Below are positions 1 through 64,000 of a stretch of 64,000 nt of DNA, in pieces. The position numbers were made by a program, and so were the translations under genes. The number at the start of each line of letters is the position of its first letter. Position 1 is the first letter of the stretch. The notes under the pieces are model-generated. The model ran no database searches and was not told the origin of the DNA. It was given only the letters and a program-made list of their open reading frames with translations. The stretch comes from Pelagicoccus enzymogenes (lineage in GTDB: Bacteria > Verrucomicrobiota > Verrucomicrobiia > Opitutales > Opitutaceae), in NCBI RefSeq assembly GCF_014803405.1, contig NZ_JACYFG010000009.1, forward strand, positions 124,001 to 188,000, in the 5' to 3' direction.

Positions 1-3000
1 AGCATCGATCGTCTCGCCTTCCACCCCAACACCGGCGAGCTCATAGCCATCGACCACGACACCAGAGCAAACCTAAACCGTATCCACCGCGTCGATACCG
101 AATTTCTCGCCGTTACCGCCCTTCCCGATATCCCCATCACACTTCACACCAACGCATTCACCACCTACGGCCCCCTCCTCAACCTACTCCCCAGCAACTC
201 CGACGCCCCCTACCTCGACCACGTTATAAACGGGGTCGGACTCACCCAAGCCCCCCTCGAAACCGCCGTCAGCCTTCCCGACGCCTACCGCGAGCGAAAC
301 CTCCAAGGTCTAGTCAACCAATGGACAAGCCACTTCGATTCCCACTACGTCGCCCCCGGCGGCGCGCTCATCCACCTGTTTCAGCCCACCTACGACATCG
401 GCTACATCGCCTTCACAAACCGAGAGACTCTCGAGAGCGATAAAATCATTTTCCTCGAACCCACCTCCTATCCGCACGCCTACGTCGAAACTTTTGTTGG
501 CCCGCTCCAACTCGCTCCCGGACACAATTACCACGTCGCCACCCATTCCTCGCTCTTCGTCGAGGGCACCCGCATCTTTGTCCTCGACCTCGCCAAACAA
601 GAGATCTCCTTCCAAACCGACCTCCGCCATTTCGAGATGGCTCGCGACGACTCCTCAGCCGCGTTCTCTGCAGACGGAAAATCCCTCTTCATCGCCAACG
701 CCTTCCGCTTCGTTCGCTTAGACATCGCCAGCAACCAAATCGTCGCCGACTACCTTCCCCAGTCACCCGCCCGTATCCAAAAGCTCGCTCTCAACGCCAC
801 CCAATCCGGATACCTCGTCCTCGACGACCAACGTCAACTCTCGACTCTCACCCTCGACGCCAACGGCGCCCAGTTCGAAAAACAATACCGCAGCGTCGGC
901 GACTTCACCCTTCAAGCCGACACTGCCAGTCTCTTCACCCTGTATGAACCAAAGGGTTCACGCGACATCCGCTTCAACTTCTGGCTCGCCGACAGCTATC
1001 CCGACGGACAGCCCGTACGCGGTGCCCGCACCGCTTCCCACATGGACCAAACCGGTCCCTACCAAGCCATCTTCTCGCCCGCCGGCTCCTACGTCTTCAC
1101 CACCCAAGGCACCGGAGCCCTCCTCGACGCCTTTTCGCCCGAAAAGATCTTCATTCTCCCCCGCGACCGAAAACTCTACGACTCTCCAATCGATAGCCAA
1201 ACGCCGCCTGCAGCCGCCATCGACCAAAACGAGGCCTACCTCACCGTATTCGAAAACCAACGACTCTCCACCTTCGACTTCCATTCCCAAGAACACCTCT
1301 GGAGCATCGACATCCCACAAGACCGCCGCGTCTACCCTCTCTTCTACAACTACGAAAACCAACTCCTCGCCCTCCACACCAATCCCTACCAGCTCACCCT
1401 CCACGACGCCGAAACCGGAGCCGCCACTCCGTTTCCCGGATCCAACAGCATCCCCTCCACCCAAACCGATCCAACCTACCTTCAAGTCTCCCACAACCGA
1501 CAACACCTCATCCTCGGCGACGCCCAGAAAACCCATATTCTAAACCTGGATACAGGAAAAACCCGCACCACCCTCGACCTCCCTAGCCGAAACGTCGCCT
1601 TCGCCCTCTCGCCTCAATCGGATTTCCTACTCGCCGCAACCGCCTCCGGGCCCATCGAATTCTACAGTCTCGATCAGGCCCGCAACATAGGCGAACTCAC
1701 CGTGTATCCGGAAACAAACGACTGGACATTCGTCGCCTCCGACCACCGCTTCGAAAGCTCTCCCAATGCAGCCGATACGCTCTACACCGTCGTCGATCAT
1801 AAGATCGTCCCCGGGGGCCAACTCCTTGCCCAGCTCCACGAGCCAGGTCTCCTGCAAACCATCCTCGGCGGCGACCTCCCTTCACGAGCAGCCACCCAGA
1901 TCGAAGGCCTCGCCTCCCTTCCCCAAGTCAGCCTCGCCCTCGCCGACGGCACCCGCGGTCTCATAGTGGAAGACGACCTCGAGCTCGACACCGAAAACAC
2001 CACCGCCACCCTCACCCTCCGCGCCAGCGGAGCCAACCTTCTTTCCTCCGAACCCCGCCTCTACCACAACGGCAAGCTACTCGGCAGCAGCACCCGCGGA
2101 CTCACCGTCGAAGATGACGAAGAAGGCTCGGAGACCTACCTCTCCAAAAACTACACCGTTCCCCTCCTCCCCGGAAAAAACCGCTTCCGTGCCGTCGTTG
2201 TAACCGCTAGCGGCATCGAATCCTTCCCCGCCAACCTCACCCTCAACGCCCAGGGCCAAGCCCATTCCAACACCACAAGCGGCATCGCGCTACACACCCT
2301 CATCGTCGGAGCCAACCAGTACCAAAATCCCAAATACAACCTCAACTACGCTGCCGCCGACGCCGAAGCCTTTTCCAAAGCCCTGCAGGCAAAAGCAGCC
2401 AACATCTTCACCCGCATCGACACCCATCTCCTCCTCGACTCCGACGCCACCCGCTCCAACATCCTCGCCACTTTCAAAGAAATCGCCGACTCAGCCACCG
2501 CCCGCGACGTATTTATATTCTACTACGCCGGCCACGGCGTCGTAGACGAAACGCAAGACAAGCAGTTCTATCTCGCGCCCGTCAACGTCACCCAGCTCTA
2601 CGGAGATCCCGTTCACCTCGTCCAAAACGGCATCAGCGCCCAGCAGCTCCGCCAGCTCTCCGCCAACATCGCCGCCCAAAAGCAGCTCTTCCTCATCGAC
2701 GCCTGCCAATCCGCCGAAGCCCTCGTCACCATCGCCCAACGCGGCGCCGCCGAAGAAAAAGCCATCGCCCAGCTCGCCCGCAGCACCGGCACCCATTGGC
2801 TCACCGCTAGCGGCAGCCAGCAATTCGCCACCGAAGCCGAGGAGCTCGGCCACGGCCTCTTCACCCACGCCCTCCTCCAAGCCCTAGAAGGCGCAGCCGA
2901 CGCCGGCGACAAGCGAATCACCATCAACGAACTCAAAGCCTACCTAGAAACCCAAGTCCCCCAACTCTCCCAACAATACCGCGGCAGCGCCCAATACCCC

Positions 3001-3048
3001 AGCAGCTACGGCACCGGCCAAGACTTCCCAATCGCCATCATCCCGTAA
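1..3048 (+). CDS. Beta-propeller/caspase-like protein A (5' end outside window)
   Basis: The reading frame is open from the first base, so the gene begins upstream and the ATG at 637 is internal. About 640 residues resemble a WD40/Reg_prop-like beta-propeller, with repeated hydrophobic strands and SPxSDF or SPAGSY turns. A beta-sandwich linker follows and carries two TRGLxVEDD motifs (1951-1977 and 2092-2118) around a YHNGKLL strand. The C-terminal 250 residues are a caspase/metacaspase (peptidase C14) domain: the catalytic His lies in YYAGHGVV (codon 2533-2535) and the nucleophile Cys in LIDACQSAEA (codon 2704-2706). The Asp two residues before the Cys resembles metacaspases that cut after Arg or Lys; that specificity is inference. 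It is the first of four tandem paralogues, which have signal peptides, so export is likely. The substrate is unknown. Confidence 0.85.
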   Translation, partial: SIDRLAFHPNTGELIAIDHDTRANLNRIHRVDTEFLAVTALPDIPITLHTNAFTTYGPLLNLLPSNSDAPYLDHVINGVGLTQAPLETAVSLPDAYRERNLQGLVNQWTSHFDSHYVAPGGALIHLFQPTYDIGYIAFTNRETLESDKIIFLEPTSYPHAYVETFVGPLQLAPGHNYHVATHSSLFVEGTRIFVLDLAKQEISFQTDLRHFEMARDDSSAAFSADGKSLFIANAFRFVRLDIASNQIVADYLPQSPARIQKLALNATQSGYLVLDDQRQLSTLTLDANGAQFEKQYRSVGDFTLQADTASLFTLYEPKGSRDIRFNFWLADSYPDGQPVRGARTASHMDQTGPYQAIFSPAGSYVFTTQGTGALLDAFSPEKIFILPRDRKLYDSPIDSQTPPAAAIDQNEAYLTVFENQRLSTFDFHSQEHLWSIDIPQDRRVYPLFYNYENQLLALHTNPYQLTLHDAETGAATPFPGSNSIPSTQTDPTYLQVSHNRQHLILGDAQKTHILNLDTGKTRTTLDLPSRNVAFALSPQSDFLLAATASGPIEFYSLDQARNIGELTVYPETNDWTFVASDHRFESSPNAADTLYTVVDHKIVPGGQLLAQLHEPGLLQTILGGDLPSRAATQIEGLASLPQVSLALADGTRGLIVEDDLELDTENTTATLTLRASGANLLSSEPRLYHNGKLLGSSTRGLTVEDDEEGSETYLSKNYTVPLLPGKNRFRAVVVTASGIESFPANLTLNAQGQAHSNTTSGIALHTLIVGANQYQNPKYNLNYAAADAEAFSKALQAKAANIFTRIDTHLLLDSDATRSNILATFKEIADSATARDVFIFYYAGHGVVDETQDKQFYLAPVNVTQLYGDPVHLVQNGISAQQLRQLSANIAAQKQLFLIDACQSAEALVTIAQRGAAEEKAIAQLARSTGTHWLTASGSQQFATEAEELGHGLFTHALLQALEGAADAGDKRITINELKAYLETQVPQLSQQYRGSAQYPSSYGTGQDFPIAIIP

Positions 3049-3058
3049 CCCGATCCCC

Positions 3059-3152
3059 GTAGGGCGCGGGCTTTACTGCCCGTCCCGCAGAGCCCACCAT
3101 CCAGAAACCACCATAACACCACCGCGGGACGGGGATAACCCCCGCGCCCTAC
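3059..3152. repeat. Palindromic REP-like element, copy 1
   Basis: The element is a 94-bp imperfect palindrome that fills the gap between caspase genes A and B. The outer arms, gtagggcgcggg and cccgcgccctac, are perfectly complementary over 12 bp. The inner arms, cccgtcccgc and gcgggacggg, are complementary over 10 bp, with ttta-type mismatches between the two stems. Related copies lie at 6490-6619, 9892-9990 and 10561-10659. It could act as a transcript hairpin between the genes. Confidence 0.85.
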
Positions 3153-3157
3153 AGACA

Positions 3158-6100
3158 ATGCGACCCATCACACAAGCCATCCTCTTCACCCTGCTCCTCA
3201 GCCTACTCCCCTCCACCCACGCCCAACTCACCCCCGAGCTCATCCTCTCCACCGGCCTGCCGCACAACACGCCCCACATCGCCCTCTCACCCGATGGCGA
3301 AACCACCCTCACCACCCAGTTCGACGGCACCGCCATCTTCTACGAAACCGCCACCGGCCGCACACTCAATTCCGTCAACCTCGAGCACGACCGCTACACC
3401 GAACCCTACATCCCCATCTTCGCCAGCAAAGACACCGTCTACTTCCTCTCCGAAAAACGGATACGCACCTTCGACCTTCCCTCCTACTCCTTCAGCCGCG
3501 ACCTAAACGTTCCGGAACCTACCGCCTACGCACGCGACGCATCCTCCGGCCAACTCTACATCGCCGGCCAACGCGGCGAACGCGCCACGATCTGGACCGT
3601 CGATCCCGCCAACGGACGCATCCGCCCCTTCCACACCTGCACCCAAGAAACGCTCGACCCCATTACCCGCATCACCCTCGCCCCCCGCGAAAACCTCGCC
3701 CTCATCACCTTCAAGTCAGGCGCCACCGAACTCCTCAAAACCGGCCGCTCCTGGGTCGTCGCCAAAACGTATCCAGCATCCAAAGACCAACGCGTCCTCC
3801 TTCCCGACGGCCACATCCTCACCGCTCCAGAGGGCTACATCAATTCCATCACCCTTACCAATCCCGCCGACGCCTCCCCACCCGTCGAAATCGCCCTCCC
3901 GAAAAAAGCTCCGGTCGTAAACATCCTCCCTCCCGTTTCCCCCGACAAGCCAACCCTTGTATCCACCCGCGAAGACCTCTTCCAGCTCGACCCCGCCACG
4001 CGGCAGCTCGTCGCCATCCGCTCTTTCAAAAACGAATCCTTCGGATCGCAAACCGTTCGAAAAATCGCCACTTCCGCCGACCACGACTACATCTTCGTCC
4101 ACGCTGCCCTCAATTTCGACTACGCCCTCAGCTTCGTCCTCACCCCGGCCGCGCAGCAATTCACCCGCTGGCAAACAAACGCCTTCCGCCCCAGAGGCAT
4201 CCAAGCCAGCAGCTCCTCCCGCACCCTCCTCGTCAACGACAGCGACGGCCTCGTCAAACGCATCGATTTCACCCCCGCCGGCCTCTCCATCGCCTCGCAA
4301 AAAGGCCAACCGCTCAGCCAAATCAGTCTCGCAACACAATCCAACCAAATCGCCATCGGAGGGATTTCCTCAAGCTACCAAGAACCAAACTACCAATCAG
4401 CAACCCTCTACCCTCCCGCCTTCTCAAAACCAATCACCACTCTCAAGCACCGTGGAACCGACACCGACAACAACCGCCGATCCTCCACCACACCCATCCT
4501 CAGCCCCAGCGGAAACCACCTCGTCATCGTCGACCCCGTAGGCTTCCACGTTCGAACCTCGAACGGAAACTTCCTCTGGAAATTTGCTCACAAGCCAAAC
4601 CTGCGCCCCTCCGACTTCGCATTCAACGACAACGAAACACGCCTCTTCTTCCACAAAAGCCAAAACGACAACAGCAAGAGTACAGTCGTCGCCGTCGAGC
4701 TACAAACCGGAAAGCAGCTCTGGGAAATCCCCGCCCACGCCACCCACCTTCGCTACGATCCCACCGACAACGCCCTCCGTTTCGCTACCGTAAAAAGCTA
4801 CCGCAGCAACACCTCCAGCGGTACCAAGAACTACATCCGGCACTTCGTGAATACCGTCGACGCCGACACTGGGACGGCCAAACGCGAGCCCTCTCGCATC
4901 GACGTATTCGCCGACTACCCCGATATCGTAGCCGCCACCCCCGACGGCCGACGCTGGGTTTTCCAAGACAACAAAACCCTGCGCATCGTTTCCGCTCCCT
5001 ACTTCAGAAACCCTTCAAATATTCCCCTCCGAAAGCGCGTATCCAGCGGAGCCTTCCTCGCGGGCAATAAACACCTCGCAGCCCTTTCCGATAACAGAAT
5101 CGCTTTCTTCGATACCGACGCCCCAACCTACCTCGGCGAGCTCAGCCTCCTCCAATCCGACGCTCAATGGGCCTTCGTCAACCGTGACGGACTCTTCGAC
5201 GCGCCAGCCGAAACCCAATCCGCCCTCAACTTCGCCTTTGGGCTCACCCCCGCACCGCTCGCCTCCTTCTACGAACCTTACTTCCGCCCCCGCCTCCTCA
5301 ACGCCCTCTTCGAAGGACAAGCCGTCACCCCTCCCACTATCGACATAGCCACTCTCGCCCAGCCTCCCGCCACCAAGATAACCCTCCTGGACAAAGCGAC
5401 CAATAGTATCCTCGACTCCACTACGACCGAGCAAAACGAAATCCTCCTCAACGTAGCCATCGCTTCTCCCACCACTCCCCTTCGCGAAGTCCGCGTCTTC
5501 CACAACGGCAAACGCCTCAACCTCGCCACCCGTGGCCTCTTCGTCGAAGACGACACAGCCGAAACCACCGACTCTCCCGCCCCCAGCTACAACCAAAATC
5601 GCCAGTTCCCCATCCAACTGCTCCCCGGCGACAACACCCTCACTGTCGTCGCCCTCAATGCCCAAAACATCGAGTCTCCTCCCGCCGAGCTCAGCATCCA
5701 CCTCAAGGCTGATCCCAACAAAACCCGCCCCGCCCTCCACCTCGTCGCCATCGGCATCGACCAGTATCAAAACGAGAAATACAATCTCAACTACGCCGTC
5801 GCCGACGCCACCGCCTTCGCAACAACGCTCCAGCAAAACTCCACCCCGCTCTTCAGCACGGTCAACTACCACCCCGTCAAAAACGACCAAGCCATCAAAC
5901 AAACCCTAGTCTCAACCCTCGAAGAAATCCAAAAGACCGCCACCCCCGACGACGTATTCATATTCTACTACGCCGGGCACGGAGTCGTCGCCAAGCAAGG
6001 CCAAGGCGACTTCTACCTCGTCCCCCACGACGTCACCCAACTCTACGGCGCCGACGACCAGCTCCAAAGCCGAGCAGTATCCAGCATCCAGCTCCAAGAG

Positions 6101-6493
6101 CTATCCAGTCAAATCTCCGCTCAAAAGCAGCTCTTTATCCTAGACGCCTGCCAATCCGCCGGAGCGATCGCCAGCATCAGCCAACGCGGCGCCGCCGAAG
6201 AGAAAGCCATCGCCCAGCTCGCCCGCAGCACCGGCACCCATTGGCTCACCGCCAGCGGCAGCCAGCAGTTCGCCACCGAGTTCGCCGAGCTCGGCCACGG
6301 AGCCTTCACCTACACCTTGCTTCAAGCCCTCAACGGCGCTGCCGATAAAGGCGACAGCCAAATCACCGTCAACGAACTCAAAGCCTATCTAGAAAGCCAA
6401 GTCCCCGAAGTCACCGCCAAGCACAAAGGCACCGCCCAATACCCCGCCAGCTACGGCTACGGCCAAGACTTCCCCATCGCATTACTCCCGTAG
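3158..6493 (+). CDS. Secreted beta-propeller/caspase-like protein B
   Basis: This 1111-residue protein begins with a clear signal peptide (MRPITQAILF, cleavage near THAQ), so it acts outside the cytoplasm. Residues about 25-720 look like one or two beta-propellers. A beta-sandwich linker carries one ATRGLFVEDD motif (5528-5554). Residues about 860-1111 are a C14 caspase-like domain with His941 in YYAGHGVV and Cys998 in ILDACQSAGA. The C-terminal QRGAAEEKAIAQLARSTG block is nearly identical at DNA level to protein A, while the propeller has diverged strongly. The TAG stop lies inside the palindromic repeat that follows. The start is the ATG 5 bp after repeat copy 1. Targets are unknown; proteolysis is inferred from the intact dyad. 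Confidence 0.88.
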   Translation: MRPITQAILFTLLLSLLPSTHAQLTPELILSTGLPHNTPHIALSPDGETTLTTQFDGTAIFYETATGRTLNSVNLEHDRYTEPYIPIFASKDTVYFLSEKRIRTFDLPSYSFSRDLNVPEPTAYARDASSGQLYIAGQRGERATIWTVDPANGRIRPFHTCTQETLDPITRITLAPRENLALITFKSGATELLKTGRSWVVAKTYPASKDQRVLLPDGHILTAPEGYINSITLTNPADASPPVEIALPKKAPVVNILPPVSPDKPTLVSTREDLFQLDPATRQLVAIRSFKNESFGSQTVRKIATSADHDYIFVHAALNFDYALSFVLTPAAQQFTRWQTNAFRPRGIQASSSSRTLLVNDSDGLVKRIDFTPAGLSIASQKGQPLSQISLATQSNQIAIGGISSSYQEPNYQSATLYPPAFSKPITTLKHRGTDTDNNRRSSTTPILSPSGNHLVIVDPVGFHVRTSNGNFLWKFAHKPNLRPSDFAFNDNETRLFFHKSQNDNSKSTVVAVELQTGKQLWEIPAHATHLRYDPTDNALRFATVKSYRSNTSSGTKNYIRHFVNTVDADTGTAKREPSRIDVFADYPDIVAATPDGRRWVFQDNKTLRIVSAPYFRNPSNIPLRKRVSSGAFLAGNKHLAALSDNRIAFFDTDAPTYLGELSLLQSDAQWAFVNRDGLFDAPAETQSALNFAFGLTPAPLASFYEPYFRPRLLNALFEGQAVTPPTIDIATLAQPPATKITLLDKATNSILDSTTTEQNEILLNVAIASPTTPLREVRVFHNGKRLNLATRGLFVEDDTAETTDSPAPSYNQNRQFPIQLLPGDNTLTVVALNAQNIESPPAELSIHLKADPNKTRPALHLVAIGIDQYQNEKYNLNYAVADATAFATTLQQNSTPLFSTVNYHPVKNDQAIKQTLVSTLEEIQKTATPDDVFIFYYAGHGVVAKQGQGDFYLVPHDVTQLYGADDQLQSRAVSSIQLQELSSQISAQKQLFILDACQSAGAIASISQRGAAEEKAIAQLARSTGTHWLTASGSQQFATEFAELGHGAFTYTLLQALNGAADKGDSQITVNELKAYLESQVPEVTAKHKGTAQYPASYGYGQDFPIALLP

Positions 6494-6619
6494 GGCGCGG
6501 GCTTTACTGCCCGTCCCGCAGAAGCCATCCCATAAGTCCCGCACAAACCGATCAAAACCAAACCGCCAATTCCACCCAAAACCGACCGCCACGGGCCGAA
6601 AAATAAACCTCGCCCCTAC
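6490..6619. repeat. Palindromic REP-like element, copy 2 (degenerate right arm)
   Basis: The left arm matches copies 1, 3 and 4 exactly over gtagggcgcggg plus the gcccgtcccgcag stem. The right arm (about 6586-6619, ending cgcccctac) is eroded and the middle is longer, so this looks like an older or rearranged copy. Its second to fourth bases are the TAG stop codon of caspase gene B. Confidence 0.75.
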
Positions 6620-6646
6620 CACATCCACTTTTTCAAAACCAAAACC

Positions 6647-9600
6647 ATGCTCCCTCGTCTCCTCACCTTCCTAACCCTCACCCTCATCGCCACCGCCTCC
6701 CAAGCCGCCTGGCAAATCGAGTCCCCCGACCCGCTCGAGCAAAGCCCCGACGGCTCCCTTCTCGTCGTATCCAAAAAACAAGACTATTCCCTAACCGGCT
6801 TCTCCGTCCACGACCGCGAAACCCTCGCTACCCAATTCCTAGTACGCCAAGCTGACGCCCAACCACGCCACTTCGCCCCCGACAACTCCCGCCTCTACTA
6901 CACCACCCCCACCGAAGGCCTTTTCGCCCTCGACCTCACCACCGGTGTCATCACCAAGCTCGCTCCCATCCCTCACATCCTCAGCCTCGCCCAAAACAGC
7001 CAAACCGGGCAACTCGTCACTCTCTCCGGAACTTGGGACAGCGACGCCCACAGCCTCCACCGCATCGATCCCACCGGCGCAAACGCCCCGCAACTCCTCG
7101 GAACCATCACCGCCCAAAACCTGCCTTGGCTGGAATTCAAGGCCATCCTACCCGCACGCGAACCAGACCAAGCCCTCCTCATCTTCCGCGAGATCGGCCC
7201 GCCAAAAAACCAGTGGGACCCCAAAACCTGGGGCGACTTTCGCTTCACCCAGGTCTCCCTAGAAACCGGAGCAATCGCCAGCAACGCCACCATGCCCGCG
7301 CCTAACGAAAGCTTTTTCCTCTACGAGACGATCCGCTGGACCAACGACCAACGCCAGCTCCTCGAATACGCCAGCGGCGCCTACCTTCAGATCGATCCCT
7401 ACGCCGGCAAGATCACCCGCACCCTCGACCTCCGCAACGTCAAGTTCAGCCTGTATCCAAATAACCAAGTCGTATCCCTGCGCACCGTCACCGAAGAAGG
7501 CGAAACCCGACACTACCAAGACTTCCTCGAAGGCGGCACGCTGAAGACCATCCGCAACGTCCGCGTGCCAGAACCCAACACCTGGCCCCCGCGACCCGCT
7601 GGCCTCATCGAAAGCCTCAACCTCCCCAACCTCCCCTCGCCCGGCGCCTACGCCAACTATACCTTCCACCCCAGCAAACCTGAATTCTTCGCCACCGACT
7701 CCGGCGAAGGCGTGCACTTCTTCCGCGTCGCCCCCTCCGGCCTCAAGCACCAAAGCCGCGGCATGGGAGCCTACCAAGCCCGCTACACGCCCGACGGAAA
7801 ACACATCCTCTTCGAAGGCCTTTTCGACCCACCCACCGAGCAAATCGCAGCCGACAAATTTCCGTCCCCCGGTAGCCTCGTCTACGAGGACCCTCCGCTA
7901 CGCACCACCTCTCCAGTCTACACCGGAGACCATGAAATCTCCCCCAGCGGCAATTGGCTCATCAAGATAAACAACCGCGACGCCACCCTGCACCGCTTCG
8001 GCGAGCCCGCCATCCTTAGCAGCCTCGGCGGAGTCGGCACCTACGACGCCCCCATGCCAAGCTTCCGCTTCGCCTCCGACGAAACCGCTCTCTACCGCCT
8101 CGCTCGAACCGTCAGTTGGGACGACTACGACAACCAGATCATCGGCCTGCGCCTCGAAGCCCTCCCTCTCGATCCCGCCAACGAATTCCCGGAACCGACC
8201 TGGACCGTCGAACTGCCACACAGCAATCTCGTCTGGCTCGACAAAACCGTCGCTCAAGAGATCCATTTCCTGGACACGCAATCCGGACAGCTGCTCCTCC
8301 TCGACCCCCGCGACGGCAGCAGCAGCTCCCAAGCAATTACCGGCCTCGACCCGGAAAATTTCGTAGTACCCACCAACAGCGTACAGTGGCACCCGAGCCG
8401 CGATCTCGTCTACGTCGCCAGCGGTTCGCAAGTTACAACGCTCGACCTCGCCGCCTCTCCTCCCACAGCCGCCAGCGTCACTGTGCCCGCAAGCATTAGA
8501 CAGCTCCACCGCTACGGCGACGGACGCCATCTCGTCGCCCAACTCGAAACCGGCCCCCTCGTCTTCCTCGACACTCAACCTACTCCCCTCCGCCCCACTC
8601 TCCAGCTCGAATTCTACGACTTGGACCAAGGCGACTACCTCGCCTTCACCCCCAACGGCAAGTTTGACGCCTCCGCCCCTATCCGCCAAAGCGGTCAACT
8701 CCTCCAAGGCACCCGCCCCACGGCGCTCGCCACCGTCTTCGAGCGAGACTACCGCCCCGACCTCCTCGCCACTGCTCTCGGCGAAGACGCCCTCTCCACC
8801 GACGAAGAGATCCCCGCCTACGTCCAGCCACCCTCTCTCACCGTCGGCGAGCAATGGGTCAGCGCCCTCGAACGTCGCATCAACGTAAACTCCGAATCCA
8901 AACAATACCCCCTTTCCACCGTATCCATTTATCAAAACGAAAAGCTCGTCCACAGCTTCCCAGCCAACGGAAAAACCAGCCTGCGCGACAACCACGTCCT
9001 CGATCTCCTGCTCGAACAAAACCGCATCAAAGTCGTATCCACCAACACCGCCGGCGTCAGCGTCACCTCCGAGGAGATCGTCATCGATCCCCCCGAAGCC
9101 CTCCTGCGGGAAAAGATCGCCGCCCGCCGCCCCGCCGAGCTCCACCTCTTCGCCGTCGGCGTCAACCAGTATCGCAATCCCGAATACAACCTAAACTTCG
9201 CCGAAGCCGACGCCTCCGGCGTGCTCGCCAAGATCCAAGCCGCCAACCGCGATCTTTTCGCCAAGATCAACGTCCACCACCTCGAAAGCGCCGCCGCCAC
9301 CCACGACGGCATTCTCGCCGCCTTCGCCCAGATCCGCGCCAACGCCCTACCGCACGACGCCTTCATCTTCTACTTCGCCGGCCACGGCGTCATGTCCCGG
9401 GACGACGCACAGTTCTACCTCATCCCCCACGACGTCACCCGCATCTACGGCGAAAGCCAAAGCCTCAGCCAAAACGGCATATCCGCCAATCAACTACGCG
9501 ATATCTCAGCCACTATTAAGGCCCAGAAGCAGCTATTCATCCTCGACGCCTGCAACTCCGGCGGAGCCCTGCAAGCCTTCGCCCAACGCGGAGCCAGCCA

Positions 9601-9895
9601 AGAAAAGGCCCTCGCCCAACTCGCCCGGGCCACCGGCACGCATTGGATCGCCGCCTCCTCCGCCAGCCAATTCGCCACCGAGTTCGCCGACCTCGGCCAC
9701 GGCGCCTTCACCCACACGCTGCTGCAAGCCCTCGACGGCGGGGCCGACACCGGCGACCGCCGCATCACCATCAACGAGCTCAAGGCCTACCTCGAGAGCG
9801 AGCTCCCCACCATCACCCAAAAGTACAAAGGCGCCCCCCAATACCCCGCCAGCTACGGCTACGGCCAAGACTTCCCTATAGCATTACTCCCGTAG
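6647..9895 (+). CDS. Secreted beta-propeller/caspase-like protein C
   Basis: This 1082-residue paralogue has a signal peptide (MLPRLLTFLT, cleavage near SQAA). Residues about 25-690 form a propeller-like region, for example YTPDGKHILF and ISPSGNWLIK blades. A linker follows, but it lacks the TRGLxVEDD motif of the other three copies. The caspase-like domain (about 830-1082) has His913 in FYFAGHGVM and Cys969 in ILDACNSGGA. The NSGG context is closer to canonical metacaspases than the QSAG of the paralogues. It is the most divergent member of the array. The stop TAG is contributed by repeat copy 3. Activity and targets are inferred from the family only. Confidence 0.88.
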   Translation: MLPRLLTFLTLTLIATASQAAWQIESPDPLEQSPDGSLLVVSKKQDYSLTGFSVHDRETLATQFLVRQADAQPRHFAPDNSRLYYTTPTEGLFALDLTTGVITKLAPIPHILSLAQNSQTGQLVTLSGTWDSDAHSLHRIDPTGANAPQLLGTITAQNLPWLEFKAILPAREPDQALLIFREIGPPKNQWDPKTWGDFRFTQVSLETGAIASNATMPAPNESFFLYETIRWTNDQRQLLEYASGAYLQIDPYAGKITRTLDLRNVKFSLYPNNQVVSLRTVTEEGETRHYQDFLEGGTLKTIRNVRVPEPNTWPPRPAGLIESLNLPNLPSPGAYANYTFHPSKPEFFATDSGEGVHFFRVAPSGLKHQSRGMGAYQARYTPDGKHILFEGLFDPPTEQIAADKFPSPGSLVYEDPPLRTTSPVYTGDHEISPSGNWLIKINNRDATLHRFGEPAILSSLGGVGTYDAPMPSFRFASDETALYRLARTVSWDDYDNQIIGLRLEALPLDPANEFPEPTWTVELPHSNLVWLDKTVAQEIHFLDTQSGQLLLLDPRDGSSSSQAITGLDPENFVVPTNSVQWHPSRDLVYVASGSQVTTLDLAASPPTAASVTVPASIRQLHRYGDGRHLVAQLETGPLVFLDTQPTPLRPTLQLEFYDLDQGDYLAFTPNGKFDASAPIRQSGQLLQGTRPTALATVFERDYRPDLLATALGEDALSTDEEIPAYVQPPSLTVGEQWVSALERRINVNSESKQYPLSTVSIYQNEKLVHSFPANGKTSLRDNHVLDLLLEQNRIKVVSTNTAGVSVTSEEIVIDPPEALLREKIAARRPAELHLFAVGVNQYRNPEYNLNFAEADASGVLAKIQAANRDLFAKINVHHLESAAATHDGILAAFAQIRANALPHDAFIFYFAGHGVMSRDDAQFYLIPHDVTRIYGESQSLSQNGISANQLRDISATIKAQKQLFILDACNSGGALQAFAQRGASQEKALAQLARATGTHWIAASSASQFATEFADLGHGAFTHTLLQALDGGADTGDRRITINELKAYLESELPTITQKYKGAPQYPASYGYGQDFPIALLP

Positions 9896-9990
9896 GGCGC
9901 GGGCTTTACTGCCCGTCCCGCAGAGCCCACCATCAAAAAAACACAAAGCAACCAAACCACCGCGGGCCGGGGAATAAACCCCGCCCCTAC
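9892..9990. repeat. Palindromic REP-like element, copy 3
   Basis: This 99-bp element starts gtagggcgcggg and ends cgcccctac. It is nearly identical to copy 4, including the AT-rich middle (catcaaaaaaacacaaag). It supplies the TAG stop of caspase gene C and lies 10 bp upstream of the RAYT start. Confidence 0.85.
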
Positions 9991-10000
9991 AAAAAGCATC

Positions 10001-10564
10001 GTGCCACAGCTCCCCATCCGCAAAACGCACCACCTCGCCTACGGACGCGTCTCGATTCCAGGAGCTACCTACTTCATCACCCTCGTCACCCAAAACCGCA
10101 AAACCGACCTCACCGCCAACGACCATCCCGAGCACATCGCCGACACCCTTCGCGCCCTTCATCGAGATAAAATAATAAACCTCCGCTGCGCCACAACCAT
10201 GCCTGATCACCTGCATCTGCTCTTCGTCCTCGGCGAGGTCTGCTATCTCTCGCTCGCAATCTCCAAGTTCAAAAACGCCACCCGCAAAGCTCTCGCCGCC
10301 CATTCACTCTACTGGCACCGCAACTACTACGACCACCGCATCCGCCAAGAAGCCAACACCAACGACTTCGCCCGTTACATCTTCCTCAACCCCTATCGAA
10401 AGAGCCTCCTGACCGCCGACCAACTCTGGCCCCACTGGCTCTGCAACCGCACCTACAAGCCCGACTTCCAACAACAACTCACCCCCAACGGCACCCCACC
10501 CGCAGCTTGGTACAAAAACGCTCCCACCGCCCAAGACCTAATTGATCAAGACACTCACCCGTAG
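10001..10564 (+). CDS. REP-associated tyrosine transposase (RAYT, Y1_Tnp/IS200-like)
   Basis: This 187-residue protein is a single-strand HUH-type transposase of the RAYT group. The HUH pair is His70/His72 in TMPDHLHLL and the likely nucleophile is Tyr126 in ARYIFLNPYR; the YxxxNP context is typical of RAYTs. The length is normal for the family. The start used is GTG at 10001, preceded closely by repeat copy 3, and the TAG stop lies in repeat copy 4. RAYTs bind and nick REP hairpins and usually persist as single-copy genes, so it probably mobilised or maintains the palindromes in this cluster; that link is inference. There is no passenger gene. Frame and motifs look intact, so activity is possible. 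Confidence 0.88.
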   Translation: MPQLPIRKTHHLAYGRVSIPGATYFITLVTQNRKTDLTANDHPEHIADTLRALHRDKIINLRCATTMPDHLHLLFVLGEVCYLSLAISKFKNATRKALAAHSLYWHRNYYDHRIRQEANTNDFARYIFLNPYRKSLLTADQLWPHWLCNRTYKPDFQQQLTPNGTPPAAWYKNAPTAQDLIDQDTHP

Positions 10565-10659
10565 GGCGCGGGCTTTACTGCCCGTCCCGCAGAGCCTACC
10601 ATCAAAAAAACACAAAGCCACCAAACCACCACGGGACGGGGAATAAACCCCGCCCCTAC
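10561..10659. repeat. Palindromic REP-like element, copy 4
   Basis: This 99-bp element is nearly identical to copy 3, with a few substitutions such as gcctacc for gcccacc and acgggacgggg for gcgggccgggg. Its TAG at 10562-10564 terminates the RAYT gene. Caspase gene D starts 27 bp after it. Confidence 0.85.
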
Positions 10660-10686
10660 AGCGCTACAAGCCACTTCTCGCCATCC

Positions 10687-13600
10687 ATGATCCAGACTCT
10701 CCGCCAGCTTCTCTTCCTCGCCCTTTGCGTCGTCACGAGCACGCCCCTTGTCGCCCAATTCGAGGAACTCCTGCAAAATCCAGACCTCATCGAACAATCC
10801 GATTTCGCTCCCCCCTCCGAATCCGCTTCCAGCGAAACCAACACCACTCCCCCTGCGCCCGCCACCCCACCCCCACCGCCCCGCCTACTTAGCTCTTCCC
10901 TGCATCGCGACCCCATTCTGCAACTCGACGCTTCCCCCGACGGACGCTACCTGCTCAGCCTCGACCAGCATGTATTGAAAATTTGGAACATCGAACAACG
11001 CGCCAACATCGCCACCTTCGAGCAAACGCCCGGCGGCTGGCGCTTCAACGACCCGCAAGTCATCATGGGAGCCTGGTTCACAAACACGCCACGCCAAATC
11101 CTCGTCTGCACCAACCACGGCTTCACCCTCTACGACGACTTTAACTTCTCCACCGGCAAGCAAAGCAAATTCGAACCGACCGCCTACTGGTTCAACGCCG
11201 CCGAACAAGCGGTCTATGTCGCCGTCTACAATACCAAATACAACAAACTCCAACTCACACTCACACGCGTTGACCTCTCCACACGCGAGCGAACCTCCTC
11301 CCACACTATCGACCTCTCCAAGGAAAACCTCGTCAAATCCGGCACTGCCATTACGCCGAGTAGTCGAAATTTCATTACCGTCGATCCCCAAGGCCGCTTC
11401 GCCACCATTCGCTTCCAAGGCGAAAACCCACTCCTGCTCGTCGACTTGGCAAACGGCGAAATCGCCGCTCGCGTCCCCGCCCAGCACGGCGCTCTCGGCT
11501 TCCTCCCCGATGGACGCATTCTCGGTCACACCCGCGAGAGCAACCTCAATACCTATACCATCGTCAACCCCGTCACTTTCCAAACCCAGCCACTCTTCCA
11601 ACTCTCCTCATCCTCGAACCTGTCACCCAAACTCCCGACCCGCCTCGGCCAGCCTCTCCTTCTCGCCTCCGGTTACGAATTCGCCGTCCACGATCTCGCC
11701 TCTCGCCAGACGACTCCCCTCCAGCGTCTCGAAAACCGCGTCACCGACGCGTCCATCACCGTTCGCGAACCCAATCGGGCCACCACCCTCATCGCCCAAT
11801 CAAACCGCCAAAGCGGCGACTACTCCCAAGCCACCGCCACCTACCTCGAACCCATCTCAATTCCCTCCGGCATTTTCGGCCAAGCCTGGTCCGTCCCCAC
11901 CTTCGCCCCCCACGCCATCGCCGCCCGCCCAGACGACTTCGAACTCGCCATCCGCAGAGGCGCCGACGCCCGTATCGTCCGCTTCAACGAAGTCGGACTC
12001 GACATACAAAACGTCGAATTGCCTAGCGCTGCCCTCGGCCCCTTCACCCCCCTTTACCATCCAGTAAACGAAGATTGGCAGTTCCTCGGGAGCAACCAAC
12101 CTCGCGTCGCCTCACGGGCAGCCAGAGACTCAACCTTCCAACTCTCCACCCTCGGCCCCGATTTTTTCCAAAAGGAGGGCGACAACCGCCGTTTCGCTCT
12201 ACGCAACACCCACTTCTACGACCTATCCCGCGACGGCCAAACCATCGCCCTTCACCACAACACTGCCGTCACCGTCGTCGACCGACCCAGCGGAAAACGC
12301 ATCGCCACCTTCCCCATCGACTCCCCGTATTCGTACGCCGACAACAACCAGCAACTCCTCGCCCTCTCGCCCGACGGACAGACTGTCGCCTTCGCCTACA
12401 CGACCAAAACCGACAACGGATCTCTCGACATCGTCGAATGCCACGACGTATCCACCGGTAAACTACTCTGGAAAGCCCCCTGCGACAAACCCTTCGAAAC
12501 CATCGATTTCCTCCGCTACAGCGGCGACGGCCGCCTCCTCTATCTAAAGGGCCCTATCGGCGGCCCGACCGGTTCGAACTGGTTCAGCTCCCGCTTCGTC
12601 ACCACGGGCGAGGTGAATTCAAAAATCGACTACACCTCCGCCCACCTCCACGCCTACAACCGAGCGAGCACCCTCGTAGCCCAAGCCAGCTATAACAACA
12701 TCACCCTAAAAACCCTTCCCGACGGAAAAGCGACCGCAACTCTTGCCCTCGACTTCAAGCCCGCCACTCTCGCCTACATCGGCTCCGACAACTTCCTCGT
12801 CGCCACCTCGAACAACGACGAAACCCTCCGCCTCATCGACATCCGCGAACAAGCCGTCATCGCCGAAATCAAGCTCTTCGAAGACCCAAAGAAGTGGCTC
12901 GTACGCCATCCCGGAACCGGCCTCTTCACCTCCGAAACCTCCCTGCAAAAGGACCTCAAGTTCATCCAAGGCGAAACCATCACCCCGCTCGAATCCTACT
13001 TCGACCAATTCTACCAACCCCGCCTCCTCGGCTCCCTTGTCAAAGGCCTCTCGCCCAAGCCCACCATCCCGCTCAGCGACCTCAGTCTCGCCCCAAAGCT
13101 CACTCTGAAAATCGACGGCCCCGCCACCCGCGGGCTCACCGTCGAAGACGAATTCGAAACCTTCGAACTTCCCACCCCCGAGGTCACCCTCAAGCTCGAC
13201 GCCACTTGCGAAGGTTCCCCCATCGCCGACCTGCGCATCTACCACAACGGCAAGCTCGTATCCGGCGCCACCCGCGGACTCTTCGTCGAAGACGACGAAG
13301 ACGCCCCCCTCACCGAGACCTTCACCAAAACCGCCACTCACACCTTCGCCCTCACTCCTGGCAAAAACCGATTCCGCGCCATCGCCATCAACGAGCAAGG
13401 CACCGAATCCGCACCCGACGAAATCATCGTCTACTCCGAAACCACCGCCCCCGAAAGCGAAGGCGGCATCGCCCTCCACTTCCTCGTAGTTGGCATCAAC
13501 GAGTACCAGAATCCTCAATACAATCTCAACTACGCCCAAAAGGACGCCGCCGCCATAGAGGCCATCCTCGCCAAACGCTACGGACAACTCTTCACCCGCC

Positions 13601-14229
13601 AGAACCGATACGCCCTCTACAATTCCGAAGCCACCCGCGAAAACATCCTCGCCACCCTCGACACCATCAAGTCCGAAGCCAATCCCCGCGACGTATTCAT
13701 ATTCTACTACGCAGGTCACGGCGTCGTTTCCGAAGACGACGACCCCGAGTTCTTCCTCGCTCCCTACGAGATCACCCAGCTCTACGGCGAACGCCGCATC
13801 CTCCGCCAGCTCGGCATTTCTAGCGACGAGCTACTCGCCTATTCCCGCGACATCTCCGCCCAAAAGCAGCTCTTCCTCCTCGACGCCTGCCAATCCGCCG
13901 GAGCCCTGAAGAGCCTCGCCGTACGCGGAGCCGTGGAAGAACGCGCCATCGCCCAGCTCGCCCGCAGCAGCGGCACCCACTGGCTCACCGCCACCGGCAG
14001 CGAACAATTCGCCACCGAGTTCGACAGCCTCGGCCACGGAGCCTTCACCCACGTAGTCCTGCAAGCCCTACAAGGCGCTGCCGACACCGGCGACGGCCTC
14101 GTCTCCGTCAACGAGCTCAAAGCCTACGTGGAAGCCCAAGTCCCCGAGCTCACCCAAAAGGAAAAAGGCGAAGCCCAGTACCCCGTCACCTACGGCTACG
14201 GCCAAGACTTCCCCCTCGCCATCCCTTGA
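10687..14229 (+). CDS. Secreted WD40-like propeller/caspase-like protein D
   Basis: This is the longest paralogue at 1180 residues. A signal peptide (MIQTLRQLLF, cleavage near LVAQ) is followed by a Pro/Ser/Thr-rich spacer (about 35-75) and WD40-type blades, for example DASPDGRYLLSL with LKIWNIEQRA. Two TRGLxVED motifs (13125-13151 and 13270-13296) lie in the beta-sandwich linker. The caspase-like domain (about 930-1180) has His1011 in YYAGHGVVSE and Cys1068 in LLDACQSAGA. It ends the array and converges with the MFS gene 21 bp away. Whether it is an active protease, an inactive scaffold or one that cleaves itself cannot be told from sequence. Confidence 0.88.
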   Translation: MIQTLRQLLFLALCVVTSTPLVAQFEELLQNPDLIEQSDFAPPSESASSETNTTPPAPATPPPPPRLLSSSLHRDPILQLDASPDGRYLLSLDQHVLKIWNIEQRANIATFEQTPGGWRFNDPQVIMGAWFTNTPRQILVCTNHGFTLYDDFNFSTGKQSKFEPTAYWFNAAEQAVYVAVYNTKYNKLQLTLTRVDLSTRERTSSHTIDLSKENLVKSGTAITPSSRNFITVDPQGRFATIRFQGENPLLLVDLANGEIAARVPAQHGALGFLPDGRILGHTRESNLNTYTIVNPVTFQTQPLFQLSSSSNLSPKLPTRLGQPLLLASGYEFAVHDLASRQTTPLQRLENRVTDASITVREPNRATTLIAQSNRQSGDYSQATATYLEPISIPSGIFGQAWSVPTFAPHAIAARPDDFELAIRRGADARIVRFNEVGLDIQNVELPSAALGPFTPLYHPVNEDWQFLGSNQPRVASRAARDSTFQLSTLGPDFFQKEGDNRRFALRNTHFYDLSRDGQTIALHHNTAVTVVDRPSGKRIATFPIDSPYSYADNNQQLLALSPDGQTVAFAYTTKTDNGSLDIVECHDVSTGKLLWKAPCDKPFETIDFLRYSGDGRLLYLKGPIGGPTGSNWFSSRFVTTGEVNSKIDYTSAHLHAYNRASTLVAQASYNNITLKTLPDGKATATLALDFKPATLAYIGSDNFLVATSNNDETLRLIDIREQAVIAEIKLFEDPKKWLVRHPGTGLFTSETSLQKDLKFIQGETITPLESYFDQFYQPRLLGSLVKGLSPKPTIPLSDLSLAPKLTLKIDGPATRGLTVEDEFETFELPTPEVTLKLDATCEGSPIADLRIYHNGKLVSGATRGLFVEDDEDAPLTETFTKTATHTFALTPGKNRFRAIAINEQGTESAPDEIIVYSETTAPESEGGIALHFLVVGINEYQNPQYNLNYAQKDAAAIEAILAKRYGQLFTRQNRYALYNSEATRENILATLDTIKSEANPRDVFIFYYAGHGVVSEDDDPEFFLAPYEITQLYGERRILRQLGISSDELLAYSRDISAQKQLFLLDACQSAGALKSLAVRGAVEERAIAQLARSSGTHWLTATGSEQFATEFDSLGHGAFTHVVLQALQGAADTGDGLVSVNELKAYVEAQVPELTQKEKGEAQYPVTYGYGQDFPLAIP

Positions 14230-14250
14230 AAGATGTTGCAGAGCACCTCC

Positions 14251-15510
14251 CTAGCTGACGCCCTTTAAACAAGCTTCGCTCGCCGCCTGGTAGCTACATT
14301 CCGGTCTGGCAGAGCCTGACCTCCGAGCGCTCAGGCGCAGAATCCAAGGGCCGCCTAAGCCGATAAACAGGGACAGGATCGCGACCAAGCCAAACGCGAC
14401 CTGCAGCCCGGCCCATTCGCTCGCCAAGCCGACCAGCGGCGGTCCCGAAAGAAACCCGAGATAGCCGATCGTCGAAACCGCAGCCACCCCGCGTCCCACG
14501 CCATCCGGATGGGCCCGCCCGCCCGCGCCCAAAAAGATCGGCACCAGATTCGCAATGCCCACTCCCGCCAATCCCAATCCGACGAAAGCCACTTGCCACA
14601 CCGGCACCGCCGAGACCAAGGCGATTCCCGCCACCGCGAACCCGCCACTCCAGCGCAGCAGCCGCACGCTCCCCAAACGCTCCATCAAATAGTCTCCCGA
14701 AAAGCGCCCCGCCGCCATGGCGCAGCTAAACATTCCGTAAGCGAACGGAGCCAACCACGCCTCCGCGCTGGCCACGTCGCGCACGTAGACCGCACTCCAG
14801 TCCATCATGACTCCCTCCGCAAAAAGAGAGACAAAAGCTAGGGCTCCCACCGCAACAATCGCCCCATTCATCGAAGTTCCCCTACCCGTCTTTGCCGGCG
14901 CTTCCCTATCGGTCGCCACCGGCAGGTCCGGCAGGAGACGCTTCGCCCGCGCCCACCCCAAGCCGCAAACCAGCAGGCCGACCGACAAGGCAGTCCCCTC
15001 CACCGAAACGCCAAACTTCAGCACCACTCCAATCGCCGCCGCCACCAACAGGCCGCCCAGGCTCCAGAGCGCCTGCAGCCGAGCCATGATCGGACGTCCC
15101 ACCGCCTTCTCCACCACGATGGCCTGGGAGTTGAGCGACACGTCAAAAGCGCCCTTCAAAGCTCCCAAAATTCCCGCCGCGACCACCGCTACCGCAAAAC
15201 TCTCCGCAAAAACCGGCCCCAGCAACGCCAGGCCAAATAGCGGCACGATCGCCGTCAAGCCGCCACGACTACCGAAGCGCGAAACCACTCGCCCCACCGT
15301 AGGCATGCCCACCAAGGCGCCCCCCACCATCGACAACAGCAGCGCCGACAGCCCCAGCTCATCCAAATCCAGCCTTTCCTTCAGCAGCGGCAGCAAAGCC
15401 GCCCACATCCCAAAGCCAATTCCGTTCATCAAGTAAAGCGACGCAGCCGCCCAACGAGCCCGAGCCACTTCGCTTTCCACTCCTCCGTCAATCGTATCCG
15501 TTCCTGCCAT
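14251..15510 (-). CDS. Major facilitator superfamily transporter, YbjJ-like
   Basis: This hydrophobic protein of about 419 residues has around twelve predicted membrane helices. It includes the SLNSQA stretch after helix 4 and the MDWSAVYVRD stretch after helix 7 that recall the YbjJ group of MFS permeases. An ATG at 15510 is used; a GTG 9 bases upstream is possible, and neither has a strong ribosome-binding site. It is transcribed away from the LysR gene at 15582, with about 70 bp between them that includes a dyad, so the LysR protein probably controls it. The substrate is unknown. The C-terminus after helix 12 is basic and serine-rich. Confidence 0.8.
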   Translation of the reverse strand: MAGTDTIDGGVESEVARARWAAASLYLMNGIGFGMWAALLPLLKERLDLDELGLSALLLSMVGGALVGMPTVGRVVSRFGSRGGLTAIVPLFGLALLGPVFAESFAVAVVAAGILGALKGAFDVSLNSQAIVVEKAVGRPIMARLQALWSLGGLLVAAAIGVVLKFGVSVEGTALSVGLLVCGLGWARAKRLLPDLPVATDREAPAKTGRGTSMNGAIVAVGALAFVSLFAEGVMMDWSAVYVRDVASAEAWLAPFAYGMFSCAMAAGRFSGDYLMERLGSVRLLRWSGGFAVAGIALVSAVPVWQVAFVGLGLAGVGIANLVPIFLGAGGRAHPDGVGRGVAAVSTIGYLGFLSGPPLVGLASEWAGLQVAFGLVAILSLFIGLGGPWILRLSARRSGSARPECSYQAASEACLKGVS

Positions 15511-15568
15511 GCCCCACACTCTATCAGCACTGCTCTCATAATTCTAATTGTACTTTTTCATGGGCTTA

Positions 15569-15583
15569 ATAACTCTGAGTTAT
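15569..15583. promoter_or_regulatory. Likely LysR-type operator (T-N11-A dyad)
   Basis: The sequence ataactctgagttat is a perfect inverted repeat of two 7-bp arms around one base and fits the T-N11-A rule of LysR operators. It overlaps the first bases of the LysR start codon and lies in the gap to the divergent MFS gene. This suggests autorepression and control of the transporter. Confidence 0.5.
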
Positions 15584-16454
15584 GGAGATTGCCCAACTCA
15601 AATCCTTCCTCGTCCTGGCGGAACAGCTGCACTACGGCCGCGCCGCTGCCGCGCTCCACCTCTCCCAGCCGGCCCTCACCAAACAGATCCAACGCCTGGA
15701 GGAAGATCTGGGCGGCGCCCTCTTCGAGCGCGGCACCCAGGGCACCCGCCTCAGCGCCTTCGGGGAGCAATGGCTCCAAGAGGCTCGCCAAGTGAACCAG
15801 AAACTGGACGGTCTCCTGGATCGCGGCCGCCAGATAGCCCTCGGCGAAACCGGTCGGATCCGCATCGGTTTCGGCTATCACTCCCTCGAGCTTGTGCCCA
15901 GCGTCGTCGTAAAACTCCGCGACAGAGCCCCAGGTATCCAAATTTCCCTACGCGACATGTCGACCGCCGAACAGCTCGCCGCCCTGGAAGAAGGCAAGCT
16001 GGACCTCGCTTTCGTTCGCGTCCCCATCGCCAACCACAGCGACTACGAAAGCCTACCCGCCATCGAAGACCGCATGGCCCTCGTAACGGCTCGTTCCCAA
16101 ACCGGAGGAAAAAAACTCAAGCTCGCCGACGTACGCGACCAAGCCTTCGTCACCATTTCCAAACTACGCTCCCCCGGCTTCTTCGGCCACATGCTCGCCC
16201 TCTGCGCCAAACACGGCTTCCACCCGCGCATCGTGCAGCAGGTGAGCGAATTCCCCACCGCCCTGGCCCTCACCCGCGCCGGGATGGGCGTCACCATGAT
16301 CCCCGAATCCTACTGGAACTCCGACTACAAAAGCCTGCAAATCCACCGCATCGCCGCCGCTGACTCCAAATGGAAAGTGGGCGCCCTTTGGCGTCGGGGC
16401 GACCGAAACCCCGCCCTCCATCGCTTCCTCGAAGCCTTGAAAACCTTTCTCTAG
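15582..16454 (+). CDS. LysR family transcriptional regulator
   Basis: This 290-residue protein has an N-terminal winged helix-turn-helix (residues 1-60, HYGRAAAALHLSQPALTKQI) typical of LysR regulators. A periplasmic-binding-like effector domain follows (about 90-290), with GRIRIGFGYHSLELVP at its start. Length is normal. It lies divergent to the MFS gene, and a T-N11-A dyad overlaps its start codon, the usual arrangement for a LysR protein that controls itself and its neighbour. The inducer is unknown, though it may relate to the transporter's substrate. Confidence 0.92.
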   Translation: MEIAQLKSFLVLAEQLHYGRAAAALHLSQPALTKQIQRLEEDLGGALFERGTQGTRLSAFGEQWLQEARQVNQKLDGLLDRGRQIALGETGRIRIGFGYHSLELVPSVVVKLRDRAPGIQISLRDMSTAEQLAALEEGKLDLAFVRVPIANHSDYESLPAIEDRMALVTARSQTGGKKLKLADVRDQAFVTISKLRSPGFFGHMLALCAKHGFHPRIVQQVSEFPTALALTRAGMGVTMIPESYWNSDYKSLQIHRIAAADSKWKVGALWRRGDRNPALHRFLEALKTFL

Positions 16455-16554
16455 CCGTCCAGCCCCTTCCCTCTAACAATATACCTCGACGGTTGACCTT
16501 CCCCGTCTTTAGGCCATAGCTGAACACGCAGCACTACCAACAACCCCCTCCATT

Positions 16555-17133
16555 ATGAAACTAAAAAAGCTCCTCGCTACGCTCGTTCTCGCCTCCTCAG
16601 TCGCAATCCTATCCTCCGCCACAACCTACATCAAAATCGAGGGCGTCGAAGGCGAATCCAAAAGCGAACACCACAAAGGCTGGATCGATATCGAATCTAT
16701 ATCAGGACTCTCCGCGCCACGCGACGCCGCCTCGGGAATGGCCACCGGCAAACGCCAGCACAAGCCCATCACCCTCACCAAGCAGGTAGACAAGTCCTCT
16801 CCCCTCTTCCAAGCCTCAGTCGGAAGCGGCCAAAACCCCTTGCACGAAGCGAAGAGCAAGAAAGCGAACAATCCACTCCACGAAGCGAACGGTACTTCGG
16901 CCAACACCCCGCTCTTCGCATCTGCCATGACCATCGAGCAAGACGGCGTAACCTACCAGCTGCACGGAGTCAAAGTCCTCAGCTCCACCCGCGACGGCGA
17001 CACGGAAACCATCACCTTCAGCTACACTTCCATCAACATCCTGCCCATGGCCGCCGAACTGAAACCGATCGAATCAAATGCCGTCAAAACTACCGACTAC
17101 AATTCCTCCCGCTCCAATAAAAACAGCAGATAG
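16555..17133 (+). CDS. Exported Hcp-like (T6SS tube family) protein
   Basis: This 192-residue protein starts with a signal peptide (MKLKKLLATL, cleavage near LSSA). The mature part resembles the Hcp/DUF796 family: YIKIEGVEGES near the N-terminus, GWIDIESISG, HKPITLTKQVDKSSPLFQAS in the middle and ETITFSYTSI near the end. An insertion of about 35 residues holds a duplicated NPLHEA unit, which canonical Hcp lacks. Cytoplasmic T6SS Hcp has no signal peptide, and no T6SS gene is nearby. The protein is therefore probably a periplasmic or secreted relative of unknown role. The polar C-terminal tail is rich in Ser and Asn. Confidence 0.65.
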   Translation: MKLKKLLATLVLASSVAILSSATTYIKIEGVEGESKSEHHKGWIDIESISGLSAPRDAASGMATGKRQHKPITLTKQVDKSSPLFQASVGSGQNPLHEAKSKKANNPLHEANGTSANTPLFASAMTIEQDGVTYQLHGVKVLSSTRDGDTETITFSYTSINILPMAAELKPIESNAVKTTDYNSSRSNKNSR

Positions 17134-17223
17134 TTCCGTATTATTTATTGCATACAGCTTCAGCAGACATGACACGATCGCTACAGCCGTCACCACCAGC
17201 TGCCAAAAAGTTAAAAGCAAACA

Positions 17224-17598
17224 ATGCCCTTCGAAAACACTTGGGAAGACCGAGGCTACTATTCTCGATTCTGGGGAATCGTACCGGAATGGGAGATCGA
17301 CGTGATGAATCGCGAGTTCTCCGACGACCCGCGCTGCGACACCGCCCGCTACCAAATCTTCGACGGAACCGATATCGAAGCTTTTGCCGTTACCGAACGA
17401 GAGATCAAAAAGATCGCATCTAACGACATCGGCGTAGAATCCTACCTGAAGAACATTTCCGTAGCCCTAGTGGGATCCAAACCCGAAATAAAGGCCGCGT
17501 ACCAACAATACGTCGAGACCTGCCAAAAGGTAAACAAAACTTGGACCTTCCGCATCTTCGACACCCTCGCCGAAGCTCGCCAGTGGCTCCAAGCTTGA
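17224..17598 (+). CDS. Small SpoIIAA/STAS-like protein
   Basis: This soluble 124-residue protein has no signal peptide or membrane segment. The alternating strand/helix pattern and the ending TFRIFDTLAEARQWLQ resemble SpoIIAA-like (STAS/CRAL-TRIO related) proteins, where the last helix follows a FxDxxEARxWL-type segment. Assignment is by pattern only and no catalytic residue is evident. It follows the Hcp-like gene by 90 bp on the same strand and is followed by a strong hairpin terminator, so the two may be co-transcribed. Confidence 0.6.
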   Translation: MPFENTWEDRGYYSRFWGIVPEWEIDVMNREFSDDPRCDTARYQIFDGTDIEAFAVTEREIKKIASNDIGVESYLKNISVALVGSKPEIKAAYQQYVETCQKVNKTWTFRIFDTLAEARQWLQA

Positions 17599-17658
17599 TT
17601 GCACTTTCCGCAACCCACGCCGCCCCCACAGTTCGTATCCAAACTTAACTACAAAAGA

Positions 17659-17685
17659 AAAGGCGACGCTCCAAGCGTCGCCTTT
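17659..17685. terminator. Bidirectional hairpin terminator
   Basis: A perfect 12-bp stem (aaaggcgacgct and agcgtcgccttt) with a 3-base loop lies between convergent genes. Read on the minus strand, it is followed by ttttctttt, so it best fits as the terminator of acs; on the plus strand the T run is weaker. Confidence 0.85.
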
Positions 17686-17711
17686 GTAGTTTAAATTACG
17701 ATACAGAACCC

Positions 17712-19655
17712 TTATCCCTTCTGCAGAGCCTTCACAACGTTCAAGTCCTCGAGCGTAGTCGTATCCTGCTTGATTTCCTTGCCCGCGGCAATGTCCTTGA
17801 GAAGACGCCGCATGATCTTGCCGCTACGCGTCTTGGGCAATGCGGGAGCGAAGCGAACCTCGTCGGGCTTGGCGATAGCGCCAATTTCCTTGCCTACGTG
17901 CTCGCGCAATTCCCTGCGAAGCTCATCGGTCATCGCGACACCTTCCTTAAGGGTGACAAAGCAAACGACCGCGCTTCCCTTGAGATCGTGCGGGCGCCCC
18001 ACTACCGCTGCTTCCGCAACGCCACCATGGCCGACCAAAGCGCTTTCTACTTCTGCCGTTCCGATGCGGTGTCCTGAAACGTTCAATACATCGTCGATAC
18101 GACCTACGATCCAGAAATAGCCGTCCTTGTCCTGCTTGCAGCCATCGCCACAGAAGTAGACGCCCTTGTACTCGCTCCAATACGTTTCCTTGTAACGCTT
18201 TTTGTCGCCGTAGAGGCCTCGCAGCATGGAGGGCCAAGGCTGGGTCAGCACCAGCTTTCCGCCATCGCCTCGCCTCACTTCGTGTCCCTCATCGTTGAAA
18301 ACCTTCGGCACAACGCCGAAAAATGGAAGTCCCGCGGATCCGGGCTTCGAGTACGCTGCGCCAGGAAGCGTCGTGATCATGATGCCGCCCGTTTCGGTTT
18401 GCCACCACGTATCCACGATTGGACAACGGCCGCCGCCAATCGTCTTGTGATACCACTTCCAAGCTTCCGGATTGATCGGCTCACCCACGGACCCCAAGAG
18501 GCGAAGCGAGCTGAGGTCGTGCTTCTCGATATGTTCGCTGCCCCATTTCATGAAAGCGCGAATCGCTGTCGGAGCGGTGTAGAAGATAGTGACGCGGTGC
18601 CGCTCGACGATGTCCCAAAAACGATCGACCTCCGGATAGTTCGGCGCGCCTTCGTAGATCACATTGGTGGCTCCGTTAGAGAGGATGCCGTAAGTCACGT
18701 AGCTGTGGCCTGTGATCCAGCCAATGTCAGCCGTGCACCAGTAAGTATCTGACTCCTTGAGGTCGAAGACGTACTTCGAAGTCATGGTGGTACCCAGCAA
18801 GTAGCCGCCACTGGTGTGCAGCACGCCCTTGGGCTTACCGGTACTTCCGCTCGTGTAGAGGATAAAGAGCGGCGTCTCAGCATCGAAGGCCTTGGCCGCG
18901 TGCTTATGGCTGGCCTCGTTCATGAGGGTGTGGTACCAGAGATCGCGTCCTTGTTTCATGGATACGCGATTGCCGATCCGCTTTACCACTACCACGTTCG
19001 TCACCGTCGAACAACCGGCCATGGCTGCATTGACGTTCTTCTTCAAGTCGACCACCGATCCCCGGCGCCAGCCGCCGTCTGCAGTCACCACCACCTTCGC
19101 TTGGCAGTCGTTCACGCGGTCCTTGATCGATTCGGAACTGAAACCACCGAAAATGACCGTGTGCACGGCACCGATACGGGCGCTTGCCAGCATCGCCACC
19201 ACCGCTTCACAGGTCATCGGCATGTAAATAGCAATGCGGTCACCCTTCTTGACGCCGAGGCTTTCCAAAACGTTGGCGAACTTGCACACTTCCACATGCA
19301 ACTGCTTGTAGGTCAGGGTCTGCTGGTCCCCCGGCTCACCCTCGAAAATCAAGGCTGCCTTGTTCTCACGCGCCGTGCCGAGATGGCGGTCCACGCAATT
19401 CTCGCAAACATTTAGCTTGCCACCTACGAACCATTTAGCTTGGGGTTCTTTCCACTCGAGCGTTTTCTTCCAAGGCTTACGCCATTGAAGCAACTCTTTC
19501 GCTTGAGCGTTCCAAAACTTTTCGGGGCTCTCTACGGACTCTTTGTACAGCCGTTTATATTCGGCCATACTACCGATAGTAGCTTGCTTCCTGAATTCGG
19601 GCGACGGCGAAACTTTTTCGCTCTGGTTCGCAGTTGAAGTGGTCTTGTCTGGCAC
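17712..19655 (-). CDS. acs: Acetyl-CoA synthetase (AMP-forming)
   Basis: Acs activates acetate with ATP to acetyl-AMP and then acetyl-CoA in the cytoplasm. The 647-residue length matches the family. Visible features are the N-terminal ACAS segment ([16 protein letters not shown]), the P-loop [14 protein letters not shown], the WWQTETGG core motif and the C-terminal SGKIMRRLL, whose Lys613 is the conserved catalytic and acetylation site. The start is GTG at 19655, chosen because gaggag sits 7 bases upstream. The gene is single and ends at a strong hairpin. A 216-bp gap separates it from the divergent rho gene, leaving room for its own promoter. Confidence 0.97.
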
Positions 19656-19662
19656 TAACTTA

Positions 19663-19668
19663 CTCCTC
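19663..19668 (-). promoter_or_regulatory. Ribosome-binding site of acs
   Basis: On the minus strand, gaggag lies 7 bases before the GTG at 19655 and supports that codon as the acs start. Confidence 0.7.
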
Positions 19669-19871
19669 GTTTCTTGGGGTTAGGGATTTAAGGCAAAACA
19701 CGATACTGTCTCCGACGATCTTTAGCGGTCAAGCTTTGGAACTCAATCGACAGGCTCTCCTCACACTTTTTTCGATGCGGTTCAACCGGCTGTAACCCCC
19801 TTATCGCCTTCCGTATTCGAATTCCACGCACGCAATCCTTTATAACATATCACCGTTTATTCCGCTCCGTC

Positions 19872-21002
19872 ATGGACAACGAGAACGCGCAAAAAGAAGA
19901 AACCATAACCGTCGAGGGCGTCCTCGAAGTCACAAAGAAGAAGACTGGCCAGCTGCTCGACCTGAGCAAAAACGGACGCCAGCGTCCCACGGACCCCTTC
20001 GTGCCCAAGGAGCTCATCCGTCGCTTCAAGCTGCGCAGCGGCAGCCACATCGTCGCTCAAGCGACCTCCGACCCACGCTTCCAAAACCCCAAGGTCCGCT
20101 TCATCGAGCAGGTCGACGGAGTCAGCGTGGAGGAACGCCGCAAGTTCACTCCCTTCGCCCAGCTCACCACCATCACGCCAGAGGAGCAAATCCGACTGGA
20201 AACGGACAAGAAGCGCATGACCACCCGCTGCATGGACCTCTTCTGCCCCATCGGCAAAGGCACCCGCGGACTCATCGTCGCCCCGCCTCGCACCGGCAAG
20301 ACCACCCTTCTCACCCACATCGCCCAAGGCATCAACGCCAACCACCCGGAAATCCACCTCATGATCCTCTTGGTGGACGAGCGCCCCGAGGAAGTCACCG
20401 ACTTCCGCCGCAACATCGACGCCGAAGTCTGGGCCTCTTCCAACGACGAAGAACTCCCCAGCCACCTGCGCGTAGCCGAACTCTGCGTAGAGCGCGCCAA
20501 GTGCCTCGTGGAAACCGGCAAGGACGTGGTCATCCTGATGGACTCCATCACGCGCCTAGCCCGAGCCCACAACGCCGCCAGCAAGGGCAAGCGCACCATG
20601 TCCGGCGGTCTCGACATCCGCGCCCTCGAGAAGCCTCGCCAAATTTTCGCCGCCGCCCGCAATACCGAGGAAGCCGGCAGCCTCACCATCATCGCTTCCG
20701 CCCTCATTGAGACCGGCAGCCGCATGGACGACATGATTTTCCAGGAATTCAAGGGAACCGGCAACATGGAGATGGTCCTCGACCGCAAGATCGCCGACAT
20801 GCGCATCTACCCGGCCATGAACATCGCCACTTCCGGCACCCGCCGCGAAGAATTGCTCATCCCCGAGGACGTGCTCGAAGGCATCCACTTCTTCCGCCGC
20901 GCCCTCGTGCAGCAGAAGCCGGAGGACGCCGCCGAGACCATGATCACCCGACTCTCCAAAACCGACTCCAACCAGGACCTCCTCAACCTCCTCAATCGAT
21001 AA
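19872..21002 (+). CDS. rho: Transcription termination factor Rho (short form)
   Basis: Rho is a hexameric RNA-dependent ATPase that ends transcription. The protein has 376 residues, shorter than the usual roughly 420. It begins almost directly with the cold-shock RNA-binding fold (EGVLEVTKKKTGQLLDL) and lacks the N-terminal helical Rho_N domain. Walker A is APPRTGKTTLL at about 137-147. The MDSITRLARAHN, Q-loop (MSGGLDIRALEKP) and R-loop (GTGNMEMVLDRK) segments are intact, so it should be active. No in-frame upstream start extending the protein was seen. It is divergent to acs. Confidence 0.96.
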   Translation: MDNENAQKEETITVEGVLEVTKKKTGQLLDLSKNGRQRPTDPFVPKELIRRFKLRSGSHIVAQATSDPRFQNPKVRFIEQVDGVSVEERRKFTPFAQLTTITPEEQIRLETDKKRMTTRCMDLFCPIGKGTRGLIVAPPRTGKTTLLTHIAQGINANHPEIHLMILLVDERPEEVTDFRRNIDAEVWASSNDEELPSHLRVAELCVERAKCLVETGKDVVILMDSITRLARAHNAASKGKRTMSGGLDIRALEKPRQIFAAARNTEEAGSLTIIASALIETGSRMDDMIFQEFKGTGNMEMVLDRKIADMRIYPAMNIATSGTRREELLIPEDVLEGIHFFRRALVQQKPEDAAETMITRLSKTDSNQDLLNLLNR

Positions 21003-21147
21003 ACGCAAGGAATCGGGCACTCTTTTCGAGAATAAGCTGCGCCAAACGCGCTTAAGCCTTGATCTGCCCCGATTCGTCGCGTGAAAAAGTACGTTTCCTC
21101 AGCTCGCAGGGCATAAAGCGAGCGCCACATCAGTTCTCAAAATATCA

Positions 21148-22914
21148 ATGGATAGCTTCTCCGAACAGTGCCTCGACATGGCTCGCTCCATGCTCAGCCA
21201 CAATTTGGATTCCATCAATCCCGATGGAACCATCACACCCGTCGAAGGTGAAGATTCTCGTCTGGACGAGTCCGGCCACGCCGCCCTCGCTATCGGCGAG
21301 TTCTACCGCGCCACCGGAGAAACCGAGCTTGACGGCAAGGATCTCATCGACCTCGCCGCCCGCTGCATCACAGCCCAGGCCTTCCGCGATCCCCCGCAGG
21401 AAAACGGACTCGCCTACGCCGCATTGGCCCTGCTCTCCTTCGGACCTTCCAAGGAACGCAACCCCGTGTGGGAACGCCTCGTCGACGAGACTCGCGAAAA
21501 CCTCGACCGCCTCCTGCTCAACCGCAGCGACTACAACAACCACTGGCAGGCCTTCAACGTGGCCAAAGCCGTTTGCCGCTTCTCCCTCGGACTCTCCAAG
21601 AAGGACGAAACCGGCCGCCTCATCGAGCGCTTCCTCTCCCGTATCGAAGAAACCAGCTCCAACGGCTACTTCGACGACGTCGGCGACGAAGGCATCGGCG
21701 GATCCTTCTCCCTCTACGGAGTCATGTCCTTCGTCTTCACTCGCCAAGCCCTCCAGCTGCACAGCAACCCGGGCCTCCGCGAGCGCAAGCTCCCCTCGCT
21801 CCGCACCTTCGCCGAGAAGTACATCAAGCTCCTTCCGGACATGGTCCGCGAAGACGGCCTCGGCTGGACCTGCTCCGAAAACGCCGGCGCCTACGGCCAG
21901 ATGCACCTCATCTCTCTTTTGCTCCAAGGTTTCCGCGACGGTTGGGTCCCCGATGACAAGCGCTCCAAGTACTTCGACTTGCTGCGTCGCCTCTTCTACT
22001 TCTTCTACGTCACCTACCTCGACCAAGAGCACGGCTACCTCGTAGTCCGCGACGGCGAGCGTACCGCGTACCGCAACCACACCACCCGCATGGCGAACTT
22101 CGACGGAGCTCGCTACCTCAGCCAGTGGTCTCGCCTCTCCAAGCAGATCGACGCTCCCGCGGCCGCTGCTCCAGAGCCCTTCAAGTCCGGTTGCCGCTTC
22201 GTCATTTTCGACAAGTCCAACAAGAAGGAACAAGGCCTCCTTCTCTACCGCAACGTGGAGTCCAACCTGCAAGTCCAGATGCCGCTCATGTCCAGCAACG
22301 GACACGCGACTGCCGACTGCCAGGCCTTCCCCCACTCCCCCGGCGTATTCGATTGGCCCAACAGCCAGTACGCGCCCATCATGATTCCAGAGCTCACTGT
22401 CGGAGAAGACGTCTTCGTCCCCTCCTACTACGGAAAGAAGTGCACCACCGGCCTCGGCTTCAAGCGCTCCTTCTACTTCCGCTACGAGCAACCGGAGTGG
22501 ATCACCAAGGAGGAGAAGATCGTTCCCGGCCTCGGCACCGTTAAGGTCAACTGGACCTTCGCCGGCAACCAGATCTCCTGCGAGTACATCTACAGCGTGA
22601 AGAACCAGGTCACCCTCGACCGCTTCCGCTACATGCTCGCCATCGCCTCGCCGCACTCCAGCTACCGCCTAGAGACTTCGCCGATGCTCGGCGCCGAAGG
22701 CCTTCGTTGCTCCATCCAAAAAGACGATTTCCAAGGCACTTGGAAAGAGACCGAAGTGGTTACCAACGACAGCGCCTACCGCACCAACTACGGCAACCTG
22801 CACTACTTGCAGATCCTCGAGCGCGACCATCCGCTCATCATGCGCCCAGGCCAGACCTACCGCTTCGCCGCCACTTTCGATCCGGACATCATCCAGATCG
22901 GCGACGCCGAGTAA
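21148..22914 (+). CDS. Conserved hypothetical protein, probable alpha/alpha toroid plus beta-sandwich
   Basis: I do not recognise this 588-residue protein. It has no signal peptide. Residues about 1-330 are helix-rich with paired aromatic/His motifs (ESGHAALAIGEFYRATG, YNNHWQAFNVAKAV, ENAGAYGQMHLISLLLQGF), a pattern like the (alpha/alpha) barrels of polysaccharide lyases, heparinases and DUF2264-type proteins. Residues about 350-588 are strand-rich and could be a C-terminal beta-sandwich. A glycan-related function would fit but is only inference. It stands alone, 145 bp after rho, and ends at a good terminator. Confidence 0.75.
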   Translation: MDSFSEQCLDMARSMLSHNLDSINPDGTITPVEGEDSRLDESGHAALAIGEFYRATGETELDGKDLIDLAARCITAQAFRDPPQENGLAYAALALLSFGPSKERNPVWERLVDETRENLDRLLLNRSDYNNHWQAFNVAKAVCRFSLGLSKKDETGRLIERFLSRIEETSSNGYFDDVGDEGIGGSFSLYGVMSFVFTRQALQLHSNPGLRERKLPSLRTFAEKYIKLLPDMVREDGLGWTCSENAGAYGQMHLISLLLQGFRDGWVPDDKRSKYFDLLRRLFYFFYVTYLDQEHGYLVVRDGERTAYRNHTTRMANFDGARYLSQWSRLSKQIDAPAAAAPEPFKSGCRFVIFDKSNKKEQGLLLYRNVESNLQVQMPLMSSNGHATADCQAFPHSPGVFDWPNSQYAPIMIPELTVGEDVFVPSYYGKKCTTGLGFKRSFYFRYEQPEWITKEEKIVPGLGTVKVNWTFAGNQISCEYIYSVKNQVTLDRFRYMLAIASPHSSYRLETSPMLGAEGLRCSIQKDDFQGTWKETEVVTNDSAYRTNYGNLHYLQILERDHPLIMRPGQTYRFAATFDPDIIQIGDAE

Positions 22915-22944
22915 TCGCAGGCAACAGTCTAGCTACACCTTTCA

Positions 22945-22975
22945 AAACGTCGGAGCCCCGCTCCGGCGTTTTTTG
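22945..22975 (+). terminator. Rho-independent terminator
   Basis: The stem cgtcggagc/gctccggcg, with one G-U pair and a short loop, is followed by TTTTTT. It lies 30 bp after the stop of the gene at 21148. Confidence 0.85.
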
Positions 22976-23173
22976 TTCCCCACCGGACATAGCCAAGCGT
23001 CCCAACCGCAATCGGACGATTCACAGCCTCCGAAATCCCCATCGGGAGGATCTCATTAAGCAATGGCCGAATGAGGTATAAATACCCTGCAAAAACTCCT
23101 TGCCGATTCGACTACGACAAGAAAGTGAACTTACTTACCCCTATGGAAATCCACGACGTTCTTCACTTCCTCC

Positions 23174-26100
23174 ATGCGTCACAACCTCATTAGTTCCTTT
23201 TTGATTTCCTCCCTTGCCGCGCTTTTGTCATGCAGCGCTGGCTTAGCCAAACAGCCATTCACGCCCGAAGCGTCGGACCCCAACTTGGAGGATTGGCGTT
23301 GGACCGAGTATTCCCATTTCGACGGGAAGCGGATCACTTGCATGACTGAGTATCCAGCGGAAGTCTACTGGTTCGGAGGCGCCGACGTCACGATTCGCTA
23401 CGACGGATATCGCTACCAGGAATTCGGCGCTCAACACGGCCTCCAAGGGACCAAGGTCCTCTGTTTCGCCCGACATCCTACCCTCGGGCTGCTCGCAGGG
23501 ACCAACCAAGGGCTCTTCCGTTGGTCATCCGAGAAATGGCAGGCAATCGTGTCCAGCCATACGCCGCAGAAGATCCAAGCCCGAAACATAGTCGTCCTCG
23601 AAGACCAGTCGATCTTGGTTGCGCTCTCCGAGCTGGAGGAAAGCCCGGAGAGCTCTCAAAGGTGGCACGGCCTGCTTCATGTAACCGAAGAACGGATACA
23701 GCTCTACTCGAGAGAGCCGCCAGCTGGCCTAGACGAGATCCTGCTCACCAAGCCATTTAGGCACGTTCCCGTTCCCGAAGACTCCTGCATCATGATGGAC
23801 GGACAACTTCGCTTCAACGTCACCTCGGTTACCCAGGCGAAAGACGGAAGTATCTGGACCTCCATCAGCCAAAACAACCGGGCTGGAAACCGAGCCGTCA
23901 GGTACGCCTACAGTCCAGAGACCCACGTCCTCTCGCTCGATCGCGTTTTCAAATCTCCCGACGGCCCAGAAACCGAGAGCTTCACCTCGATCATCGAAAC
24001 CGACGAAGGCGAGATCTGGATAACAAGCAATAACTCCACCATCGGAATCGCCCAGTGGAACGGGGAACGCTGGAAACAACAAAGGCTCTCCGAATTCTTC
24101 CCCGGCAACGAAGCATTCTACTACATGATAAAAACCTCCGACGGGGCCGTGTGGGTTGACGGTTCCGGCAAGTACTTCCGCTACAAAGACGGCCAATGGG
24201 CTCGCTACAGCTTTCCCACGATCCCCATCACCCTATCGAACCGTATCAATTTTTTCGAGGCATCGGATGGAGCGATCTGGATCATTGCCACCAACTCCCG
24301 CCTTTTCCGACTGGACTATGCCAGCAAACCCTGGAACTTGCGCAAACGCCTGGCATTCCAGCTAGAAACCGCCGACAAGTCGCTCTGGTTTCTCTCCGAA
24401 GACGGCAGGCTCGTGCAGAACCAGGCCGAGCAATGGAACTCGTTCGGCGTTGAAGACGGGATCATCGACACCCCACTGCGACTCTTCCTATCGTCCCAAA
24501 ACGAATTATGGGCAATCGGTAGCCACCGGGGGCACGCGGCCCTCTCCCATTCCGCCGACCAACGACACTGGGAAACTATCGAATACCCCGACCTTTCCTG
24601 GTCCTTCGATCATCGCGCCGCATTCGAAGACAAGGATGGAGCGATCTACTTCGCCTCGGCCGTAGACACTCCGCCACACCAGGAAACAGGCCTTGTCCGC
24701 TTCAACAACCCGACAACCGATAAATCAGACTGGACCCGAATGGGAACAAACACCCAATTCCCAACCAAACAGAGCTACTACGGCATCGGCCAAAGCCCCG
24801 ACTCGCGCATTTGGCTCGGAGGCCGCCCCGTAGTGACCCTCCGGAATGGAGTCCAAAGCATCGCCGCCGAAATCCCGGAAAGCGACGTTTTCGTCGACTA
24901 CATTTTCAATCAACCAAACGGAAACCTTTGGCTCGTCACCCGGGACAGAGGCATGCTCGAAATAGCTTCCAACGAAAGTCGATGGCACAACGTCGAGTCA
25001 GGGCTTCCCTCCCACTCAATCGTCTCCGGCTATGCTCACTCGTCAAACGATGTTTGGATTGCCCTAAACGACCAAATCGCCCGCTACGACGGAAAGAGCT
25101 GGAGCACCTTCTTCAAGCCCAAGGACAAACGCTACGCCCGCGGCACAGTCACCTTCGGTCCCGATTCAACAGGCACCATGCACATATCCCAAGTCAGCAA
25201 CTACTGGCTCCGTCGCGGGTATCCTGGAAACAAATACACCCCCGACCTCTCGCCTTTCAACACCCTCTCCTACTACGACGACCGCAAAGCCCCTATCGTA
25301 AAGATCACCCACTTTGAACCGAAAGTCGGGCCGACAGGAAACACCAGCGTTACCTGGAGCGGAACCGACTTCCTCGAACGCACCCCGCGAGAACAGCTTG
25401 AATACTCCTACAAGATCAACGACGCTCCTTGGAGCCCCTTCTCCAAAGAAAGCGCCAAGCGCCTCCTCGGGCTCGCCCCCGGTGAGTACAAGATAGAGGT
25501 ACGCTCCCGAAACCGCGGTTTCAACATATCGTCCGAACACGCTAGCGCCGTCTTCGCGGTCGCAGCCCCTACTTGGCAACAGCTCTGGTTCCAAGCCACC
25601 ATCGCTACCCTGCTCGCGCTCGTCGCCTTCTTCCTCTACCAAACCATTCAACGCAGCCGCAGCCTCTCCAAGCTCAACAGCAAGCTGCTGCAAAGCAACA
25701 AGCAGCTCAATGAACAGCAGGAAATCATCGCAACGCAAAACCGAGCCTTGCGCAGCCAGCATACCGAACTGGAAAACCGGGTAAAGGAACGGACCGAAGA
25801 CCTGGAGAAAGCCAAGCTCAAGGCCGAAGAATCGGATCGGCTCAAAACCGCCTTCCTCGCCAACGTTTCCCACGAGATTCGCACTCCCATGAACGCAATC
25901 ATCGGATTCTCGGAGCTGCTCTCCTACGCGCCCCAACAGAGCGAAGAAAATCGCAGTTTCATCAAAACCATTCAAAACAGCGGCAAGGACCTGCTTAACC
26001 TCATCGACGACATCATCGAAGTTTCCAAACTCGAGTCCGAGCCCGTTGAACTTGCAGAGGAGGACGTACTCGTAAATTGGATACTCACCCAAACACAAGA

Positions 26101-26962
26101 CACCTTCCGCGGGGTTTTGACCCGCTTGGGAAAAGAGAACCTGAACCTGATAGTCGACACCAAGGAGCTTCCCGAAGGCTGCACGCTCCGCACTGACCCT
26201 GCCCGCCTAAAGCAGGTCCTCAAAAACTTGCTCAGCAACGCCGTAAAATTTACGCCCGACGGCTACATCCTGCTCCGTTGCCGGCCCACTAACGATGGAA
26301 AGTCACTGGAATTCTCCGTGGAAGACTCTGGCTTCGGAATCAAAAAGGAACAACTCTGCCTCATATTCGAACGCTTCCGCAAAGCCGACACCAACAAGGG
26401 GCATACTCATCGAGGCAGCGGACTCGGCCTGCCTATCAGCCAAAACCTCATCGCCAAGCTCGGCGGAAAAATTGAGGTGGAGTCCGAACTTGGAAAAGGC
26501 AGCAGATTCTACTTTTCCTTGCCATGGGACGGACGCGTCGACCAGCAGGCCACGGTAGACACACCCGCAGCGGAGCCGGAAGACAGTTCGCGGACCGTCC
26601 CGCTCTACCCTCTGCTCGTCGTCGAAGACGAAGCGGCAAACGTCGACCTCATCTCGAAGATGCTCGAACGCCTCCAGTTTCCCTACATTCACGTTACCAG
26701 CGCCGAGAGAGCGATCGACCTCTGCCAGCAAACGAAGTTTTCCGCGGTCCTCATGGACATAAAGCTCCCTGAAATGCAAGGAGACGAAGCCGCACGCAAA
26801 ATCCGAGAAATTGCCCCCACTCTTCCCATCATCTCCCAAACCGCCTACGCCATGGCAGGAGAACGCGAGCGCTACAGCCAAGAGCCATTTACCGCCTACC
26901 TCTCGAAGCCGCTCACCTACAGCAGCCTAGCAGCCACCTTGAACGCGGTCCTCGGTTCCTGA
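23174..26962 (+). CDS. Hybrid sensor histidine kinase with extracytoplasmic regulator propeller
   Basis: This 1262-residue sensor has a signal segment (about 1-25). Two-component regulator propeller repeats follow (about 30-710; units such as DGSIWTSI and DGAIWIIA), then a Y_Y_Y domain (about 716-795) and one transmembrane helix (about 803-826). Next come a coiled coil (about 835-885), a HisKA domain with His900 in [11 protein letters not shown], an HATPase domain ([26 protein letters not shown]) and a receiver with phospho-acceptor Asp1195 in LMDIKLPEM. It resembles the hybrid two-component sensors of polysaccharide utilisation but has no AraC output domain, so signal must pass to another protein. 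No polysaccharide locus is adjacent. The ligand is unknown. Confidence 0.93.
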
Positions 26963-27056
26963 ACGAGCCGCCAGCTGCCCACACCCGTCCCAAAAAGGCG
27001 TTGCCAGCGGCACGCTCGCTTCTACCGTCTTCGCTCTTCACCTTTTTCTTTCCGCA

Positions 27057-27812
27057 ATGTTAGCCAAACGCATCATCCCATGCCTCGACGTCCACGCCGG
27101 CCGCGTCGTCAAAGGCGTTAAGTTCAAAGAGCTCCGCGACGCGGGCGATCCAGTGGAATCCGCCAAAGCCTACGACCAGCAAGGAGCCGACGAACTCGTC
27201 TTTCTCGACATCACAGCCTCCTCCGACGAACGCCAGATCATGCGCGACGTCGTCGAGCGCACCGCCTCAGAATGCTTCATGCCTCTCACCGTCGGCGGCG
27301 GACTGCGCACGGTCGAAGACATTCGCAAGATGCTGCACTCCGGAGCCGACAAGGTTTCCCTCAATACCGCTGCCATCAACAACCCCGACCTCATTTTCGA
27401 TTCCGCCAAGAAGTTCGGCAACCAATGCATCGTGCTCGCCATCGACGCCAAGCGCGACGGCGACTCCTGGCGCGTCTACACTCACGGCGGACGCAACCCC
27501 ACCCCGCTCGACGCCATCGAGTGGGCCAAGAAAGCCGTCTCCCTCGGCGCCGGCGAAATCCTCCTCACCAGCATGGACGCCGACGGCACCCTAGCCGGCT
27601 ACGACTGCGAACTCACTCGCCGCATCTCCGAGTCGGTGGAAGTTCCCGTCATCGCTTCCGGAGGAGCAGGCAATCTCGACCACATGGTCGACGTGCTCAA
27701 CGAAGGCAAAGCCTCCGCCGTGCTCGCTGCCTCCATTTTCCACTTCGGCACTTACACCATCAAGCAAGCCAAGGAACATCTCGCTGCCGCCGGACTGCCC
27801 GCGCGGCTCTAG
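27057..27812 (+). CDS. hisF: Imidazole glycerol phosphate synthase cyclase subunit HisF
   Basis: HisF closes the imidazole ring using ammonia from HisH, giving IGP and AICAR in histidine biosynthesis. It is a 251-residue (beta/alpha)8 barrel of normal length. Asp11 in [15 protein letters not shown] and the Asp in [15 protein letters not shown] are the catalytic pair. Phosphate-binding segments VGGGLR and ASGGAG are present. No other his gene is adjacent. The Rrf2 gene follows 30 bp later on the same strand, so they might share transcription, though their functions are unrelated. Confidence 0.97.
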
Positions 27813-27842
27813 TTCCCCAGCAAAAAACCGTTTCCCCAAAAA

Positions 27843-28277
27843 ATGGAGCTTACAAAATTCTCGGACTACAGCCTCAGAATGCTCCTCTACCTTGGGCTCA
27901 ATCCCGACCGAGTCGTTTCATTGGTCGAGATCGCCGACGCCTATTCGATTTCCAGAAATCACTTGGTCAAGATCTCTAACCACCTCGCCAAACTCGGGCT
28001 CGTGCAAGCGACTCGAGGCAAGGGCGGCGGTCTGCAACTCAGCAAAGCCCCCGAGGATATCAATATCGGGAGCGTGGTACGCAGCACCGAAGGCCATAGT
28101 CCCCTCGTCGAGTGCTTCGATCCCGAGAGCAACACTTGTTGTATTATAAAGAGCTGCGCCCTGAAAGGCGTCCTGAAAAAGGCGGAGCGAGCCTTCTACT
28201 CCGAACTTGACCAACACTCCTTGCAAAACCTTCTACGCAACCGCAAAGGCCTCAAGCTTGCCCTTGCCAAAGATTAA
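27843..28277 (+). CDS. Rrf2 family regulator, NsrR-like (nitric oxide sensing candidate)
   Basis: This 144-residue protein has the Rrf2 winged helix (KFSDYSLRMLLYL, SISRNHLVKISNHLAKLG) and wing (RGKGGGLQLSK). Asp8 and Cys91, Cys99/Cys100 and Cys105 match the spacing of the Asp and Cys ligands that hold the [4Fe-4S] cluster in characterised NsrR proteins; in the family, NO destroys the cluster and relieves repression. The downstream genes encode haem lipoproteins, a globin and electron-transfer proteins, which fits an NO or nitrite regulon. NsrR identity is inference; IscR or RsrR types have different Cys patterns. It may repress the genes from 28533 onward. Confidence 0.82.
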   Translation: MELTKFSDYSLRMLLYLGLNPDRVVSLVEIADAYSISRNHLVKISNHLAKLGLVQATRGKGGGLQLSKAPEDINIGSVVRSTEGHSPLVECFDPESNTCCIIKSCALKGVLKKAERAFYSELDQHSLQNLLRNRKGLKLALAKD

Positions 28278-28298
28278 GCGCCCAATATTTCGCGCTCA

Positions 28299-28328
28299 TA
28301 AGCTGCGACGTCAAAATCCCGCAGCTTA
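28299..28328. terminator. Hairpin after the Rrf2 gene (weak terminator candidate)
   Basis: taagctgc pairs with gcagctta around a 14-base loop, 22 bp after the Rrf2 stop. There is no T run, so a Rho-dependent end or simple mRNA 3' stabilisation is as likely as intrinsic termination. Confidence 0.4.
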
Positions 28329-28355
28329 CAGGATTTCAAAAACGCTTCGCGATTA

Positions 28356-28366
28356 ATGAAATTCAT
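28356..28366. promoter_or_regulatory. 11-bp palindrome, possible NsrR-type half operator
   Basis: atgaaattcat is a perfect odd palindrome in the 255-bp gap before the haem-protein genes. NsrR family sites consist of AT-rich 11-bp dyads of this kind. It is 167 bp from the next start codon, which is rather far, so this is tentative. Confidence 0.25.
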
Positions 28367-28532
28367 AGTTCTCCCATTTGAGAATGTGTCGCATTTTTCG
28401 TAGTTACATTTCCCATACATGCATACAGGAATGACACGGACTCGCTCTTTTTCTTTAAAGTAATATTCTAAATACTTCTTTTGGCATCGCCGATGCTAAA
28501 ACCGGATTAGTTTCCCATTTGCCTAATCCGAA

Positions 28533-29126
28533 ATGAAAAAGAAAAACATCCTCTACGCAGTCCTCCTCAGTGGAGCGACTTTGACATCCACCCTGTTCCT
28601 CTCCGGCTGCGGAGAAAGCGAAGCCGCCACAGGCGGCATCTCTCCTCAAAAGATGGCTGACGGGCTTCACCTCGTAATGAAGTCAGACCGCACCATCTAC
28701 ACCCGCAACGTCGTCAACCGACTCGTCAAGCAAGACAAGGTCATCAAGGCTTCCGAGCACTGGGCCGACGACAAGGCCCTCCCGCTTCCCGCCCAGATGT
28801 TCCGGATGGGAGCGGAAATGGTAGCGAAGGAGCCAGACGCTGGCTTCTCCTACTCCCTGCAATCCATCTGGCCAATCAACGCTCAGAACGCTCCCAAGAC
28901 AGAGGTCGAAAAGACAGGCCTTCAATACGTAGTTGATAATCCAGGACAAAACTACTACGCCGAGGAGGAGCTTGGCGGAGTCAAGTACTTCACCGGCGTC
29001 TACGCAGACACCGGAGTAGCCGCTGCTTGCGTCGATTGCCACAACGAGCACAAGGACTCCCCCAAAACCGACTTCAAGCTCGGCGACGTCATGGGCGGAG
29101 TCGTCATTCGCATTCCCCTAGACTAA
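28533..29126 (+). CDS. Haem c lipoprotein, DUF3365/Tll0287-like domain
   Basis: This 197-residue lipoprotein precursor has a lipobox at LFLSGCGES (Cys26). The mature part fits the Tll0287-like haem domain (DUF3365) often found as the sensor of bacterial kinases: a helical N-terminal half, an aromatic middle (YSLQSIWPIN) and a single CVDCH haem motif (166-170) followed by NEH. A lone haem lipoprotein of this type may be a redox or gas sensor or an electron shuttle in the periplasm. It is first of a run of haem genes downstream of the NsrR-like regulator. Confidence 0.78.
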   Translation: MKKKNILYAVLLSGATLTSTLFLSGCGESEAATGGISPQKMADGLHLVMKSDRTIYTRNVVNRLVKQDKVIKASEHWADDKALPLPAQMFRMGAEMVAKEPDAGFSYSLQSIWPINAQNAPKTEVEKTGLQYVVDNPGQNYYAEEELGGVKYFTGVYADTGVAAACVDCHNEHKDSPKTDFKLGDVMGGVVIRIPLD

Positions 29127-29213
29127 TACGCGAAGCTGACTCCAAGCAGAGCCTCTCACGTGAGGTTCTGCTTTGGAAAACCCAATCTTTAGGCCCTCCT
29201 CATTCCTCTCAAT

Positions 29214-29597
29214 ATGAATGTTCGCTGGAAGTGCAGCTCTGCTGTTCTCGCTATTCTGTTCTGTTCCTGCGGTGAAAAGCCTGCGGTCTCGAATAGCGGC
29301 GGCTTCGATCCGTCTAGCGTGCCCTTGACCGACCCAGACCTCATCGCAGGTCAAAAGACTTGGTCGGAAACCTGCACCACCTGCCATCTGACTGGGCTCA
29401 CCGGAGCGCCCATCATCGGCAACAAAGCCGCTTGGGAGCACCGCATAGCCAAGGGACTCGAGACCCTCTACGACCACGCCCTCAACGGCTTCATCGGCCC
29501 GGAGTACACCGAGATGCCTCCGAAGGGTGGCTTCGCAGAGCTAAGCGACGATCAAGTCAGGCAAGCGGTACGCTTCATGACCCACCTTAGCCAATAA
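29214..29597 (+). CDS. Cytochrome c5-like lipoprotein
   Basis: This 127-residue monohaem class I cytochrome has a lipoprotein-type N-terminus (LAILFCSCGE). The haem motif is CTTCH at 54-58. The likely distal ligand Met lies in YTEMPPKGGF, the pattern of the c5/c555 group. A final helix (SDDQVRQAVRFMTHL) completes the fold. It would sit on the periplasmic side and carry single electrons. The gene is 87 bp after the haem lipoprotein and 30 bp before the globin, so it is probably co-transcribed with both. Confidence 0.88.
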   Translation: MNVRWKCSSAVLAILFCSCGEKPAVSNSGGFDPSSVPLTDPDLIAGQKTWSETCTTCHLTGLTGAPIIGNKAAWEHRIAKGLETLYDHALNGFIGPEYTEMPPKGGFAELSDDQVRQAVRFMTHLSQ

Positions 29598-29627
29598 CTC
29601 TCCAATCATCCTCAACCTCTTATATCT

Positions 29628-30044
29628 ATGACCGAAAAACAAATCGAACTCGTCCAATCCTCTTGGGAAAAATGTATTCCCATCGCCGATACGGCAGCTT
29701 CCATTTTCTACGCAAAGCTCTTCGAGCTCGATCCTAGCCTCAAGCCACTTTTCAAGAGCGACATCAAGGAACAAGGAAAGAAGCTGATGACCATGATCAC
29801 CACGGCTGTTCGCGGGCTCAACAATCTCGAAGGGATCGTAGGGGCAGTCCAAGCCATGGGCAAACGCCACGTCGGATACGGAGTAAAGGACGAACACTAC
29901 GAGACAGTGGGAACCGCCCTCATTTGGACGCTCGGCCAAGGCCTCGGCGACGATTTCACGGAAGAGACGAAGGAAGCTTGGATCGCGACTTATACGCTCC
30001 TCGCTACCACCATGAAGGACGCTGCCAACGAAGTTGCTGCGTAA
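29628..30044 (+). CDS. Single-domain bacterial globin
   Basis: This 138-residue globin has family features FYAKLFELDPSLKPLF (B/C helices) and the proximal haem ligand His81 in GKRHVGYGVKDEHY, with the usual EHYETVGTALIW G-helix start. There is no FAD/NAD reductase domain as in flavohaemoglobin Hmp, so an external reductase must keep the haem ferrous; the FAD-BFD fusion encoded just downstream is an obvious candidate. Known single-domain globins bind O2 or detoxify NO. Together with the NsrR-like gene, NO dioxygenation or reduction is a reasonable inference. Confidence 0.92.
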   Translation: MTEKQIELVQSSWEKCIPIADTAASIFYAKLFELDPSLKPLFKSDIKEQGKKLMTMITTAVRGLNNLEGIVGAVQAMGKRHVGYGVKDEHYETVGTALIWTLGQGLGDDFTEETKEAWIATYTLLATTMKDAANEVAA

Positions 30045-30100
30045 CAAATTTCTAACTACAAATTAGATACAGGTAGACGCTTAGAGAGGGCGTGGGGTTC

Positions 30101-32098
30101 ATGCGAGCCCCACGTCTAAGCCTTGCCTGCCTTACTTCCTTGAAACCATCGCACCCAGAGTCACCGCCCTTGCGTATTGTCATCGTTGGCAACGGGATGG
30201 TTTCCCATCGCTTTTGCGACGAGCTTTCCAAAGCAAAATTCGACCAGAAACTGAAAGTCGACATTTTCGGCGAGGAACCCCACCCCGCCTACGATCGCGT
30301 CCACCTCACCGACTACTTCAAGAACCCCTCCCCCGAAACCCTCAGCCTCGGAAACTCAGACTGGTATTCCCGGAAAGGATACAAGCTTCACTGCGGTTTG
30401 CGCATCGAAAAAATCGATCGCGAGCAAAAGACCGTCATCGATGCTGCCGGCCAAAGCCACCCTTACGACAAACTCGTACTTGCCACCGGATCCTACCCCT
30501 TCGTTCCCCCCATCGAGGGAAGCGATGCTCCGGGGGTCTTCGTCTACCGCACCATCGCCGACGCCGACGCCATCATTCGCCATTGCGAGGGCAAATCCTC
30601 CGCCATCGTTTTAGGTGGAGGACTTCTGGGTCTCGAAGCGGCAAACGCGCTTAAAGAGCTAGGATTAAGCGCCACCGTGGTGGAGTTTGCCAATGGTCTC
30701 ATGCCGCGCCAACTCAACCAAGACGCGTCACTCGTACTTGAACAGCAAATACGCCAACTCGGTGTCACTCCCCTCGTGGGCAAAGGAGCTCAGAAGATAG
30801 AACGATCGAACGACGGCCTTTTGGTCAGCTTCAACGACGATACCAAGTTGCTCACGGATATTCTGGTCGTTGCCGCTGGAGTGCGGCCGGCCGACCAGCT
30901 CGCTCGGGACGCCGATTTGAATCTTGGAGCCCGCGGCGGCATCATCGTCAACGACCAGCTGCAAACCTCCGATCCTTCCATCTACGCGATCGGCGAATGC
31001 GCCCTGCACCGCGGGCAAATATACGGCTTCGTGGCACCCGGATATCAAATGGCAGAAGTTCTGGCCGACCAACTTTGCGACGGAAGCAAAACCTACCAAG
31101 GCTCCGACCTCTCCTGTCGCCTCAAACTCCTAGGGATAGAAGTAAGCACCTTCGGCGACTATCTCGGAGAGGGACGCACCCTCGTGCACCGCAGCCCGAC
31201 AAGCTATCGCATGATCGTGCTCAAGCGCGACTGCTTCGCCGGCGGAACCGTCGTCGGAAAATGGGACCAGACTCACCAGCTCCAGCTAGCAATCAAGGAA
31301 GAGCGTTTCATGACGCCCTCCGAGCAAGCCGCTTTCGAAAAAGACGGCCAAATTCCAGAGGGAGACGCATTGGCTGACTGGCCAAACAATGCCATCATCT
31401 GCAATTGCACGCAAACGACCAAAGGGAGCCTTTCCATCTGTATCTCATCCGGCTGCAAGACGGTGTCATCGCTCGGCAAAGCGACCGGAGCAGGATCGGT
31501 TTGCGGCTCCTGCCGTCCGTTGCTTGCCCAACTTTGCGGCGAATCAGGCCAAGAGGCCGCCTATCGCCCCAAAGGTCGTAAGAGCCTGTCGACAACTGCA
31601 ACCGTCGCGCTGCTGGCCTGCCTAGGATTCCTCCTCCTCGCCGCCTTTCCGGAACCGCAGAGCGTGCAGACGCTATACTTCAAGATCTCAAAGCTCTGGC
31701 ACGAGTCCCTCTACAAGCAAGTTTCGGGTTACAGCATGGCAGGCTTGTCTTTGCTGGCATTGCTACTCTCCGCTCGCAAACGGGTTCGCTTCCTGCGTCA
31801 GGGCAACTACGGCTGGTGGCGAGCCGCCCATGCCATCCTCGGAACCCTCTGCCTCGCCACTCTCGTAGCCCATACCGGCCTTGACTTCGGCAAAAACCTG
31901 AACCTCTGGCTCATGAGCTGTTTCGTCGGCTTGAACCTAGTAGGCGCGCTCGCAGGCCTGAGCATCGCGATGGAAGACAGATTCAGCGGCCCTTGGTCCC
32001 GCCGTATCCGTTCCCTGGTTACCAAAGCCCACATCCTCTTCTTTTGGCCCTATCCCGTCCTGCTAGGTTTCCACATCTACAAAGCCTACGCCTACTAG
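30101..32098 (+). CDS. Fusion of NirB-like FAD/NAD reductase, BFD [2Fe-2S] domain and di-haem b membrane domain
   Basis: This 665-residue protein has three parts. Residues about 25-410 are a pyridine-nucleotide-disulfide type FAD/NAD reductase like the NirB N-terminal half (IVIVGNGMVSHRF, ATGSYPFVPPIEG, LGGGLLGLEAAN, YAIGECALH). Residues about 430-480 are a BFD-like [2Fe-2S] domain with Cys434, Cys436, Cys468 and Cys471. The rest has about five membrane helices, with HX13H in AHAILGTLCLATLVAH and again in AHILFFWPYPVLLGFH, the signature of two b haems. The sirohaem nitrite reductase domain of true NirB is absent. ATG at 30101 is preferred over GTG at 30092 because gagaggg lies at a better distance. 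The stop is 1 bp before the multihaem gene. A transmembrane electron path is inferred. Confidence 0.85.
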   Translation: MRAPRLSLACLTSLKPSHPESPPLRIVIVGNGMVSHRFCDELSKAKFDQKLKVDIFGEEPHPAYDRVHLTDYFKNPSPETLSLGNSDWYSRKGYKLHCGLRIEKIDREQKTVIDAAGQSHPYDKLVLATGSYPFVPPIEGSDAPGVFVYRTIADADAIIRHCEGKSSAIVLGGGLLGLEAANALKELGLSATVVEFANGLMPRQLNQDASLVLEQQIRQLGVTPLVGKGAQKIERSNDGLLVSFNDDTKLLTDILVVAAGVRPADQLARDADLNLGARGGIIVNDQLQTSDPSIYAIGECALHRGQIYGFVAPGYQMAEVLADQLCDGSKTYQGSDLSCRLKLLGIEVSTFGDYLGEGRTLVHRSPTSYRMIVLKRDCFAGGTVVGKWDQTHQLQLAIKEERFMTPSEQAAFEKDGQIPEGDALADWPNNAIICNCTQTTKGSLSICISSGCKTVSSLGKATGAGSVCGSCRPLLAQLCGESGQEAAYRPKGRKSLSTTATVALLACLGFLLLAAFPEPQSVQTLYFKISKLWHESLYKQVSGYSMAGLSLLALLLSARKRVRFLRQGNYGWWRAAHAILGTLCLATLVAHTGLDFGKNLNLWLMSCFVGLNLVGALAGLSIAMEDRFSGPWSRRIRSLVTKAHILFFWPYPVLLGFHIYKAYAY

Positions 32099-32099
32099 C

Positions 32100-33440
32100 A
32101 TGAACCGAAAAAAGCTCCAATGGGTCTTGGCCGCGGCGACGCCTCTCTGGTTGACCTTCCACTTTCTCGCTTCGATCAAGGGCGAAAAGCGCAACGCCTT
32201 CATGCCGGGAGACGCTTCCCATGGACACCATCAGATCGAGCTGCAATGCTCCGTCTGCCACACCCCTGACATGGGCGTGAAGCACGACGCTTGCGCCTCA
32301 TGCCACCAGGATGAGTTGGACCGAGTCGCCGACTCCCATCCCATCACGAAATTTCTCGATCCGCGAAACGCAGACCGCGTCGCCATCCTCGACGCCCGCA
32401 AGTGCGTGAGCTGCCACGTCGAGCACCAGCCGGACCAAACCGCCCCCATGGGCGTCACCTTGCCCACCGACTATTGCTACTTCTGCCACCAAGACGTAGC
32501 CGATGAGCGCCCCACCCACGAAGGCCTGCCTTTCGACAGCTGCTCCACCTCCGGCTGCCACAACTTCCACGATAACACCGCCCTCTACGAAGACTTCCTG
32601 GAAAAGCACCTCGACGAGCCAGCCTTCAAGCTCAGCCCTCACGTTCCCCAGCGACAGTACTACGGAAAGTGGAGCAAGGAAAACGAACGCGCCCCGCTCG
32701 GCCTCTCCGAACGCGACGCGCCAAGCTCCGTTTCCTACTCGCAAGACGTCGCCTTCGAATGGTCCAACTCCAGCCACGCCCAAGCGGGCGTCAATTGCCT
32801 CGACTGTCACCAATCCCAGGATACGGGAACTTGGCTCGACAAGCCCGGCATCGCGTCCTGCCAAACTTGCCACGACTACGAAGCCGAAACCTTCCTGCAA
32901 AGCCGCCACGGCATGCGGCTCGCCCAAAACCTCTCGCCCATGACGCCCGCCCAAGCCCGCCTCCCCATGCACGCGGGAGCCGCCCACAAGGAGCTCAGCT
33001 GCGTCTCCTGCCACGACGACCACAGCTTTGAAACGAAGTTCGCGGCCATGGACGCCTGCGTGAGCTGCCACGACGACCAGCACACCCGAGCCTACAAGGA
33101 GTCCAAGCACTTCCAGCTTTGGGTCGCCGAAACGCAGGGCCAAGCCGAGCCCGGCACGGGCGTGAGCTGCGCTACCTGCCACTTGCCCCGAATCGAGCTG
33201 ACCGAATTCGGCGAAACCGTCACCAAGGTCCTGCACAACCAAAACGACGTGCTCCGCCCCAACGAAAAGATGATCCGTCCCGTATGCATCCAATGCCACG
33301 GCGTCGGCTTCTCCATCGACGCCCTCGCCGATCCCCTTTTGCTAAAGAACAACTTCCAGGGCATGCCCAACGAGCACGTGGAAAGCATCGATATGGTCAT
33401 CGAAAAGCTCAGCCGCGTGGCAGCCGAACGAGCAAAGTAG
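32100..33440 (+). CDS. Membrane-anchored multihaem cytochrome c (10 CXXCH + 1 CX4CH)
   Basis: This 446-residue protein has an uncleaved N-terminal helix (LQWVLAAATPLWLTF) that would anchor it with the haems in the periplasm. CXXCH motifs start at Cys50, 65, 102, 126, 233, 254, 301, 320, 357 and 396, and one CX4CH (CSTSGCH) starts at Cys148. Several extra His residues could serve as distal ligands. Overall similarity is to NrfH/cytochrome c3/doubled-CXXCH type proteins; no known catalytic motif such as the NrfA CXXCK is seen, so a conduit rather than an enzyme is likely. It begins 1 bp after the FAD-BFD-haem b fusion, which strongly suggests a shared complex. Confidence 0.9.
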   Translation: MNRKKLQWVLAAATPLWLTFHFLASIKGEKRNAFMPGDASHGHHQIELQCSVCHTPDMGVKHDACASCHQDELDRVADSHPITKFLDPRNADRVAILDARKCVSCHVEHQPDQTAPMGVTLPTDYCYFCHQDVADERPTHEGLPFDSCSTSGCHNFHDNTALYEDFLEKHLDEPAFKLSPHVPQRQYYGKWSKENERAPLGLSERDAPSSVSYSQDVAFEWSNSSHAQAGVNCLDCHQSQDTGTWLDKPGIASCQTCHDYEAETFLQSRHGMRLAQNLSPMTPAQARLPMHAGAAHKELSCVSCHDDHSFETKFAAMDACVSCHDDQHTRAYKESKHFQLWVAETQGQAEPGTGVSCATCHLPRIELTEFGETVTKVLHNQNDVLRPNEKMIRPVCIQCHGVGFSIDALADPLLLKNNFQGMPNEHVESIDMVIEKLSRVAAERAK

Positions 33441-33571
33441 CCAATGGATTTCCAAACGCCTAAGAGACTGCCCGTAAGGTTTCGCGCTCGCGACGCGAAG
33501 CCATACTTATTTGCCCAACTTTATTCTGAAACGGCTTTCGTTCGCGCCGATTTTCGCTATGCTGCAAGCCG

Positions 33572-34063
33572 ATGATTCTTGGGCAGCTCATCCAGACGGG
33601 GCGTCGCTTTTGCGAGTGCCGCTCGAGCGATTTCATTCCGAAATCCGAGGATACCGTCGTGGTCATCGCATACAGCATCGACGACAAGTTTCTCGCTCAC
33701 TCCTTCGACACGGACCTCCTCGACCTCAAGGGCGCGATCCGCACCTGGCTCCTGCAAATCAAGGCGGTCGGCTACCTGCTCATCCGACGCAAGCCCCATG
33801 GGCTGCAGCGTGAGTTTCCCAGCCCTCTCGGTCGCCGCCCCATGGACCAGGTCACGCTGACCGCCGCTACCAAGGAGGAGTTCACCGTCGTCTCCTACTT
33901 CCTGGAGGAAATCAGCGGACTCGATTCCTATCGCCTCGTTCCCGCCCAAGCCCGCGGAGCGAAATCCGACTCCACTCGCCAAAACCTTTTCCGAATCCAA
34001 GAGGAAAAACCCGAAGCGGCGCCGCGCACCCTTTGCTTCGAGTTCGACGGAATGGCTAACTGA
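33572..34063 (+). CDS. Hypothetical protein, 163 residues
   Basis: I do not recognise this protein. It is soluble, with mixed strands and helices: TVVVIAYSIDDKFLAHSF and AIRTWLLQIKAVGYLLIRRKP are the most structured stretches. Two Cys near the N-terminus (RRFCECRSS) could bind metal but have no partner pair. Codon use matches its neighbours and the frame is uninterrupted, which supports a real gene. It stands alone between the multihaem cytochrome gene and the glyoxalase-like gene, with about 130 and 86 bp gaps. Confidence 0.6.
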   Translation: MILGQLIQTGRRFCECRSSDFIPKSEDTVVVIAYSIDDKFLAHSFDTDLLDLKGAIRTWLLQIKAVGYLLIRRKPHGLQREFPSPLGRRPMDQVTLTAATKEEFTVVSYFLEEISGLDSYRLVPAQARGAKSDSTRQNLFRIQEEKPEAAPRTLCFEFDGMAN

Positions 34064-34149
34064 CACGGCAGTCAAAGCTGGCCAAAAACCGTAGCTTTGG
34101 GAGATAGAGGCTTGGCCTCCGCCTTACCCATCTCAATAACTGCAAGACT

Positions 34150-34527
34150 ATGATCAAATTCCTCCATACCCGCGTACGCGTAGCCGACCTGCAAAAGTCC
34201 ATCGACTTCTACTGCAAGCACTGTGGCTTCCAAGTATTCAAAGGCCCAAACACCAGCCCCCAGGGCAACCAGATCGTACACCTTGAACTCCCCGGCAACG
34301 ACCACATGCTGGAGCTGACTTACTCGCCCGACTTCAAGGTAGAGTTCCCCGAAGACCTCATGCACACCTGCATCGGCGTGGACGACATCAAGGCCTTCTG
34401 TCAGAAGCTCGAGGACGACGGCGTGGAAGTCTGGCCCGGCAACTGGAAGGAAAAGGAGAACTTCTCCATGGCCTTTATCACCGACCCGGACGGCTACGAA
34501 GTCGAGATCCTGCCCAACAAAAGGTAG
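34150..34527 (+). CDS. Glyoxalase/VOC family protein (lactoylglutathione lyase-like)
   Basis: This 125-residue vicinal-oxygen-chelate protein has two beta-alpha-beta-beta-beta modules. The likely metal ligands are His6 (FLHTRVRVADL), Glu54 (IVHLELPG), His75 (LMHTCIGVDD) and a Glu near the C-terminus (YEVEILPN). Length and motifs resemble glyoxalase I (GloA), which converts the methylglyoxal-glutathione hemithioacetal to lactoylglutathione. Assignment to that reaction rather than another VOC activity is only moderate. It is monocistronic, upstream of the convergent mtaB gene. Confidence 0.82.
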   Translation: MIKFLHTRVRVADLQKSIDFYCKHCGFQVFKGPNTSPQGNQIVHLELPGNDHMLELTYSPDFKVEFPEDLMHTCIGVDDIKAFCQKLEDDGVEVWPGNWKEKENFSMAFITDPDGYEVEILPNKR

Positions 34528-34622
34528 GGCGGCATCGCCGAGGCCGCCGCAACATCCAGATCCCGTCGCGCTGCGCTTTGGCCAGCGTCCACGCTGCAGG
34601 ATCAAAGCTCCGCGCTACGAGC

Positions 34623-35957
34623 TCAGTCCAGCATTTCCAGCAACTCGCCCTCGACGTAGTCGGCGGCGAGTTTTTTCAGCTTCACCCGCCCGCATCGATT
34701 GGCGAGATCAAGGCCCTTCTCCGCTGACAACTCTCCCACCCGCGGCACCACCACGCGGATATAGTTGTCCGTATAGGAAGGCCAGCTTTCCGGCTTCGGA
34801 TTTTCGAACAGCACGCGCATCTCTTGGCCGAGATAGCTTTCATACATGTCGTATCGCTTTTTTGAAGACAAGCGGCGCAGGTAAGCGCTACGCCTCGCTC
34901 GCTCCGGGATCTCGATCTGGTCAGCTCGTCGAGCGGCAACCGTGCCCTTGCGCTCCGAATAGCTGAACACGTGGCAGAAATCGAAGGGATTGTCTAGGAA
35001 CACGCTGCAGGTTTCCAGGAACTCTTCCTCTGTCTCCCCGGGAAATCCCACCATGATGTCCGAACCGATGTAAACGTTCGGCACGCTGTCGTGAGCAAGG
35101 TGCAAGAAGTCCAAGTATTCAGATGTCGTATACTTGCGGCGCATCTCCTTGAGCACTTTGTCGCATCCGCTCTGCAGCGGGATGTGGAAAAACGGCAGCA
35201 AGGCATGCTGCGGATCGTTCATCAATGCGAACAGCTCCGTCGGGATGGTCGTCGGCTCGATACTGCTGATGCGAATCCGGTCGATGCCAGGGATCGCGTT
35301 CAAACCTTCCAACACTTTCAGCAAGTCACCGTCTTTCGTGTCGTAAGTGCCGATGTTCACGCCGGTGATCACAACCTCACGAATCCCCTGCGACGCCTTT
35401 AGCCGCGCCTCTTCGAGCAAGTTTTCCATGTTCCGGGCCCGAGCCGCTCCACGAGCGAAAGGAATGATGCAAAAGCTGCACACGAAGCTACAGCCGTCCT
35501 GGATCTTCAGGTTCGCCCGCTGGTTGAACGGAATGTCACCGAAATTGTGGATCGAGAAGTCCTCCTGGGAGATCTTCTCGCGCACGATGACCGGCTTCTC
35601 GTTCTTTTCCTGGCCGATGTAGTCGATCACGCTCATCTTTTCCTGATTCCCGATGATCAGGTCCACTCCGCCAATTTCCGCGATTTCCTTGGCTCCCATC
35701 TGGGAATAGCAGCCGACCACCGCAGTGTAGGCTTCAGGATTCTTGCGCACGAATTGGCGTATGGTCTGCCGACACTTGGAGTCGGCCAGATTAGTCACCG
35801 TGCAAGTGTTAATGATTCCCAGATCCGCGTCCTCGCCAAACGGCACGATTTCGTAGCCACGCTCCTGCAAGCCTTGCTGAATCAGCAAGGTTTCGGATTG
35901 GTTGAGCCGGCAACCAAGCGTGTGCAACGACGCCCTTTTCTTGTGAGCCTTTTCCAT
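34623..35957 (-). CDS. mtaB: tRNA t6A37 methylthiotransferase MtaB
   Basis: MtaB is a radical SAM enzyme that adds a methylthio group to t6A37 in tRNAs reading ANN codons, giving ms2t6A. The N-terminal MTTase domain has its cluster Cys residues in TLGCRLNQSE, INTCTVTNLAD and VVGCYSQMG. The radical SAM motif is CSFVCSFC, with the GVNIGTYD and VGFPGETEEEF segments after it. A C-terminal TRAM-like domain ends the protein. The ATG at 35957 (444 residues) places the family start MEKAHKKRASLHT correctly; an upstream in-frame codon at 36002 would add 15 atypical residues. The tsaE gene 2 kb away serves the preceding t6A step. Confidence 0.95.
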   Translation of the reverse strand: MEKAHKKRASLHTLGCRLNQSETLLIQQGLQERGYEIVPFGEDADLGIINTCTVTNLADSKCRQTIRQFVRKNPEAYTAVVGCYSQMGAKEIAEIGGVDLIIGNQEKMSVIDYIGQEKNEKPVIVREKISQEDFSIHNFGDIPFNQRANLKIQDGCSFVCSFCIIPFARGAARARNMENLLEEARLKASQGIREVVITGVNIGTYDTKDGDLLKVLEGLNAIPGIDRIRISSIEPTTIPTELFALMNDPQHALLPFFHIPLQSGCDKVLKEMRRKYTTSEYLDFLHLAHDSVPNVYIGSDIMVGFPGETEEEFLETCSVFLDNPFDFCHVFSYSERKGTVAARRADQIEIPERARRSAYLRRLSSKKRYDMYESYLGQEMRVLFENPKPESWPSYTDNYIRVVVPRVGELSAEKGLDLANRCGRVKLKKLAADYVEGELLEMLD

Positions 35958-36078
35958 GCGAAGACCGGCTACCAAAAAGCATCCCGCCCAGATGTCATGC
36001 AAAAACCTTCTCCAAGCGGATTTCGCGCTTTTCGACTCGCTCCCTGCCTCGAAGACGCTTCCTTCTTTTCAATCCAAA

Positions 36079-36864
36079 ATGACTTTAGGAAACACAACGG
36101 AGCCCATCCCCCTCATCGCACGCAACTCCCTCCCCAAGTGGGAGATACGGGGCAGCGACTTTTGGGTGTTCATCGCTCTTCTCTTCTCTGCTATGGGGTT
36201 CTGCTCCTACCTCGGCGCCAAGATTGCCCAATGGCTCGTTGCTCCCGAACCTGAGTCAGAGCCACCGCTCATGGTCGCTCTCGCCGCCAACCTTGGCATG
36301 CAAGCGGGCATGTTGGTGGCGTTTCTCTGCTTCAAGAAGTTCGTTCAAGAGCAAGACCACGCGCATCGTCCTTCCGAGGCCCAGCCCTTCCACCAAGCCG
36401 CCCTCACCGGACTCAAGTGGCTGCTCATCGCCTATCCAGTCATGTTCGGAGTAAACCTCTTCTCCAGCATCTTTCTGGACTCGCTCGGATACGAACGAAC
36501 CTTGCAAGACCCCATCAAGATGGTCTTGGAAGGCGGCACGGCCCTCGAAGTGGCTATCATGTATTCCGTCATCGTCCTGGTCGCGCCCGTTTGCGAGGAG
36601 GTCGCTTTCCGTGGCGGCATCTTTCGCTACCTGCACTATCGCATGCCGCTCTACGCATCGATCGGACTGTCCGCCTTCTTCTTCGCGATACTGCATGCGA
36701 ATCTCTACTCTTTCGCGCCCCTCATGACCATCGGCGTTATGTTGGCCTTCGCCTACCGCGAATCCGGCAGCCTCGTGTCCAACATCGTCTTCCACTCCGC
36801 TTTCAACTCGATCAACCTTGGGCTGATCCTCCTCTCCCCGGAATCCCTTGAATCCCTACACTGA
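36079..36864 (+). CDS. CPBP family intramembrane metalloprotease
   Basis: This membrane protein of about 261 residues has roughly six to seven helices. The CPBP/Abi (CAAX protease-like) motifs are present: EEVAFRGGIFRYL (EExxxR), FAILHANLYS (His) and the FHSAFNSI motif (HxxxN). The ATG at 36079 is chosen because the in-frame extension upstream, to 35956, is not hydrophobic and would overlap the mtaB start. Family members cleave within membranes, and some act in prenyl-protein processing or bacteriocin immunity; the substrate here is unknown. It overlaps thiL by 17 bp, so thiL translation is probably coupled to it. Confidence 0.88.
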   Translation: MTLGNTTEPIPLIARNSLPKWEIRGSDFWVFIALLFSAMGFCSYLGAKIAQWLVAPEPESEPPLMVALAANLGMQAGMLVAFLCFKKFVQEQDHAHRPSEAQPFHQAALTGLKWLLIAYPVMFGVNLFSSIFLDSLGYERTLQDPIKMVLEGGTALEVAIMYSVIVLVAPVCEEVAFRGGIFRYLHYRMPLYASIGLSAFFFAILHANLYSFAPLMTIGVMLAFAYRESGSLVSNIVFHSAFNSINLGLILLSPESLESLH

Positions 36865-37828
36865 AGACCAGAGCCAATCCATCGGGAGCCTAGGCGAGAG
36901 CAAGCTGATCGAGCAACTGAAGGATTGGCTGGGCGATGCAGCGCCCGCAGCCCCCTTCGGCATGGGAGACGATTGCGCCGTCCTGCCCTTCCCTTCCCCC
37001 GGTGCCCAACAGCTCGTCACCGCCGACCCTATCATCTACGGCAAGCACTTCGACGCGCAAGTTTCCCCAGCTCAGGCCGCGGCCAAGCTGATGCGAAGGA
37101 ACCTCAGCGACATTGCTGCCATGGGCGGACGTCCCACCCACGCGATCATCTGCTTAGCCCTCGATCCGAAGGTATCCATTTCTTGGATCGAACCATTCTA
37201 CAAAGCCCTGGCCGAGGAAGCAAAACGCTTCCAGTGCGTCATCGTCGGTGGCGACGTCTCCAGCGCCGACCACTTTCTCGGCGCCTTCCTCACTCTCTAC
37301 GGAGAAACCTCCGCCCCGCACCCCCCTCTGCTACGCCACTCCGCTCAAGTGGGCAGCCCCATTTTCGTGACCGGATCTCTCGGAGGCACCCGATTGAAAA
37401 AGCACCATAGCTTCATTCCCCGCATCTCGGAAGGACAGTGGCTTGCTCGTTCAGAACATTGCTTGAGCTGCAGCGACCTTAGCGACGGGCTCGGCAAGGA
37501 TTTCGCCAATGTGCTGCCCCCAGCCTTGGGATGCGAAATCGACTGTTCCCAGCTTCCCATTGCAGACGACGCCATCGAAACCGCAAAGTCCTCCGGAAAA
37601 GATGCCCTGTATCATGTTTTCAACGACGGAGAAGATTTCGAACTCATCTTCGCCCTCAAACCCGGCACCGCAGTCGACTCTTTCCTGACTCAATGGAGAA
37701 AAGAACTGCAAACGCCTGTCACAAAAATTGGATACGCAACGAGCCGCACAGTCAGCAAGGCACCGAGACTCAGCTTTAAAAACGCGCCCCAGTCACTTTC
37801 CGCTAACGGCTATGAACATCTTAGATAG
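36848..37828 (+). CDS. thiL: Thiamine-monophosphate kinase ThiL
   Basis: ThiL phosphorylates thiamine monophosphate to the active cofactor thiamine diphosphate. The 326-residue length is normal. Characteristic segments are GMGDDCAVL (metal and ATP site), LMRRNLSDIAAMGG, VGGDVSSAD, CSDLSDGLGKD and NDGEDFELIFAL. The start is a TTG at 36848 that overlaps the CPBP gene, and the 3' end overlaps tsaE by 17 bp, so the three genes form a tightly coupled operon. No TPP riboswitch was seen ahead of it. Confidence 0.94.
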   Translation: MNPYTEDQSQSIGSLGESKLIEQLKDWLGDAAPAAPFGMGDDCAVLPFPSPGAQQLVTADPIIYGKHFDAQVSPAQAAAKLMRRNLSDIAAMGGRPTHAIICLALDPKVSISWIEPFYKALAEEAKRFQCVIVGGDVSSADHFLGAFLTLYGETSAPHPPLLRHSAQVGSPIFVTGSLGGTRLKKHHSFIPRISEGQWLARSEHCLSCSDLSDGLGKDFANVLPPALGCEIDCSQLPIADDAIETAKSSGKDALYHVFNDGEDFELIFALKPGTAVDSFLTQWRKELQTPVTKIGYATSRTVSKAPRLSFKNAPQSLSANGYEHLR

Positions 37829-38243
37829 ACTCAAGTCAGGCATCACCACCTCCAGCGTGGAGGCGACCTACCAAGTCGCGTGCGAACTCGCAGCCCAGTT
37901 GCCCGACGAGGCGGTGCTCACCCTTGAGGGCGACTTGGGAGCCGGCAAAACCACCTTTGTCAAAGGCCTAGCCCAAGCTTGGGATATCCAGGAAGCGGTT
38001 ACCAGCCCCACTTTCAATATCTACAACCTCTACCAAGGAACGCGGCAGCTCGCCCACATGGACGCCTATCGGCTCGAGAAGTCGCCCGAGATCTGGGACG
38101 AGCTCATGCTTGAAGAGCTCATCTTTCCGCCCTTTTGCCTCGCCATCGAATGGCCCAGCAAATTGCCCTTCATCCCCTGGCCCATCACCCACCGCCTCCA
38201 ACTCACCGCCCAAGGAGAAATGCGGACCATATCCCTCGCCTGA
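37812..38243 (+). CDS. tsaE: tRNA threonylcarbamoyladenosine biosynthesis ATPase TsaE
   Basis: TsaE is the small ATPase that works with TsaB and TsaD to make t6A37 in tRNA. It has 143 residues from the ATG at 37812, chosen because the in-frame region before it lies inside thiL and is not family-like. The P-loop is GDLGAGKTTFVKGLA; VTSPTFNIYN, HMDAYRL and IEWPSKLP are the other family motifs. It overlaps thiL by 17 bp. Its product is the substrate of MtaB encoded nearby. Confidence 0.95.
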   Translation: MNILDRLKSGITTSSVEATYQVACELAAQLPDEAVLTLEGDLGAGKTTFVKGLAQAWDIQEAVTSPTFNIYNLYQGTRQLAHMDAYRLEKSPEIWDELMLEELIFPPFCLAIEWPSKLPFIPWPITHRLQLTAQGEMRTISLA

Positions 38244-38280
38244 GGACGGACGCAACGCAGCTCGCTAACCACCTTTCCTG

Positions 38281-38874
38281 ATGAACAAATGGGACCAACG
38301 CTACTCCTCCGAAGCCTTTGCCTACGGAACTGAGCCCAACGACTTCCTCGCAGAGCAAGCCCGTCACATCCCTAGCGGTCCCTGCCTTTGTCTGGCCGAC
38401 GGGGAAGGCCGCAACGGAGTCTACCTCGCCAGCCTTGGCCATCCAGTCACTTCCGTCGACTCCTCCCGGGTCGGACTTGAAAAAGCTCAGAGGCTCGCCA
38501 CCCAGAAAGGCGTGCAAATCCAAACGATTCACTCCGACCTCGCCGACTTCGCCTTCGAACCCGAAAGCTATCAGGGAATCGTATCCATCTTTTGCCACCT
38601 TCCCTCCGAATTGCGCAAATCTGTCTACCGAAAATCAGTAGCGGCCCTACGCCCTGGAGGCGCATTCATCCTGGAAGCTTACACGCCGAACCAACTCGGA
38701 AAAGGCACTGGGGGGCCTCCCGTTGCAGACCTCCTGCTAAGCCTTGATGACCTGCGCCAAGACTTGGATGGGCTTAACTTTGTCCTCGCTCGCGAAACCG
38801 AACGAGACATCCGAGAAGGACAGCTGCACACCGGAATCGGATCCATAGTCCAAGTGGTAGCGATTAAGGAGTAG
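38281..38874 (+). CDS. Class I SAM-dependent methyltransferase
   Basis: This 197-residue protein starts with WDQRYSSEAFAYGTEPNDFL, the lead-in of the TehB-like/thiopurine-type small methyltransferases. Motif I is CLADGEGRNGVYLAS, with an Ala-Asp-Gly variant of the glycine loop. An acidic motif II (VTSVDSS) and the LRPGGAFILEAY strand follow. The substrate is unknown. It follows tsaE by 37 bp and probably closes the thiL-tsaE operon. A shared hairpin lies between it and galM. Confidence 0.88.
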   Translation: MNKWDQRYSSEAFAYGTEPNDFLAEQARHIPSGPCLCLADGEGRNGVYLASLGHPVTSVDSSRVGLEKAQRLATQKGVQIQTIHSDLADFAFEPESYQGIVSIFCHLPSELRKSVYRKSVAALRPGGAFILEAYTPNQLGKGTGGPPVADLLLSLDDLRQDLDGLNFVLARETERDIREGQLHTGIGSIVQVVAIKE

Positions 38875-38902
38875 GAAAAATCAAACCTGCGTTTGCTCAC
38901 AA

Positions 38903-38938
38903 AAATGGCGGCGCCCCACAAAGGGAACGCCGCCATTT
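38903..38938. terminator. Bidirectional hairpin between convergent genes
   Basis: aaatggcggcg pairs perfectly with cgccgccattt around a 14-base loop. The A/T bases at both ends give short T runs in either direction. It serves the methyltransferase and galM genes. Confidence 0.75.
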
Positions 38939-38956
38939 GCGAAACGCGCGCGTGCC

Positions 38957-39973
38957 TTACCTGACACCGAAGGCGTACACGGTCTTCGATCGGAACACCT
39001 CTCCCGGCCGTAAGGTCGTGGAGGGAAAATGGCCAAAGTTTGGCGAGTTCGGAAAGTGCTGCGTTTCTAGGCAGAAGCCGTCACGCTTCTGATAGACCTT
39101 GCCTCCCTTGCCGGTGAGCGATCCATCCAGAAAGTTGCCAGCGTAGAACTGAACCCCTGGTTCGCTGGTGTAGACCTTCATCTCACGGCCGGACTTCGAA
39201 TCGTAGGCGACCGCCGCAAGTCCGAAGGAACCGAACTGCTTGTCCAATACCCAATTGTGGTCGTACCCCCCTAGCTGGCTGATAAGCGGGTCCTCCGAGT
39301 TTATGGTCGAGCCGTATACTCGTGGCGAACGGAAGTCCATGTCCGTGCCGACAACGCTCTTGATCTCGCCCGTCGGGATTCCGCCCTCGTCGGTCGGCGT
39401 AAAGAACTTGGCGTTGATTTGCATCTCGTGGCTCAAGGGCGAATCACCGTCGTGGCCCGCCAAGTTGAAGTAGGCGTGGTTGGTCGGATTGTAGACAGTC
39501 GGCTTGTCCGTGGTCGCTTCGTATTCGATGATCCACTCGTTCGCGTCCGTTAGCTTGTAGACAACGGTGGCCTCCAAATTGCCAGGATATCCCTCTTCGC
39601 CGTCGGCGCTCCGGTAAGTGAGCTTTGCTCCCGTGTATCCATCTCCGGATACGAGCTCAGTCTTCCAAACGACCTTGTCGAAGCCGAGCTTCCCACCATG
39701 CAAATGGTTTGCTCCGTCGTTAGCGAACAAACCTGCGAACTCCTCGTCATCGAGGGAAAACTTGCAGTTTCCAATACGATTCCCGTAACGGCCGATGATC
39801 GCTCCAAAGTACGCGTCGTTGTGGTCGCGATACTCCTCTACCGTTTCAAAGCCGAGCGCGACGTCAGCGAAGGTGCCGTCGCGGTCCGGTACGTGAATTT
39901 CCGATACGATCCCGCCAAGATCCGTGAACTTGAGCTTAAGACCGTTTTTGTTTTCGAGCGTGAAGAACTCCAT
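38957..39973 (-). CDS. galM: Aldose 1-epimerase (mutarotase)
   Basis: GalM interconverts alpha and beta anomers of aldoses such as galactose and glucose. The 338-residue length is normal. Family motifs are GRYGNRIGNCKF, NHLHGGKLGFDK, NPTNHAYFNLAGH (catalytic acid His) and TSEPGVQFYAGNFLDG (catalytic base Glu). No signal peptide is seen, so it is cytoplasmic. It is a single gene with no sugar operon nearby. Confidence 0.95.
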   Translation of the reverse strand: MEFFTLENKNGLKLKFTDLGGIVSEIHVPDRDGTFADVALGFETVEEYRDHNDAYFGAIIGRYGNRIGNCKFSLDDEEFAGLFANDGANHLHGGKLGFDKVVWKTELVSGDGYTGAKLTYRSADGEEGYPGNLEATVVYKLTDANEWIIEYEATTDKPTVYNPTNHAYFNLAGHDGDSPLSHEMQINAKFFTPTDEGGIPTGEIKSVVGTDMDFRSPRVYGSTINSEDPLISQLGGYDHNWVLDKQFGSFGLAAVAYDSKSGREMKVYTSEPGVQFYAGNFLDGSLTGKGGKVYQKRDGFCLETQHFPNSPNFGHFPSTTLRPGEVFRSKTVYAFGVR

Positions 39974-40130
39974 AAAAGAGGGTTTCTAGGGTGATAATGA
40001 AGTAGTGGAAACGACCCGCAGGACAAAAGTCCCGCCGACGCTCCGCATTCTAAGCGCTCCTTCCGAGTGGCAAGCACCAAGTCACCCGCATCCCCCAAAG
40101 GAGGCAGCTCCCCACTTCGAAGCGTTCTCG

Positions 40131-41135
40131 CTAACGCCCTTGGCCAAGCATCTTTCCGAAGACCATCCGCCCGCCGCTGGTGGGGATGATGCTGTCGACT
40201 TCGATGAGAACCTCCGTTCCCACCAAATCCGCAGCCCCGTTGACCACGACCATGGAACCGTCTTCCAAGTAACCTACGCCTTGGCTGTCTTCGCGGCCGG
40301 TTTTGACCAGACGCACCGTGATGGCTTGCCCCACCGTCACCTCTTGCGAAATCGCCTTCGCCAAACCGAGCATGTCGACGAACGGCACGCCTTCTTGCTT
40401 GGCCCGCGTGGTGAGCGACTCGCTTGCCGCCAGCAATCGCCCTTTCAAGCTCCGCACGATAAAGAGCATCTTTTCCTCGCGGCTTTGCCCAGACTTGAGC
40501 TCGCTCTCGTGCACCCGCACCTCCACATGGTCGAAGGACCGCAGCTCCGACAAGGTTTTCAGCCCACGCTTTCCCCGGTTTCGCTCCTCTTCCACCGAGG
40601 AGTTGCTCAGTTCGTTGAGCTCATCCACCACGAACTTGGGAACGAAAAAGAGGTCCACCAACATGCGAGCGGCTACGAGCTTGGAGACGCGACCGTCCAC
40701 CAATACCGTCTCGTCCAAGACCGCCAGCGGCACTTCCACCTGCTGTTGCTCGAATCGCACGTAGGGAATGACCAAGTTAAACTCGTCCTTGCCCCGCAAG
40801 GCTATGACTGCCCCCAGGTAGCTGACGGCCACGAACACCCCGACTCGGGAAATGTAGATGACCTGGGCGTCTCCCTCTTCGAAAAGCGGTGAAATCGTGA
40901 TCAGGTGAGCTGCTAAAATTCCCGCCAAGAGACCGAAAGTCAGGGCCGACAAGCCCCGCAAGGAGAAGCCCTTCATCAGCATGTCCACCAAAATGAGAAG
41001 GCAGCCGATCAAGACGGAAACAGTCATAACCAGCCAAACGCTGCCGAGGTCGTTGAAGGCGTACCAAACGCCATAGCCACCTAAGGCGCAGAACGCCAAA
41101 AGGATAGCACGAAAAGTGAAGATCGATTGGTTCAT
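40131..41135 (-). CDS. Membrane PIN/TRAM domain protein (YacL-like)
   Basis: This 334-residue protein has three to four N-terminal membrane helices (residues about 5-110). A PIN nuclease-like domain follows (about 135-260), with acidic residues in LAVLDETVLVDGR, FVVDELNEL and VPFVDMLGLAKA. A C-terminal TRAM domain (about 265-330) includes DSQGVGYLEDGSMVVV. This architecture matches the YacL family, thought to be membrane-tethered ribonucleases, although activity is poorly characterised. It is not in an obvious operon. Confidence 0.9.
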   Translation of the reverse strand: MNQSIFTFRAILLAFCALGGYGVWYAFNDLGSVWLVMTVSVLIGCLLILVDMLMKGFSLRGLSALTFGLLAGILAAHLITISPLFEEGDAQVIYISRVGVFVAVSYLGAVIALRGKDEFNLVIPYVRFEQQQVEVPLAVLDETVLVDGRVSKLVAARMLVDLFFVPKFVVDELNELSNSSVEEERNRGKRGLKTLSELRSFDHVEVRVHESELKSGQSREEKMLFIVRSLKGRLLAASESLTTRAKQEGVPFVDMLGLAKAISQEVTVGQAITVRLVKTGREDSQGVGYLEDGSMVVVNGAADLVGTEVLIEVDSIIPTSGGRMVFGKMLGQGR

Positions 41136-41230
41136 GGTAGGAGTCGTTTCGGACAGGAATTATGGGATGTCCGGCGGGCAATAATCGAAGCCCTAGGTAT
41201 CCTTTTCCTATCGACCCGGAAAGACCCCAA

Positions 41231-41353
41231 TCAACCGGAAAATACCATGTACGCCAGAGCGAGGATTGGGGCAGCGATGAACACCGTCATGACCCAATAA
41301 ATTATTCGCTTGGCGCGCTTTGCCTCTTCACTGTTTTCTTCCGGCTCTTCCAT
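41231..41353 (-). CDS. Possible small single-span membrane protein (40 residues)
   Basis: An ATG at 41353 opens a frame with a charged N-terminal half (MEEPEENSEEAKRAKR) and one clear membrane helix (IIYWVMTVFIAAPILALAYM). The frame extends to a TTG at 41437 with a basic segment, which is an alternative start. It lies in the otherwise empty 330-bp gap between the PIN/TRAM gene and tyrA. Evidence is only the charge/helix pattern. Confidence 0.4.
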   Translation of the reverse strand: MEEPEENSEEAKRAKRIIYWVMTVFIAAPILALAYMVFSG

Positions 41354-41465
41354 CCTTCGAAATCTAGCCAAAACGCTAGCGGACAGCCGTTTCCAGTAAA
41401 GGACCAAGCGCCGCCCAAGAACTGAATTTCCTCGCAACTACACTTTCAAGACCCTTTCCGCCAAC

Positions 41466-42308
41466 GTGTTCCAAACCATCACCATCGTAGCCCCCGGACT
41501 CCTCGGCGCCTCCCTCGCCATCGCCGCCCACGAGAAAGGCGTCGCCCAAAAAGTTTCCCTCTGGGCCCGTCGCTCCGAAGCCGTCGACTCCCTCCTGCAA
41601 CAACCATGGTGCGCCCGCGCCAGCACCGACCTCGCCGAAGCCTGCAGCGATGCGGAGCTCATCGTCCTCTGCGCCCCCGTAAACCGCATCATCACCCTCG
41701 CCCGCGAAATCGCCGCCTTCGCCACCGGAAATCCGATCGTGACCGATGTCGGCAGCGTGAAGGCCGACATCGTACGCCAGTGCGAAGCCGCCCTCGCAGG
41801 AAAAGCTCGCTTCCTCGGCTCCCACCCGATGGCCGGCTCCGAGAAGACCGGCATGGAGAACGCCAGTGGCGACCTCTTCGAGCAACGAACTTGCTTCGTC
41901 ACTCCTTCGCAAAGCTCCGATCCCGAAGCCCTCGCCAAAACCATCGCCTTCTGGAAAGCCGTCGGCTCCCAAGTCGTCGAAGAAACGCCCGACCGACACG
42001 ACGAGATCGTCGCCCAGGTCAGCCACCTCCCCCACCTGCTCGCTTCCTCGCTCGCCACTTTCCTCGCCAACCGCTGCCCCGCCGCCGCTGACTACTGCGG
42101 CAACGGCCTGCGCGACACCACCCGCGTCGCCTCCGGCAGCCCCGAACTCTGGCGGGAAATCGTCGCCCAAAATCGCCACGAAGTCCTCCGCGCCCTGCGC
42201 GATTTCCAAAACCATCTGCAAACCCTCGCCGCCGCCATCGCCAACGAAAGCGATTTCGAACTCCTACAGCAACTCGCCGACGGAAAACAATTCCGCGACC
42301 AACTTTAA
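41466..42308 (+). CDS. tyrA: Prephenate (arogenate) dehydrogenase
   Basis: TyrA oxidatively decarboxylates prephenate toward tyrosine with NAD(P). The 280-residue protein has an N-terminal Rossmann fold (ITIVAPGLLGASLA; the first Gly of GxGxxG is replaced by Ala-Pro) and the GSHPMAGSEKTGM substrate motif. A helical dimerisation half contains QVSHLPHLLASSLA. No chorismate mutase or ACT domain is fused. The start is GTG at 41466. aroA, cmk and plsC follow in the same direction with small gaps, a gene order also seen in other bacteria. Confidence 0.92.
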   Translation: MFQTITIVAPGLLGASLAIAAHEKGVAQKVSLWARRSEAVDSLLQQPWCARASTDLAEACSDAELIVLCAPVNRIITLAREIAAFATGNPIVTDVGSVKADIVRQCEAALAGKARFLGSHPMAGSEKTGMENASGDLFEQRTCFVTPSQSSDPEALAKTIAFWKAVGSQVVEETPDRHDEIVAQVSHLPHLLASSLATFLANRCPAAADYCGNGLRDTTRVASGSPELWREIVAQNRHEVLRALRDFQNHLQTLAAAIANESDFELLQQLADGKQFRDQL

Positions 42309-42316
42309 CACTCCAC

Positions 42317-42342
42317 GTGGGACGGCCGCTCCGCGGGCGTCA
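42317..42342. repeat. Short GC-rich intergenic repeat, family 2 copy 1
   Basis: This 26-bp sequence (core ccgctccgcgggcgtca) matches 46135-46160 at 23 of 26 positions by hand alignment. It ends directly at the aroA start codon. The related copy also lies just upstream of a gene (rsmI). It may be a second REP-like family. Confidence 0.5.
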
Positions 42343-43686
42343 ATGTCTCCCATGCAAGATCCCTATCCAGTCACCCCCTTTACCACGCCCGTCCGCGGCA
42401 GCGTCACCGTGCCCGGTTCCAAGAGCATCACCAATCGGGCTCTCATTATCGCCGCCCTCGCCGACGGCGAAACGCTGCTGCAAAACTGTCTCTTCTCTGA
42501 AGACACCGAAATCATGGTCAATGCCCTGCAAGACCTAGGCTTCGACGTGCAGCCCGACCCGGCCGCTAAAACCATTCGCGTAGTCGGGCTCTCCGGCCAA
42601 ATTCCCAACAAACAAGCCGAGCTCTTCGTCGGCAACTCAGGCACCTCCGCCCGCTTCCTCACCGCATTCCTCTGCCTCAGCAAAGGAGGCGACTACACTC
42701 TCGACGGGGTCCCGCAAATGCGTAAGCGTCCGATCGCCGACCTCGCCGAGACGCTCAACCAACTCGGAGCCAACATCGAAACCACCGACGGATTCGCCCC
42801 GCTGCGCATCCGCTCCAACGGACTCGCCGGCGGACGCGCCTCCATCGACGCCTCATCCTCCAGCCAATTCGTATCTGCCCTCGTCATGGCCGCCCCCTAC
42901 GCTTCCAAGGGCATCGAAATCGTCATGGAAGACACCTCCGTGCGCCGCAGCTACATCGACATGACCCTCGCCATGCTCAAGCAGTTCGGCGTGCCAAAGT
43001 CCGCCCTTGCCGCCTCGGAAGAAGGCTACTCCATTAAGCACCACACCCCCTACCAAGCCAAGCCCGACGGCTACCTCGTCGAGGGCGACGCCTCCGCCGC
43101 CTCCTACTTCTTCGCCCTACCCGTCGCGGTCACCGGCGAGCTCGAAATCCATGGCGTCACCAAAGAATCGCTACAAGGGGATATCGCCTTCGCCGGCCGC
43201 ATGGAGGAAGCCGGAGCCTACGTGGTGTGGAACGAAACCTCCGCCACCGTGCACTACGAGCCTGGAGCTCAGCCCGAATCTCTCGAAGGCAGCTTCTACC
43301 CCTACTCCGACACCTTCCTCACAGCCGCAGCAGTAGCGCCGCTTTTCAACGGCACCACCACCATCGAAGAGATCGGCCACACCCGCCACCAAGAGTGCGA
43401 CCGCATCGCCGCCATGGCTGACGGCCTGCAACTCCTCGGACAAGAAGTCAAAGAGACCGAGGGCTCTCTCTCCATTACCCCGCGCCCCCTCCAGCCCGGC
43501 ACCGTAGCCACCTACCACGACCACCGCGTGGCCATGAGCTTCGGCATCCTCGGCTGCTACGACGCTCTCGGCAACGGCCAGCCCTGGCTGCAGGTCGAAG
43601 ACCCAACCTGCTGCAAAAAGACCTTCCCAGACTTCTTCCAAGTATTGGAAAAGCTGAGACAAGACTCGATCAATTCCGCCCAGTAG
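42343..43686 (+). CDS. aroA: 3-phosphoshikimate 1-carboxyvinyltransferase (EPSP synthase)
   Basis: AroA transfers enolpyruvyl from PEP to shikimate 3-phosphate in aromatic amino acid synthesis. The protein has 447 residues from ATG 42343; a second ATG at 42352 is also possible. Family motifs are GSKSITNRALIIAAL, FVGNSGTSARFLTAFL, RKRPIADLAETLNQLG, SSSSQFVSALVMAAP, HTRHQECDRIAAM and DHRVAMSFGILG. It lies 34 bp after tyrA and shares its pathway. A frame open further upstream overlaps tyrA and does not encode the family start. Confidence 0.96.
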   Translation: MSPMQDPYPVTPFTTPVRGSVTVPGSKSITNRALIIAALADGETLLQNCLFSEDTEIMVNALQDLGFDVQPDPAAKTIRVVGLSGQIPNKQAELFVGNSGTSARFLTAFLCLSKGGDYTLDGVPQMRKRPIADLAETLNQLGANIETTDGFAPLRIRSNGLAGGRASIDASSSSQFVSALVMAAPYASKGIEIVMEDTSVRRSYIDMTLAMLKQFGVPKSALAASEEGYSIKHHTPYQAKPDGYLVEGDASAASYFFALPVAVTGELEIHGVTKESLQGDIAFAGRMEEAGAYVVWNETSATVHYEPGAQPESLEGSFYPYSDTFLTAAAVAPLFNGTTTIEEIGHTRHQECDRIAAMADGLQLLGQEVKETEGSLSITPRPLQPGTVATYHDHRVAMSFGILGCYDALGNGQPWLQVEDPTCCKKTFPDFFQVLEKLRQDSINSAQ

Positions 43687-43710
43687 GGCTGGCGCTTGCG
43701 CCACGCCGCA
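43687..43710. repeat. Short palindromic repeat after a stop codon, family 3 copy 1
   Basis: ggctggcgcttgcgccacgccgca begins directly after the aroA stop and contains the perfect dyad tggcgc-tt-gcgcca. A related 25-bp sequence follows the rsmI stop at 46899, sharing ggctggc and ccacgccgca at its ends. Confidence 0.5.
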
Positions 43711-43739
43711 CCCACCCGATCCCACTCGCCACTCGTCAC

Positions 43740-44408
43740 ATGTCCAAAAAAGACTTCATCATCATAGCCGTCGACGGAGGGGCTGCCGCTGGCAAAAGCT
43801 CCACTTCCCGCGCCCTCAGCAGCAAATTCGACCTCATGCACGTCGATACCGGCTCCTTCTACCGAGCGACCACCGTCAAGCTCCTCGAAGCAGGTGTCGC
43901 TCCCGAAGCAGGCCCCGCCATGGACGCCGCGCTCGCAAAGCTAGAACTCGGCACCTACATCGACGAAAACTCCGCCTACATCGTAGTCAACGACTGGATA
44001 CCCGACGAATCCATCCGCAGCGAGGAGGTCAACGCCAACGTCTCCCAATACGCCGCCATTCCCGAACTGCGCAAGTTCCTCTTCGACTACCAACGCGACC
44101 AAGCGAACATCGCCCGCGAAGAGGGCTTCGCCGGACTCATCATGGAAGGCCGCGACATCGGTTCCGTCATTTTCCCCGACGCCGACCTGCGCCTCTACCT
44201 CTACGCCGACCCCGCCAAGCGAGCCGCCCGCCGGGCTGCCGAAGGTCTTAGCGACAGCATCGAAAAGCGCGACCAAATGGACAGCAGCCGCAAGACAGCC
44301 CCCTTGTCCATCCCCGAGGGGGCCACCCTCGTCGACTCCTCCGAAATGACGCTCGAAGAAGTGGTCGAACACGTCTCAGACCTCGTATCCAAGGCTTACC
44401 TACAATAA
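43740..44408 (+). CDS. cmk: Cytidylate kinase
   Basis: Cmk phosphorylates CMP and dCMP. It has 222 residues, the normal length. The P-loop is DGGAAAGKSSTSRAL, a variant of the usual GPxGSGKST. HVDTGSFYRATT, MEGRDIGSVIFPDADLRLYL and the lid-like KRAARRAAEGL follow. It lies between aroA and plsC, and 1 bp separates it from plsC. Confidence 0.94.
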   Translation: MSKKDFIIIAVDGGAAAGKSSTSRALSSKFDLMHVDTGSFYRATTVKLLEAGVAPEAGPAMDAALAKLELGTYIDENSAYIVVNDWIPDESIRSEEVNANVSQYAAIPELRKFLFDYQRDQANIAREEGFAGLIMEGRDIGSVIFPDADLRLYLYADPAKRAARRAAEGLSDSIEKRDQMDSSRKTAPLSIPEGATLVDSSEMTLEEVVEHVSDLVSKAYLQ

Positions 44409-44409
44409 T

Positions 44410-45063
44410 ATGCCCGCTCCCTACTCGCCAACCATCTACCACGCCAGCAAGACTTTCGCGGCCGGAGTCCTCAGCCAGCTCCTCATCGGCGACGTGGAAG
44501 GCATGCGCAACGTCCCCGCCAAAGGCGGCGTCATCCTCGCCGTGAACCACGCCAGCCACTTCGACCCGCCTCTCATCGGCTGCCTGCTTCGCCGCCATAT
44601 CAACTTTTTTGCCCGTAAAACCCTCTGGTTCAACAAAGCCGCCAGCTGGTGGCTCGACAGCGTAGGGACCATTCCCGTCGACCGTGACGGCGACTCTGAC
44701 ATCAAGGCCATGAAAGCCACCCTCTCCACCCTCAAAAACGGCGGACTGCTTTCCCTCTTTCCCGAAGGAACCCGCAGCCCCGACGGCAAGCTGCAAGCCG
44801 CCAAACCCGGCATCGGACTCATCGCCGCCAAGTCGCAAGCGACTGTCATCCCCTGCCGCATCTTCAATTCCAACAAGGTCCTCTCCAAAGGGAAGGTCTT
44901 GCCTAACTTCAACCTCAGCGTGCACATGCGCTACGGGAAGCCGCTTCCCCCATCCGCCTACGACCCCGGCCGCGAAGCCGGCAAGGAGCGCTACCAAATC
45001 GTAGCCGACCGCATCATGGCCGAAATCGCCAAACTCACCCGCCCCCGCCCTCAAGCTATATAA
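44410..45063 (+). CDS. plsC: 1-acylglycerol-3-phosphate O-acyltransferase
   Basis: PlsC acylates lysophosphatidate to phosphatidate in phospholipid synthesis at the membrane. The 217-residue protein has the HX4D motif NHASHFDPP and the FPEGTRSPDG motif of glycerophosphate acyltransferases. NFFARKTLWF and VIPCRIF segments lie between or after them. It is nearly contiguous with cmk (1-bp gap), indicating co-transcription. Confidence 0.93.
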   Translation: MPAPYSPTIYHASKTFAAGVLSQLLIGDVEGMRNVPAKGGVILAVNHASHFDPPLIGCLLRRHINFFARKTLWFNKAASWWLDSVGTIPVDRDGDSDIKAMKATLSTLKNGGLLSLFPEGTRSPDGKLQAAKPGIGLIAAKSQATVIPCRIFNSNKVLSKGKVLPNFNLSVHMRYGKPLPPSAYDPGREAGKERYQIVADRIMAEIAKLTRPRPQAI

Positions 45064-45128
45064 CAGGCGGCACTGTCCGCGAAAAAACAGCTTTCCTCCG
45101 CAAAAGCAGAAACCTAGCATTACCCGCA

Positions 45129-45878
45129 ATGAAAGTAATCACCCGCACCCTACAAGCTTTGGCCGTTCTCGGAGCCATCGCAGCCGGCGTGTTCTACTTT
45201 CTCGCCAAGAACGAGTACCAGTCCCTCGATACCAACCTCCAGTCCCTAAACGCTTCCCTGAAAGCCGAAAGGACTCGCGTGCAAAAGCTGCAGAAGGAGA
45301 ACGCCGCCCAAGCGGAAACCCTAGCCGCCCAAGCCGACGAAATCCAGAAGCTCACCGCCGATTCCCTGCTCGCCAACAATCAGCTCCTGCAAATCCAACG
45401 CGAAAACAAGCGCCTCGCCGACGAGCGCGACGCCCAGGAGATCGCCGAGCGCCGCCTGCAAAAAGAAAACAGCCGCCTCACCCAAGAGGTAAATGTCCTG
45501 AAGGCCACCAGCGTACCCCAAGAGGAAATCGCCAACTACGAGCTCGCCATCGCCAACCTCGAGCGACAAGTCCTCGAGCTCCAGCAAACCCAACCCCTGC
45601 AACAAGTTAGCTCAATCCTTCCAAGCTCGATCCCGGCAGATCCCTCCCTCCGGGGCAACGTGCTCACCGTGGGGAAAGGCGCCTCCTTCGTCGTTTTGGA
45701 CATCGGTTACAGCGACGGCGTGCGCCTGCAGAATGAACTTTACGTTCAGCACGCTGACACACCTATAGCCAAAATACAGGTCACCGAGGTGAAGGAAAAC
45801 TTGAGCATCGCCCGAGTTCTGCCAGAGTCCTTGGTCAAGACTCCGCAAACAGGAGACTCCGTCTCCAGCCTCAACTGA
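45129..45878 (+). CDS. Membrane-anchored coiled-coil protein
   Basis: This 249-residue protein has one N-terminal membrane helix (LAVLGAIAAGVFYFLA). A long Gln/Glu/Leu-rich coiled coil follows (about 30-160; LQKENAAQAETLAAQADEI, RRLQKENSRLTQEV). A small strand-rich C-terminal domain (about 180-249; GNVLTVGKGASFVVLDIGYSDGVRL) looks like a compact beta fold, probably outside the cytoplasm. I do not know a specific family. It is followed 11 bp later by a tiny lipoprotein gene, so the two may act together at the envelope. Confidence 0.75.
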   Translation: MKVITRTLQALAVLGAIAAGVFYFLAKNEYQSLDTNLQSLNASLKAERTRVQKLQKENAAQAETLAAQADEIQKLTADSLLANNQLLQIQRENKRLADERDAQEIAERRLQKENSRLTQEVNVLKATSVPQEEIANYELAIANLERQVLELQQTQPLQQVSSILPSSIPADPSLRGNVLTVGKGASFVVLDIGYSDGVRLQNELYVQHADTPIAKIQVTEVKENLSIARVLPESLVKTPQTGDSVSSLN

Positions 45879-45889
45879 CTTCTACAAGC

Positions 45890-46039
45890 ATGAAAAAGTT
45901 CATCTCCATCATCCTCGCTGCCGCGAGCATCGCGTCCCTTTTCTACGTCACCGGTTGCGCCGACCCAGACGAGTCCACCATTCCTTGGAGCCGTCCAAAG
46001 GACTGGGAAGGCGGCGTTCCCGGCATGGGCAGCAACTAA
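45890..46039 (+). CDS. Small lipoprotein (49 residues)
   Basis: ATG at 45890 opens a 49-residue frame. A lipoprotein signal (MKKFISIILAAASIASLFYV) ends in the lipobox VTGC, and a short mature tail (ADPDESTIPWSRPKDWEG) follows. It begins 11 bp after the coiled-coil gene and precedes a strong terminator, which supports it being the last gene of that transcript. Similar tiny Trp/Pro-rich lipoproteins are common in Gram-negatives but are of unknown function. Confidence 0.75.
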   Translation: MKKFISIILAAASIASLFYVTGCADPDESTIPWSRPKDWEGGVPGMGSN

Positions 46040-46087
46040 AATCAGCATCCACTGGAAAGAATCTCCCATGAGATTCGAAAACAAGTA

Positions 46088-46118
46088 GCGGATCTCGCAA
46101 GGGATCCGACTTTTTTTT
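46088..46118 (+). terminator. Rho-independent terminator
   Basis: The stem cggatc/gatccg with an 8-7 base loop region is followed by a run of eight T. It lies about 50 bp after the small lipoprotein gene. Confidence 0.8.
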
Positions 46119-46134
46119 GCAAAACTCAAACAAG

Positions 46135-46160
46135 GCGGGACCTCCGCTCCGCGGGCGTCA
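46135..46160. repeat. Short GC-rich intergenic repeat, family 2 copy 2
   Basis: Sequence gcgggacctccgctccgcgg plus gcgtca. It matches 42317-42342 at 23 of 26 bases and lies 21 bp upstream of the rsmI start. Confidence 0.5.
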
Positions 46161-46181
46161 CAAGTCCGCGCCTTAACAGAA

Positions 46182-46898
46182 ATGTCCTCCGACAATCCCT
46201 CCCTCACTCCCGAACCCGGCCACCTATACGTGGTCGCCACTCCCATCGGAAACCTCGCCGACATCTCTGAACGCGCCCTCGCCCTGCTCTCCAAGGTCGA
46301 CTGCATCGCTTGCGAGGACACCCGCACCACGGGGGCAATGCTCACGCGACTCGACATACGCCGCCCTCTTTTCGCCTACCACGACCACAACGAAAAACGG
46401 GCCGCCGACTCCATCGTAGCCAAACTGCAAGCTGGCGAATCCGTCGCCCTCGTGTCCGACGCCGGAACTCCCGCCATCTCCGATCCCGGCTTTCGAGCGG
46501 CTCGCGAATGCCAACGGCTCGGTCTCCCCGTCATCCCCGTGCCCGGAGCCTGCGCCCTAACGTCCCTCCTTAGCGTCAGCGGACTCCCCACCGATGCCTT
46601 CTTCTTCGCCGGATTCTTACCACCCAAGTCAGCCGCCCGCCGTCGCTTCTTCGAAGAGTATCGAGATTTCAAGCACACCATCGCGCTCTACGAATCTACC
46701 CACCGCATCGAGAAGATGACCGCCGAACTTGAAGACGTGCTCGGTCCCCAGCGCGTAGTCTGCATCGGCCGCGAGCTCACCAAGAAATTCGAAACCATCC
46801 GCAGCGGCCCCATTTCCCAAATCCGCGAACAAATGGCCACCGCCAGCAAGAAAGGCGAATTCGTCGTCCTCATCGCTCCCGACGGATACGAATTGTAA
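46182..46898 (+). CDS. rsmI: 16S rRNA (cytidine-1402-2'-O)-methyltransferase RsmI
   Basis: RsmI 2'-O-methylates C1402 in the decoding centre of 16S rRNA. The 238-residue length is normal for forms without the extended tail. Family motifs: LYVVATPIGNLADISERAL, ACEDTRTTGAMLTRL, ALVSDAGTPAISDPGF, PVPGACALTSLLSVSGL and YESTHRIEKM. It is transcribed alone, between a terminator and ppx. Confidence 0.96.
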   Translation: MSSDNPSLTPEPGHLYVVATPIGNLADISERALALLSKVDCIACEDTRTTGAMLTRLDIRRPLFAYHDHNEKRAADSIVAKLQAGESVALVSDAGTPAISDPGFRAARECQRLGLPVIPVPGACALTSLLSVSGLPTDAFFFAGFLPPKSAARRRFFEEYRDFKHTIALYESTHRIEKMTAELEDVLGPQRVVCIGRELTKKFETIRSGPISQIREQMATASKKGEFVVLIAPDGYEL

Positions 46899-46923
46899 GG
46901 CTGGCAAGCGCCGCCACGCCGCA
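46899..46923. repeat. Short palindromic repeat after a stop codon, family 3 copy 2
   Basis: This 25-bp GC-rich sequence begins right after the rsmI stop and shares ggctggc and ccacgccgca with the element after aroA at 43687. The middle differs. Confidence 0.45.
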
Positions 46924-46979
46924 AACTCCACACCTTCCTTCGAAGCTATCCTGGGCAAAAACAAATCCCTATCTCCCGC

Positions 46980-47888
46980 ATGAAATCAGTCGGCGTCATC
47001 GACGTAGGTTCCAACACGATCAAACTGCTGATCGCAAAACCGGGCAAGACCCTGCCCGCCGAAAAAGTTACCTTCGTGGTCGAAGAAACGCGTATTGGCG
47101 AAGGCATGACAGGACACCCTCCTGTTATTGACAAAGAAGCGATTGCTCGTGGCTCAGCCGCCATCGCCCGCCTCGTCAAAGCCGCAGCCGACTGCGACTC
47201 CCTTTGCATCGTCGCCACCTCCGCGGTACGGGACGCCTCCAACAAGCAGGAATTCGTGAACGCCGTGGAGAAAGCCTGCGGCCACGAGCTGCGTATCCTT
47301 TCCGGCGACGAGGAAGCCGCTTTCATCGGCGAGGCCCTCAAGTGCGACCCCGCACTATCGCACCTCGATTCCTTTTCACTTCTGGACCTCGGAGGAGGAA
47401 GCCTCGAGTGTATCCAGTTTCTGAACGGGAGACTGAGGGACGCCCAAAGCCTGCAACTCGGGTCCGTGAGACTCGCTTCCATGCTGATCGCCAACCGCGA
47501 GGTCCCCTTGGACTCCAGCAATCGCGCCAAGATCACCAACTACGTTAAAGAATGCTGGCTCGCGTCCAAATTTCCCGCGAACTCCAGTCCTTCCGAGGTT
47601 GCGGTGCTCACCGGAGGAGCAGCCAAGCACCTCGCGGAAGCCTTAAGCGGAAAAAAGCTGGATGGAGGACTCCACTTCAAGGAGTTCCGCAAGATCGCCC
47701 ATCACATTTGCGACCTGCCCCTCAACGAACGGGTCAAGAAATACGGAATTCCCGCCAGCCGAGCCGACATTTTTCCAACTGCGATGGCCACCCTGGAGGC
47801 GTCTCTCAAACACCTCGGTTGCGAACGCCTCTACTTCACTGAATTCAACCTCCGCTTCGGAGTCGCCGCCAAACTGCTGCACTCGTGA
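46980..47888 (+). CDS. Ppx/GppA family phosphatase (short form)
   Basis: The 302-residue protein has the Ppx/GppA actin-like fold: GVIDVGSNTIKLLIA near the N-terminus, VATSAVRDASNK, LSGDEEAAFIGEAL and LLDLGGGSLECIQF. The family hydrolyses polyphosphate or pppGpp. It lacks the C-terminal HD-like domain of E. coli Ppx, matching the shorter exopolyphosphatases. Which substrate it prefers cannot be told. It stands 81 bp after rsmI, convergent with the Sel1 gene. Confidence 0.92.
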   Translation: MKSVGVIDVGSNTIKLLIAKPGKTLPAEKVTFVVEETRIGEGMTGHPPVIDKEAIARGSAAIARLVKAAADCDSLCIVATSAVRDASNKQEFVNAVEKACGHELRILSGDEEAAFIGEALKCDPALSHLDSFSLLDLGGGSLECIQFLNGRLRDAQSLQLGSVRLASMLIANREVPLDSSNRAKITNYVKECWLASKFPANSSPSEVAVLTGGAAKHLAEALSGKKLDGGLHFKEFRKIAHHICDLPLNERVKKYGIPASRADIFPTAMATLEASLKHLGCERLYFTEFNLRFGVAAKLLHS

Positions 47889-47906
47889 GCTTCTGAGCAA
47901 TCGGAA

Positions 47907-49007
47907 TCAAGGAGCGCCCTCCTTGAGCTGAGCGATTATCGGGGCAGCCTTGGCTTTAAGCTCCTCTCGAGCCTTGGAACTCAGATAAGCAGCCAAATCT
48001 TGGTTGTGGCTGCGCGCCGTCTCGACTCCCATTTCTCCCGCGACATAGGTCCAGAGAAAACACTCTTCGGTATCCTCAAAGTCGGCTCCGGGTACAGAAT
48101 AGGCCACACCTAGCCAAATCATACTCTCCCGATCCCCTACTTCGATTCCTTTCCTGAAATGGGCAACCGACAACTCAATGTCGAAACTCACCCCCTCCCC
48201 AAACAGGTACATTCGCCCGAGACGGTTCCAGGCCCTCGCATCTCCCAACTCCTTGGCCCGGATGAATGCGGAATAAGCCTTGGAGCTGTCCTTGCCCCCA
48301 CCCAATCCTTGCAAATAACAGTCGCCTACCATCACCGCCGAATAAGCATCTCCGCCCTCCATCGCTTTTTCGAAGTGAGCGAGAGCCAATACAGGATCAG
48401 CCTCACAAAACTCGCCGTAGTAGAAGATGTCCCCGAGGTACGCGTGGGCATCAACCACCCCCAATTCGCAGGCTCTCCACAAAAGAGCTTTCGCCTCCTC
48501 AAAAGTTTCAGGCTTCAACAACAAATGCGCCTTGGCCTTGTAGGCCTCTGCAGAACCCGCCTCGATGGCGCGATCTAAAAAAGCGAAGGCTTTTTCCCGG
48601 TCCTCCTCCACTCCCTCGCCCGCTCCGTACTTTACGCCCACCAAAAGCAGGCAGGTCGGATCCTCGGACTCCGCGCCTCGAAGGTAGAGCTCGAACGACT
48701 TGCGAAGATCCGCTTCGCTAGTCGGGTAAAGGGAATAATGCCCCGCCACCACAAGGATAGCGTTAAGGTCTCCTTTTTCAGCCAGAGGTTCCAAAACGGC
48801 CAACGCAGAGATCCGCTCCTCGTCCGTTCGCGCCAATCCGTACGCTTGCAGAGCTGACGCTTGAAGCAACTTTTCTTCGACAGCAGAGGAGACCTTCTCA
48901 GCCACTTGCCCTACTGCGTGAAGCTCCGTATCGATGCAATCGCCTCCAAGGAAAAACGCAAAGAACACAACCGAGGATCGAGCGGACCGGGAAAGAGCGA
49001 GCAACAT
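47907..49007 (-). CDS. Exported Sel1-repeat protein
   Basis: This 366-residue protein starts at ATG 49007 with an N-terminal hydrophobic signal (SSVVFFAFFLGGDC), possibly a lipoprotein type. Tandem Sel1-like repeats follow from about residue 60: AxxxLGxxYxxGxGVxxDxxKA variants such as GDARAWNRLGRMYLFGEGV and SAVMVGDCYLQGLG. Sel1 repeats form alpha solenoids for protein binding. An in-frame start at 49049 exists but adds 14 residues ahead of the signal. The partner is unknown. It is monocistronic. Confidence 0.85.
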   Translation of the reverse strand: MLLALSRSARSSVVFFAFFLGGDCIDTELHAVGQVAEKVSSAVEEKLLQASALQAYGLARTDEERISALAVLEPLAEKGDLNAILVVAGHYSLYPTSEADLRKSFELYLRGAESEDPTCLLLVGVKYGAGEGVEEDREKAFAFLDRAIEAGSAEAYKAKAHLLLKPETFEEAKALLWRACELGVVDAHAYLGDIFYYGEFCEADPVLALAHFEKAMEGGDAYSAVMVGDCYLQGLGGGKDSSKAYSAFIRAKELGDARAWNRLGRMYLFGEGVSFDIELSVAHFRKGIEVGDRESMIWLGVAYSVPGADFEDTEECFLWTYVAGEMGVETARSHNQDLAAYLSSKAREELKAKAAPIIAQLKEGAP

Positions 49008-49109
49008 AAAACCTAAGCTCCATAGATCGTCCGCGAGGTCAACACTCACGAATCCTCAGAAGAATACCCTCCTCGCTTAGCCAGCGAGGAAGGTCGATAG
49101 GAAGCCGCC

Positions 49110-51683
49110 TTAACGCTTGGGCCCGATCACGAGCTCCACGCGATTCTCCGCGGCGAAATAGTTTTTCGCGAACTCGCGTAGCGAATCTACGGATACCGCA
49201 TCTATCTTCTCGTCATAGATTCGCCACTCGTTGGCAGGAAGGCCGTAGGTCGCATTCAGTACAGCTTGGCTCGCGCAGCTGGAGTTGGTTTGCATGCTCA
49301 TTCGCTTGGCCGCCTTGAGCCGCTTCTTGCAACGAGCCAACTCGTCCTCCGCAACACCGTCCATCACGCGACGGGTTTCGCGATCCAGTTCGACAATTAC
49401 TTCCTCAAATCGCTCTGGCGATGTACCAGCATAAAAATAGAACATCGACGTATCCAACCCAACGATACGCGAAGAGCGAACAAAGTAGGCCAAGCTAAGC
49501 TTCTCTCGAACACGATCGAACAACTCGCTCGACATCCCCGAAAACAGCTCATCCGCAACCTCGGACACGAAATAGTCGTCCGCCTTCAGTCCTGGACCGG
49601 GGTAAGCATGGAAAACGATAGCTTGCTGGCGGTCCATGAACTCGCGATGCACGCCCGGCTCTGCAGGTTTTGCGAATTCGACCTCCCGCTTTGGCAGCGC
49701 TGCAGGAAGCAGCTTCTCGAGCAACGCCTCTAGCTTCGCCTTCAGCTCTGTCGCATCGAAGTGCCCAGAAACGCCTATCGTCACGTTTCCGCCTACCACG
49801 ACCTGCTTCCAGAATGACTTCACGTCTTCCAAAGTGATGGACTCAACTGTATCCAGATCACCACTACCGCTAACTCCAAACGGATGGGCCCCAAAGAATT
49901 TCTTGCGCAGGGCACGACGACCAGACGTGACGATGTCGTCGAGGTGCTCCTTGATGCCTGCAATGTGCGAGTCCTTCTCAATCGCAAAGACATCCTCGTC
50001 AAAACGGGGGCGCAACAAGGCTTCCTCCAAAAGGTCAAGCGCTAGGTCCAGATCGGAAGGCAACACTTCCATCGCAAAACCTAGACTATTGTTCCCGGAG
50101 AACTCGTAGAAACTTCCTCCCACGCCTTCGATCGCCTCGGCGACTTCCAAAGCGCTGCGCTTTTCCGTGTCCTTGGTCATCATCGTCGACAACAAAGCCG
50201 TCAGGCCTTGCTTGCCAGCTGGCTCGTAAAGAGCTCCGGCCTGCAAAGCCACACGGATGTGCAAATTTGGAAGGCGCTTGTTTTCGCGCAGCAAAACCTT
50301 GCAGCCATTGGGCAAGACCGATTCCTCGAAGTCCAAAGACGCTTTTTCTTGCCCCTCCAAGGTCGTTACTTTTCCGAGTTCCTCCTTGGGATTGAGTGTC
50401 ACCGTCGTCAATCGTTCCCAACGTATCCACGAATCAAGCACACGTTTCAGATCGGAACTCGTCACCTGAGAGATCCGGTTCAAATAGTTTTTCGCGTAGC
50501 CGATATCTCCCACTACGACTTCAGCCGTGCCCAGCCGAGAAGCTTGTCCGGAAGCCGTCTTTCGAGTATTGATCTCCGTCACCAGCAGCTGGCGCCGCAC
50601 CTTCTCCACGATCTTTTGAGGAAAATCCTCCTCCTGAAGCGACTCCAGATAGCTGCGCATCTCCTCTAAGGCAGCTTCTAGCTTGTCCGGGTCGCAAACC
50701 ATGGAAACATAAAACACGCCCACATTTCCAGGGGTCCAATTCGACACATCGACATGGTGGACCAATTGCTTTTCTTCGCGCAAGCGCTGGTACAGCAGAG
50801 CGCTGTCCCCGCTTCCCAACGCGAGAGCTAAGGCATCGAGAGCCGGCGTGTCCGCATGCGTCAAACCCGGGACTTGAAAGCCCATCGCGACCCTTGAGAT
50901 TTGCACGTCTTCGTAGAGGTCCGAGCGACGTTCCGAAAGCTGGAGCGGCTCTTCCGGCAAATAGACCGGCGCCAAGGAGCGACGCTGGTAGGCGGCAAAG
51001 TGCTTTTCCACCGCAGCTCGCATGTCCGCGACCTGGAAATCGCCGGATACCACCAGCACCGCATTGTTGGGCACGTAGCGTTCCTGATAGTAGTCAAGGA
51101 GGTCATTGCGCGAGATTTTGTTAAACACGTCCTTGTATCCAATAATTGGATAGCGGTAGGTGTGCTTGTTGAACGCAGTCTCGAAGAGCGAATGCATGAC
51201 CTTGCTGTCGGGGTCGTCCTCGCCCATGGCTATTTCCCGATTGATCACTTCGCGTTCCTTGTCGACCTCCTCCGCAGGAAATGTCGAGGCGAAGACCGAA
51301 TCGCCCAAAACGTCGAGAGCGACCTCCGCATTCTCGGCCGGCATGTCGATGTAGTAGACGGTACGGTCGAAGGTGGTGTAAGCGTTGATATACCCGCCGG
51401 ACTCGTGCACGAGGCGGGCGATTTCCTTGCCCGGACGCTTATCCGTTCCCTTGAAGAGCATGTGCTCGACAAAGTGGGAAATGCCGGAACCAAGAAAACG
51501 ATCCTCGTGCATGCTGCCGGTCTTCACCCAAACCTGCACCGAGCAGACTGGCGAAGCGTTGTCGGGCTTCAGCAAAACCGTGAGCCCGTTTTCCAAGAGG
51601 TAGCGGTGAACCGGCTCCTTCATCAGAGGAGCGATCATAGCCTGTCCCGCGTCCAGCGAGCGATTATTAGGAGAATCAATCAT
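49110..51683 (-). CDS. M16 family metallopeptidase (two-domain, pitrilysin-like)
   Basis: This 857-residue zinc peptidase has two M16 halves. The first contains the inverted HxxEH motif in SHFVEHMLFKGT (His70, Glu73, His74) and the downstream Glu in REVINREIAMGEDD, so it should be active. The second half (from about 440; VALQAGALYEPAGKQGLTALL) lacks HxxEH, as usual for the non-catalytic half. ATG at 51683 is chosen; an in-frame TTG at 51725 adds 14 residues. No signal peptide is visible. Substrates are usually small peptides. The Minf_1886 gene is upstream on the same strand. Confidence 0.92.
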   Translation of the reverse strand: MIDSPNNRSLDAGQAMIAPLMKEPVHRYLLENGLTVLLKPDNASPVCSVQVWVKTGSMHEDRFLGSGISHFVEHMLFKGTDKRPGKEIARLVHESGGYINAYTTFDRTVYYIDMPAENAEVALDVLGDSVFASTFPAEEVDKEREVINREIAMGEDDPDSKVMHSLFETAFNKHTYRYPIIGYKDVFNKISRNDLLDYYQERYVPNNAVLVVSGDFQVADMRAAVEKHFAAYQRRSLAPVYLPEEPLQLSERRSDLYEDVQISRVAMGFQVPGLTHADTPALDALALALGSGDSALLYQRLREEKQLVHHVDVSNWTPGNVGVFYVSMVCDPDKLEAALEEMRSYLESLQEEDFPQKIVEKVRRQLLVTEINTRKTASGQASRLGTAEVVVGDIGYAKNYLNRISQVTSSDLKRVLDSWIRWERLTTVTLNPKEELGKVTTLEGQEKASLDFEESVLPNGCKVLLRENKRLPNLHIRVALQAGALYEPAGKQGLTALLSTMMTKDTEKRSALEVAEAIEGVGGSFYEFSGNNSLGFAMEVLPSDLDLALDLLEEALLRPRFDEDVFAIEKDSHIAGIKEHLDDIVTSGRRALRKKFFGAHPFGVSGSGDLDTVESITLEDVKSFWKQVVVGGNVTIGVSGHFDATELKAKLEALLEKLLPAALPKREVEFAKPAEPGVHREFMDRQQAIVFHAYPGPGLKADDYFVSEVADELFSGMSSELFDRVREKLSLAYFVRSSRIVGLDTSMFYFYAGTSPERFEEVIVELDRETRRVMDGVAEDELARCKKRLKAAKRMSMQTNSSCASQAVLNATYGLPANEWRIYDEKIDAVSVDSLREFAKNYFAAENRVELVIGPKR

Positions 51684-51790
51684 AGCGATAAGACTTTGGA
51701 GGGACGACTTCCACGTCGTCCGCAATGCAAATTAAAAAAACGGTTACGCTGCTCAGAACGATCCACACTCCAGACTCGCCGGTCGCTCGC

Positions 51791-52234
51791 TTAGAGCGAA
51801 TCGATCGAGCGGTAGCTGGGACGCTTGAGGAAACGTTTCTTCGGTTTGAAGGGCTTTTCGAATGCCTCTTCGAAAGTATAGGTGGCGGCGAAGTCTTCCC
51901 GGGCGTCGTTCTCGTTTTTGCTGAAGACGCCGTATTCGATCAGGTTAAAAACCATCTCGCCAAAATCCTCACATCTCGTTATCCCCCAGGATGTTAGAAT
52001 GTAGTAGGTCATCGGTCCGTATTGGTCTAGCGCATACTCGCGAATCCCATCCAAGAGCTCCTGGCCCGAAACGTGCCGCTTGGCCGCCTTGGTAACTACC
52101 TTGCCCTGACGCTTGCGCTCCCGGTCTATGGTGAAGTTCAAGGCCTTCTGCAGAAAGAGGTAACCGTTCTTCGCATAGCGCGGATCCTCTTTGACGATGA
52201 GGCTAACAACTTCCGTAAAATCGTGCTCTTTCAT
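51791..52234 (-). CDS. Minf_1886 family protein
   Basis: This 147-residue protein begins at ATG 52234 and fits the Minf_1886 family, known mainly from Verrucomicrobiota and relatives. Its motifs are VKEDPRYAKNGYLFLQKALNF, HVSGQELLDGIREYALDQYGPM, WGITRCEDFGEMVFNLIEYG and YTFEEAFEKPF. No catalytic residues are established for the family; it is a helical, probably soluble protein of unknown role. An upstream in-frame start (52312) would add a non-family stretch. The 108-bp gap to the M16 gene allows a separate transcript. Confidence 0.88.
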   Translation of the reverse strand: MKEHDFTEVVSLIVKEDPRYAKNGYLFLQKALNFTIDRERKRQGKVVTKAAKRHVSGQELLDGIREYALDQYGPMTYYILTSWGITRCEDFGEMVFNLIEYGVFSKNENDAREDFAATYTFEEAFEKPFKPKKRFLKRPSYRSIDSL

Positions 52235-52447
52235 TATGGTAACGCAACCCGCCCCTAACGAGAGGCAAACTTTTCTAGAGAGAACCCCAGTTGCGCGGGG
52301 TTGTACTGTCAATCTCGCAAAAAGAAAGTTGAGCCCCTTTGTCGCAAGCTGCAGTCATTTTTCGTAACCATTCGAATCCTCCTTGCGTAAGGGAGGCTGA
52401 ATCAAGCTAACCTCCGATTCGCCATTTCCCTCTGACCTAGCCATTTG

Positions 52448-53533
52448 ATGAAAACCAACCTCACGATCGCGACCCTCATCGTCGTCATACTTACCCTCTG
52501 GATGCTGTTCGGATCCATCGGAGCGAAAACCGATGCCCAAAAGGACGCCGCTGCCGCCCAAGCGGAGAAAGCAGAGGAGAAGCCGCTTCCCAGCGTACGG
52601 GTGCGGGAGTCGCGAGCCGAGGAGTTCGCAGCCAAGCTTACCCTGCGCGGCAAAACCCTTCCCTCCCGCGAAAGCGTGCTCAAAGCGGAGGTCGGCGGAC
52701 AAATCCTGCAAATCGTCGCTCCACGCGGAGGACAGGTCAAAGCCGGCGATCCCCTCATCAAGATCGACCCGAAAAACCTTCCCGAGCAGCTCGAAGCCGC
52801 CGAGGCCGTGCTGGCCCAAAGGCAGATGGAATTCGAAGCCGCCCAAAAGCTCCGCTCCAGCGGCTACCAATCCGAAACCCGCTTCGCCGAAGCCGCCGCC
52901 GCCTTCGCCAACGCCAAGAGCACCCTCGCCGCCACCCGAATCGCCTTGGAAAACACCACCCTCACCGCCCCCTACGATGGCGTCTTCAACGATCGACTCG
53001 TGGAAACAGGCGAATACGTCGCCGTCGGCGATCCCCTCGCCCACTTCCTCGCCCTCGATCCCATGATCGTGACTGCCGAAGCCACCGAACGCGAGATCCA
53101 ACAGATCGACTCCGATTCCCCCGCCGTCGCCAAGATCGGCGACAAGACGCTCGAGGGTCGTATCCGCTACCTTTCAAAAGCTGCCAACTCCGCCGTGCGC
53201 ACCTACACCGTGGAGTTCGAGTTCGACAACCCCAACCTCTCCTTCGAAGCCGGAATGACCGCCGACATCGTCGCCACCACCGCAACCCAGATGGCACACA
53301 AGGTAACTCCTGCCATCCTCTTCCTCAGCGCCGACACCAACGGCGAGCTCGGCCTGAAGACCATCGACGAGCAAAACGTGGTCAGCTTCCACAAAACCCA
53401 AATCGTCGGCACCGACAACGATGGCGTCTGGGTCAGCGGCCTTCCGGAACAAGTCACCCTCATCACCGTAGGCCAAGGCTTCGTCGTTCCCGGGGCCACC
53501 GTCGCCCCCGTCGAAGAAAGCAGCATCCAATGA
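52448..53533 (+). CDS. RND efflux periplasmic adaptor subunit (membrane fusion protein)
   Basis: This 361-residue HlyD/AcrA-like adaptor has one N-terminal anchor helix (IATLIVVILTLWMLF), a biotinyl-lipoyl half (VGGQILQIVAPRGGQVKAGDPLIKID) and a helical hairpin (about 105-165). The second lipoyl strand (NTTLTAPYDGVFNDRLVETGEYV) and a beta-barrel domain follow. It bridges the inner-membrane RND pump encoded next with an outer-membrane channel; no TolC-like gene is present here. A TTG one codon upstream of the ATG is possible but unlikely. Confidence 0.93.
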   Translation: MKTNLTIATLIVVILTLWMLFGSIGAKTDAQKDAAAAQAEKAEEKPLPSVRVRESRAEEFAAKLTLRGKTLPSRESVLKAEVGGQILQIVAPRGGQVKAGDPLIKIDPKNLPEQLEAAEAVLAQRQMEFEAAQKLRSSGYQSETRFAEAAAAFANAKSTLAATRIALENTTLTAPYDGVFNDRLVETGEYVAVGDPLAHFLALDPMIVTAEATEREIQQIDSDSPAVAKIGDKTLEGRIRYLSKAANSAVRTYTVEFEFDNPNLSFEAGMTADIVATTATQMAHKVTPAILFLSADTNGELGLKTIDEQNVVSFHKTQIVGTDNDGVWVSGLPEQVTLITVGQGFVVPGATVAPVEESSIQ

Positions 53534-53546
53534 TAATGCAGGATCC

Positions 53547-53575
53547 GTGGGAAGCGGCCTTGCGCCGCGATTCCC
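53547..53575. repeat. REP-like bulged hairpin between adaptor and pump genes
   Basis: gggaa-gcggc pairs with gccgc-(ga)-ttccc around cttgc, leaving a 2-base bulge, the typical shape of REP hairpins. It lies in the 108-bp gap between the two RND genes and could tune their relative expression. Confidence 0.5.
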
Positions 53576-53641
53576 CGAGCGAACCAAATCCCTTCTCGCC
53601 ACCTAGCAGCTAGGACCCAACTCTCCCACTCCCTACACGCA

Positions 53642-56600
53642 GTGATCGAACTCATTCTCAGTCGCAAGCGCACGGTCAACCTGACGCTTTTCTTCATCTT
53701 GGCGGCCGGCCTCTTCGCTTACATAAAGATCCCCAAGGAGTCCGACCCGGACATCACCATTCCCACCATCTACGTCTCCATGTACATGGAAGGCATTTCG
53801 CCGGAAGACGCAGAGCGACTCCTCGTCCGCCCCATGGAGCAAGAGCTCTCCAGCGTAGAAGGCGTGAAGGAGATGACCGCTACCGCCTCCCAGAACTCGG
53901 CCTCCGTCACCCTTGAGTTCGACGCTGGATTCGATCCCGACACCGCTCTCGCCGACGTGCGGGAAAAGGTCGACCTCGCCAACGCCGAGCTCCCTCAGGC
54001 CGCCGAGGAACCGACCGTGCACGAGATCAATTTCTCCCAGTTTCCCGTCATCGTCATCACCCTATCCGGAGACGTGCCGGAGCGCGCCCTGACGAAAATC
54101 GCCAAAGACCTCGGCGACGAAATCGAAAGCATCGGCCAAGTGCTGGAAGCTCGCGTTATCGGCGACCGGGAAGAGGTGGTCGAAGTCATCATCGACCCCA
54201 CCGTGCTGCGCTCCTACAGCCTCTCCCAAGGCGAGATCATCACCTTCATTTCCCGCAACAACAAGATCGTCGCCGCCGGCAACATGGACAAAGGCGAGGG
54301 CCGATTCGCAGTCAAAGTCCCCGGGCTTTTCAAAACCGCCCAAGAGGTAATGGACATTCCCGTCAAGAGAGACGGGGACAAGGTCATCAGACTCGCCGAC
54401 GTGGCCACCGTTCGCCGCACCTTCAAGGACCGCGCCGCCTACGCCCGCCTCAACGGCGAACCCTCCATCGGCATCGAAGTCTCCAAACGCGCCGGCGAAA
54501 ACGTCCTCGACACCATTGCTGCAGTGAAAGAGCTGGTAGAAAGCACCCGCCCCCTCTGGCCCGACAACCTCACCGTCACCTACTCCCAAGACAAGTCCAT
54601 CGGCATCCGCGACATGCTGCTCGACCTGCAAAACAACGTCATCAGCGCCATCTTGCTGGTGATGATCGTCGTCATCATTGCCCTCGGCGTGCGCTCCGCC
54701 CTCCTCGTCGGAATCGCCATCCCAGGATCCTTCCTTGCTGGCGTGCTCTTCCTCTATGCCATCGGCTTCACCGTAAACATCGTCGTCCTCTTCTCCCTTA
54801 TCATGGCCGTGGGCATGCTGGTGGACGGCGCCATCGTGGTCACCGAGTTCGCCGACCGCAAGATGGCCGAAGGCCTGCCCAAAGGCAGGGCTTACGCGGA
54901 GGCCTCCAAGCGAATGGCCCTGCCCATCATCGCTTCCACCCTGACGACTCTCGCCGCCTTCGCCCCGCTGCTCTTCTGGCCCGGCATCACCGGCGAGTTC
55001 ATGAAATACTTGCCCATAACCCTTATCGCCACCCTCAGCGCCTCGCTTGCCATGGCCCTCATATTCGTGCCCGCCCTCGGGGCCATCTTCGGCAAGGCCA
55101 ACAATTCCGACAACGACGCCCTCGACGCCCTCGACGGGGCAAAGAAGGCAGATTTGACCCAACTCAAAGGCTTCACCGGCGCCTACGCCCGCTTTCTCAA
55201 TAGCGTCATCCGCCACCCCATCCTGCAGCTCTTCGCCTTGGTGGGCCTCTTCATTGGAGTCCTCGTCGTCTACGGCTTCTTCGGCAAGGGCATCGAGTTC
55301 TTTCCCGAGGTCGAACCGGAGTTCGCCAGCATGAATATCCGCGCCCGCGGCAACCTCTCCGTCGACGAAGCCAACCTGCTGGTCAAGCAAGTCGAAGACC
55401 GTATCCAAGATGTGGATGGCCTCAAATACCTCTACTCCCGAGCCGATCCTGAACTGAGGGCTCAAAACGTGCCAGAGGACACCATCGGTATCATTCAATT
55501 CGAATTCACCCACTGGGAAAGCCGCCCCAAGGCGAAAGAAATCTTTGACACGATTCGCCAACGTACCGCGGACCTTGCTGGTATTCATATCGAATTCGCC
55601 AAGCCCGACGCCGGCCCACCCGTCGGCAAACCGGTGCAAATTCAGCTCAGCTCTCCTTTCCCAGAGGAACTGAAAGCCGCCACCCAAATCGTAGTCGACA
55701 AGTTCGAAGCCACCGAGGGGCTGATCGACGTCACCGACACCCGCGGCGTGGAAGGCTTCGAATGGGAAGTGACCGTCGACCGCACCGAAGCAGCCCGCTA
55801 CGGAGCCGACATCACCCTCATCGGCAACGAAATCCAAATGCTCACCAACGGCGTCGAAATTGGGGAGTACCGTCCGCTCGACGCCGACGATGAAGTCGAA
55901 ATCCGAGCCCGCTACCCTTTCGACGAACGTAACCTCGATCAACTCAGCCAACTCAAAGTTGTCACCGATTCCGGGCTCGCTCCCGTATCCAATTTCATCA
56001 CACAAAAAGCTTCGCCCCGCGTGCAAAAGATCGATCGCGTCGAGCAGCGTCGCGTCTACACCGTTGCAGCAGAAGTCGAGGACGGCGTCCAGCCCGCCCA
56101 AATGGTGCAAGAGTTGAAAGACTGGCTACCCAACTCCGGTATCGATTTTTCCCATGTTAAGATCGACTACCGTGGAGAAGACGAAGAACAGCAAGAAGCC
56201 ATGCTTTTCCTCGAGAAAGCCTTCGTCATCGCGGTCTTCGCCATCGCCATCATCCTCATCACCCAATTCAACAGCATCTATCAAAGCGGACTCATCCTCA
56301 CTGCTGTGCTCTTCTCCACCTTCGGCGTTTTTATCGGACTGCTCATCACCGAACAGCCCTTCGGGATCGTCATGAATGGCATCGGCGTCATCGCCCTCGC
56401 CGGCATCGTGGTCAACAACAACATCGTCCTCATCGACACCTTTAATCATCACCGCAAATCTATAAACGATCCGATTCAAGCAGCATTATTGACCTCTGCC
56501 CAAAGATTACGACCGGTCCTTCTTACTACAGTCACTACGATTTTGGGCCTCGTCCCCATGGTTTTCGCCATCAACTTGGACTTCGTCAGTAGACACGTTT

Positions 56601-57271
56601 CCGTTGGAGCGCCATCGACCCAATGGTGGACTCAACTCGCTAGCTCCATTGCTTACGGGCTTGCGTTTGCTACTGTCCTAACTCTCGTACTAACCCCGAC
56701 GATGCTTGCGATTCGAGCACCAGTTAAATTTTATGCGTTTAAAATCACCTACAAAGCAGCTGCTTCTCCTGCCGTATTCATAATCTGGTTATGCAATAAG
56801 ATTTCTCAAAAATCTTGGATAACCGGAACAATACGAATTCTTCCCAGAGTATGGAGAGACACATGTCAGCGAACAATATTAGTCGCCTACGATTTCCTAT
56901 GGGATAAAGAAGATTTTGAGTACCTTCAAGAGCATAGACTCGGCAACTTCCCACTTACCATTCTCAGAAGGATTCTGAACGTCACATTATTCCTTAGCGG
57001 AGTTGGAGCAGGATATTTCTTATACAGCATGTTACGCCTAAGAAGCATTAGAGCAGCGATGCTCACCACAGATAATTTTCAGCATAGAGTAATCAACCGT
57101 CTCCCTCTTCAATGGATATCGAACTCCCTCGCTTGGATAGAAATCAAGTTCTGGGAGGATCGGACACAAAGTGAATTTCTTCGAATAAGCGAGGAGCATA
57201 CAGCTACTGAAGCCAATAAAGAGACTTCGAAGAAGCGTACGCTAAAGATTTTCCGATTACTCCGCAACTAG
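53642..57271 (+). CDS. RND efflux pump permease with C-terminal extension
   Basis: This 1209-residue AcrB/MexB-type pump starts at GTG 53642. The N-terminal helix and porter region (SDPDITIPTIYVSMYMEG), TM helices 2-6 and the proton-relay motif in GMLVDGAIVVTEFADRK are present. A second porter domain and TM helices 7-12 end near residue 1035. About 170 more residues follow, with one extra predicted helix (LNVTLFLSGVGAGYFLYSML) and a basic end, which is unusual for RND pumps. From about 56450 the DNA is visibly AT-richer: a hand count gives 24 GC of 60 bases at 56881-56940 against 38 of 60 at 54661-54720. Substrates are unknown. Confidence 0.92.
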   Translation: MIELILSRKRTVNLTLFFILAAGLFAYIKIPKESDPDITIPTIYVSMYMEGISPEDAERLLVRPMEQELSSVEGVKEMTATASQNSASVTLEFDAGFDPDTALADVREKVDLANAELPQAAEEPTVHEINFSQFPVIVITLSGDVPERALTKIAKDLGDEIESIGQVLEARVIGDREEVVEVIIDPTVLRSYSLSQGEIITFISRNNKIVAAGNMDKGEGRFAVKVPGLFKTAQEVMDIPVKRDGDKVIRLADVATVRRTFKDRAAYARLNGEPSIGIEVSKRAGENVLDTIAAVKELVESTRPLWPDNLTVTYSQDKSIGIRDMLLDLQNNVISAILLVMIVVIIALGVRSALLVGIAIPGSFLAGVLFLYAIGFTVNIVVLFSLIMAVGMLVDGAIVVTEFADRKMAEGLPKGRAYAEASKRMALPIIASTLTTLAAFAPLLFWPGITGEFMKYLPITLIATLSASLAMALIFVPALGAIFGKANNSDNDALDALDGAKKADLTQLKGFTGAYARFLNSVIRHPILQLFALVGLFIGVLVVYGFFGKGIEFFPEVEPEFASMNIRARGNLSVDEANLLVKQVEDRIQDVDGLKYLYSRADPELRAQNVPEDTIGIIQFEFTHWESRPKAKEIFDTIRQRTADLAGIHIEFAKPDAGPPVGKPVQIQLSSPFPEELKAATQIVVDKFEATEGLIDVTDTRGVEGFEWEVTVDRTEAARYGADITLIGNEIQMLTNGVEIGEYRPLDADDEVEIRARYPFDERNLDQLSQLKVVTDSGLAPVSNFITQKASPRVQKIDRVEQRRVYTVAAEVEDGVQPAQMVQELKDWLPNSGIDFSHVKIDYRGEDEEQQEAMLFLEKAFVIAVFAIAIILITQFNSIYQSGLILTAVLFSTFGVFIGLLITEQPFGIVMNGIGVIALAGIVVNNNIVLIDTFNHHRKSINDPIQAALLTSAQRLRPVLLTTVTTILGLVPMVFAINLDFVSRHVSVGAPSTQWWTQLASSIAYGLAFATVLTLVLTPTMLAIRAPVKFYAFKITYKAAASPAVFIIWLCNKISQKSWITGTIRILPRVWRDTCQRTILVAYDFLWDKEDFEYLQEHRLGNFPLTILRRILNVTLFLSGVGAGYFLYSMLRLRSIRAAMLTTDNFQHRVINRLPLQWISNSLAWIEIKFWEDRTQSEFLRISEEHTATEANKETSKKRTLKIFRLLRN

Positions 57272-57331
57272 TCACAACCAATGACTTAAAGCCTACCACT
57301 GAACCCGTTTGAGCAATCTGCGAAAAAAAAT

Positions 57332-57871
57332 ATGTCCCCCTATAGTCCCCGCATCGGCGTCATCAACATCTCAGACCGCGCCTCCCAAGGCATCTACGAA
57401 GATATCCCGGGCAAGGCCTGCTTGGAAATCCTGAAAGAGTGGCTCGTCACCGACTTCGAAACCTCCTACGCCGTCATTCCCGACGAACAGGAGCAAATCG
57501 AATCCACTCTCAAGAAATTTGCCGACGAGGAAGGCTGTAGTTTAATCGTAACGACAGGTGGCACGGGCCCCGCTCCCCGCGACATCACCCCCGAAGCCAC
57601 TGAAGCCGTTTGCGAAAAGATGCTACCGGGGTTCGGCGAACTGATGCGCAGCGCCTCGCTCAAGTACGTGCCCACCGCCATCCTTTCTCGCCAAACCGCT
57701 GGCACCCGAGGCCACAGCCTTATCGTCAACCTGCCCGGCAAGCCTAAAGCCATCCGAGAGAACCTGGAAGCCGTCTTTCCAGCCATCCCTTACTGCATCG
57801 ATCTCATCGGTGGCGCCCGCTTCGAAACCAACGAGGCAGTCATGAAAGCCTTCCGCCCCAAGGGAGCGTAG
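57332..57871 (+). CDS. Molybdopterin adenylyltransferase-type protein (MoaB/Mog)
   Basis: This 179-residue protein is of the MoaB/Mog family, which adenylates molybdopterin before metal insertion. Motifs are IGVINISDRASQGIYED at the N-terminus, the MPT-binding VTTGGTGPAPRDITPEA and GHSLIVNLPGKPKAIREN. Length matches Mog more than MoaB. No other molybdenum cofactor gene is in the window. It is convergent with the histidine kinase gene. Confidence 0.93.
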   Translation: MSPYSPRIGVINISDRASQGIYEDIPGKACLEILKEWLVTDFETSYAVIPDEQEQIESTLKKFADEEGCSLIVTTGGTGPAPRDITPEATEAVCEKMLPGFGELMRSASLKYVPTAILSRQTAGTRGHSLIVNLPGKPKAIRENLEAVFPAIPYCIDLIGGARFETNEAVMKAFRPKGA

Positions 57872-57950
57872 TGGAGGGATGAGTGAACGTGTCGCTGCGC
57901 GCGGCACCACCTTGTCCCCACCCTTTCAACACGCAGCGTTCCCTCCCCTC

Positions 57951-60911
57951 CTACTCGTCGCTTTCCCAAGCCTCGAAGTTCAGCTTCAACTCCAATAGGC
58001 CTTTGGCGACCTTTTCCGCGTCTTCCGCAAGGGCCGCGTTCTCCACGTCCTTGGAATCCAAATACAGCTGATCAATTCCGAGTGCCATCGCTGTATTGGC
58101 CAAGTAATGAGCATCCTCCTTGACCATAAACCAATCGCCCTTCTGCGCGCTCGCTTCCATGTCACGGTGTTTCGAATACACTTCGGCTACCGCCGCCTTG
58201 ACCGCTTCTTCGGGGTAGCTGTCGATTCCGCCAAATACCGTTTGCGGGATCGCAGGCTTCGCTGCTGGCTCGATTTCCTCCTCTGGCTCCTCCTCCCTGG
58301 CAGGGCCAATGAACAAAGGTACATGCTCAGGCTCCGGGGCGGCTGCTGCGCTCTCTCCGACGATTGAATCCGGATCAACTCGCTTCTCTTCGATCCAAGC
58401 GATCGCTTCAATCGTTTCCCCCAGCTGGCCAGCGTAGAATGGCTTACCCAAGAAGTCGTTCACGCCCGCATCGCGAGCCCGCTTGACCTCGTCTTCTTGC
58501 AGCGAGGCGGAAACCGCGATGATCCATGGTCGCTCGGCAGCGCCCCCCTTCTCCCGTAACATGCTCGCAGCCGTCGGGCCATCGACCCCTGGCATGCGAA
58601 GATCCATGATCAGCAGGTCATATTCCAGACCCCGGTCCGCAGCAACTTGCCCTCCATCGCACTCGTCAGCCTCGTAGCCCAAGGCCTCCAAGTACTGCAA
58701 GATAAGCCGCCGCACCATCGGGTTGTCGTCGACCACCAAAATCTTTAGGGGATAAAGCTGTCCCATGGGGAACTCGTCCTCTTCCTCTACCTCAGTCCCG
58801 GCTAGCTCATTCGATTCGCCCGCTTCGAGCTCCAAAGCTTCGAAGGCGAAAGACGCGGTAAAGCAAGAGCCCTTGCCCACTTCGCTCTGCACGTCGATAC
58901 GGCCTCCCATCAGCTCCACGATGCGGTTAACGATGGCGAGCCCCAGACCCGCGCCCTCGCGGGGGAATTTGCTGGAATGTTCCAGTTGGATAAACGGTTC
59001 GAACAAGCGGACCAAGTCGGCTTCCTTGATCCCCACACCTGTATCCAAAATCTCGAACTTCAAGGGAAGCGCGTCATCCTTATCGTCGACGAAAGCTTTG
59101 AGAAAAACCTCCCCTTCCTCGGTGTACTTCACCGAATTTCCAAACAGGTTGAGCAATACTTGCCGCAATCGAACCGCGTCTGCTTTCACGAGTTCGGGCA
59201 CTTCTTGAGTGATCTCGAGATGAGCCTTCAGGCCCTTGCGATCCGCCATCGGCTTGATAGTACGAAAGGTTTCCTCGATCAAACGACGCAGCCGCACCGG
59301 TCCGTACTCCAATTGGAAGCTCGCCTTGCGCAGGTTACTGAAGTCCAAGATGTCCTGTACGATACGAAGCAGGATTTTGCCTTCCGACTGGATGGTATCC
59401 AAACAGGCCCGCTGCTTCTCGTCCAAGCGCGTCCCTTTGAGCAAATCGCTATAGCCAAGGACGCTTTGTAGCGGCGTGCGGATCTCGTGGCTGATCACCG
59501 CCAAAAACTCGCTCTTCGCCCGGTCTCCCGCCTCCGCGCGCTCCTTCGCAAGAATCAGGTCCGCTTCGCTCTCGTGCTCGATTTGATAGTACAAGAAGAA
59601 GATCACAAGGGCCATGATCAGCCCCGCAATGATGATCGTTTGTAGTCGCGAAAGAGATACGTTGCGAAACCAAGCCGCACCGGACACGTCGATCCCCAGC
59701 CAATAAGCGATCTCTCCGGTGCTTCGGTCGCGTATGGGCGCGCTGAGAAACATGAGCGACTCGCCTCCCGCCGCAAAGGGGCCAGCCAAGAAGGCTTCCC
59801 CTGAGTCGAATCCGTCTAGAGCCGAGAGCTTGAGGTGCGACTTCGCCAAAAACGGCTGCTCGCTCTGTTCTGTTTCGAAAGCCGCCGTCCGAATTCCGTC
59901 TCCGTCCCCGTTCCACAAATACACGCTTCGAACATCAGAGCCAACACGCTTGATTCCCAGCAGCTGCCCCGCAATCGCGCCGTCTAGGCGACGGCCATCC
60001 GCCAAAATCTCGTCGAGCGTACCGATTTCCGCCACGTCCATAGGCACCGCCGCAGTCTGCACGCGCGACAGGTAATCCTGCGACATGCGATCCTTCATGC
60101 GTTGCCCGTTCCAGCTGGTCACCAGAAAGCTCGCCCCCACCACAAGGCCTAGGGCGACCGGCAATACTCGATGCCCCCAGAGACGCAACTGGTTGCCGAT
60201 TTGCGGCACAACGTCCTCGATGCGGCGCTGCAAGCGATAGTACCAAAATCCGGCCAATATCGTCCACCCCGCCACGATTCTCAGCAGCAAGAGGTCGAAG
60301 CCATAGTAGGGAAAATCTTCGTACGCGACCGACTGATCCGTCATCAGCGCATCCAGGCGCCCTGGAGCCAGCAACCATGTCGGAAACAGCAGCGCCAAAC
60401 CGGCTACGATCGCATAGAGTTCCCTCCGCTTTTCCTCCATCGCAGCCCGAGCAAACACGCGACCAGCCCAAAACACCGCCCCAGCCGAGACCAAAAACGA
60501 CACCACCAAGGTATACAGCAGGTCACCGATTTCGATGGATAGCCCCAAAAACAAGCCCCCCAGCGCGGAATACGGAAAAAAGTAGCGCTCTTCGTCCTTC
60601 TTGGCATAGCGGATCGCCGTTTCCACCAGAAGTCCGTAGCCCAGCATCTCGAAGCCTACTTCCAAGTTGAAGGTGCGGAAAAACTCGTCGGAAAAAGACA
60701 AAGTCCGCAAGAAGTCAGAAACCGCCTGCGAGAATGCGTAGAAGCCGATCCAAAGCCACGGCAGCCGCGCTCCCCCGTTCTTGGACAAGGGCTTGGAAAG
60801 CGCCAGAAGCCCAACCAGCATCCATCCGAAAAACGAGAGGAAGACCAAAAAGTCCTGCTCGAATATCCAGCTCGGAATCAGTTGCGGGGCGTTAGGATCG
60901 GTGGGAAGCAT
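57951..60911 (-). CDS. Membrane hybrid histidine kinase with receiver and HPt domains
   Basis: This 986-residue sensor has about seven N-terminal membrane helices (residues about 15-245, a 7TM/MASE-like input), then another helix. An extracytoplasmic segment follows (about 270-415), with a final helix near 430. HisKA has His475 in AVISHEIRTPLQ, and HATPase includes NLFGNSVKYT, LDTGVGI and GAGLGLAI. A receiver has Asp770 in LIMDLRMPG, and a C-terminal HPt-like helix bundle has His935 in KEDAHYLANT. The full phosphorelay H-D-H is thus in one protein; the final response regulator is not encoded nearby. The signal is unknown. Confidence 0.92.
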   Translation of the reverse strand: MLPTDPNAPQLIPSWIFEQDFLVFLSFFGWMLVGLLALSKPLSKNGGARLPWLWIGFYAFSQAVSDFLRTLSFSDEFFRTFNLEVGFEMLGYGLLVETAIRYAKKDEERYFFPYSALGGLFLGLSIEIGDLLYTLVVSFLVSAGAVFWAGRVFARAAMEEKRRELYAIVAGLALLFPTWLLAPGRLDALMTDQSVAYEDFPYYGFDLLLLRIVAGWTILAGFWYYRLQRRIEDVVPQIGNQLRLWGHRVLPVALGLVVGASFLVTSWNGQRMKDRMSQDYLSRVQTAAVPMDVAEIGTLDEILADGRRLDGAIAGQLLGIKRVGSDVRSVYLWNGDGDGIRTAAFETEQSEQPFLAKSHLKLSALDGFDSGEAFLAGPFAAGGESLMFLSAPIRDRSTGEIAYWLGIDVSGAAWFRNVSLSRLQTIIIAGLIMALVIFFLYYQIEHESEADLILAKERAEAGDRAKSEFLAVISHEIRTPLQSVLGYSDLLKGTRLDEKQRACLDTIQSEGKILLRIVQDILDFSNLRKASFQLEYGPVRLRRLIEETFRTIKPMADRKGLKAHLEITQEVPELVKADAVRLRQVLLNLFGNSVKYTEEGEVFLKAFVDDKDDALPLKFEILDTGVGIKEADLVRLFEPFIQLEHSSKFPREGAGLGLAIVNRIVELMGGRIDVQSEVGKGSCFTASFAFEALELEAGESNELAGTEVEEEDEFPMGQLYPLKILVVDDNPMVRRLILQYLEALGYEADECDGGQVAADRGLEYDLLIMDLRMPGVDGPTAASMLREKGGAAERPWIIAVSASLQEDEVKRARDAGVNDFLGKPFYAGQLGETIEAIAWIEEKRVDPDSIVGESAAAAPEPEHVPLFIGPAREEEPEEEIEPAAKPAIPQTVFGGIDSYPEEAVKAAVAEVYSKHRDMEASAQKGDWFMVKEDAHYLANTAMALGIDQLYLDSKDVENAALAEDAEKVAKGLLELKLNFEAWESDE

Positions 60912-61139
60912 GCGGGCGAGTCGGCAAAATTAACATTCCAACTATCGACATCGTTGCAATCCCTTGTACTCCAAGGCAATCCAACAATAGAAAACCACAC
61001 ACTGGCGGATTCGATTAAAGGGCAGCCTTCGAAGGACTTGCATCCTTCGCGACAAATCGAAACCTAGCGAAGCTCGCAAGAGATTCGACCGTTCGACGCG
61101 AAACGAACCGCCGCCTTCCTTCCCATTTCCGCAACTCAC

Positions 61140-61943
61140 ATGTCTCCCAAAAACAGCACTGCTTTCCTAGGCGAACTCGTCGGCACCTTCCTCCTCGTCT
61201 TTTTCGGATGCGGAAGCGTCGCTGCAGCCGTAGCCATGGGAGCCCAAGTCGGCCTCTTTCAAGTCGCCATCGTCTGGGGTTTCGGCGTCACCGTGGCCAT
61301 CCTCCTTGCTGGAAGCGCCAGCGGAGCCCACATCAATCCCGCCATCACCCTCGCCTTCGCCACCGTGCGGGACTTTCCCTGGCGACGCGTCCCCCTCTAT
61401 TTGGTCGCCCAATTTCTCGGAGCCTTCCTCGCGGCCGCCACCTTATACGGACTTTTTGGAGGCGGCATCGCCCTTTTCGAGGCCAGCAACGGTATCGTGC
61501 GCGGGCAAGCCGGCAGCGAAGCCAGCGCCATGATTTTCGGCGAATACTTCCCCAATCCCGGAGGAGCGCCGCTGACCGAAGCCGCCCGTTCGCACATCGG
61601 CCTTCCCCACGCCCTGCTCGCCGAATTCTTGGGCACCGGCCTGCTCGCCTTCGCGGTCTTCGGCTTCACCGACCCGAAAAACAGCGCCATCCTTCCACGC
61701 TATGTTCCCTTCGCCATCGGGGCGACCCTCACCGTGCTCATTTCCCTGCTCGCGCCGCTCTCCATGGGCGGATTCAATCCAGCCCGCGACTTCGCTCCCA
61801 GGCTCTTTTCCAGCCTAGCCGGCTGGGGCAGCCTCCCCTTCGAGCTGAACGGACACGGTTGGCTCACCGTCTACATCCTCGCCCCCATTGCCGGAGCCAT
61901 TGTCGGAGCTTACTTGCAAAAGCTCCTGCTCTCCCGGGACTAG
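61140..61943 (+). CDS. Aquaglyceroporin (GlpF-like MIP channel)
   Basis: This 267-residue protein has six membrane helices and both NPA boxes: SGAHINPAITLAF (Asn66) and GGFNPARDFAPRLF (Asn213). The Asp217 right after the second NPAR marks glycerol facilitators, whereas water-specific aquaporins carry a small residue there, so glycerol or another small polyol is the likely cargo. Length and extra loop fit the GlpF group. No glycerol kinase gene is adjacent. It is divergent to the kinase at 60911, with a 228-bp gap. Confidence 0.93.
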   Translation: MSPKNSTAFLGELVGTFLLVFFGCGSVAAAVAMGAQVGLFQVAIVWGFGVTVAILLAGSASGAHINPAITLAFATVRDFPWRRVPLYLVAQFLGAFLAAATLYGLFGGGIALFEASNGIVRGQAGSEASAMIFGEYFPNPGGAPLTEAARSHIGLPHALLAEFLGTGLLAFAVFGFTDPKNSAILPRYVPFAIGATLTVLISLLAPLSMGGFNPARDFAPRLFSSLAGWGSLPFELNGHGWLTVYILAPIAGAIVGAYLQKLLLSRD

Positions 61944-62424
61944 CTCCCCGTAAACGAGCCCATGCCACCCCACCAAAAAAACGTTCCGCGCTCCCAGTGG
62001 TCAGACCACCCAAGGCAGTGGTCTGACCACTGGGGTCGCCGTGGCTGATCGACCTTCCCATCAAACTCGCTTGCCGCCTTTGCCCCCTGCGATTCCTCCC
62101 AAGTACGGTACCAGGGATCACCCCCTTACCTTGGGCTCCATCGGGCCAACCCGCGCCACACACAATCCAACAGCAGAGCGACGCGCTGAAGACGCTTCCG
62201 ACGGACGAGCAAAGCCTTCGCCGAAGAGCCGAGTCGCCCCCTGCAAAGAGGCCTGTATCCATTTTCCGCTACTATTGGACAGAAGTCTAAACGATGCGCT
62301 CCGATCCCAACTCGAAGCGTTTCGTGCATTTTTCGTCAACCCTATCGCCGGACACATGACCGCAAGTTCCTGCGGGGGGCGCGCTCGCCATGCGGCTTTC
62401 CGCGTCAATTCAATCAAAAGCGGG
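61944..62424. other. 481-bp intergenic region between convergent genes
   Basis: Apart from the double inverted repeat at 61995-62032 I see no convincing gene here. Frames that cross it (for example 62041-62520 on the plus strand and 62118-62417 on the minus strand) have Arg/Pro-rich shadow composition. No tRNA or clear terminator was seen. Confidence 0.6.
61995..62032. promoter_or_regulatory. Two GntR/FadR-type operator-like dyads forming a 15-bp-arm hairpin
   Basis: cagtggtcagaccac and gtggtctgaccactg are perfect complements around an 8-base spacer. Each arm is itself a dyad, gtggtc-N-gaccac, matching the TGGTCxGACCA type bound by FadR-subfamily GntR proteins. The dyad centres (about 62003 and 62024) are 21 bp apart, two helical turns. 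No gene start follows, so it could instead be a terminator-like hairpin for the aquaglyceroporin gene. Confidence 0.45.
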
Positions 62425-63624
62425 CTAGCTTGCCGAAATTGGCATCGGGTTTTGCATCACCGCATCAAACACCGTCGCCAAACACCCCATCAGCTGATCC
62501 TCTGGCGAGGCACTCACTAGAACGCTGACCTCCTTGCCCATTGGATACAAAACCTTCTCCCGCAAGGTAGAGCGAACCTGCTCCTCGCACAAAACCAGCA
62601 GGTCCCTCAAATGCCCGCCAATCACAACCTGGGATGGATTAAAGACTTGGATGAGCTGGGCTAGGCCTTCTCCAATTTGCCTCCCTTCTTCCGCCAAAAC
62701 ATTTCGAATCCTCGAGTCCCCCTCCTTCGCCATGGCGCAAATCTCCGGAATCCAGTCCAGGTTTCCGTCAGCGCCCGAAGGCAATTCCACCCCTGCTGTT
62801 CGCAGCTTGCGCAACACTCCCGCGGCTCCGATCTCCGTGACCCAACATCCTTTGCGCCCGCAGCTGCACTGGTGCCCTTCCGCGACAAAAGGCGTGTGTC
62901 CGACCTGCCCAGCGTAGCCTTGGCTCCCACGCAGCAAACCGCCGTCTACGAAAACGCCAGAGCTCAAGCCCACTCCCAGGCTCAAGTAAATCAAGTCCCG
63001 CACCCCGCGCGGTTCGCCCAGATGATGGGCCGCGATCGCCCCCGCATGGGCTTCGTTTTCCACGTAAACGGGCAAGCGGAACTTGGCCTCCCACTCATCC
63101 TTGATCGCTACGCTCTCCCAGCCGGAAGTCGGACCGTAGGCCAATTCCCCGGTCGCCCGCTTGACCAATCCCGCCCAAGCCACGCCGATCCCGAAACAAG
63201 GCAAGCCCAGCTCGGCTGACTTGGCTACTGCCTGCTCCACCAGCTGCCCCGCGCGACGCAAGCCCTCCTCTGCCGAAACGGGGGCCGACAGGCTCGATTC
63301 GCCCCGCCAGAGGAATTTCATGCCCAAATTCGCCAGTACGACCTCCACCCGGTCGATGTCCAACTCCACCGCCACCATCGACCCGCAAGAGGGATTCAAG
63401 TCGAGCAACATCCCCCGCCGCCCCACGCCGCCCTCCTCGTACTGGCTCTCGGTGACTAGCGAAGCGCCGATCAAGTCCGCGACTATAGCCGACACGGTCG
63501 CCCGCGTCAGGCCGAGGCGATCCGCGATTTGAGCGCGCGACAAGGGACCGTTCTCGCGCAGCTGCTTGAGAGCGCTTACCGCGTTTAGCCGCCTGATATC
63601 ACCTCTGTCGTACTTCGCCTGCAT
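62425..63624 (-). CDS. ROK family transcriptional regulator
   Basis: This 399-residue protein has an N-terminal winged helix (about 8-70; NGPLSRAQIADRLGLTRATVSAIV) and a sugar-kinase-like ROK domain. The zinc motif is CSCGRKGC within HQCSCGRKGCWV, preceded by the GQVGHTPF segment. The family (NagC/XylR) responds to sugars. It is divergent to a Tat-exported Gfo/Idh/MocA oxidoreductase gene 72 bp away, and AT-rich dyads lie between them, so it probably regulates that gene and itself. The sugar is unknown. Confidence 0.93.
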   Translation of the reverse strand: MQAKYDRGDIRRLNAVSALKQLRENGPLSRAQIADRLGLTRATVSAIVADLIGASLVTESQYEEGGVGRRGMLLDLNPSCGSMVAVELDIDRVEVVLANLGMKFLWRGESSLSAPVSAEEGLRRAGQLVEQAVAKSAELGLPCFGIGVAWAGLVKRATGELAYGPTSGWESVAIKDEWEAKFRLPVYVENEAHAGAIAAHHLGEPRGVRDLIYLSLGVGLSSGVFVDGGLLRGSQGYAGQVGHTPFVAEGHQCSCGRKGCWVTEIGAAGVLRKLRTAGVELPSGADGNLDWIPEICAMAKEGDSRIRNVLAEEGRQIGEGLAQLIQVFNPSQVVIGGHLRDLLVLCEEQVRSTLREKVLYPMGKEVSVLVSASPEDQLMGCLATVFDAVMQNPMPISAS

Positions 63625-63646
63625 TCAATCTAATATTCAATTTGTT

Positions 63647-63670
63647 TAGTTAATAAACTATTGAATTCAA
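63647..63670. promoter_or_regulatory. Candidate ROK operator in divergent promoter region
   Basis: tagtt-aata-aacta is a perfect dyad and is followed directly by the palindrome ttgaattcaa. XylR/NagC-type operators are AT-rich dyads containing TTAGTTTA-like arms. It lies 22 bp upstream of the ROK start and 27 bp from the divergent oxidoreductase start. Confidence 0.45.
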
Positions 63671-63696
63671 GCGCCAAACGGCTCAAGGTCCAAAAC

Positions 63697-64000
63697 ATGA
63701 AACCCGCCCCCATCTCCCCACGCGCCGACCTCTCTCGACGCCACTTCCTAAAAGCGTCCGCCGCGATCGGCGCCTTCGCTTTCCTCCCCTCCCGGATGCT
63801 CTGGGGAGCCGGCACGCCCAACGAAAAAATCCGTCTCGCCTGCATCGGCATCGGCAATCGCGGCAAGGCCAACATTAACAATATCGCCCAAAACGATATT
63901 TGCGAAATCGTCGCCCTCTGCGACGTCGACCTGCAGGGCGAGCACACCGCCGAGATCCAGGAAAATTTTCCAAAGGCGCGAAAGTTCAGCGACTTCCGAA
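63697..64000 (+). CDS. Tat-exported Gfo/Idh/MocA family oxidoreductase (3' end outside window)
   Basis: The frame from ATG 63697 is open to the window end (101 codons). It starts with a twin-arginine signal (DLSRRHFLKASAAIGAFAFL), then IRLACIGIGNRGKANINN, the NAD(P)-binding Rossmann loop of this family, and EIVALCDVDLQ, where the acidic residue binds the ribose. Such exported oxidoreductases act on sugars and are abundant in Planctomycetota and Verrucomicrobiota. The divergent ROK gene suggests sugar-controlled expression. The substrate is unknown because the C-terminal domain is missing. Confidence 0.88.
   Translation, partial: MKPAPISPRADLSRRHFLKASAAIGAFAFLPSRMLWGAGTPNEKIRLACIGIGNRGKANINNIAQNDICEIVALCDVDLQGEHTAEIQENFPKARKFSDFR

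Follow-up and report, generated by a model that had tools for sequence, protein, structure and literature searches.

A flavoprotein fused to a putative di-haem membrane domain, an undecahaem c-type cytochrome and a Tll0287-like lipoprotein form a conserved gene unit, with a globin and a small cytochrome c as frequent partners. In Pelagicoccus enzymogenes, the unit, its partners and an adjoining regulator gene occupy positions 27843 to 33440 of the window, that is, the whole stretch of 64,000 nucleotides analysed here. With a confidence just short of even, we read it as an NAD(P)H-driven electron module of the inner membrane that would serve NO/nitrite protection.

All six open reading frames of the preliminary description were found at their place and on their strand. 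They lie on the forward strand downstream of hisF, and the first of them, an Rrf2-family gene, starts 30 bp past hisF. The genes had been called closely spaced, which holds for the five redox genes: the distances are 87 bp between the Tll0287-like and cytochrome c genes, 30 bp between the cytochrome c and globin genes, 47–125 bp between the globin and fusion genes (depending on the start of the fusion) and 1 bp between the fusion and undecahaem genes. The Rrf2 gene, however, is set apart from the Tll0287-like gene by a promoter-sized gap of 255 bp.

Conservation of the gene unit

A search across genomes for the co-occurrence of the fusion, the multihaem cytochrome and the globin, as suggested in the preliminary description, revealed a conserved neighbourhood, and the possibility raised there that related genomes would lack one can be set aside. 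The order of the six genes is kept in six of the 57 genomes searched (the window genome included), and the fusion and the undecahaem cytochrome are each held by the same nine of 387 genomes of the phylum. A wide scan with the undecahaem cytochrome was based on the best 80 of 405 confirmed loci, which biases it to closer relatives. The fusion is present within 3 kb and on the same strand in all 80 loci and the Tll0287-like gene in 78 of them, while 27 loci have the small cytochrome c within 3 kb and 59 have a globin no more than 5 kb away. One of the other 21, L082, encodes a truncated haemoglobin at a distance of 5.5 kb. Note that these counts are an HMM recount whose profiles were built from clusters including these same loci; for the 80 loci it was preferred to the ORF-based counts, which came from a simple greedy caller that mislabelled some antisense frames.

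The module was found in the cultured genera Alcanivorax, Marinobacter, Hahella, Aliagarivorans and Cerasicoccus, and its core spans several phyla. Since the order is kept in six genomes and the core is shared across several phyla, the grouping is not due to chance. The composition of the unit as first noted stands for the link with the globin, but its core consists of the fusion, the multihaem cytochrome and the Tll0287-like gene, and an Rrf2 gene is present in only nine of the 80 loci.

The fusion flavoprotein

The fusion, characterized by profiles, alignments and a structure model, ends at 32098 and may start at GTG 30092, ATG 30101 or TTG 30170; at its greatest extent (30092–32098) it carries an N-terminal extension that is absent from the orthologue of G001. 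It had been described as a FAD-[2Fe-2S]-di-haem b protein, in agreement with its NirB-type and Fer2_BFD matches and with a membrane part, predicted to have five helices, that bears four invariant His. Pyr_redox_2 was detected in 33/33 fusions and Fer2_BFD in 32/33, and all 33 share the Fe-S Cys and the membrane His. The four His (556/570 and 623/637 in A11 numbering) would fall on modelled helices 549–571 and 610–627/629–643. These invariant Fe-S Cys, the two helix regions, each bearing a pair of His, and the 11-haem gene 1 base downstream bear out the trans-membrane conduit architecture that had been proposed.

NirB, the large subunit of NADH nitrite reductase, has the FAD/NAD(P)H domain and the BFD [2Fe-2S] domain in common with the fusion. 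The match to the NirB model covers only 1–471 of 794 and is below the cut-off; the catalytic sirohaem/4Fe-4S C-terminal part is unmatched, and in its place the fusion has the five-helix di-haem membrane domain. Pfam matches to this domain are scattered and weak (DUF4079, DUF4405 and Ni_hydr_CYTB, in one member each of 33), and the 50 Foldseek matches listed concern the FAD domain only, with no structural relative of the membrane domain among them.

The reductases of the NADPH oxidase/ferric reductase (NOX/FRE) type combine a cytoplasmic flavin domain with two stacked haems on two helices, two His on each, and thus resemble the fusion in layout. Unlike them, the fusion has a NirB-type flavin domain with a [2Fe-2S] centre instead of an FNR-type domain, and an 11-haem partner of its own. 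No ferric-reductase membrane or FNR-type flavin profile was found among the Pfam families listed for the 33 fusions (25 of 26) or for the window protein.

The undecahaem cytochrome

The multihaem cytochrome (32100–33440), which starts with a hydrophobic helix, contains 11 haem motifs, namely ten CXXCH and one CX4CH, as had been expected of a multihaem protein. These motifs and 11 further His are invariant in 42 undecahaem sequences, which suggests that all haems are bis-His ligated and that the protein serves as a wire, not as an enzyme. A twelfth His (H170) is nearly invariant, so the His count cannot settle the haem ligands. The earlier proposal that periplasmic haems may carry out NO or nitrite chemistry stands as regards the conduit layout, but the residue pattern of the multihaem protein points to electron transfer rather than catalysis.

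Alternatively, the undecahaem cytochrome itself may be a periplasmic nitrite, NO or hydroxylamine reductase to which the fusion would donate electrons from NAD(P)H, a possibility that we regard as improbable. It would account for the weak and local sequence similarity to NrfA and the octahaem nitrite reductases, for the NrfA-type NCBIfam model matching 17/42 members (best E 1.3e-10) and Pfam Cytochrom_C552 matching 11/42, and some of the invariant His could be active-site residues instead of ligands. The sole near-significant fold match, too, is a hydroxylamine oxidoreductase (6t5e, E 2.9e-3, TM 0.28), for a structure model that is poor across much of residues 35–162. However, the sequence matches span short stretches only, with none of family length, and the suggested bis-His ligation of every haem speaks against this role. 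An example of an open catalytic haem is the CXXCK haem; this motif is absent from the window protein, where a CXXCH haem may still be open.

The DmsE-like decahaem profile matches 42/42 undecahaem members and the MtrC/MtrF-like domain 30/42. Such matches would suit a conduit of a general kind, one carrying reducing power out to the periplasm or the cell surface, for extracellular electron transfer or redox poise, with no role in NO chemistry. Electron uptake by Tenderia has been proposed to involve an undecahaem cytochrome (PMC5371394), to which the present one is likened by description only, from the available part of that text; UetJ is a protein of Tenderiales according to the part available of another source (PMC10734462). 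We consider the export of reducing power quite improbable: it leaves the globin and the nitrate genes unexplained, and there is no porin among the six window genes, although an Alginate_exp-type porin gene occurs in the stretches of 13/94 loci. No plasmid relatives of the undecahaem protein were found at E 1e-20.

The two haem lipoproteins

The preliminary description had two haem lipoproteins. The lipobox of the Tll0287-like (sCache_heme) protein (28533–29126; PF11845, 67 bits against a cut-off of 24.1) is clear, while that of the mono-haem cytochrome c (29214–29597; Cytochrome_CBB3, 48.6 bits) is weak in the window, yet its Cys is invariant in six orthologues, and the latter is a probable lipoprotein. 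Each contains one CXXCH in the window, and this motif is kept in 90/90 Tll0287-like proteins. No PDB sequence relative of the Tll0287-like protein was detected (phmmer, E 1).

An axial Cys ligand marks the redox class of Tll0287-like/sCache_heme proteins, to which stand-alone members have been assigned, and a signalling-type protein without this Cys binds NO tightly, as stated in the available part of the source (PMC12889525). The proteins studied here share with that family the Pfam Tll0287-like domain and the invariant CXXCH but have no candidate for the axial Cys in the 90 sequences: 76 are free of any other Cys after residue 45, and the extra Cys of the other 14 is close to the lipobox, 136–180 residues N-terminal to the CXXCH. 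They also differ in that their genes are closely linked to those of the fusion and the undecahaem cytochrome. A haem-Cache lipoprotein of this kind is consistent with a link to NO. In the same partial source (PMC12889525), the C59A variant of a stand-alone Tll0287-like protein keeps weak NO binding, so the absence of Cys alone is no predictor of NO binding.

The globin and its exchange

The globin (29628–30044, 138 aa, proximal His81) had been described as lacking a reductase domain, and indeed Pfam detects Globin alone (62.8 bits). It is unfused, and the Hmp model is matched over 3–138 of 399, hence it is not a flavohaemoglobin. The proximal His is present in 63/64 members of its cluster. Its closest solved structures are 3wfw, 3s1i and 3ubc (E 6.5e-32 to 8.9e-29), which we take to be the Hell's Gate-type globins of Methylacidiphilum; these are the nearest in a sequence comparison of the proteins themselves. 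Single-domain globins depend on an external reductase, and we know of no reductase assigned to most of them. The unit places a conserved candidate redox partner next to single-domain globins in several phyla.

Where a globin is present, it is either a single-domain globin with the proximal His or a truncated haemoglobin, and both occur together in 0/80 loci of the wide scan. Truncated haemoglobins were found in 7/94 loci, from about three lineages, which limits the weight of this exchange. The globin type requires four changes on a tree from which five loci were left out: L077, L078 and L079, which lie on the same contigs as G001, G007 and G015 and are among the 94, and L109 and L119, for which ORF calling yielded no cytochrome. 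Among the seven loci with a truncated haemoglobin, a residual single-domain globin ORF is left in two, G002 and G006, and there it has lost the proximal His. A dispensable globin or a haem-free role, considered from this lost His, was dropped because both genomes carry the truncated haemoglobin in the gene set.

Link with nitrate assimilation

Genes for nitrate uptake or assimilation (NrtA/B, NasT, NasA or NarK) occur in 33/80 loci of the wide scan, and none was seen in the stretch examined, sometimes a short one, at the other 47. NrtCD was left out because its label may cover other ABC ATPases; with it the count is 43/80. A NasA-like match is present in 8/8 genomes of the genus (at only 33% identity in G001 and G004) but the module in only 5/8, so the module is seemingly dispensable for nitrate assimilation in the genus. 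Elsewhere, clusters have a nitrate-type ABC transporter, NirA, CysJ-like and DmsB-like proteins beside the unit, which in L093 and L095, for example, lies inside a nitrate assimilation cluster.

The nearest known system, and a partial precedent, is Bjgb/Flp/NasC of Bradyrhizobium, where, in the available part of the source, a globin and a FAD reductase act in nitrate assimilation and NO detoxification (PMC4724949). In both cases a single-domain globin is encoded beside a FAD/NAD(P)H oxidoreductase. However, the Bradyrhizobium pair is linked to nitrate transport and assimilation genes, of which the window showed none. Flp is compared in that source with oxidoreductases of the cytoplasm, and the part of the text available mentions no di-haem membrane domain, undecahaem or Tll0287-like partner. 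That no described system has this exact set, as had been supposed, agrees with the literature surveyed, mostly outside subscription journals and partly available as incomplete texts, in which neither a description of this gene set nor a matching characterized system was met.

The nitrate genes in these loci and clusters, together with the requirement of Flp for growth on nitrate given in the same partial source (PMC4724949), speak for another explanation: the module may supply electrons to nitrate/nitrite assimilation or balance its redox state, with NO protection secondary. The fusion would then act as an NAD(P)H reductase of the NasB/Flp type, anchored in the membrane and serving assimilatory nitrate or nitrite reductase, and the cytochromes would drain or feed it. 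We regard this as unlikely. No profile match to NrtA, NrtB, NrtCD, NasT, NasA or NarK was found in the window, and the NasA and NirB genes of the window genome lie together on another contig. Within the genus, the module parts ways with NirB: G002, G006 and G007 have the module and no full-length NirB match, and G003 and G004 show the reverse. Moreover, a cytoplasmic reductase needs no membrane or periplasmic arm.

The Rrf2 regulator and the gap behind its gene

The Rrf2-family protein (27843–28277; Pfam Rrf2, 123.3 bits), whose gene keeps its position in six genomes, has the Asp8 and Cys91/99/100/105 reported for it. Asp8, Cys91, Cys99 and Cys105 are invariant across six orthologues, and Cys100 is variable. 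The [4Fe-4S] cluster of NsrR, which reacts with NO, is bound by Asp8 and three Cys, and the pattern is consistent with an NO-sensing, NsrR-like role. The spacing of the Cys presumably also matches RirA, and the NCBIfam scores are nearly equal, both under the cut-off (NsrR, 129.6 bits against 182; RirA, 124.5 against 193).

In the regulatory gap (28278–28532), a weak NsrR-like box, AAGTAATATTCTAAATACTTCTT, is located at 28458–28480. It matches at 13/21 positions, is reached by 65/300 shuffles and is not significant alone. Boxes were scored with a 23-base operator form against a background of 300 shuffles, and with that form good boxes were found upstream of the Tll0287-like gene in G006 and G007 and just past the Rrf2 stop in K14 (0/300 shuffles each). 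Downstream of the window's box, the gap contains a conserved dyad, TTTTGGCATCGCCGATGCTAAAA, which we take to resemble the sigma54 −24/−12 spacing, GG-N10-GC. As a regulon marker the dyad is no more than a lead: it has two exact copies in the genome, but its reversed control gave equally many hits at no more than one mismatch. The published NsrR operator is gATGyAT-N5-ATrCATc, in the available part of its source (PMC1274295).

Proposed mechanism and implications

In the favoured reading, an inner-membrane module for NO/nitrite protection, electrons from NAD(P)H would enter the cytoplasmic FAD of the fusion and pass to its [2Fe-2S] centre, and then to two stacked b haems, for which we infer the ligand pairs His580/His647 (inner) and His594/His661 (outer; window numbering). 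They would continue to the periplasmic 11-haem cytochrome, which would hand them on to two lipoproteins, the Tll0287-like protein and the small cytochrome c. The globin of the gene set would be a cytoplasmic NO scavenger, probably a dioxygenase, that may draw its electrons from the same flavoprotein or from another reductase. The NsrR-like regulator would provide likely NO-linked control in the lineage of the window; elsewhere, the unit may handle NO arising as a by-product of the nearby nitrate uptake and assimilation. Gene content and order, the invariant candidate cofactor residues, the co-occurrence of the genes and the exchange of globins are observed, and the haem pairing, the direction of electron flow, the partners, the NO chemistry and the regulation are inferred. 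Points against this reading are the 21 loci with no globin within 5 kb, the 47 with no nitrate gene of this kind in the stretch examined, the genus genomes that have a NasA-like match but not the module, the redox role assigned to stand-alone Tll0287-like proteins, the regulator scores under the cut-off and the window's own box, which is not significant.

A stronger version, which we judge distinctly unlikely when taken jointly, is a defence in two compartments: one fusion would feed NO dioxygenation by the globin in the cytoplasm as well as periplasmic NO/nitrite reduction, the latter via the 11-haem wire and the haem-Cache lipoprotein, with two globin families swapping in one slot. If true, it would be a widespread and so far undescribed NO defence.

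The NirB-type head joined to a di-haem membrane domain is an unusual design for a reductase carrying NAD(P)H electrons across the membrane. If the link to NO proposed in the favoured reading is true, a safeguard against NO would be built into many bacteria that assimilate nitrate, where it is now annotated piecemeal.

Gene content and conservation

The six genes named in the preliminary description were all recovered from the ORFs and Pfam, on the + strand; they are flanked by hisF (27057-27812, identified from its sequence) and a gene for a 163-aa protein, and encode an Rrf2 regulator, a Tll0287-like lipoprotein, a cytochrome c, a single-domain globin, a fusion protein and an undecahaem cytochrome. 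Their Pfam families are Rrf2, Tll0287-like, Cytochrome_CBB3, Globin, Pyr_redox_2 plus Fer2_BFD, and multihaem cytochrome families, respectively. The close spacing described for them holds for the five redox genes, which are tightly packed, but not for the regulator, 255 bp away. In NCBIfam, the soluble part of the fusion corresponds to positions 1-471 of 794 of the NirB model, scoring below the cut-off, and the regulator scores best with NsrR (129.6 bits) and RirA (124.5 bits), neither reaching its cut-off. The 163-aa gene (33572-34063, +), downstream of the undecahaem gene, has no Pfam match; it lies directly 3' of that gene in all five other genomes with conserved order (35-69% identity), and may be an operon member. 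GC skew is strongly negative over window positions 1-16000 (-0.27 to -0.43 in 2-kb steps), across several large + strand ORFs, and mostly -0.06 to -0.27 per step beyond.

The full-length fusion occurs in six of 57 genomes, including the window genome (a 6.2 Mb draft), and the undecahaem cytochrome in the identical six: five of the eight genus genomes, and Puniceicoccaceae K14 from another genus. The order hisF, Rrf2, Tll0287-like, cytochrome c, globin or globin remnant, fusion, cytochrome is the same in all six, two of which have an additional truncated haemoglobin gene. Among 387 phylum genomes, the cytochrome and the membrane domain are found in the same nine, adjacent by coordinates, and a Tll0287-like gene follows the pair in all eight besides the window genome.

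With the cytochrome alignment as query, a scan across 84,980 species genomes gave 405 confirmed loci, and the 80 best of them were retained; by title, these belong to Verrucomicrobiota, Planctomycetota, Poribacteria, Pseudomonadota, Myxococcota, Dadabacteria, Nitrospirota, Binatia and Bryobacterales. In these best 80, found by the cytochrome only, the fusion lies within 3 kb on the same strand in 80, and a globin, single-domain or truncated, within 5 kb in 59, the co-occurrence of fusion, multihaem cytochrome and globin that the preliminary description suggested looking for. A Tll0287-like gene lies within 3 kb on the same strand in 78, a single-domain globin within 3 kb in 55 (54 same-strand) and a cytochrome c within 3 kb in 27, while Rrf2 is found anywhere in the stretch in nine. 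Based on these counts, the core of the module is the fusion, the cytochrome and the Tll0287-like gene, with the globin a frequent partner and Rrf2 a minority feature.

Residues of the fusion and the cytochrome

All 33 aligned fusions share the four BFD cysteines and the four membrane His, as do all members of an alignment of 14, and the predicted model (mean pLDDT 88, pTM 0.63) places the four His in helices 549-571 and 610-627/629-643. Basic stretches past membrane helices 2 and 4 would fit cytoplasmic loops and a periplasmic C-terminus. In 42 cytochromes, 11 haem motifs and 11 other His are invariant, and a twelfth, H170, nearly so. Because of these 11 motifs and 11 further His, the pattern would fit 11 bis-His haems, that is, a wire and not an enzyme, although invariant His need not be ligands. 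That the undecahaem protein is itself a reductase would accord with the only match near significance in a fold search, a weak one to a hydroxylamine oxidoreductase, and would sit poorly with the bis-His pattern; we consider it improbable. General electron export seems slightly less probable still.

The module layout resembles that of NOX-type enzymes. It is also like Bjgb/Flp of Bradyrhizobium, where a single-domain globin is likewise paired with a FAD reductase (PMC4724949). From each of these systems it departs in at least one tested feature.

Globin exchange

In our view, globin exchange is the best indication that the gene set, in loci that have a globin, requires it to be a functional haem protein, from whichever family it comes. 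In genomes G002 and G006, the single-domain globin is without the proximal His (its Pfam globin match being sub-threshold in G002 and absent in G006), and a truncated haemoglobin gene lies between the Tll0287-like and cytochrome c genes. In five more loci (two Cerasicoccus, one Opitutales MAG, two Aliagarivorans), the stretch examined contains a truncated haemoglobin and lacks a single-domain globin. Three His are invariant across all seven truncated haemoglobins, the proximal His is kept in 63 of 64 single-domain globins of the cluster (three loci counted twice), and the truncated-globin trait requires four changes on a tree of 89 cytochromes. However, 21 of the best 80 of the 405 loci have no globin within 5 kb.

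Nitrate genes

Could the module supply electrons for nitrate assimilation? Nitrate-type ABC-transporter genes stand in the stretch shown in seven of the eight phylum genomes with the pair, the window genome excluded (the exception is G363), and NrtA, NrtB, NasT, NasA or NarK anywhere in 33 of the best 80 of the 405 loci (29 of 59 stretches longer than 15 kb). Ten chosen proteins of genomes G232, G239 and G285 were compared with NCBIfam; their top matches include NirA-family, sulphite-reductase flavoprotein and one of two NrtCD, which pass the cut-off, and NrtB, NarK and the other NrtCD, which fall below it; the substrate-binding protein has a weak SsuA match and nothing else, and one of the ten has no NCBIfam match. 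An Alginate_exp-type outer-membrane protein gene is in the stretch of 13 of 94 loci (e.g., L147 6736-7923; one member was checked with Pfam); several of these loci have it positioned between the nitrate transporter genes and the module.

None of the nitrate-type profiles built here matched within the 64-kb window, whose genome has a separate nitrate cluster on contig C60: NasA-like, an iron-sulphur/membrane fusion, NirB, a NarK-like transporter and an NrtC/D-like ATPase (NirB named by search, the others from sequence). Beside the NasA-like gene, a 549-aa protein (L049 3455-5104, - strand) appears from sequence to join an iron-sulphur subunit to a membrane anchor, and resembles the DmsB-like protein of G232. 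The module stands apart from this cluster and adjoins the Rrf2 gene. Since all eight genus genomes have a NasA-like match (only 33% identity in G001 and G004) and fusion and cytochrome searches found the module absent from three (G003, G004, G005), the module seems dispensable for nitrate assimilation in this genus. We rate an assimilatory electron supply as rather unlikely.

Regulation and nitric oxide

Across Pelagicoccus genomes, the Tll0287-like start is preceded at a comparable distance by a 23-base NsrR-like box; a published NsrR consensus reads gATGyAT-N5-ATrCATc (PMC1274295). Our scores refer to a 23-base form of the consensus, with 300 shuffles each. On this measure, the box is strong in G006 and G007 (0/300 each), as is one in K14 shortly after the Rrf2 stop (0/300); it is moderate in G001 (6/300), G002 (13/300) and the Opitutales MAG (3/300), and is not significant in the window (65/300) or two Cerasicoccus loci (240/300 and 49/300). 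These box results make an NO response of the module plausible. The dyad TTGGCAYNNNNNATGCTAA upstream of the Tll0287-like gene has a second exact genome copy at L157 1501-1519 (G000:C5:476165-476183), which precedes a candidate minus-strand start codon by ~50 bp; at one mismatch, a control pattern gave an equal number of matches.

Among 90 Tll0287-like proteins, 76 have no Cys after residue 45 except the haem pair, and the other 14 have an extra Cys 136-180 residues before CXXCH, close to the lipobox. In PMC12889525, a signalling-type protein without Cys binds NO tightly, and a stand-alone protein with Cys/His ligation binds it weakly. An NO role for the lipoprotein is only a lead, because removing the Cys from that stand-alone protein gave no tight binding (PMC12889525).

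Sequence comparison establishes the architecture, conservation and linkage of the module. In the mechanism we favour, which we give close to an even chance, it would be an NAD(P)H-driven cross-membrane electron unit for NO/nitrite protection.
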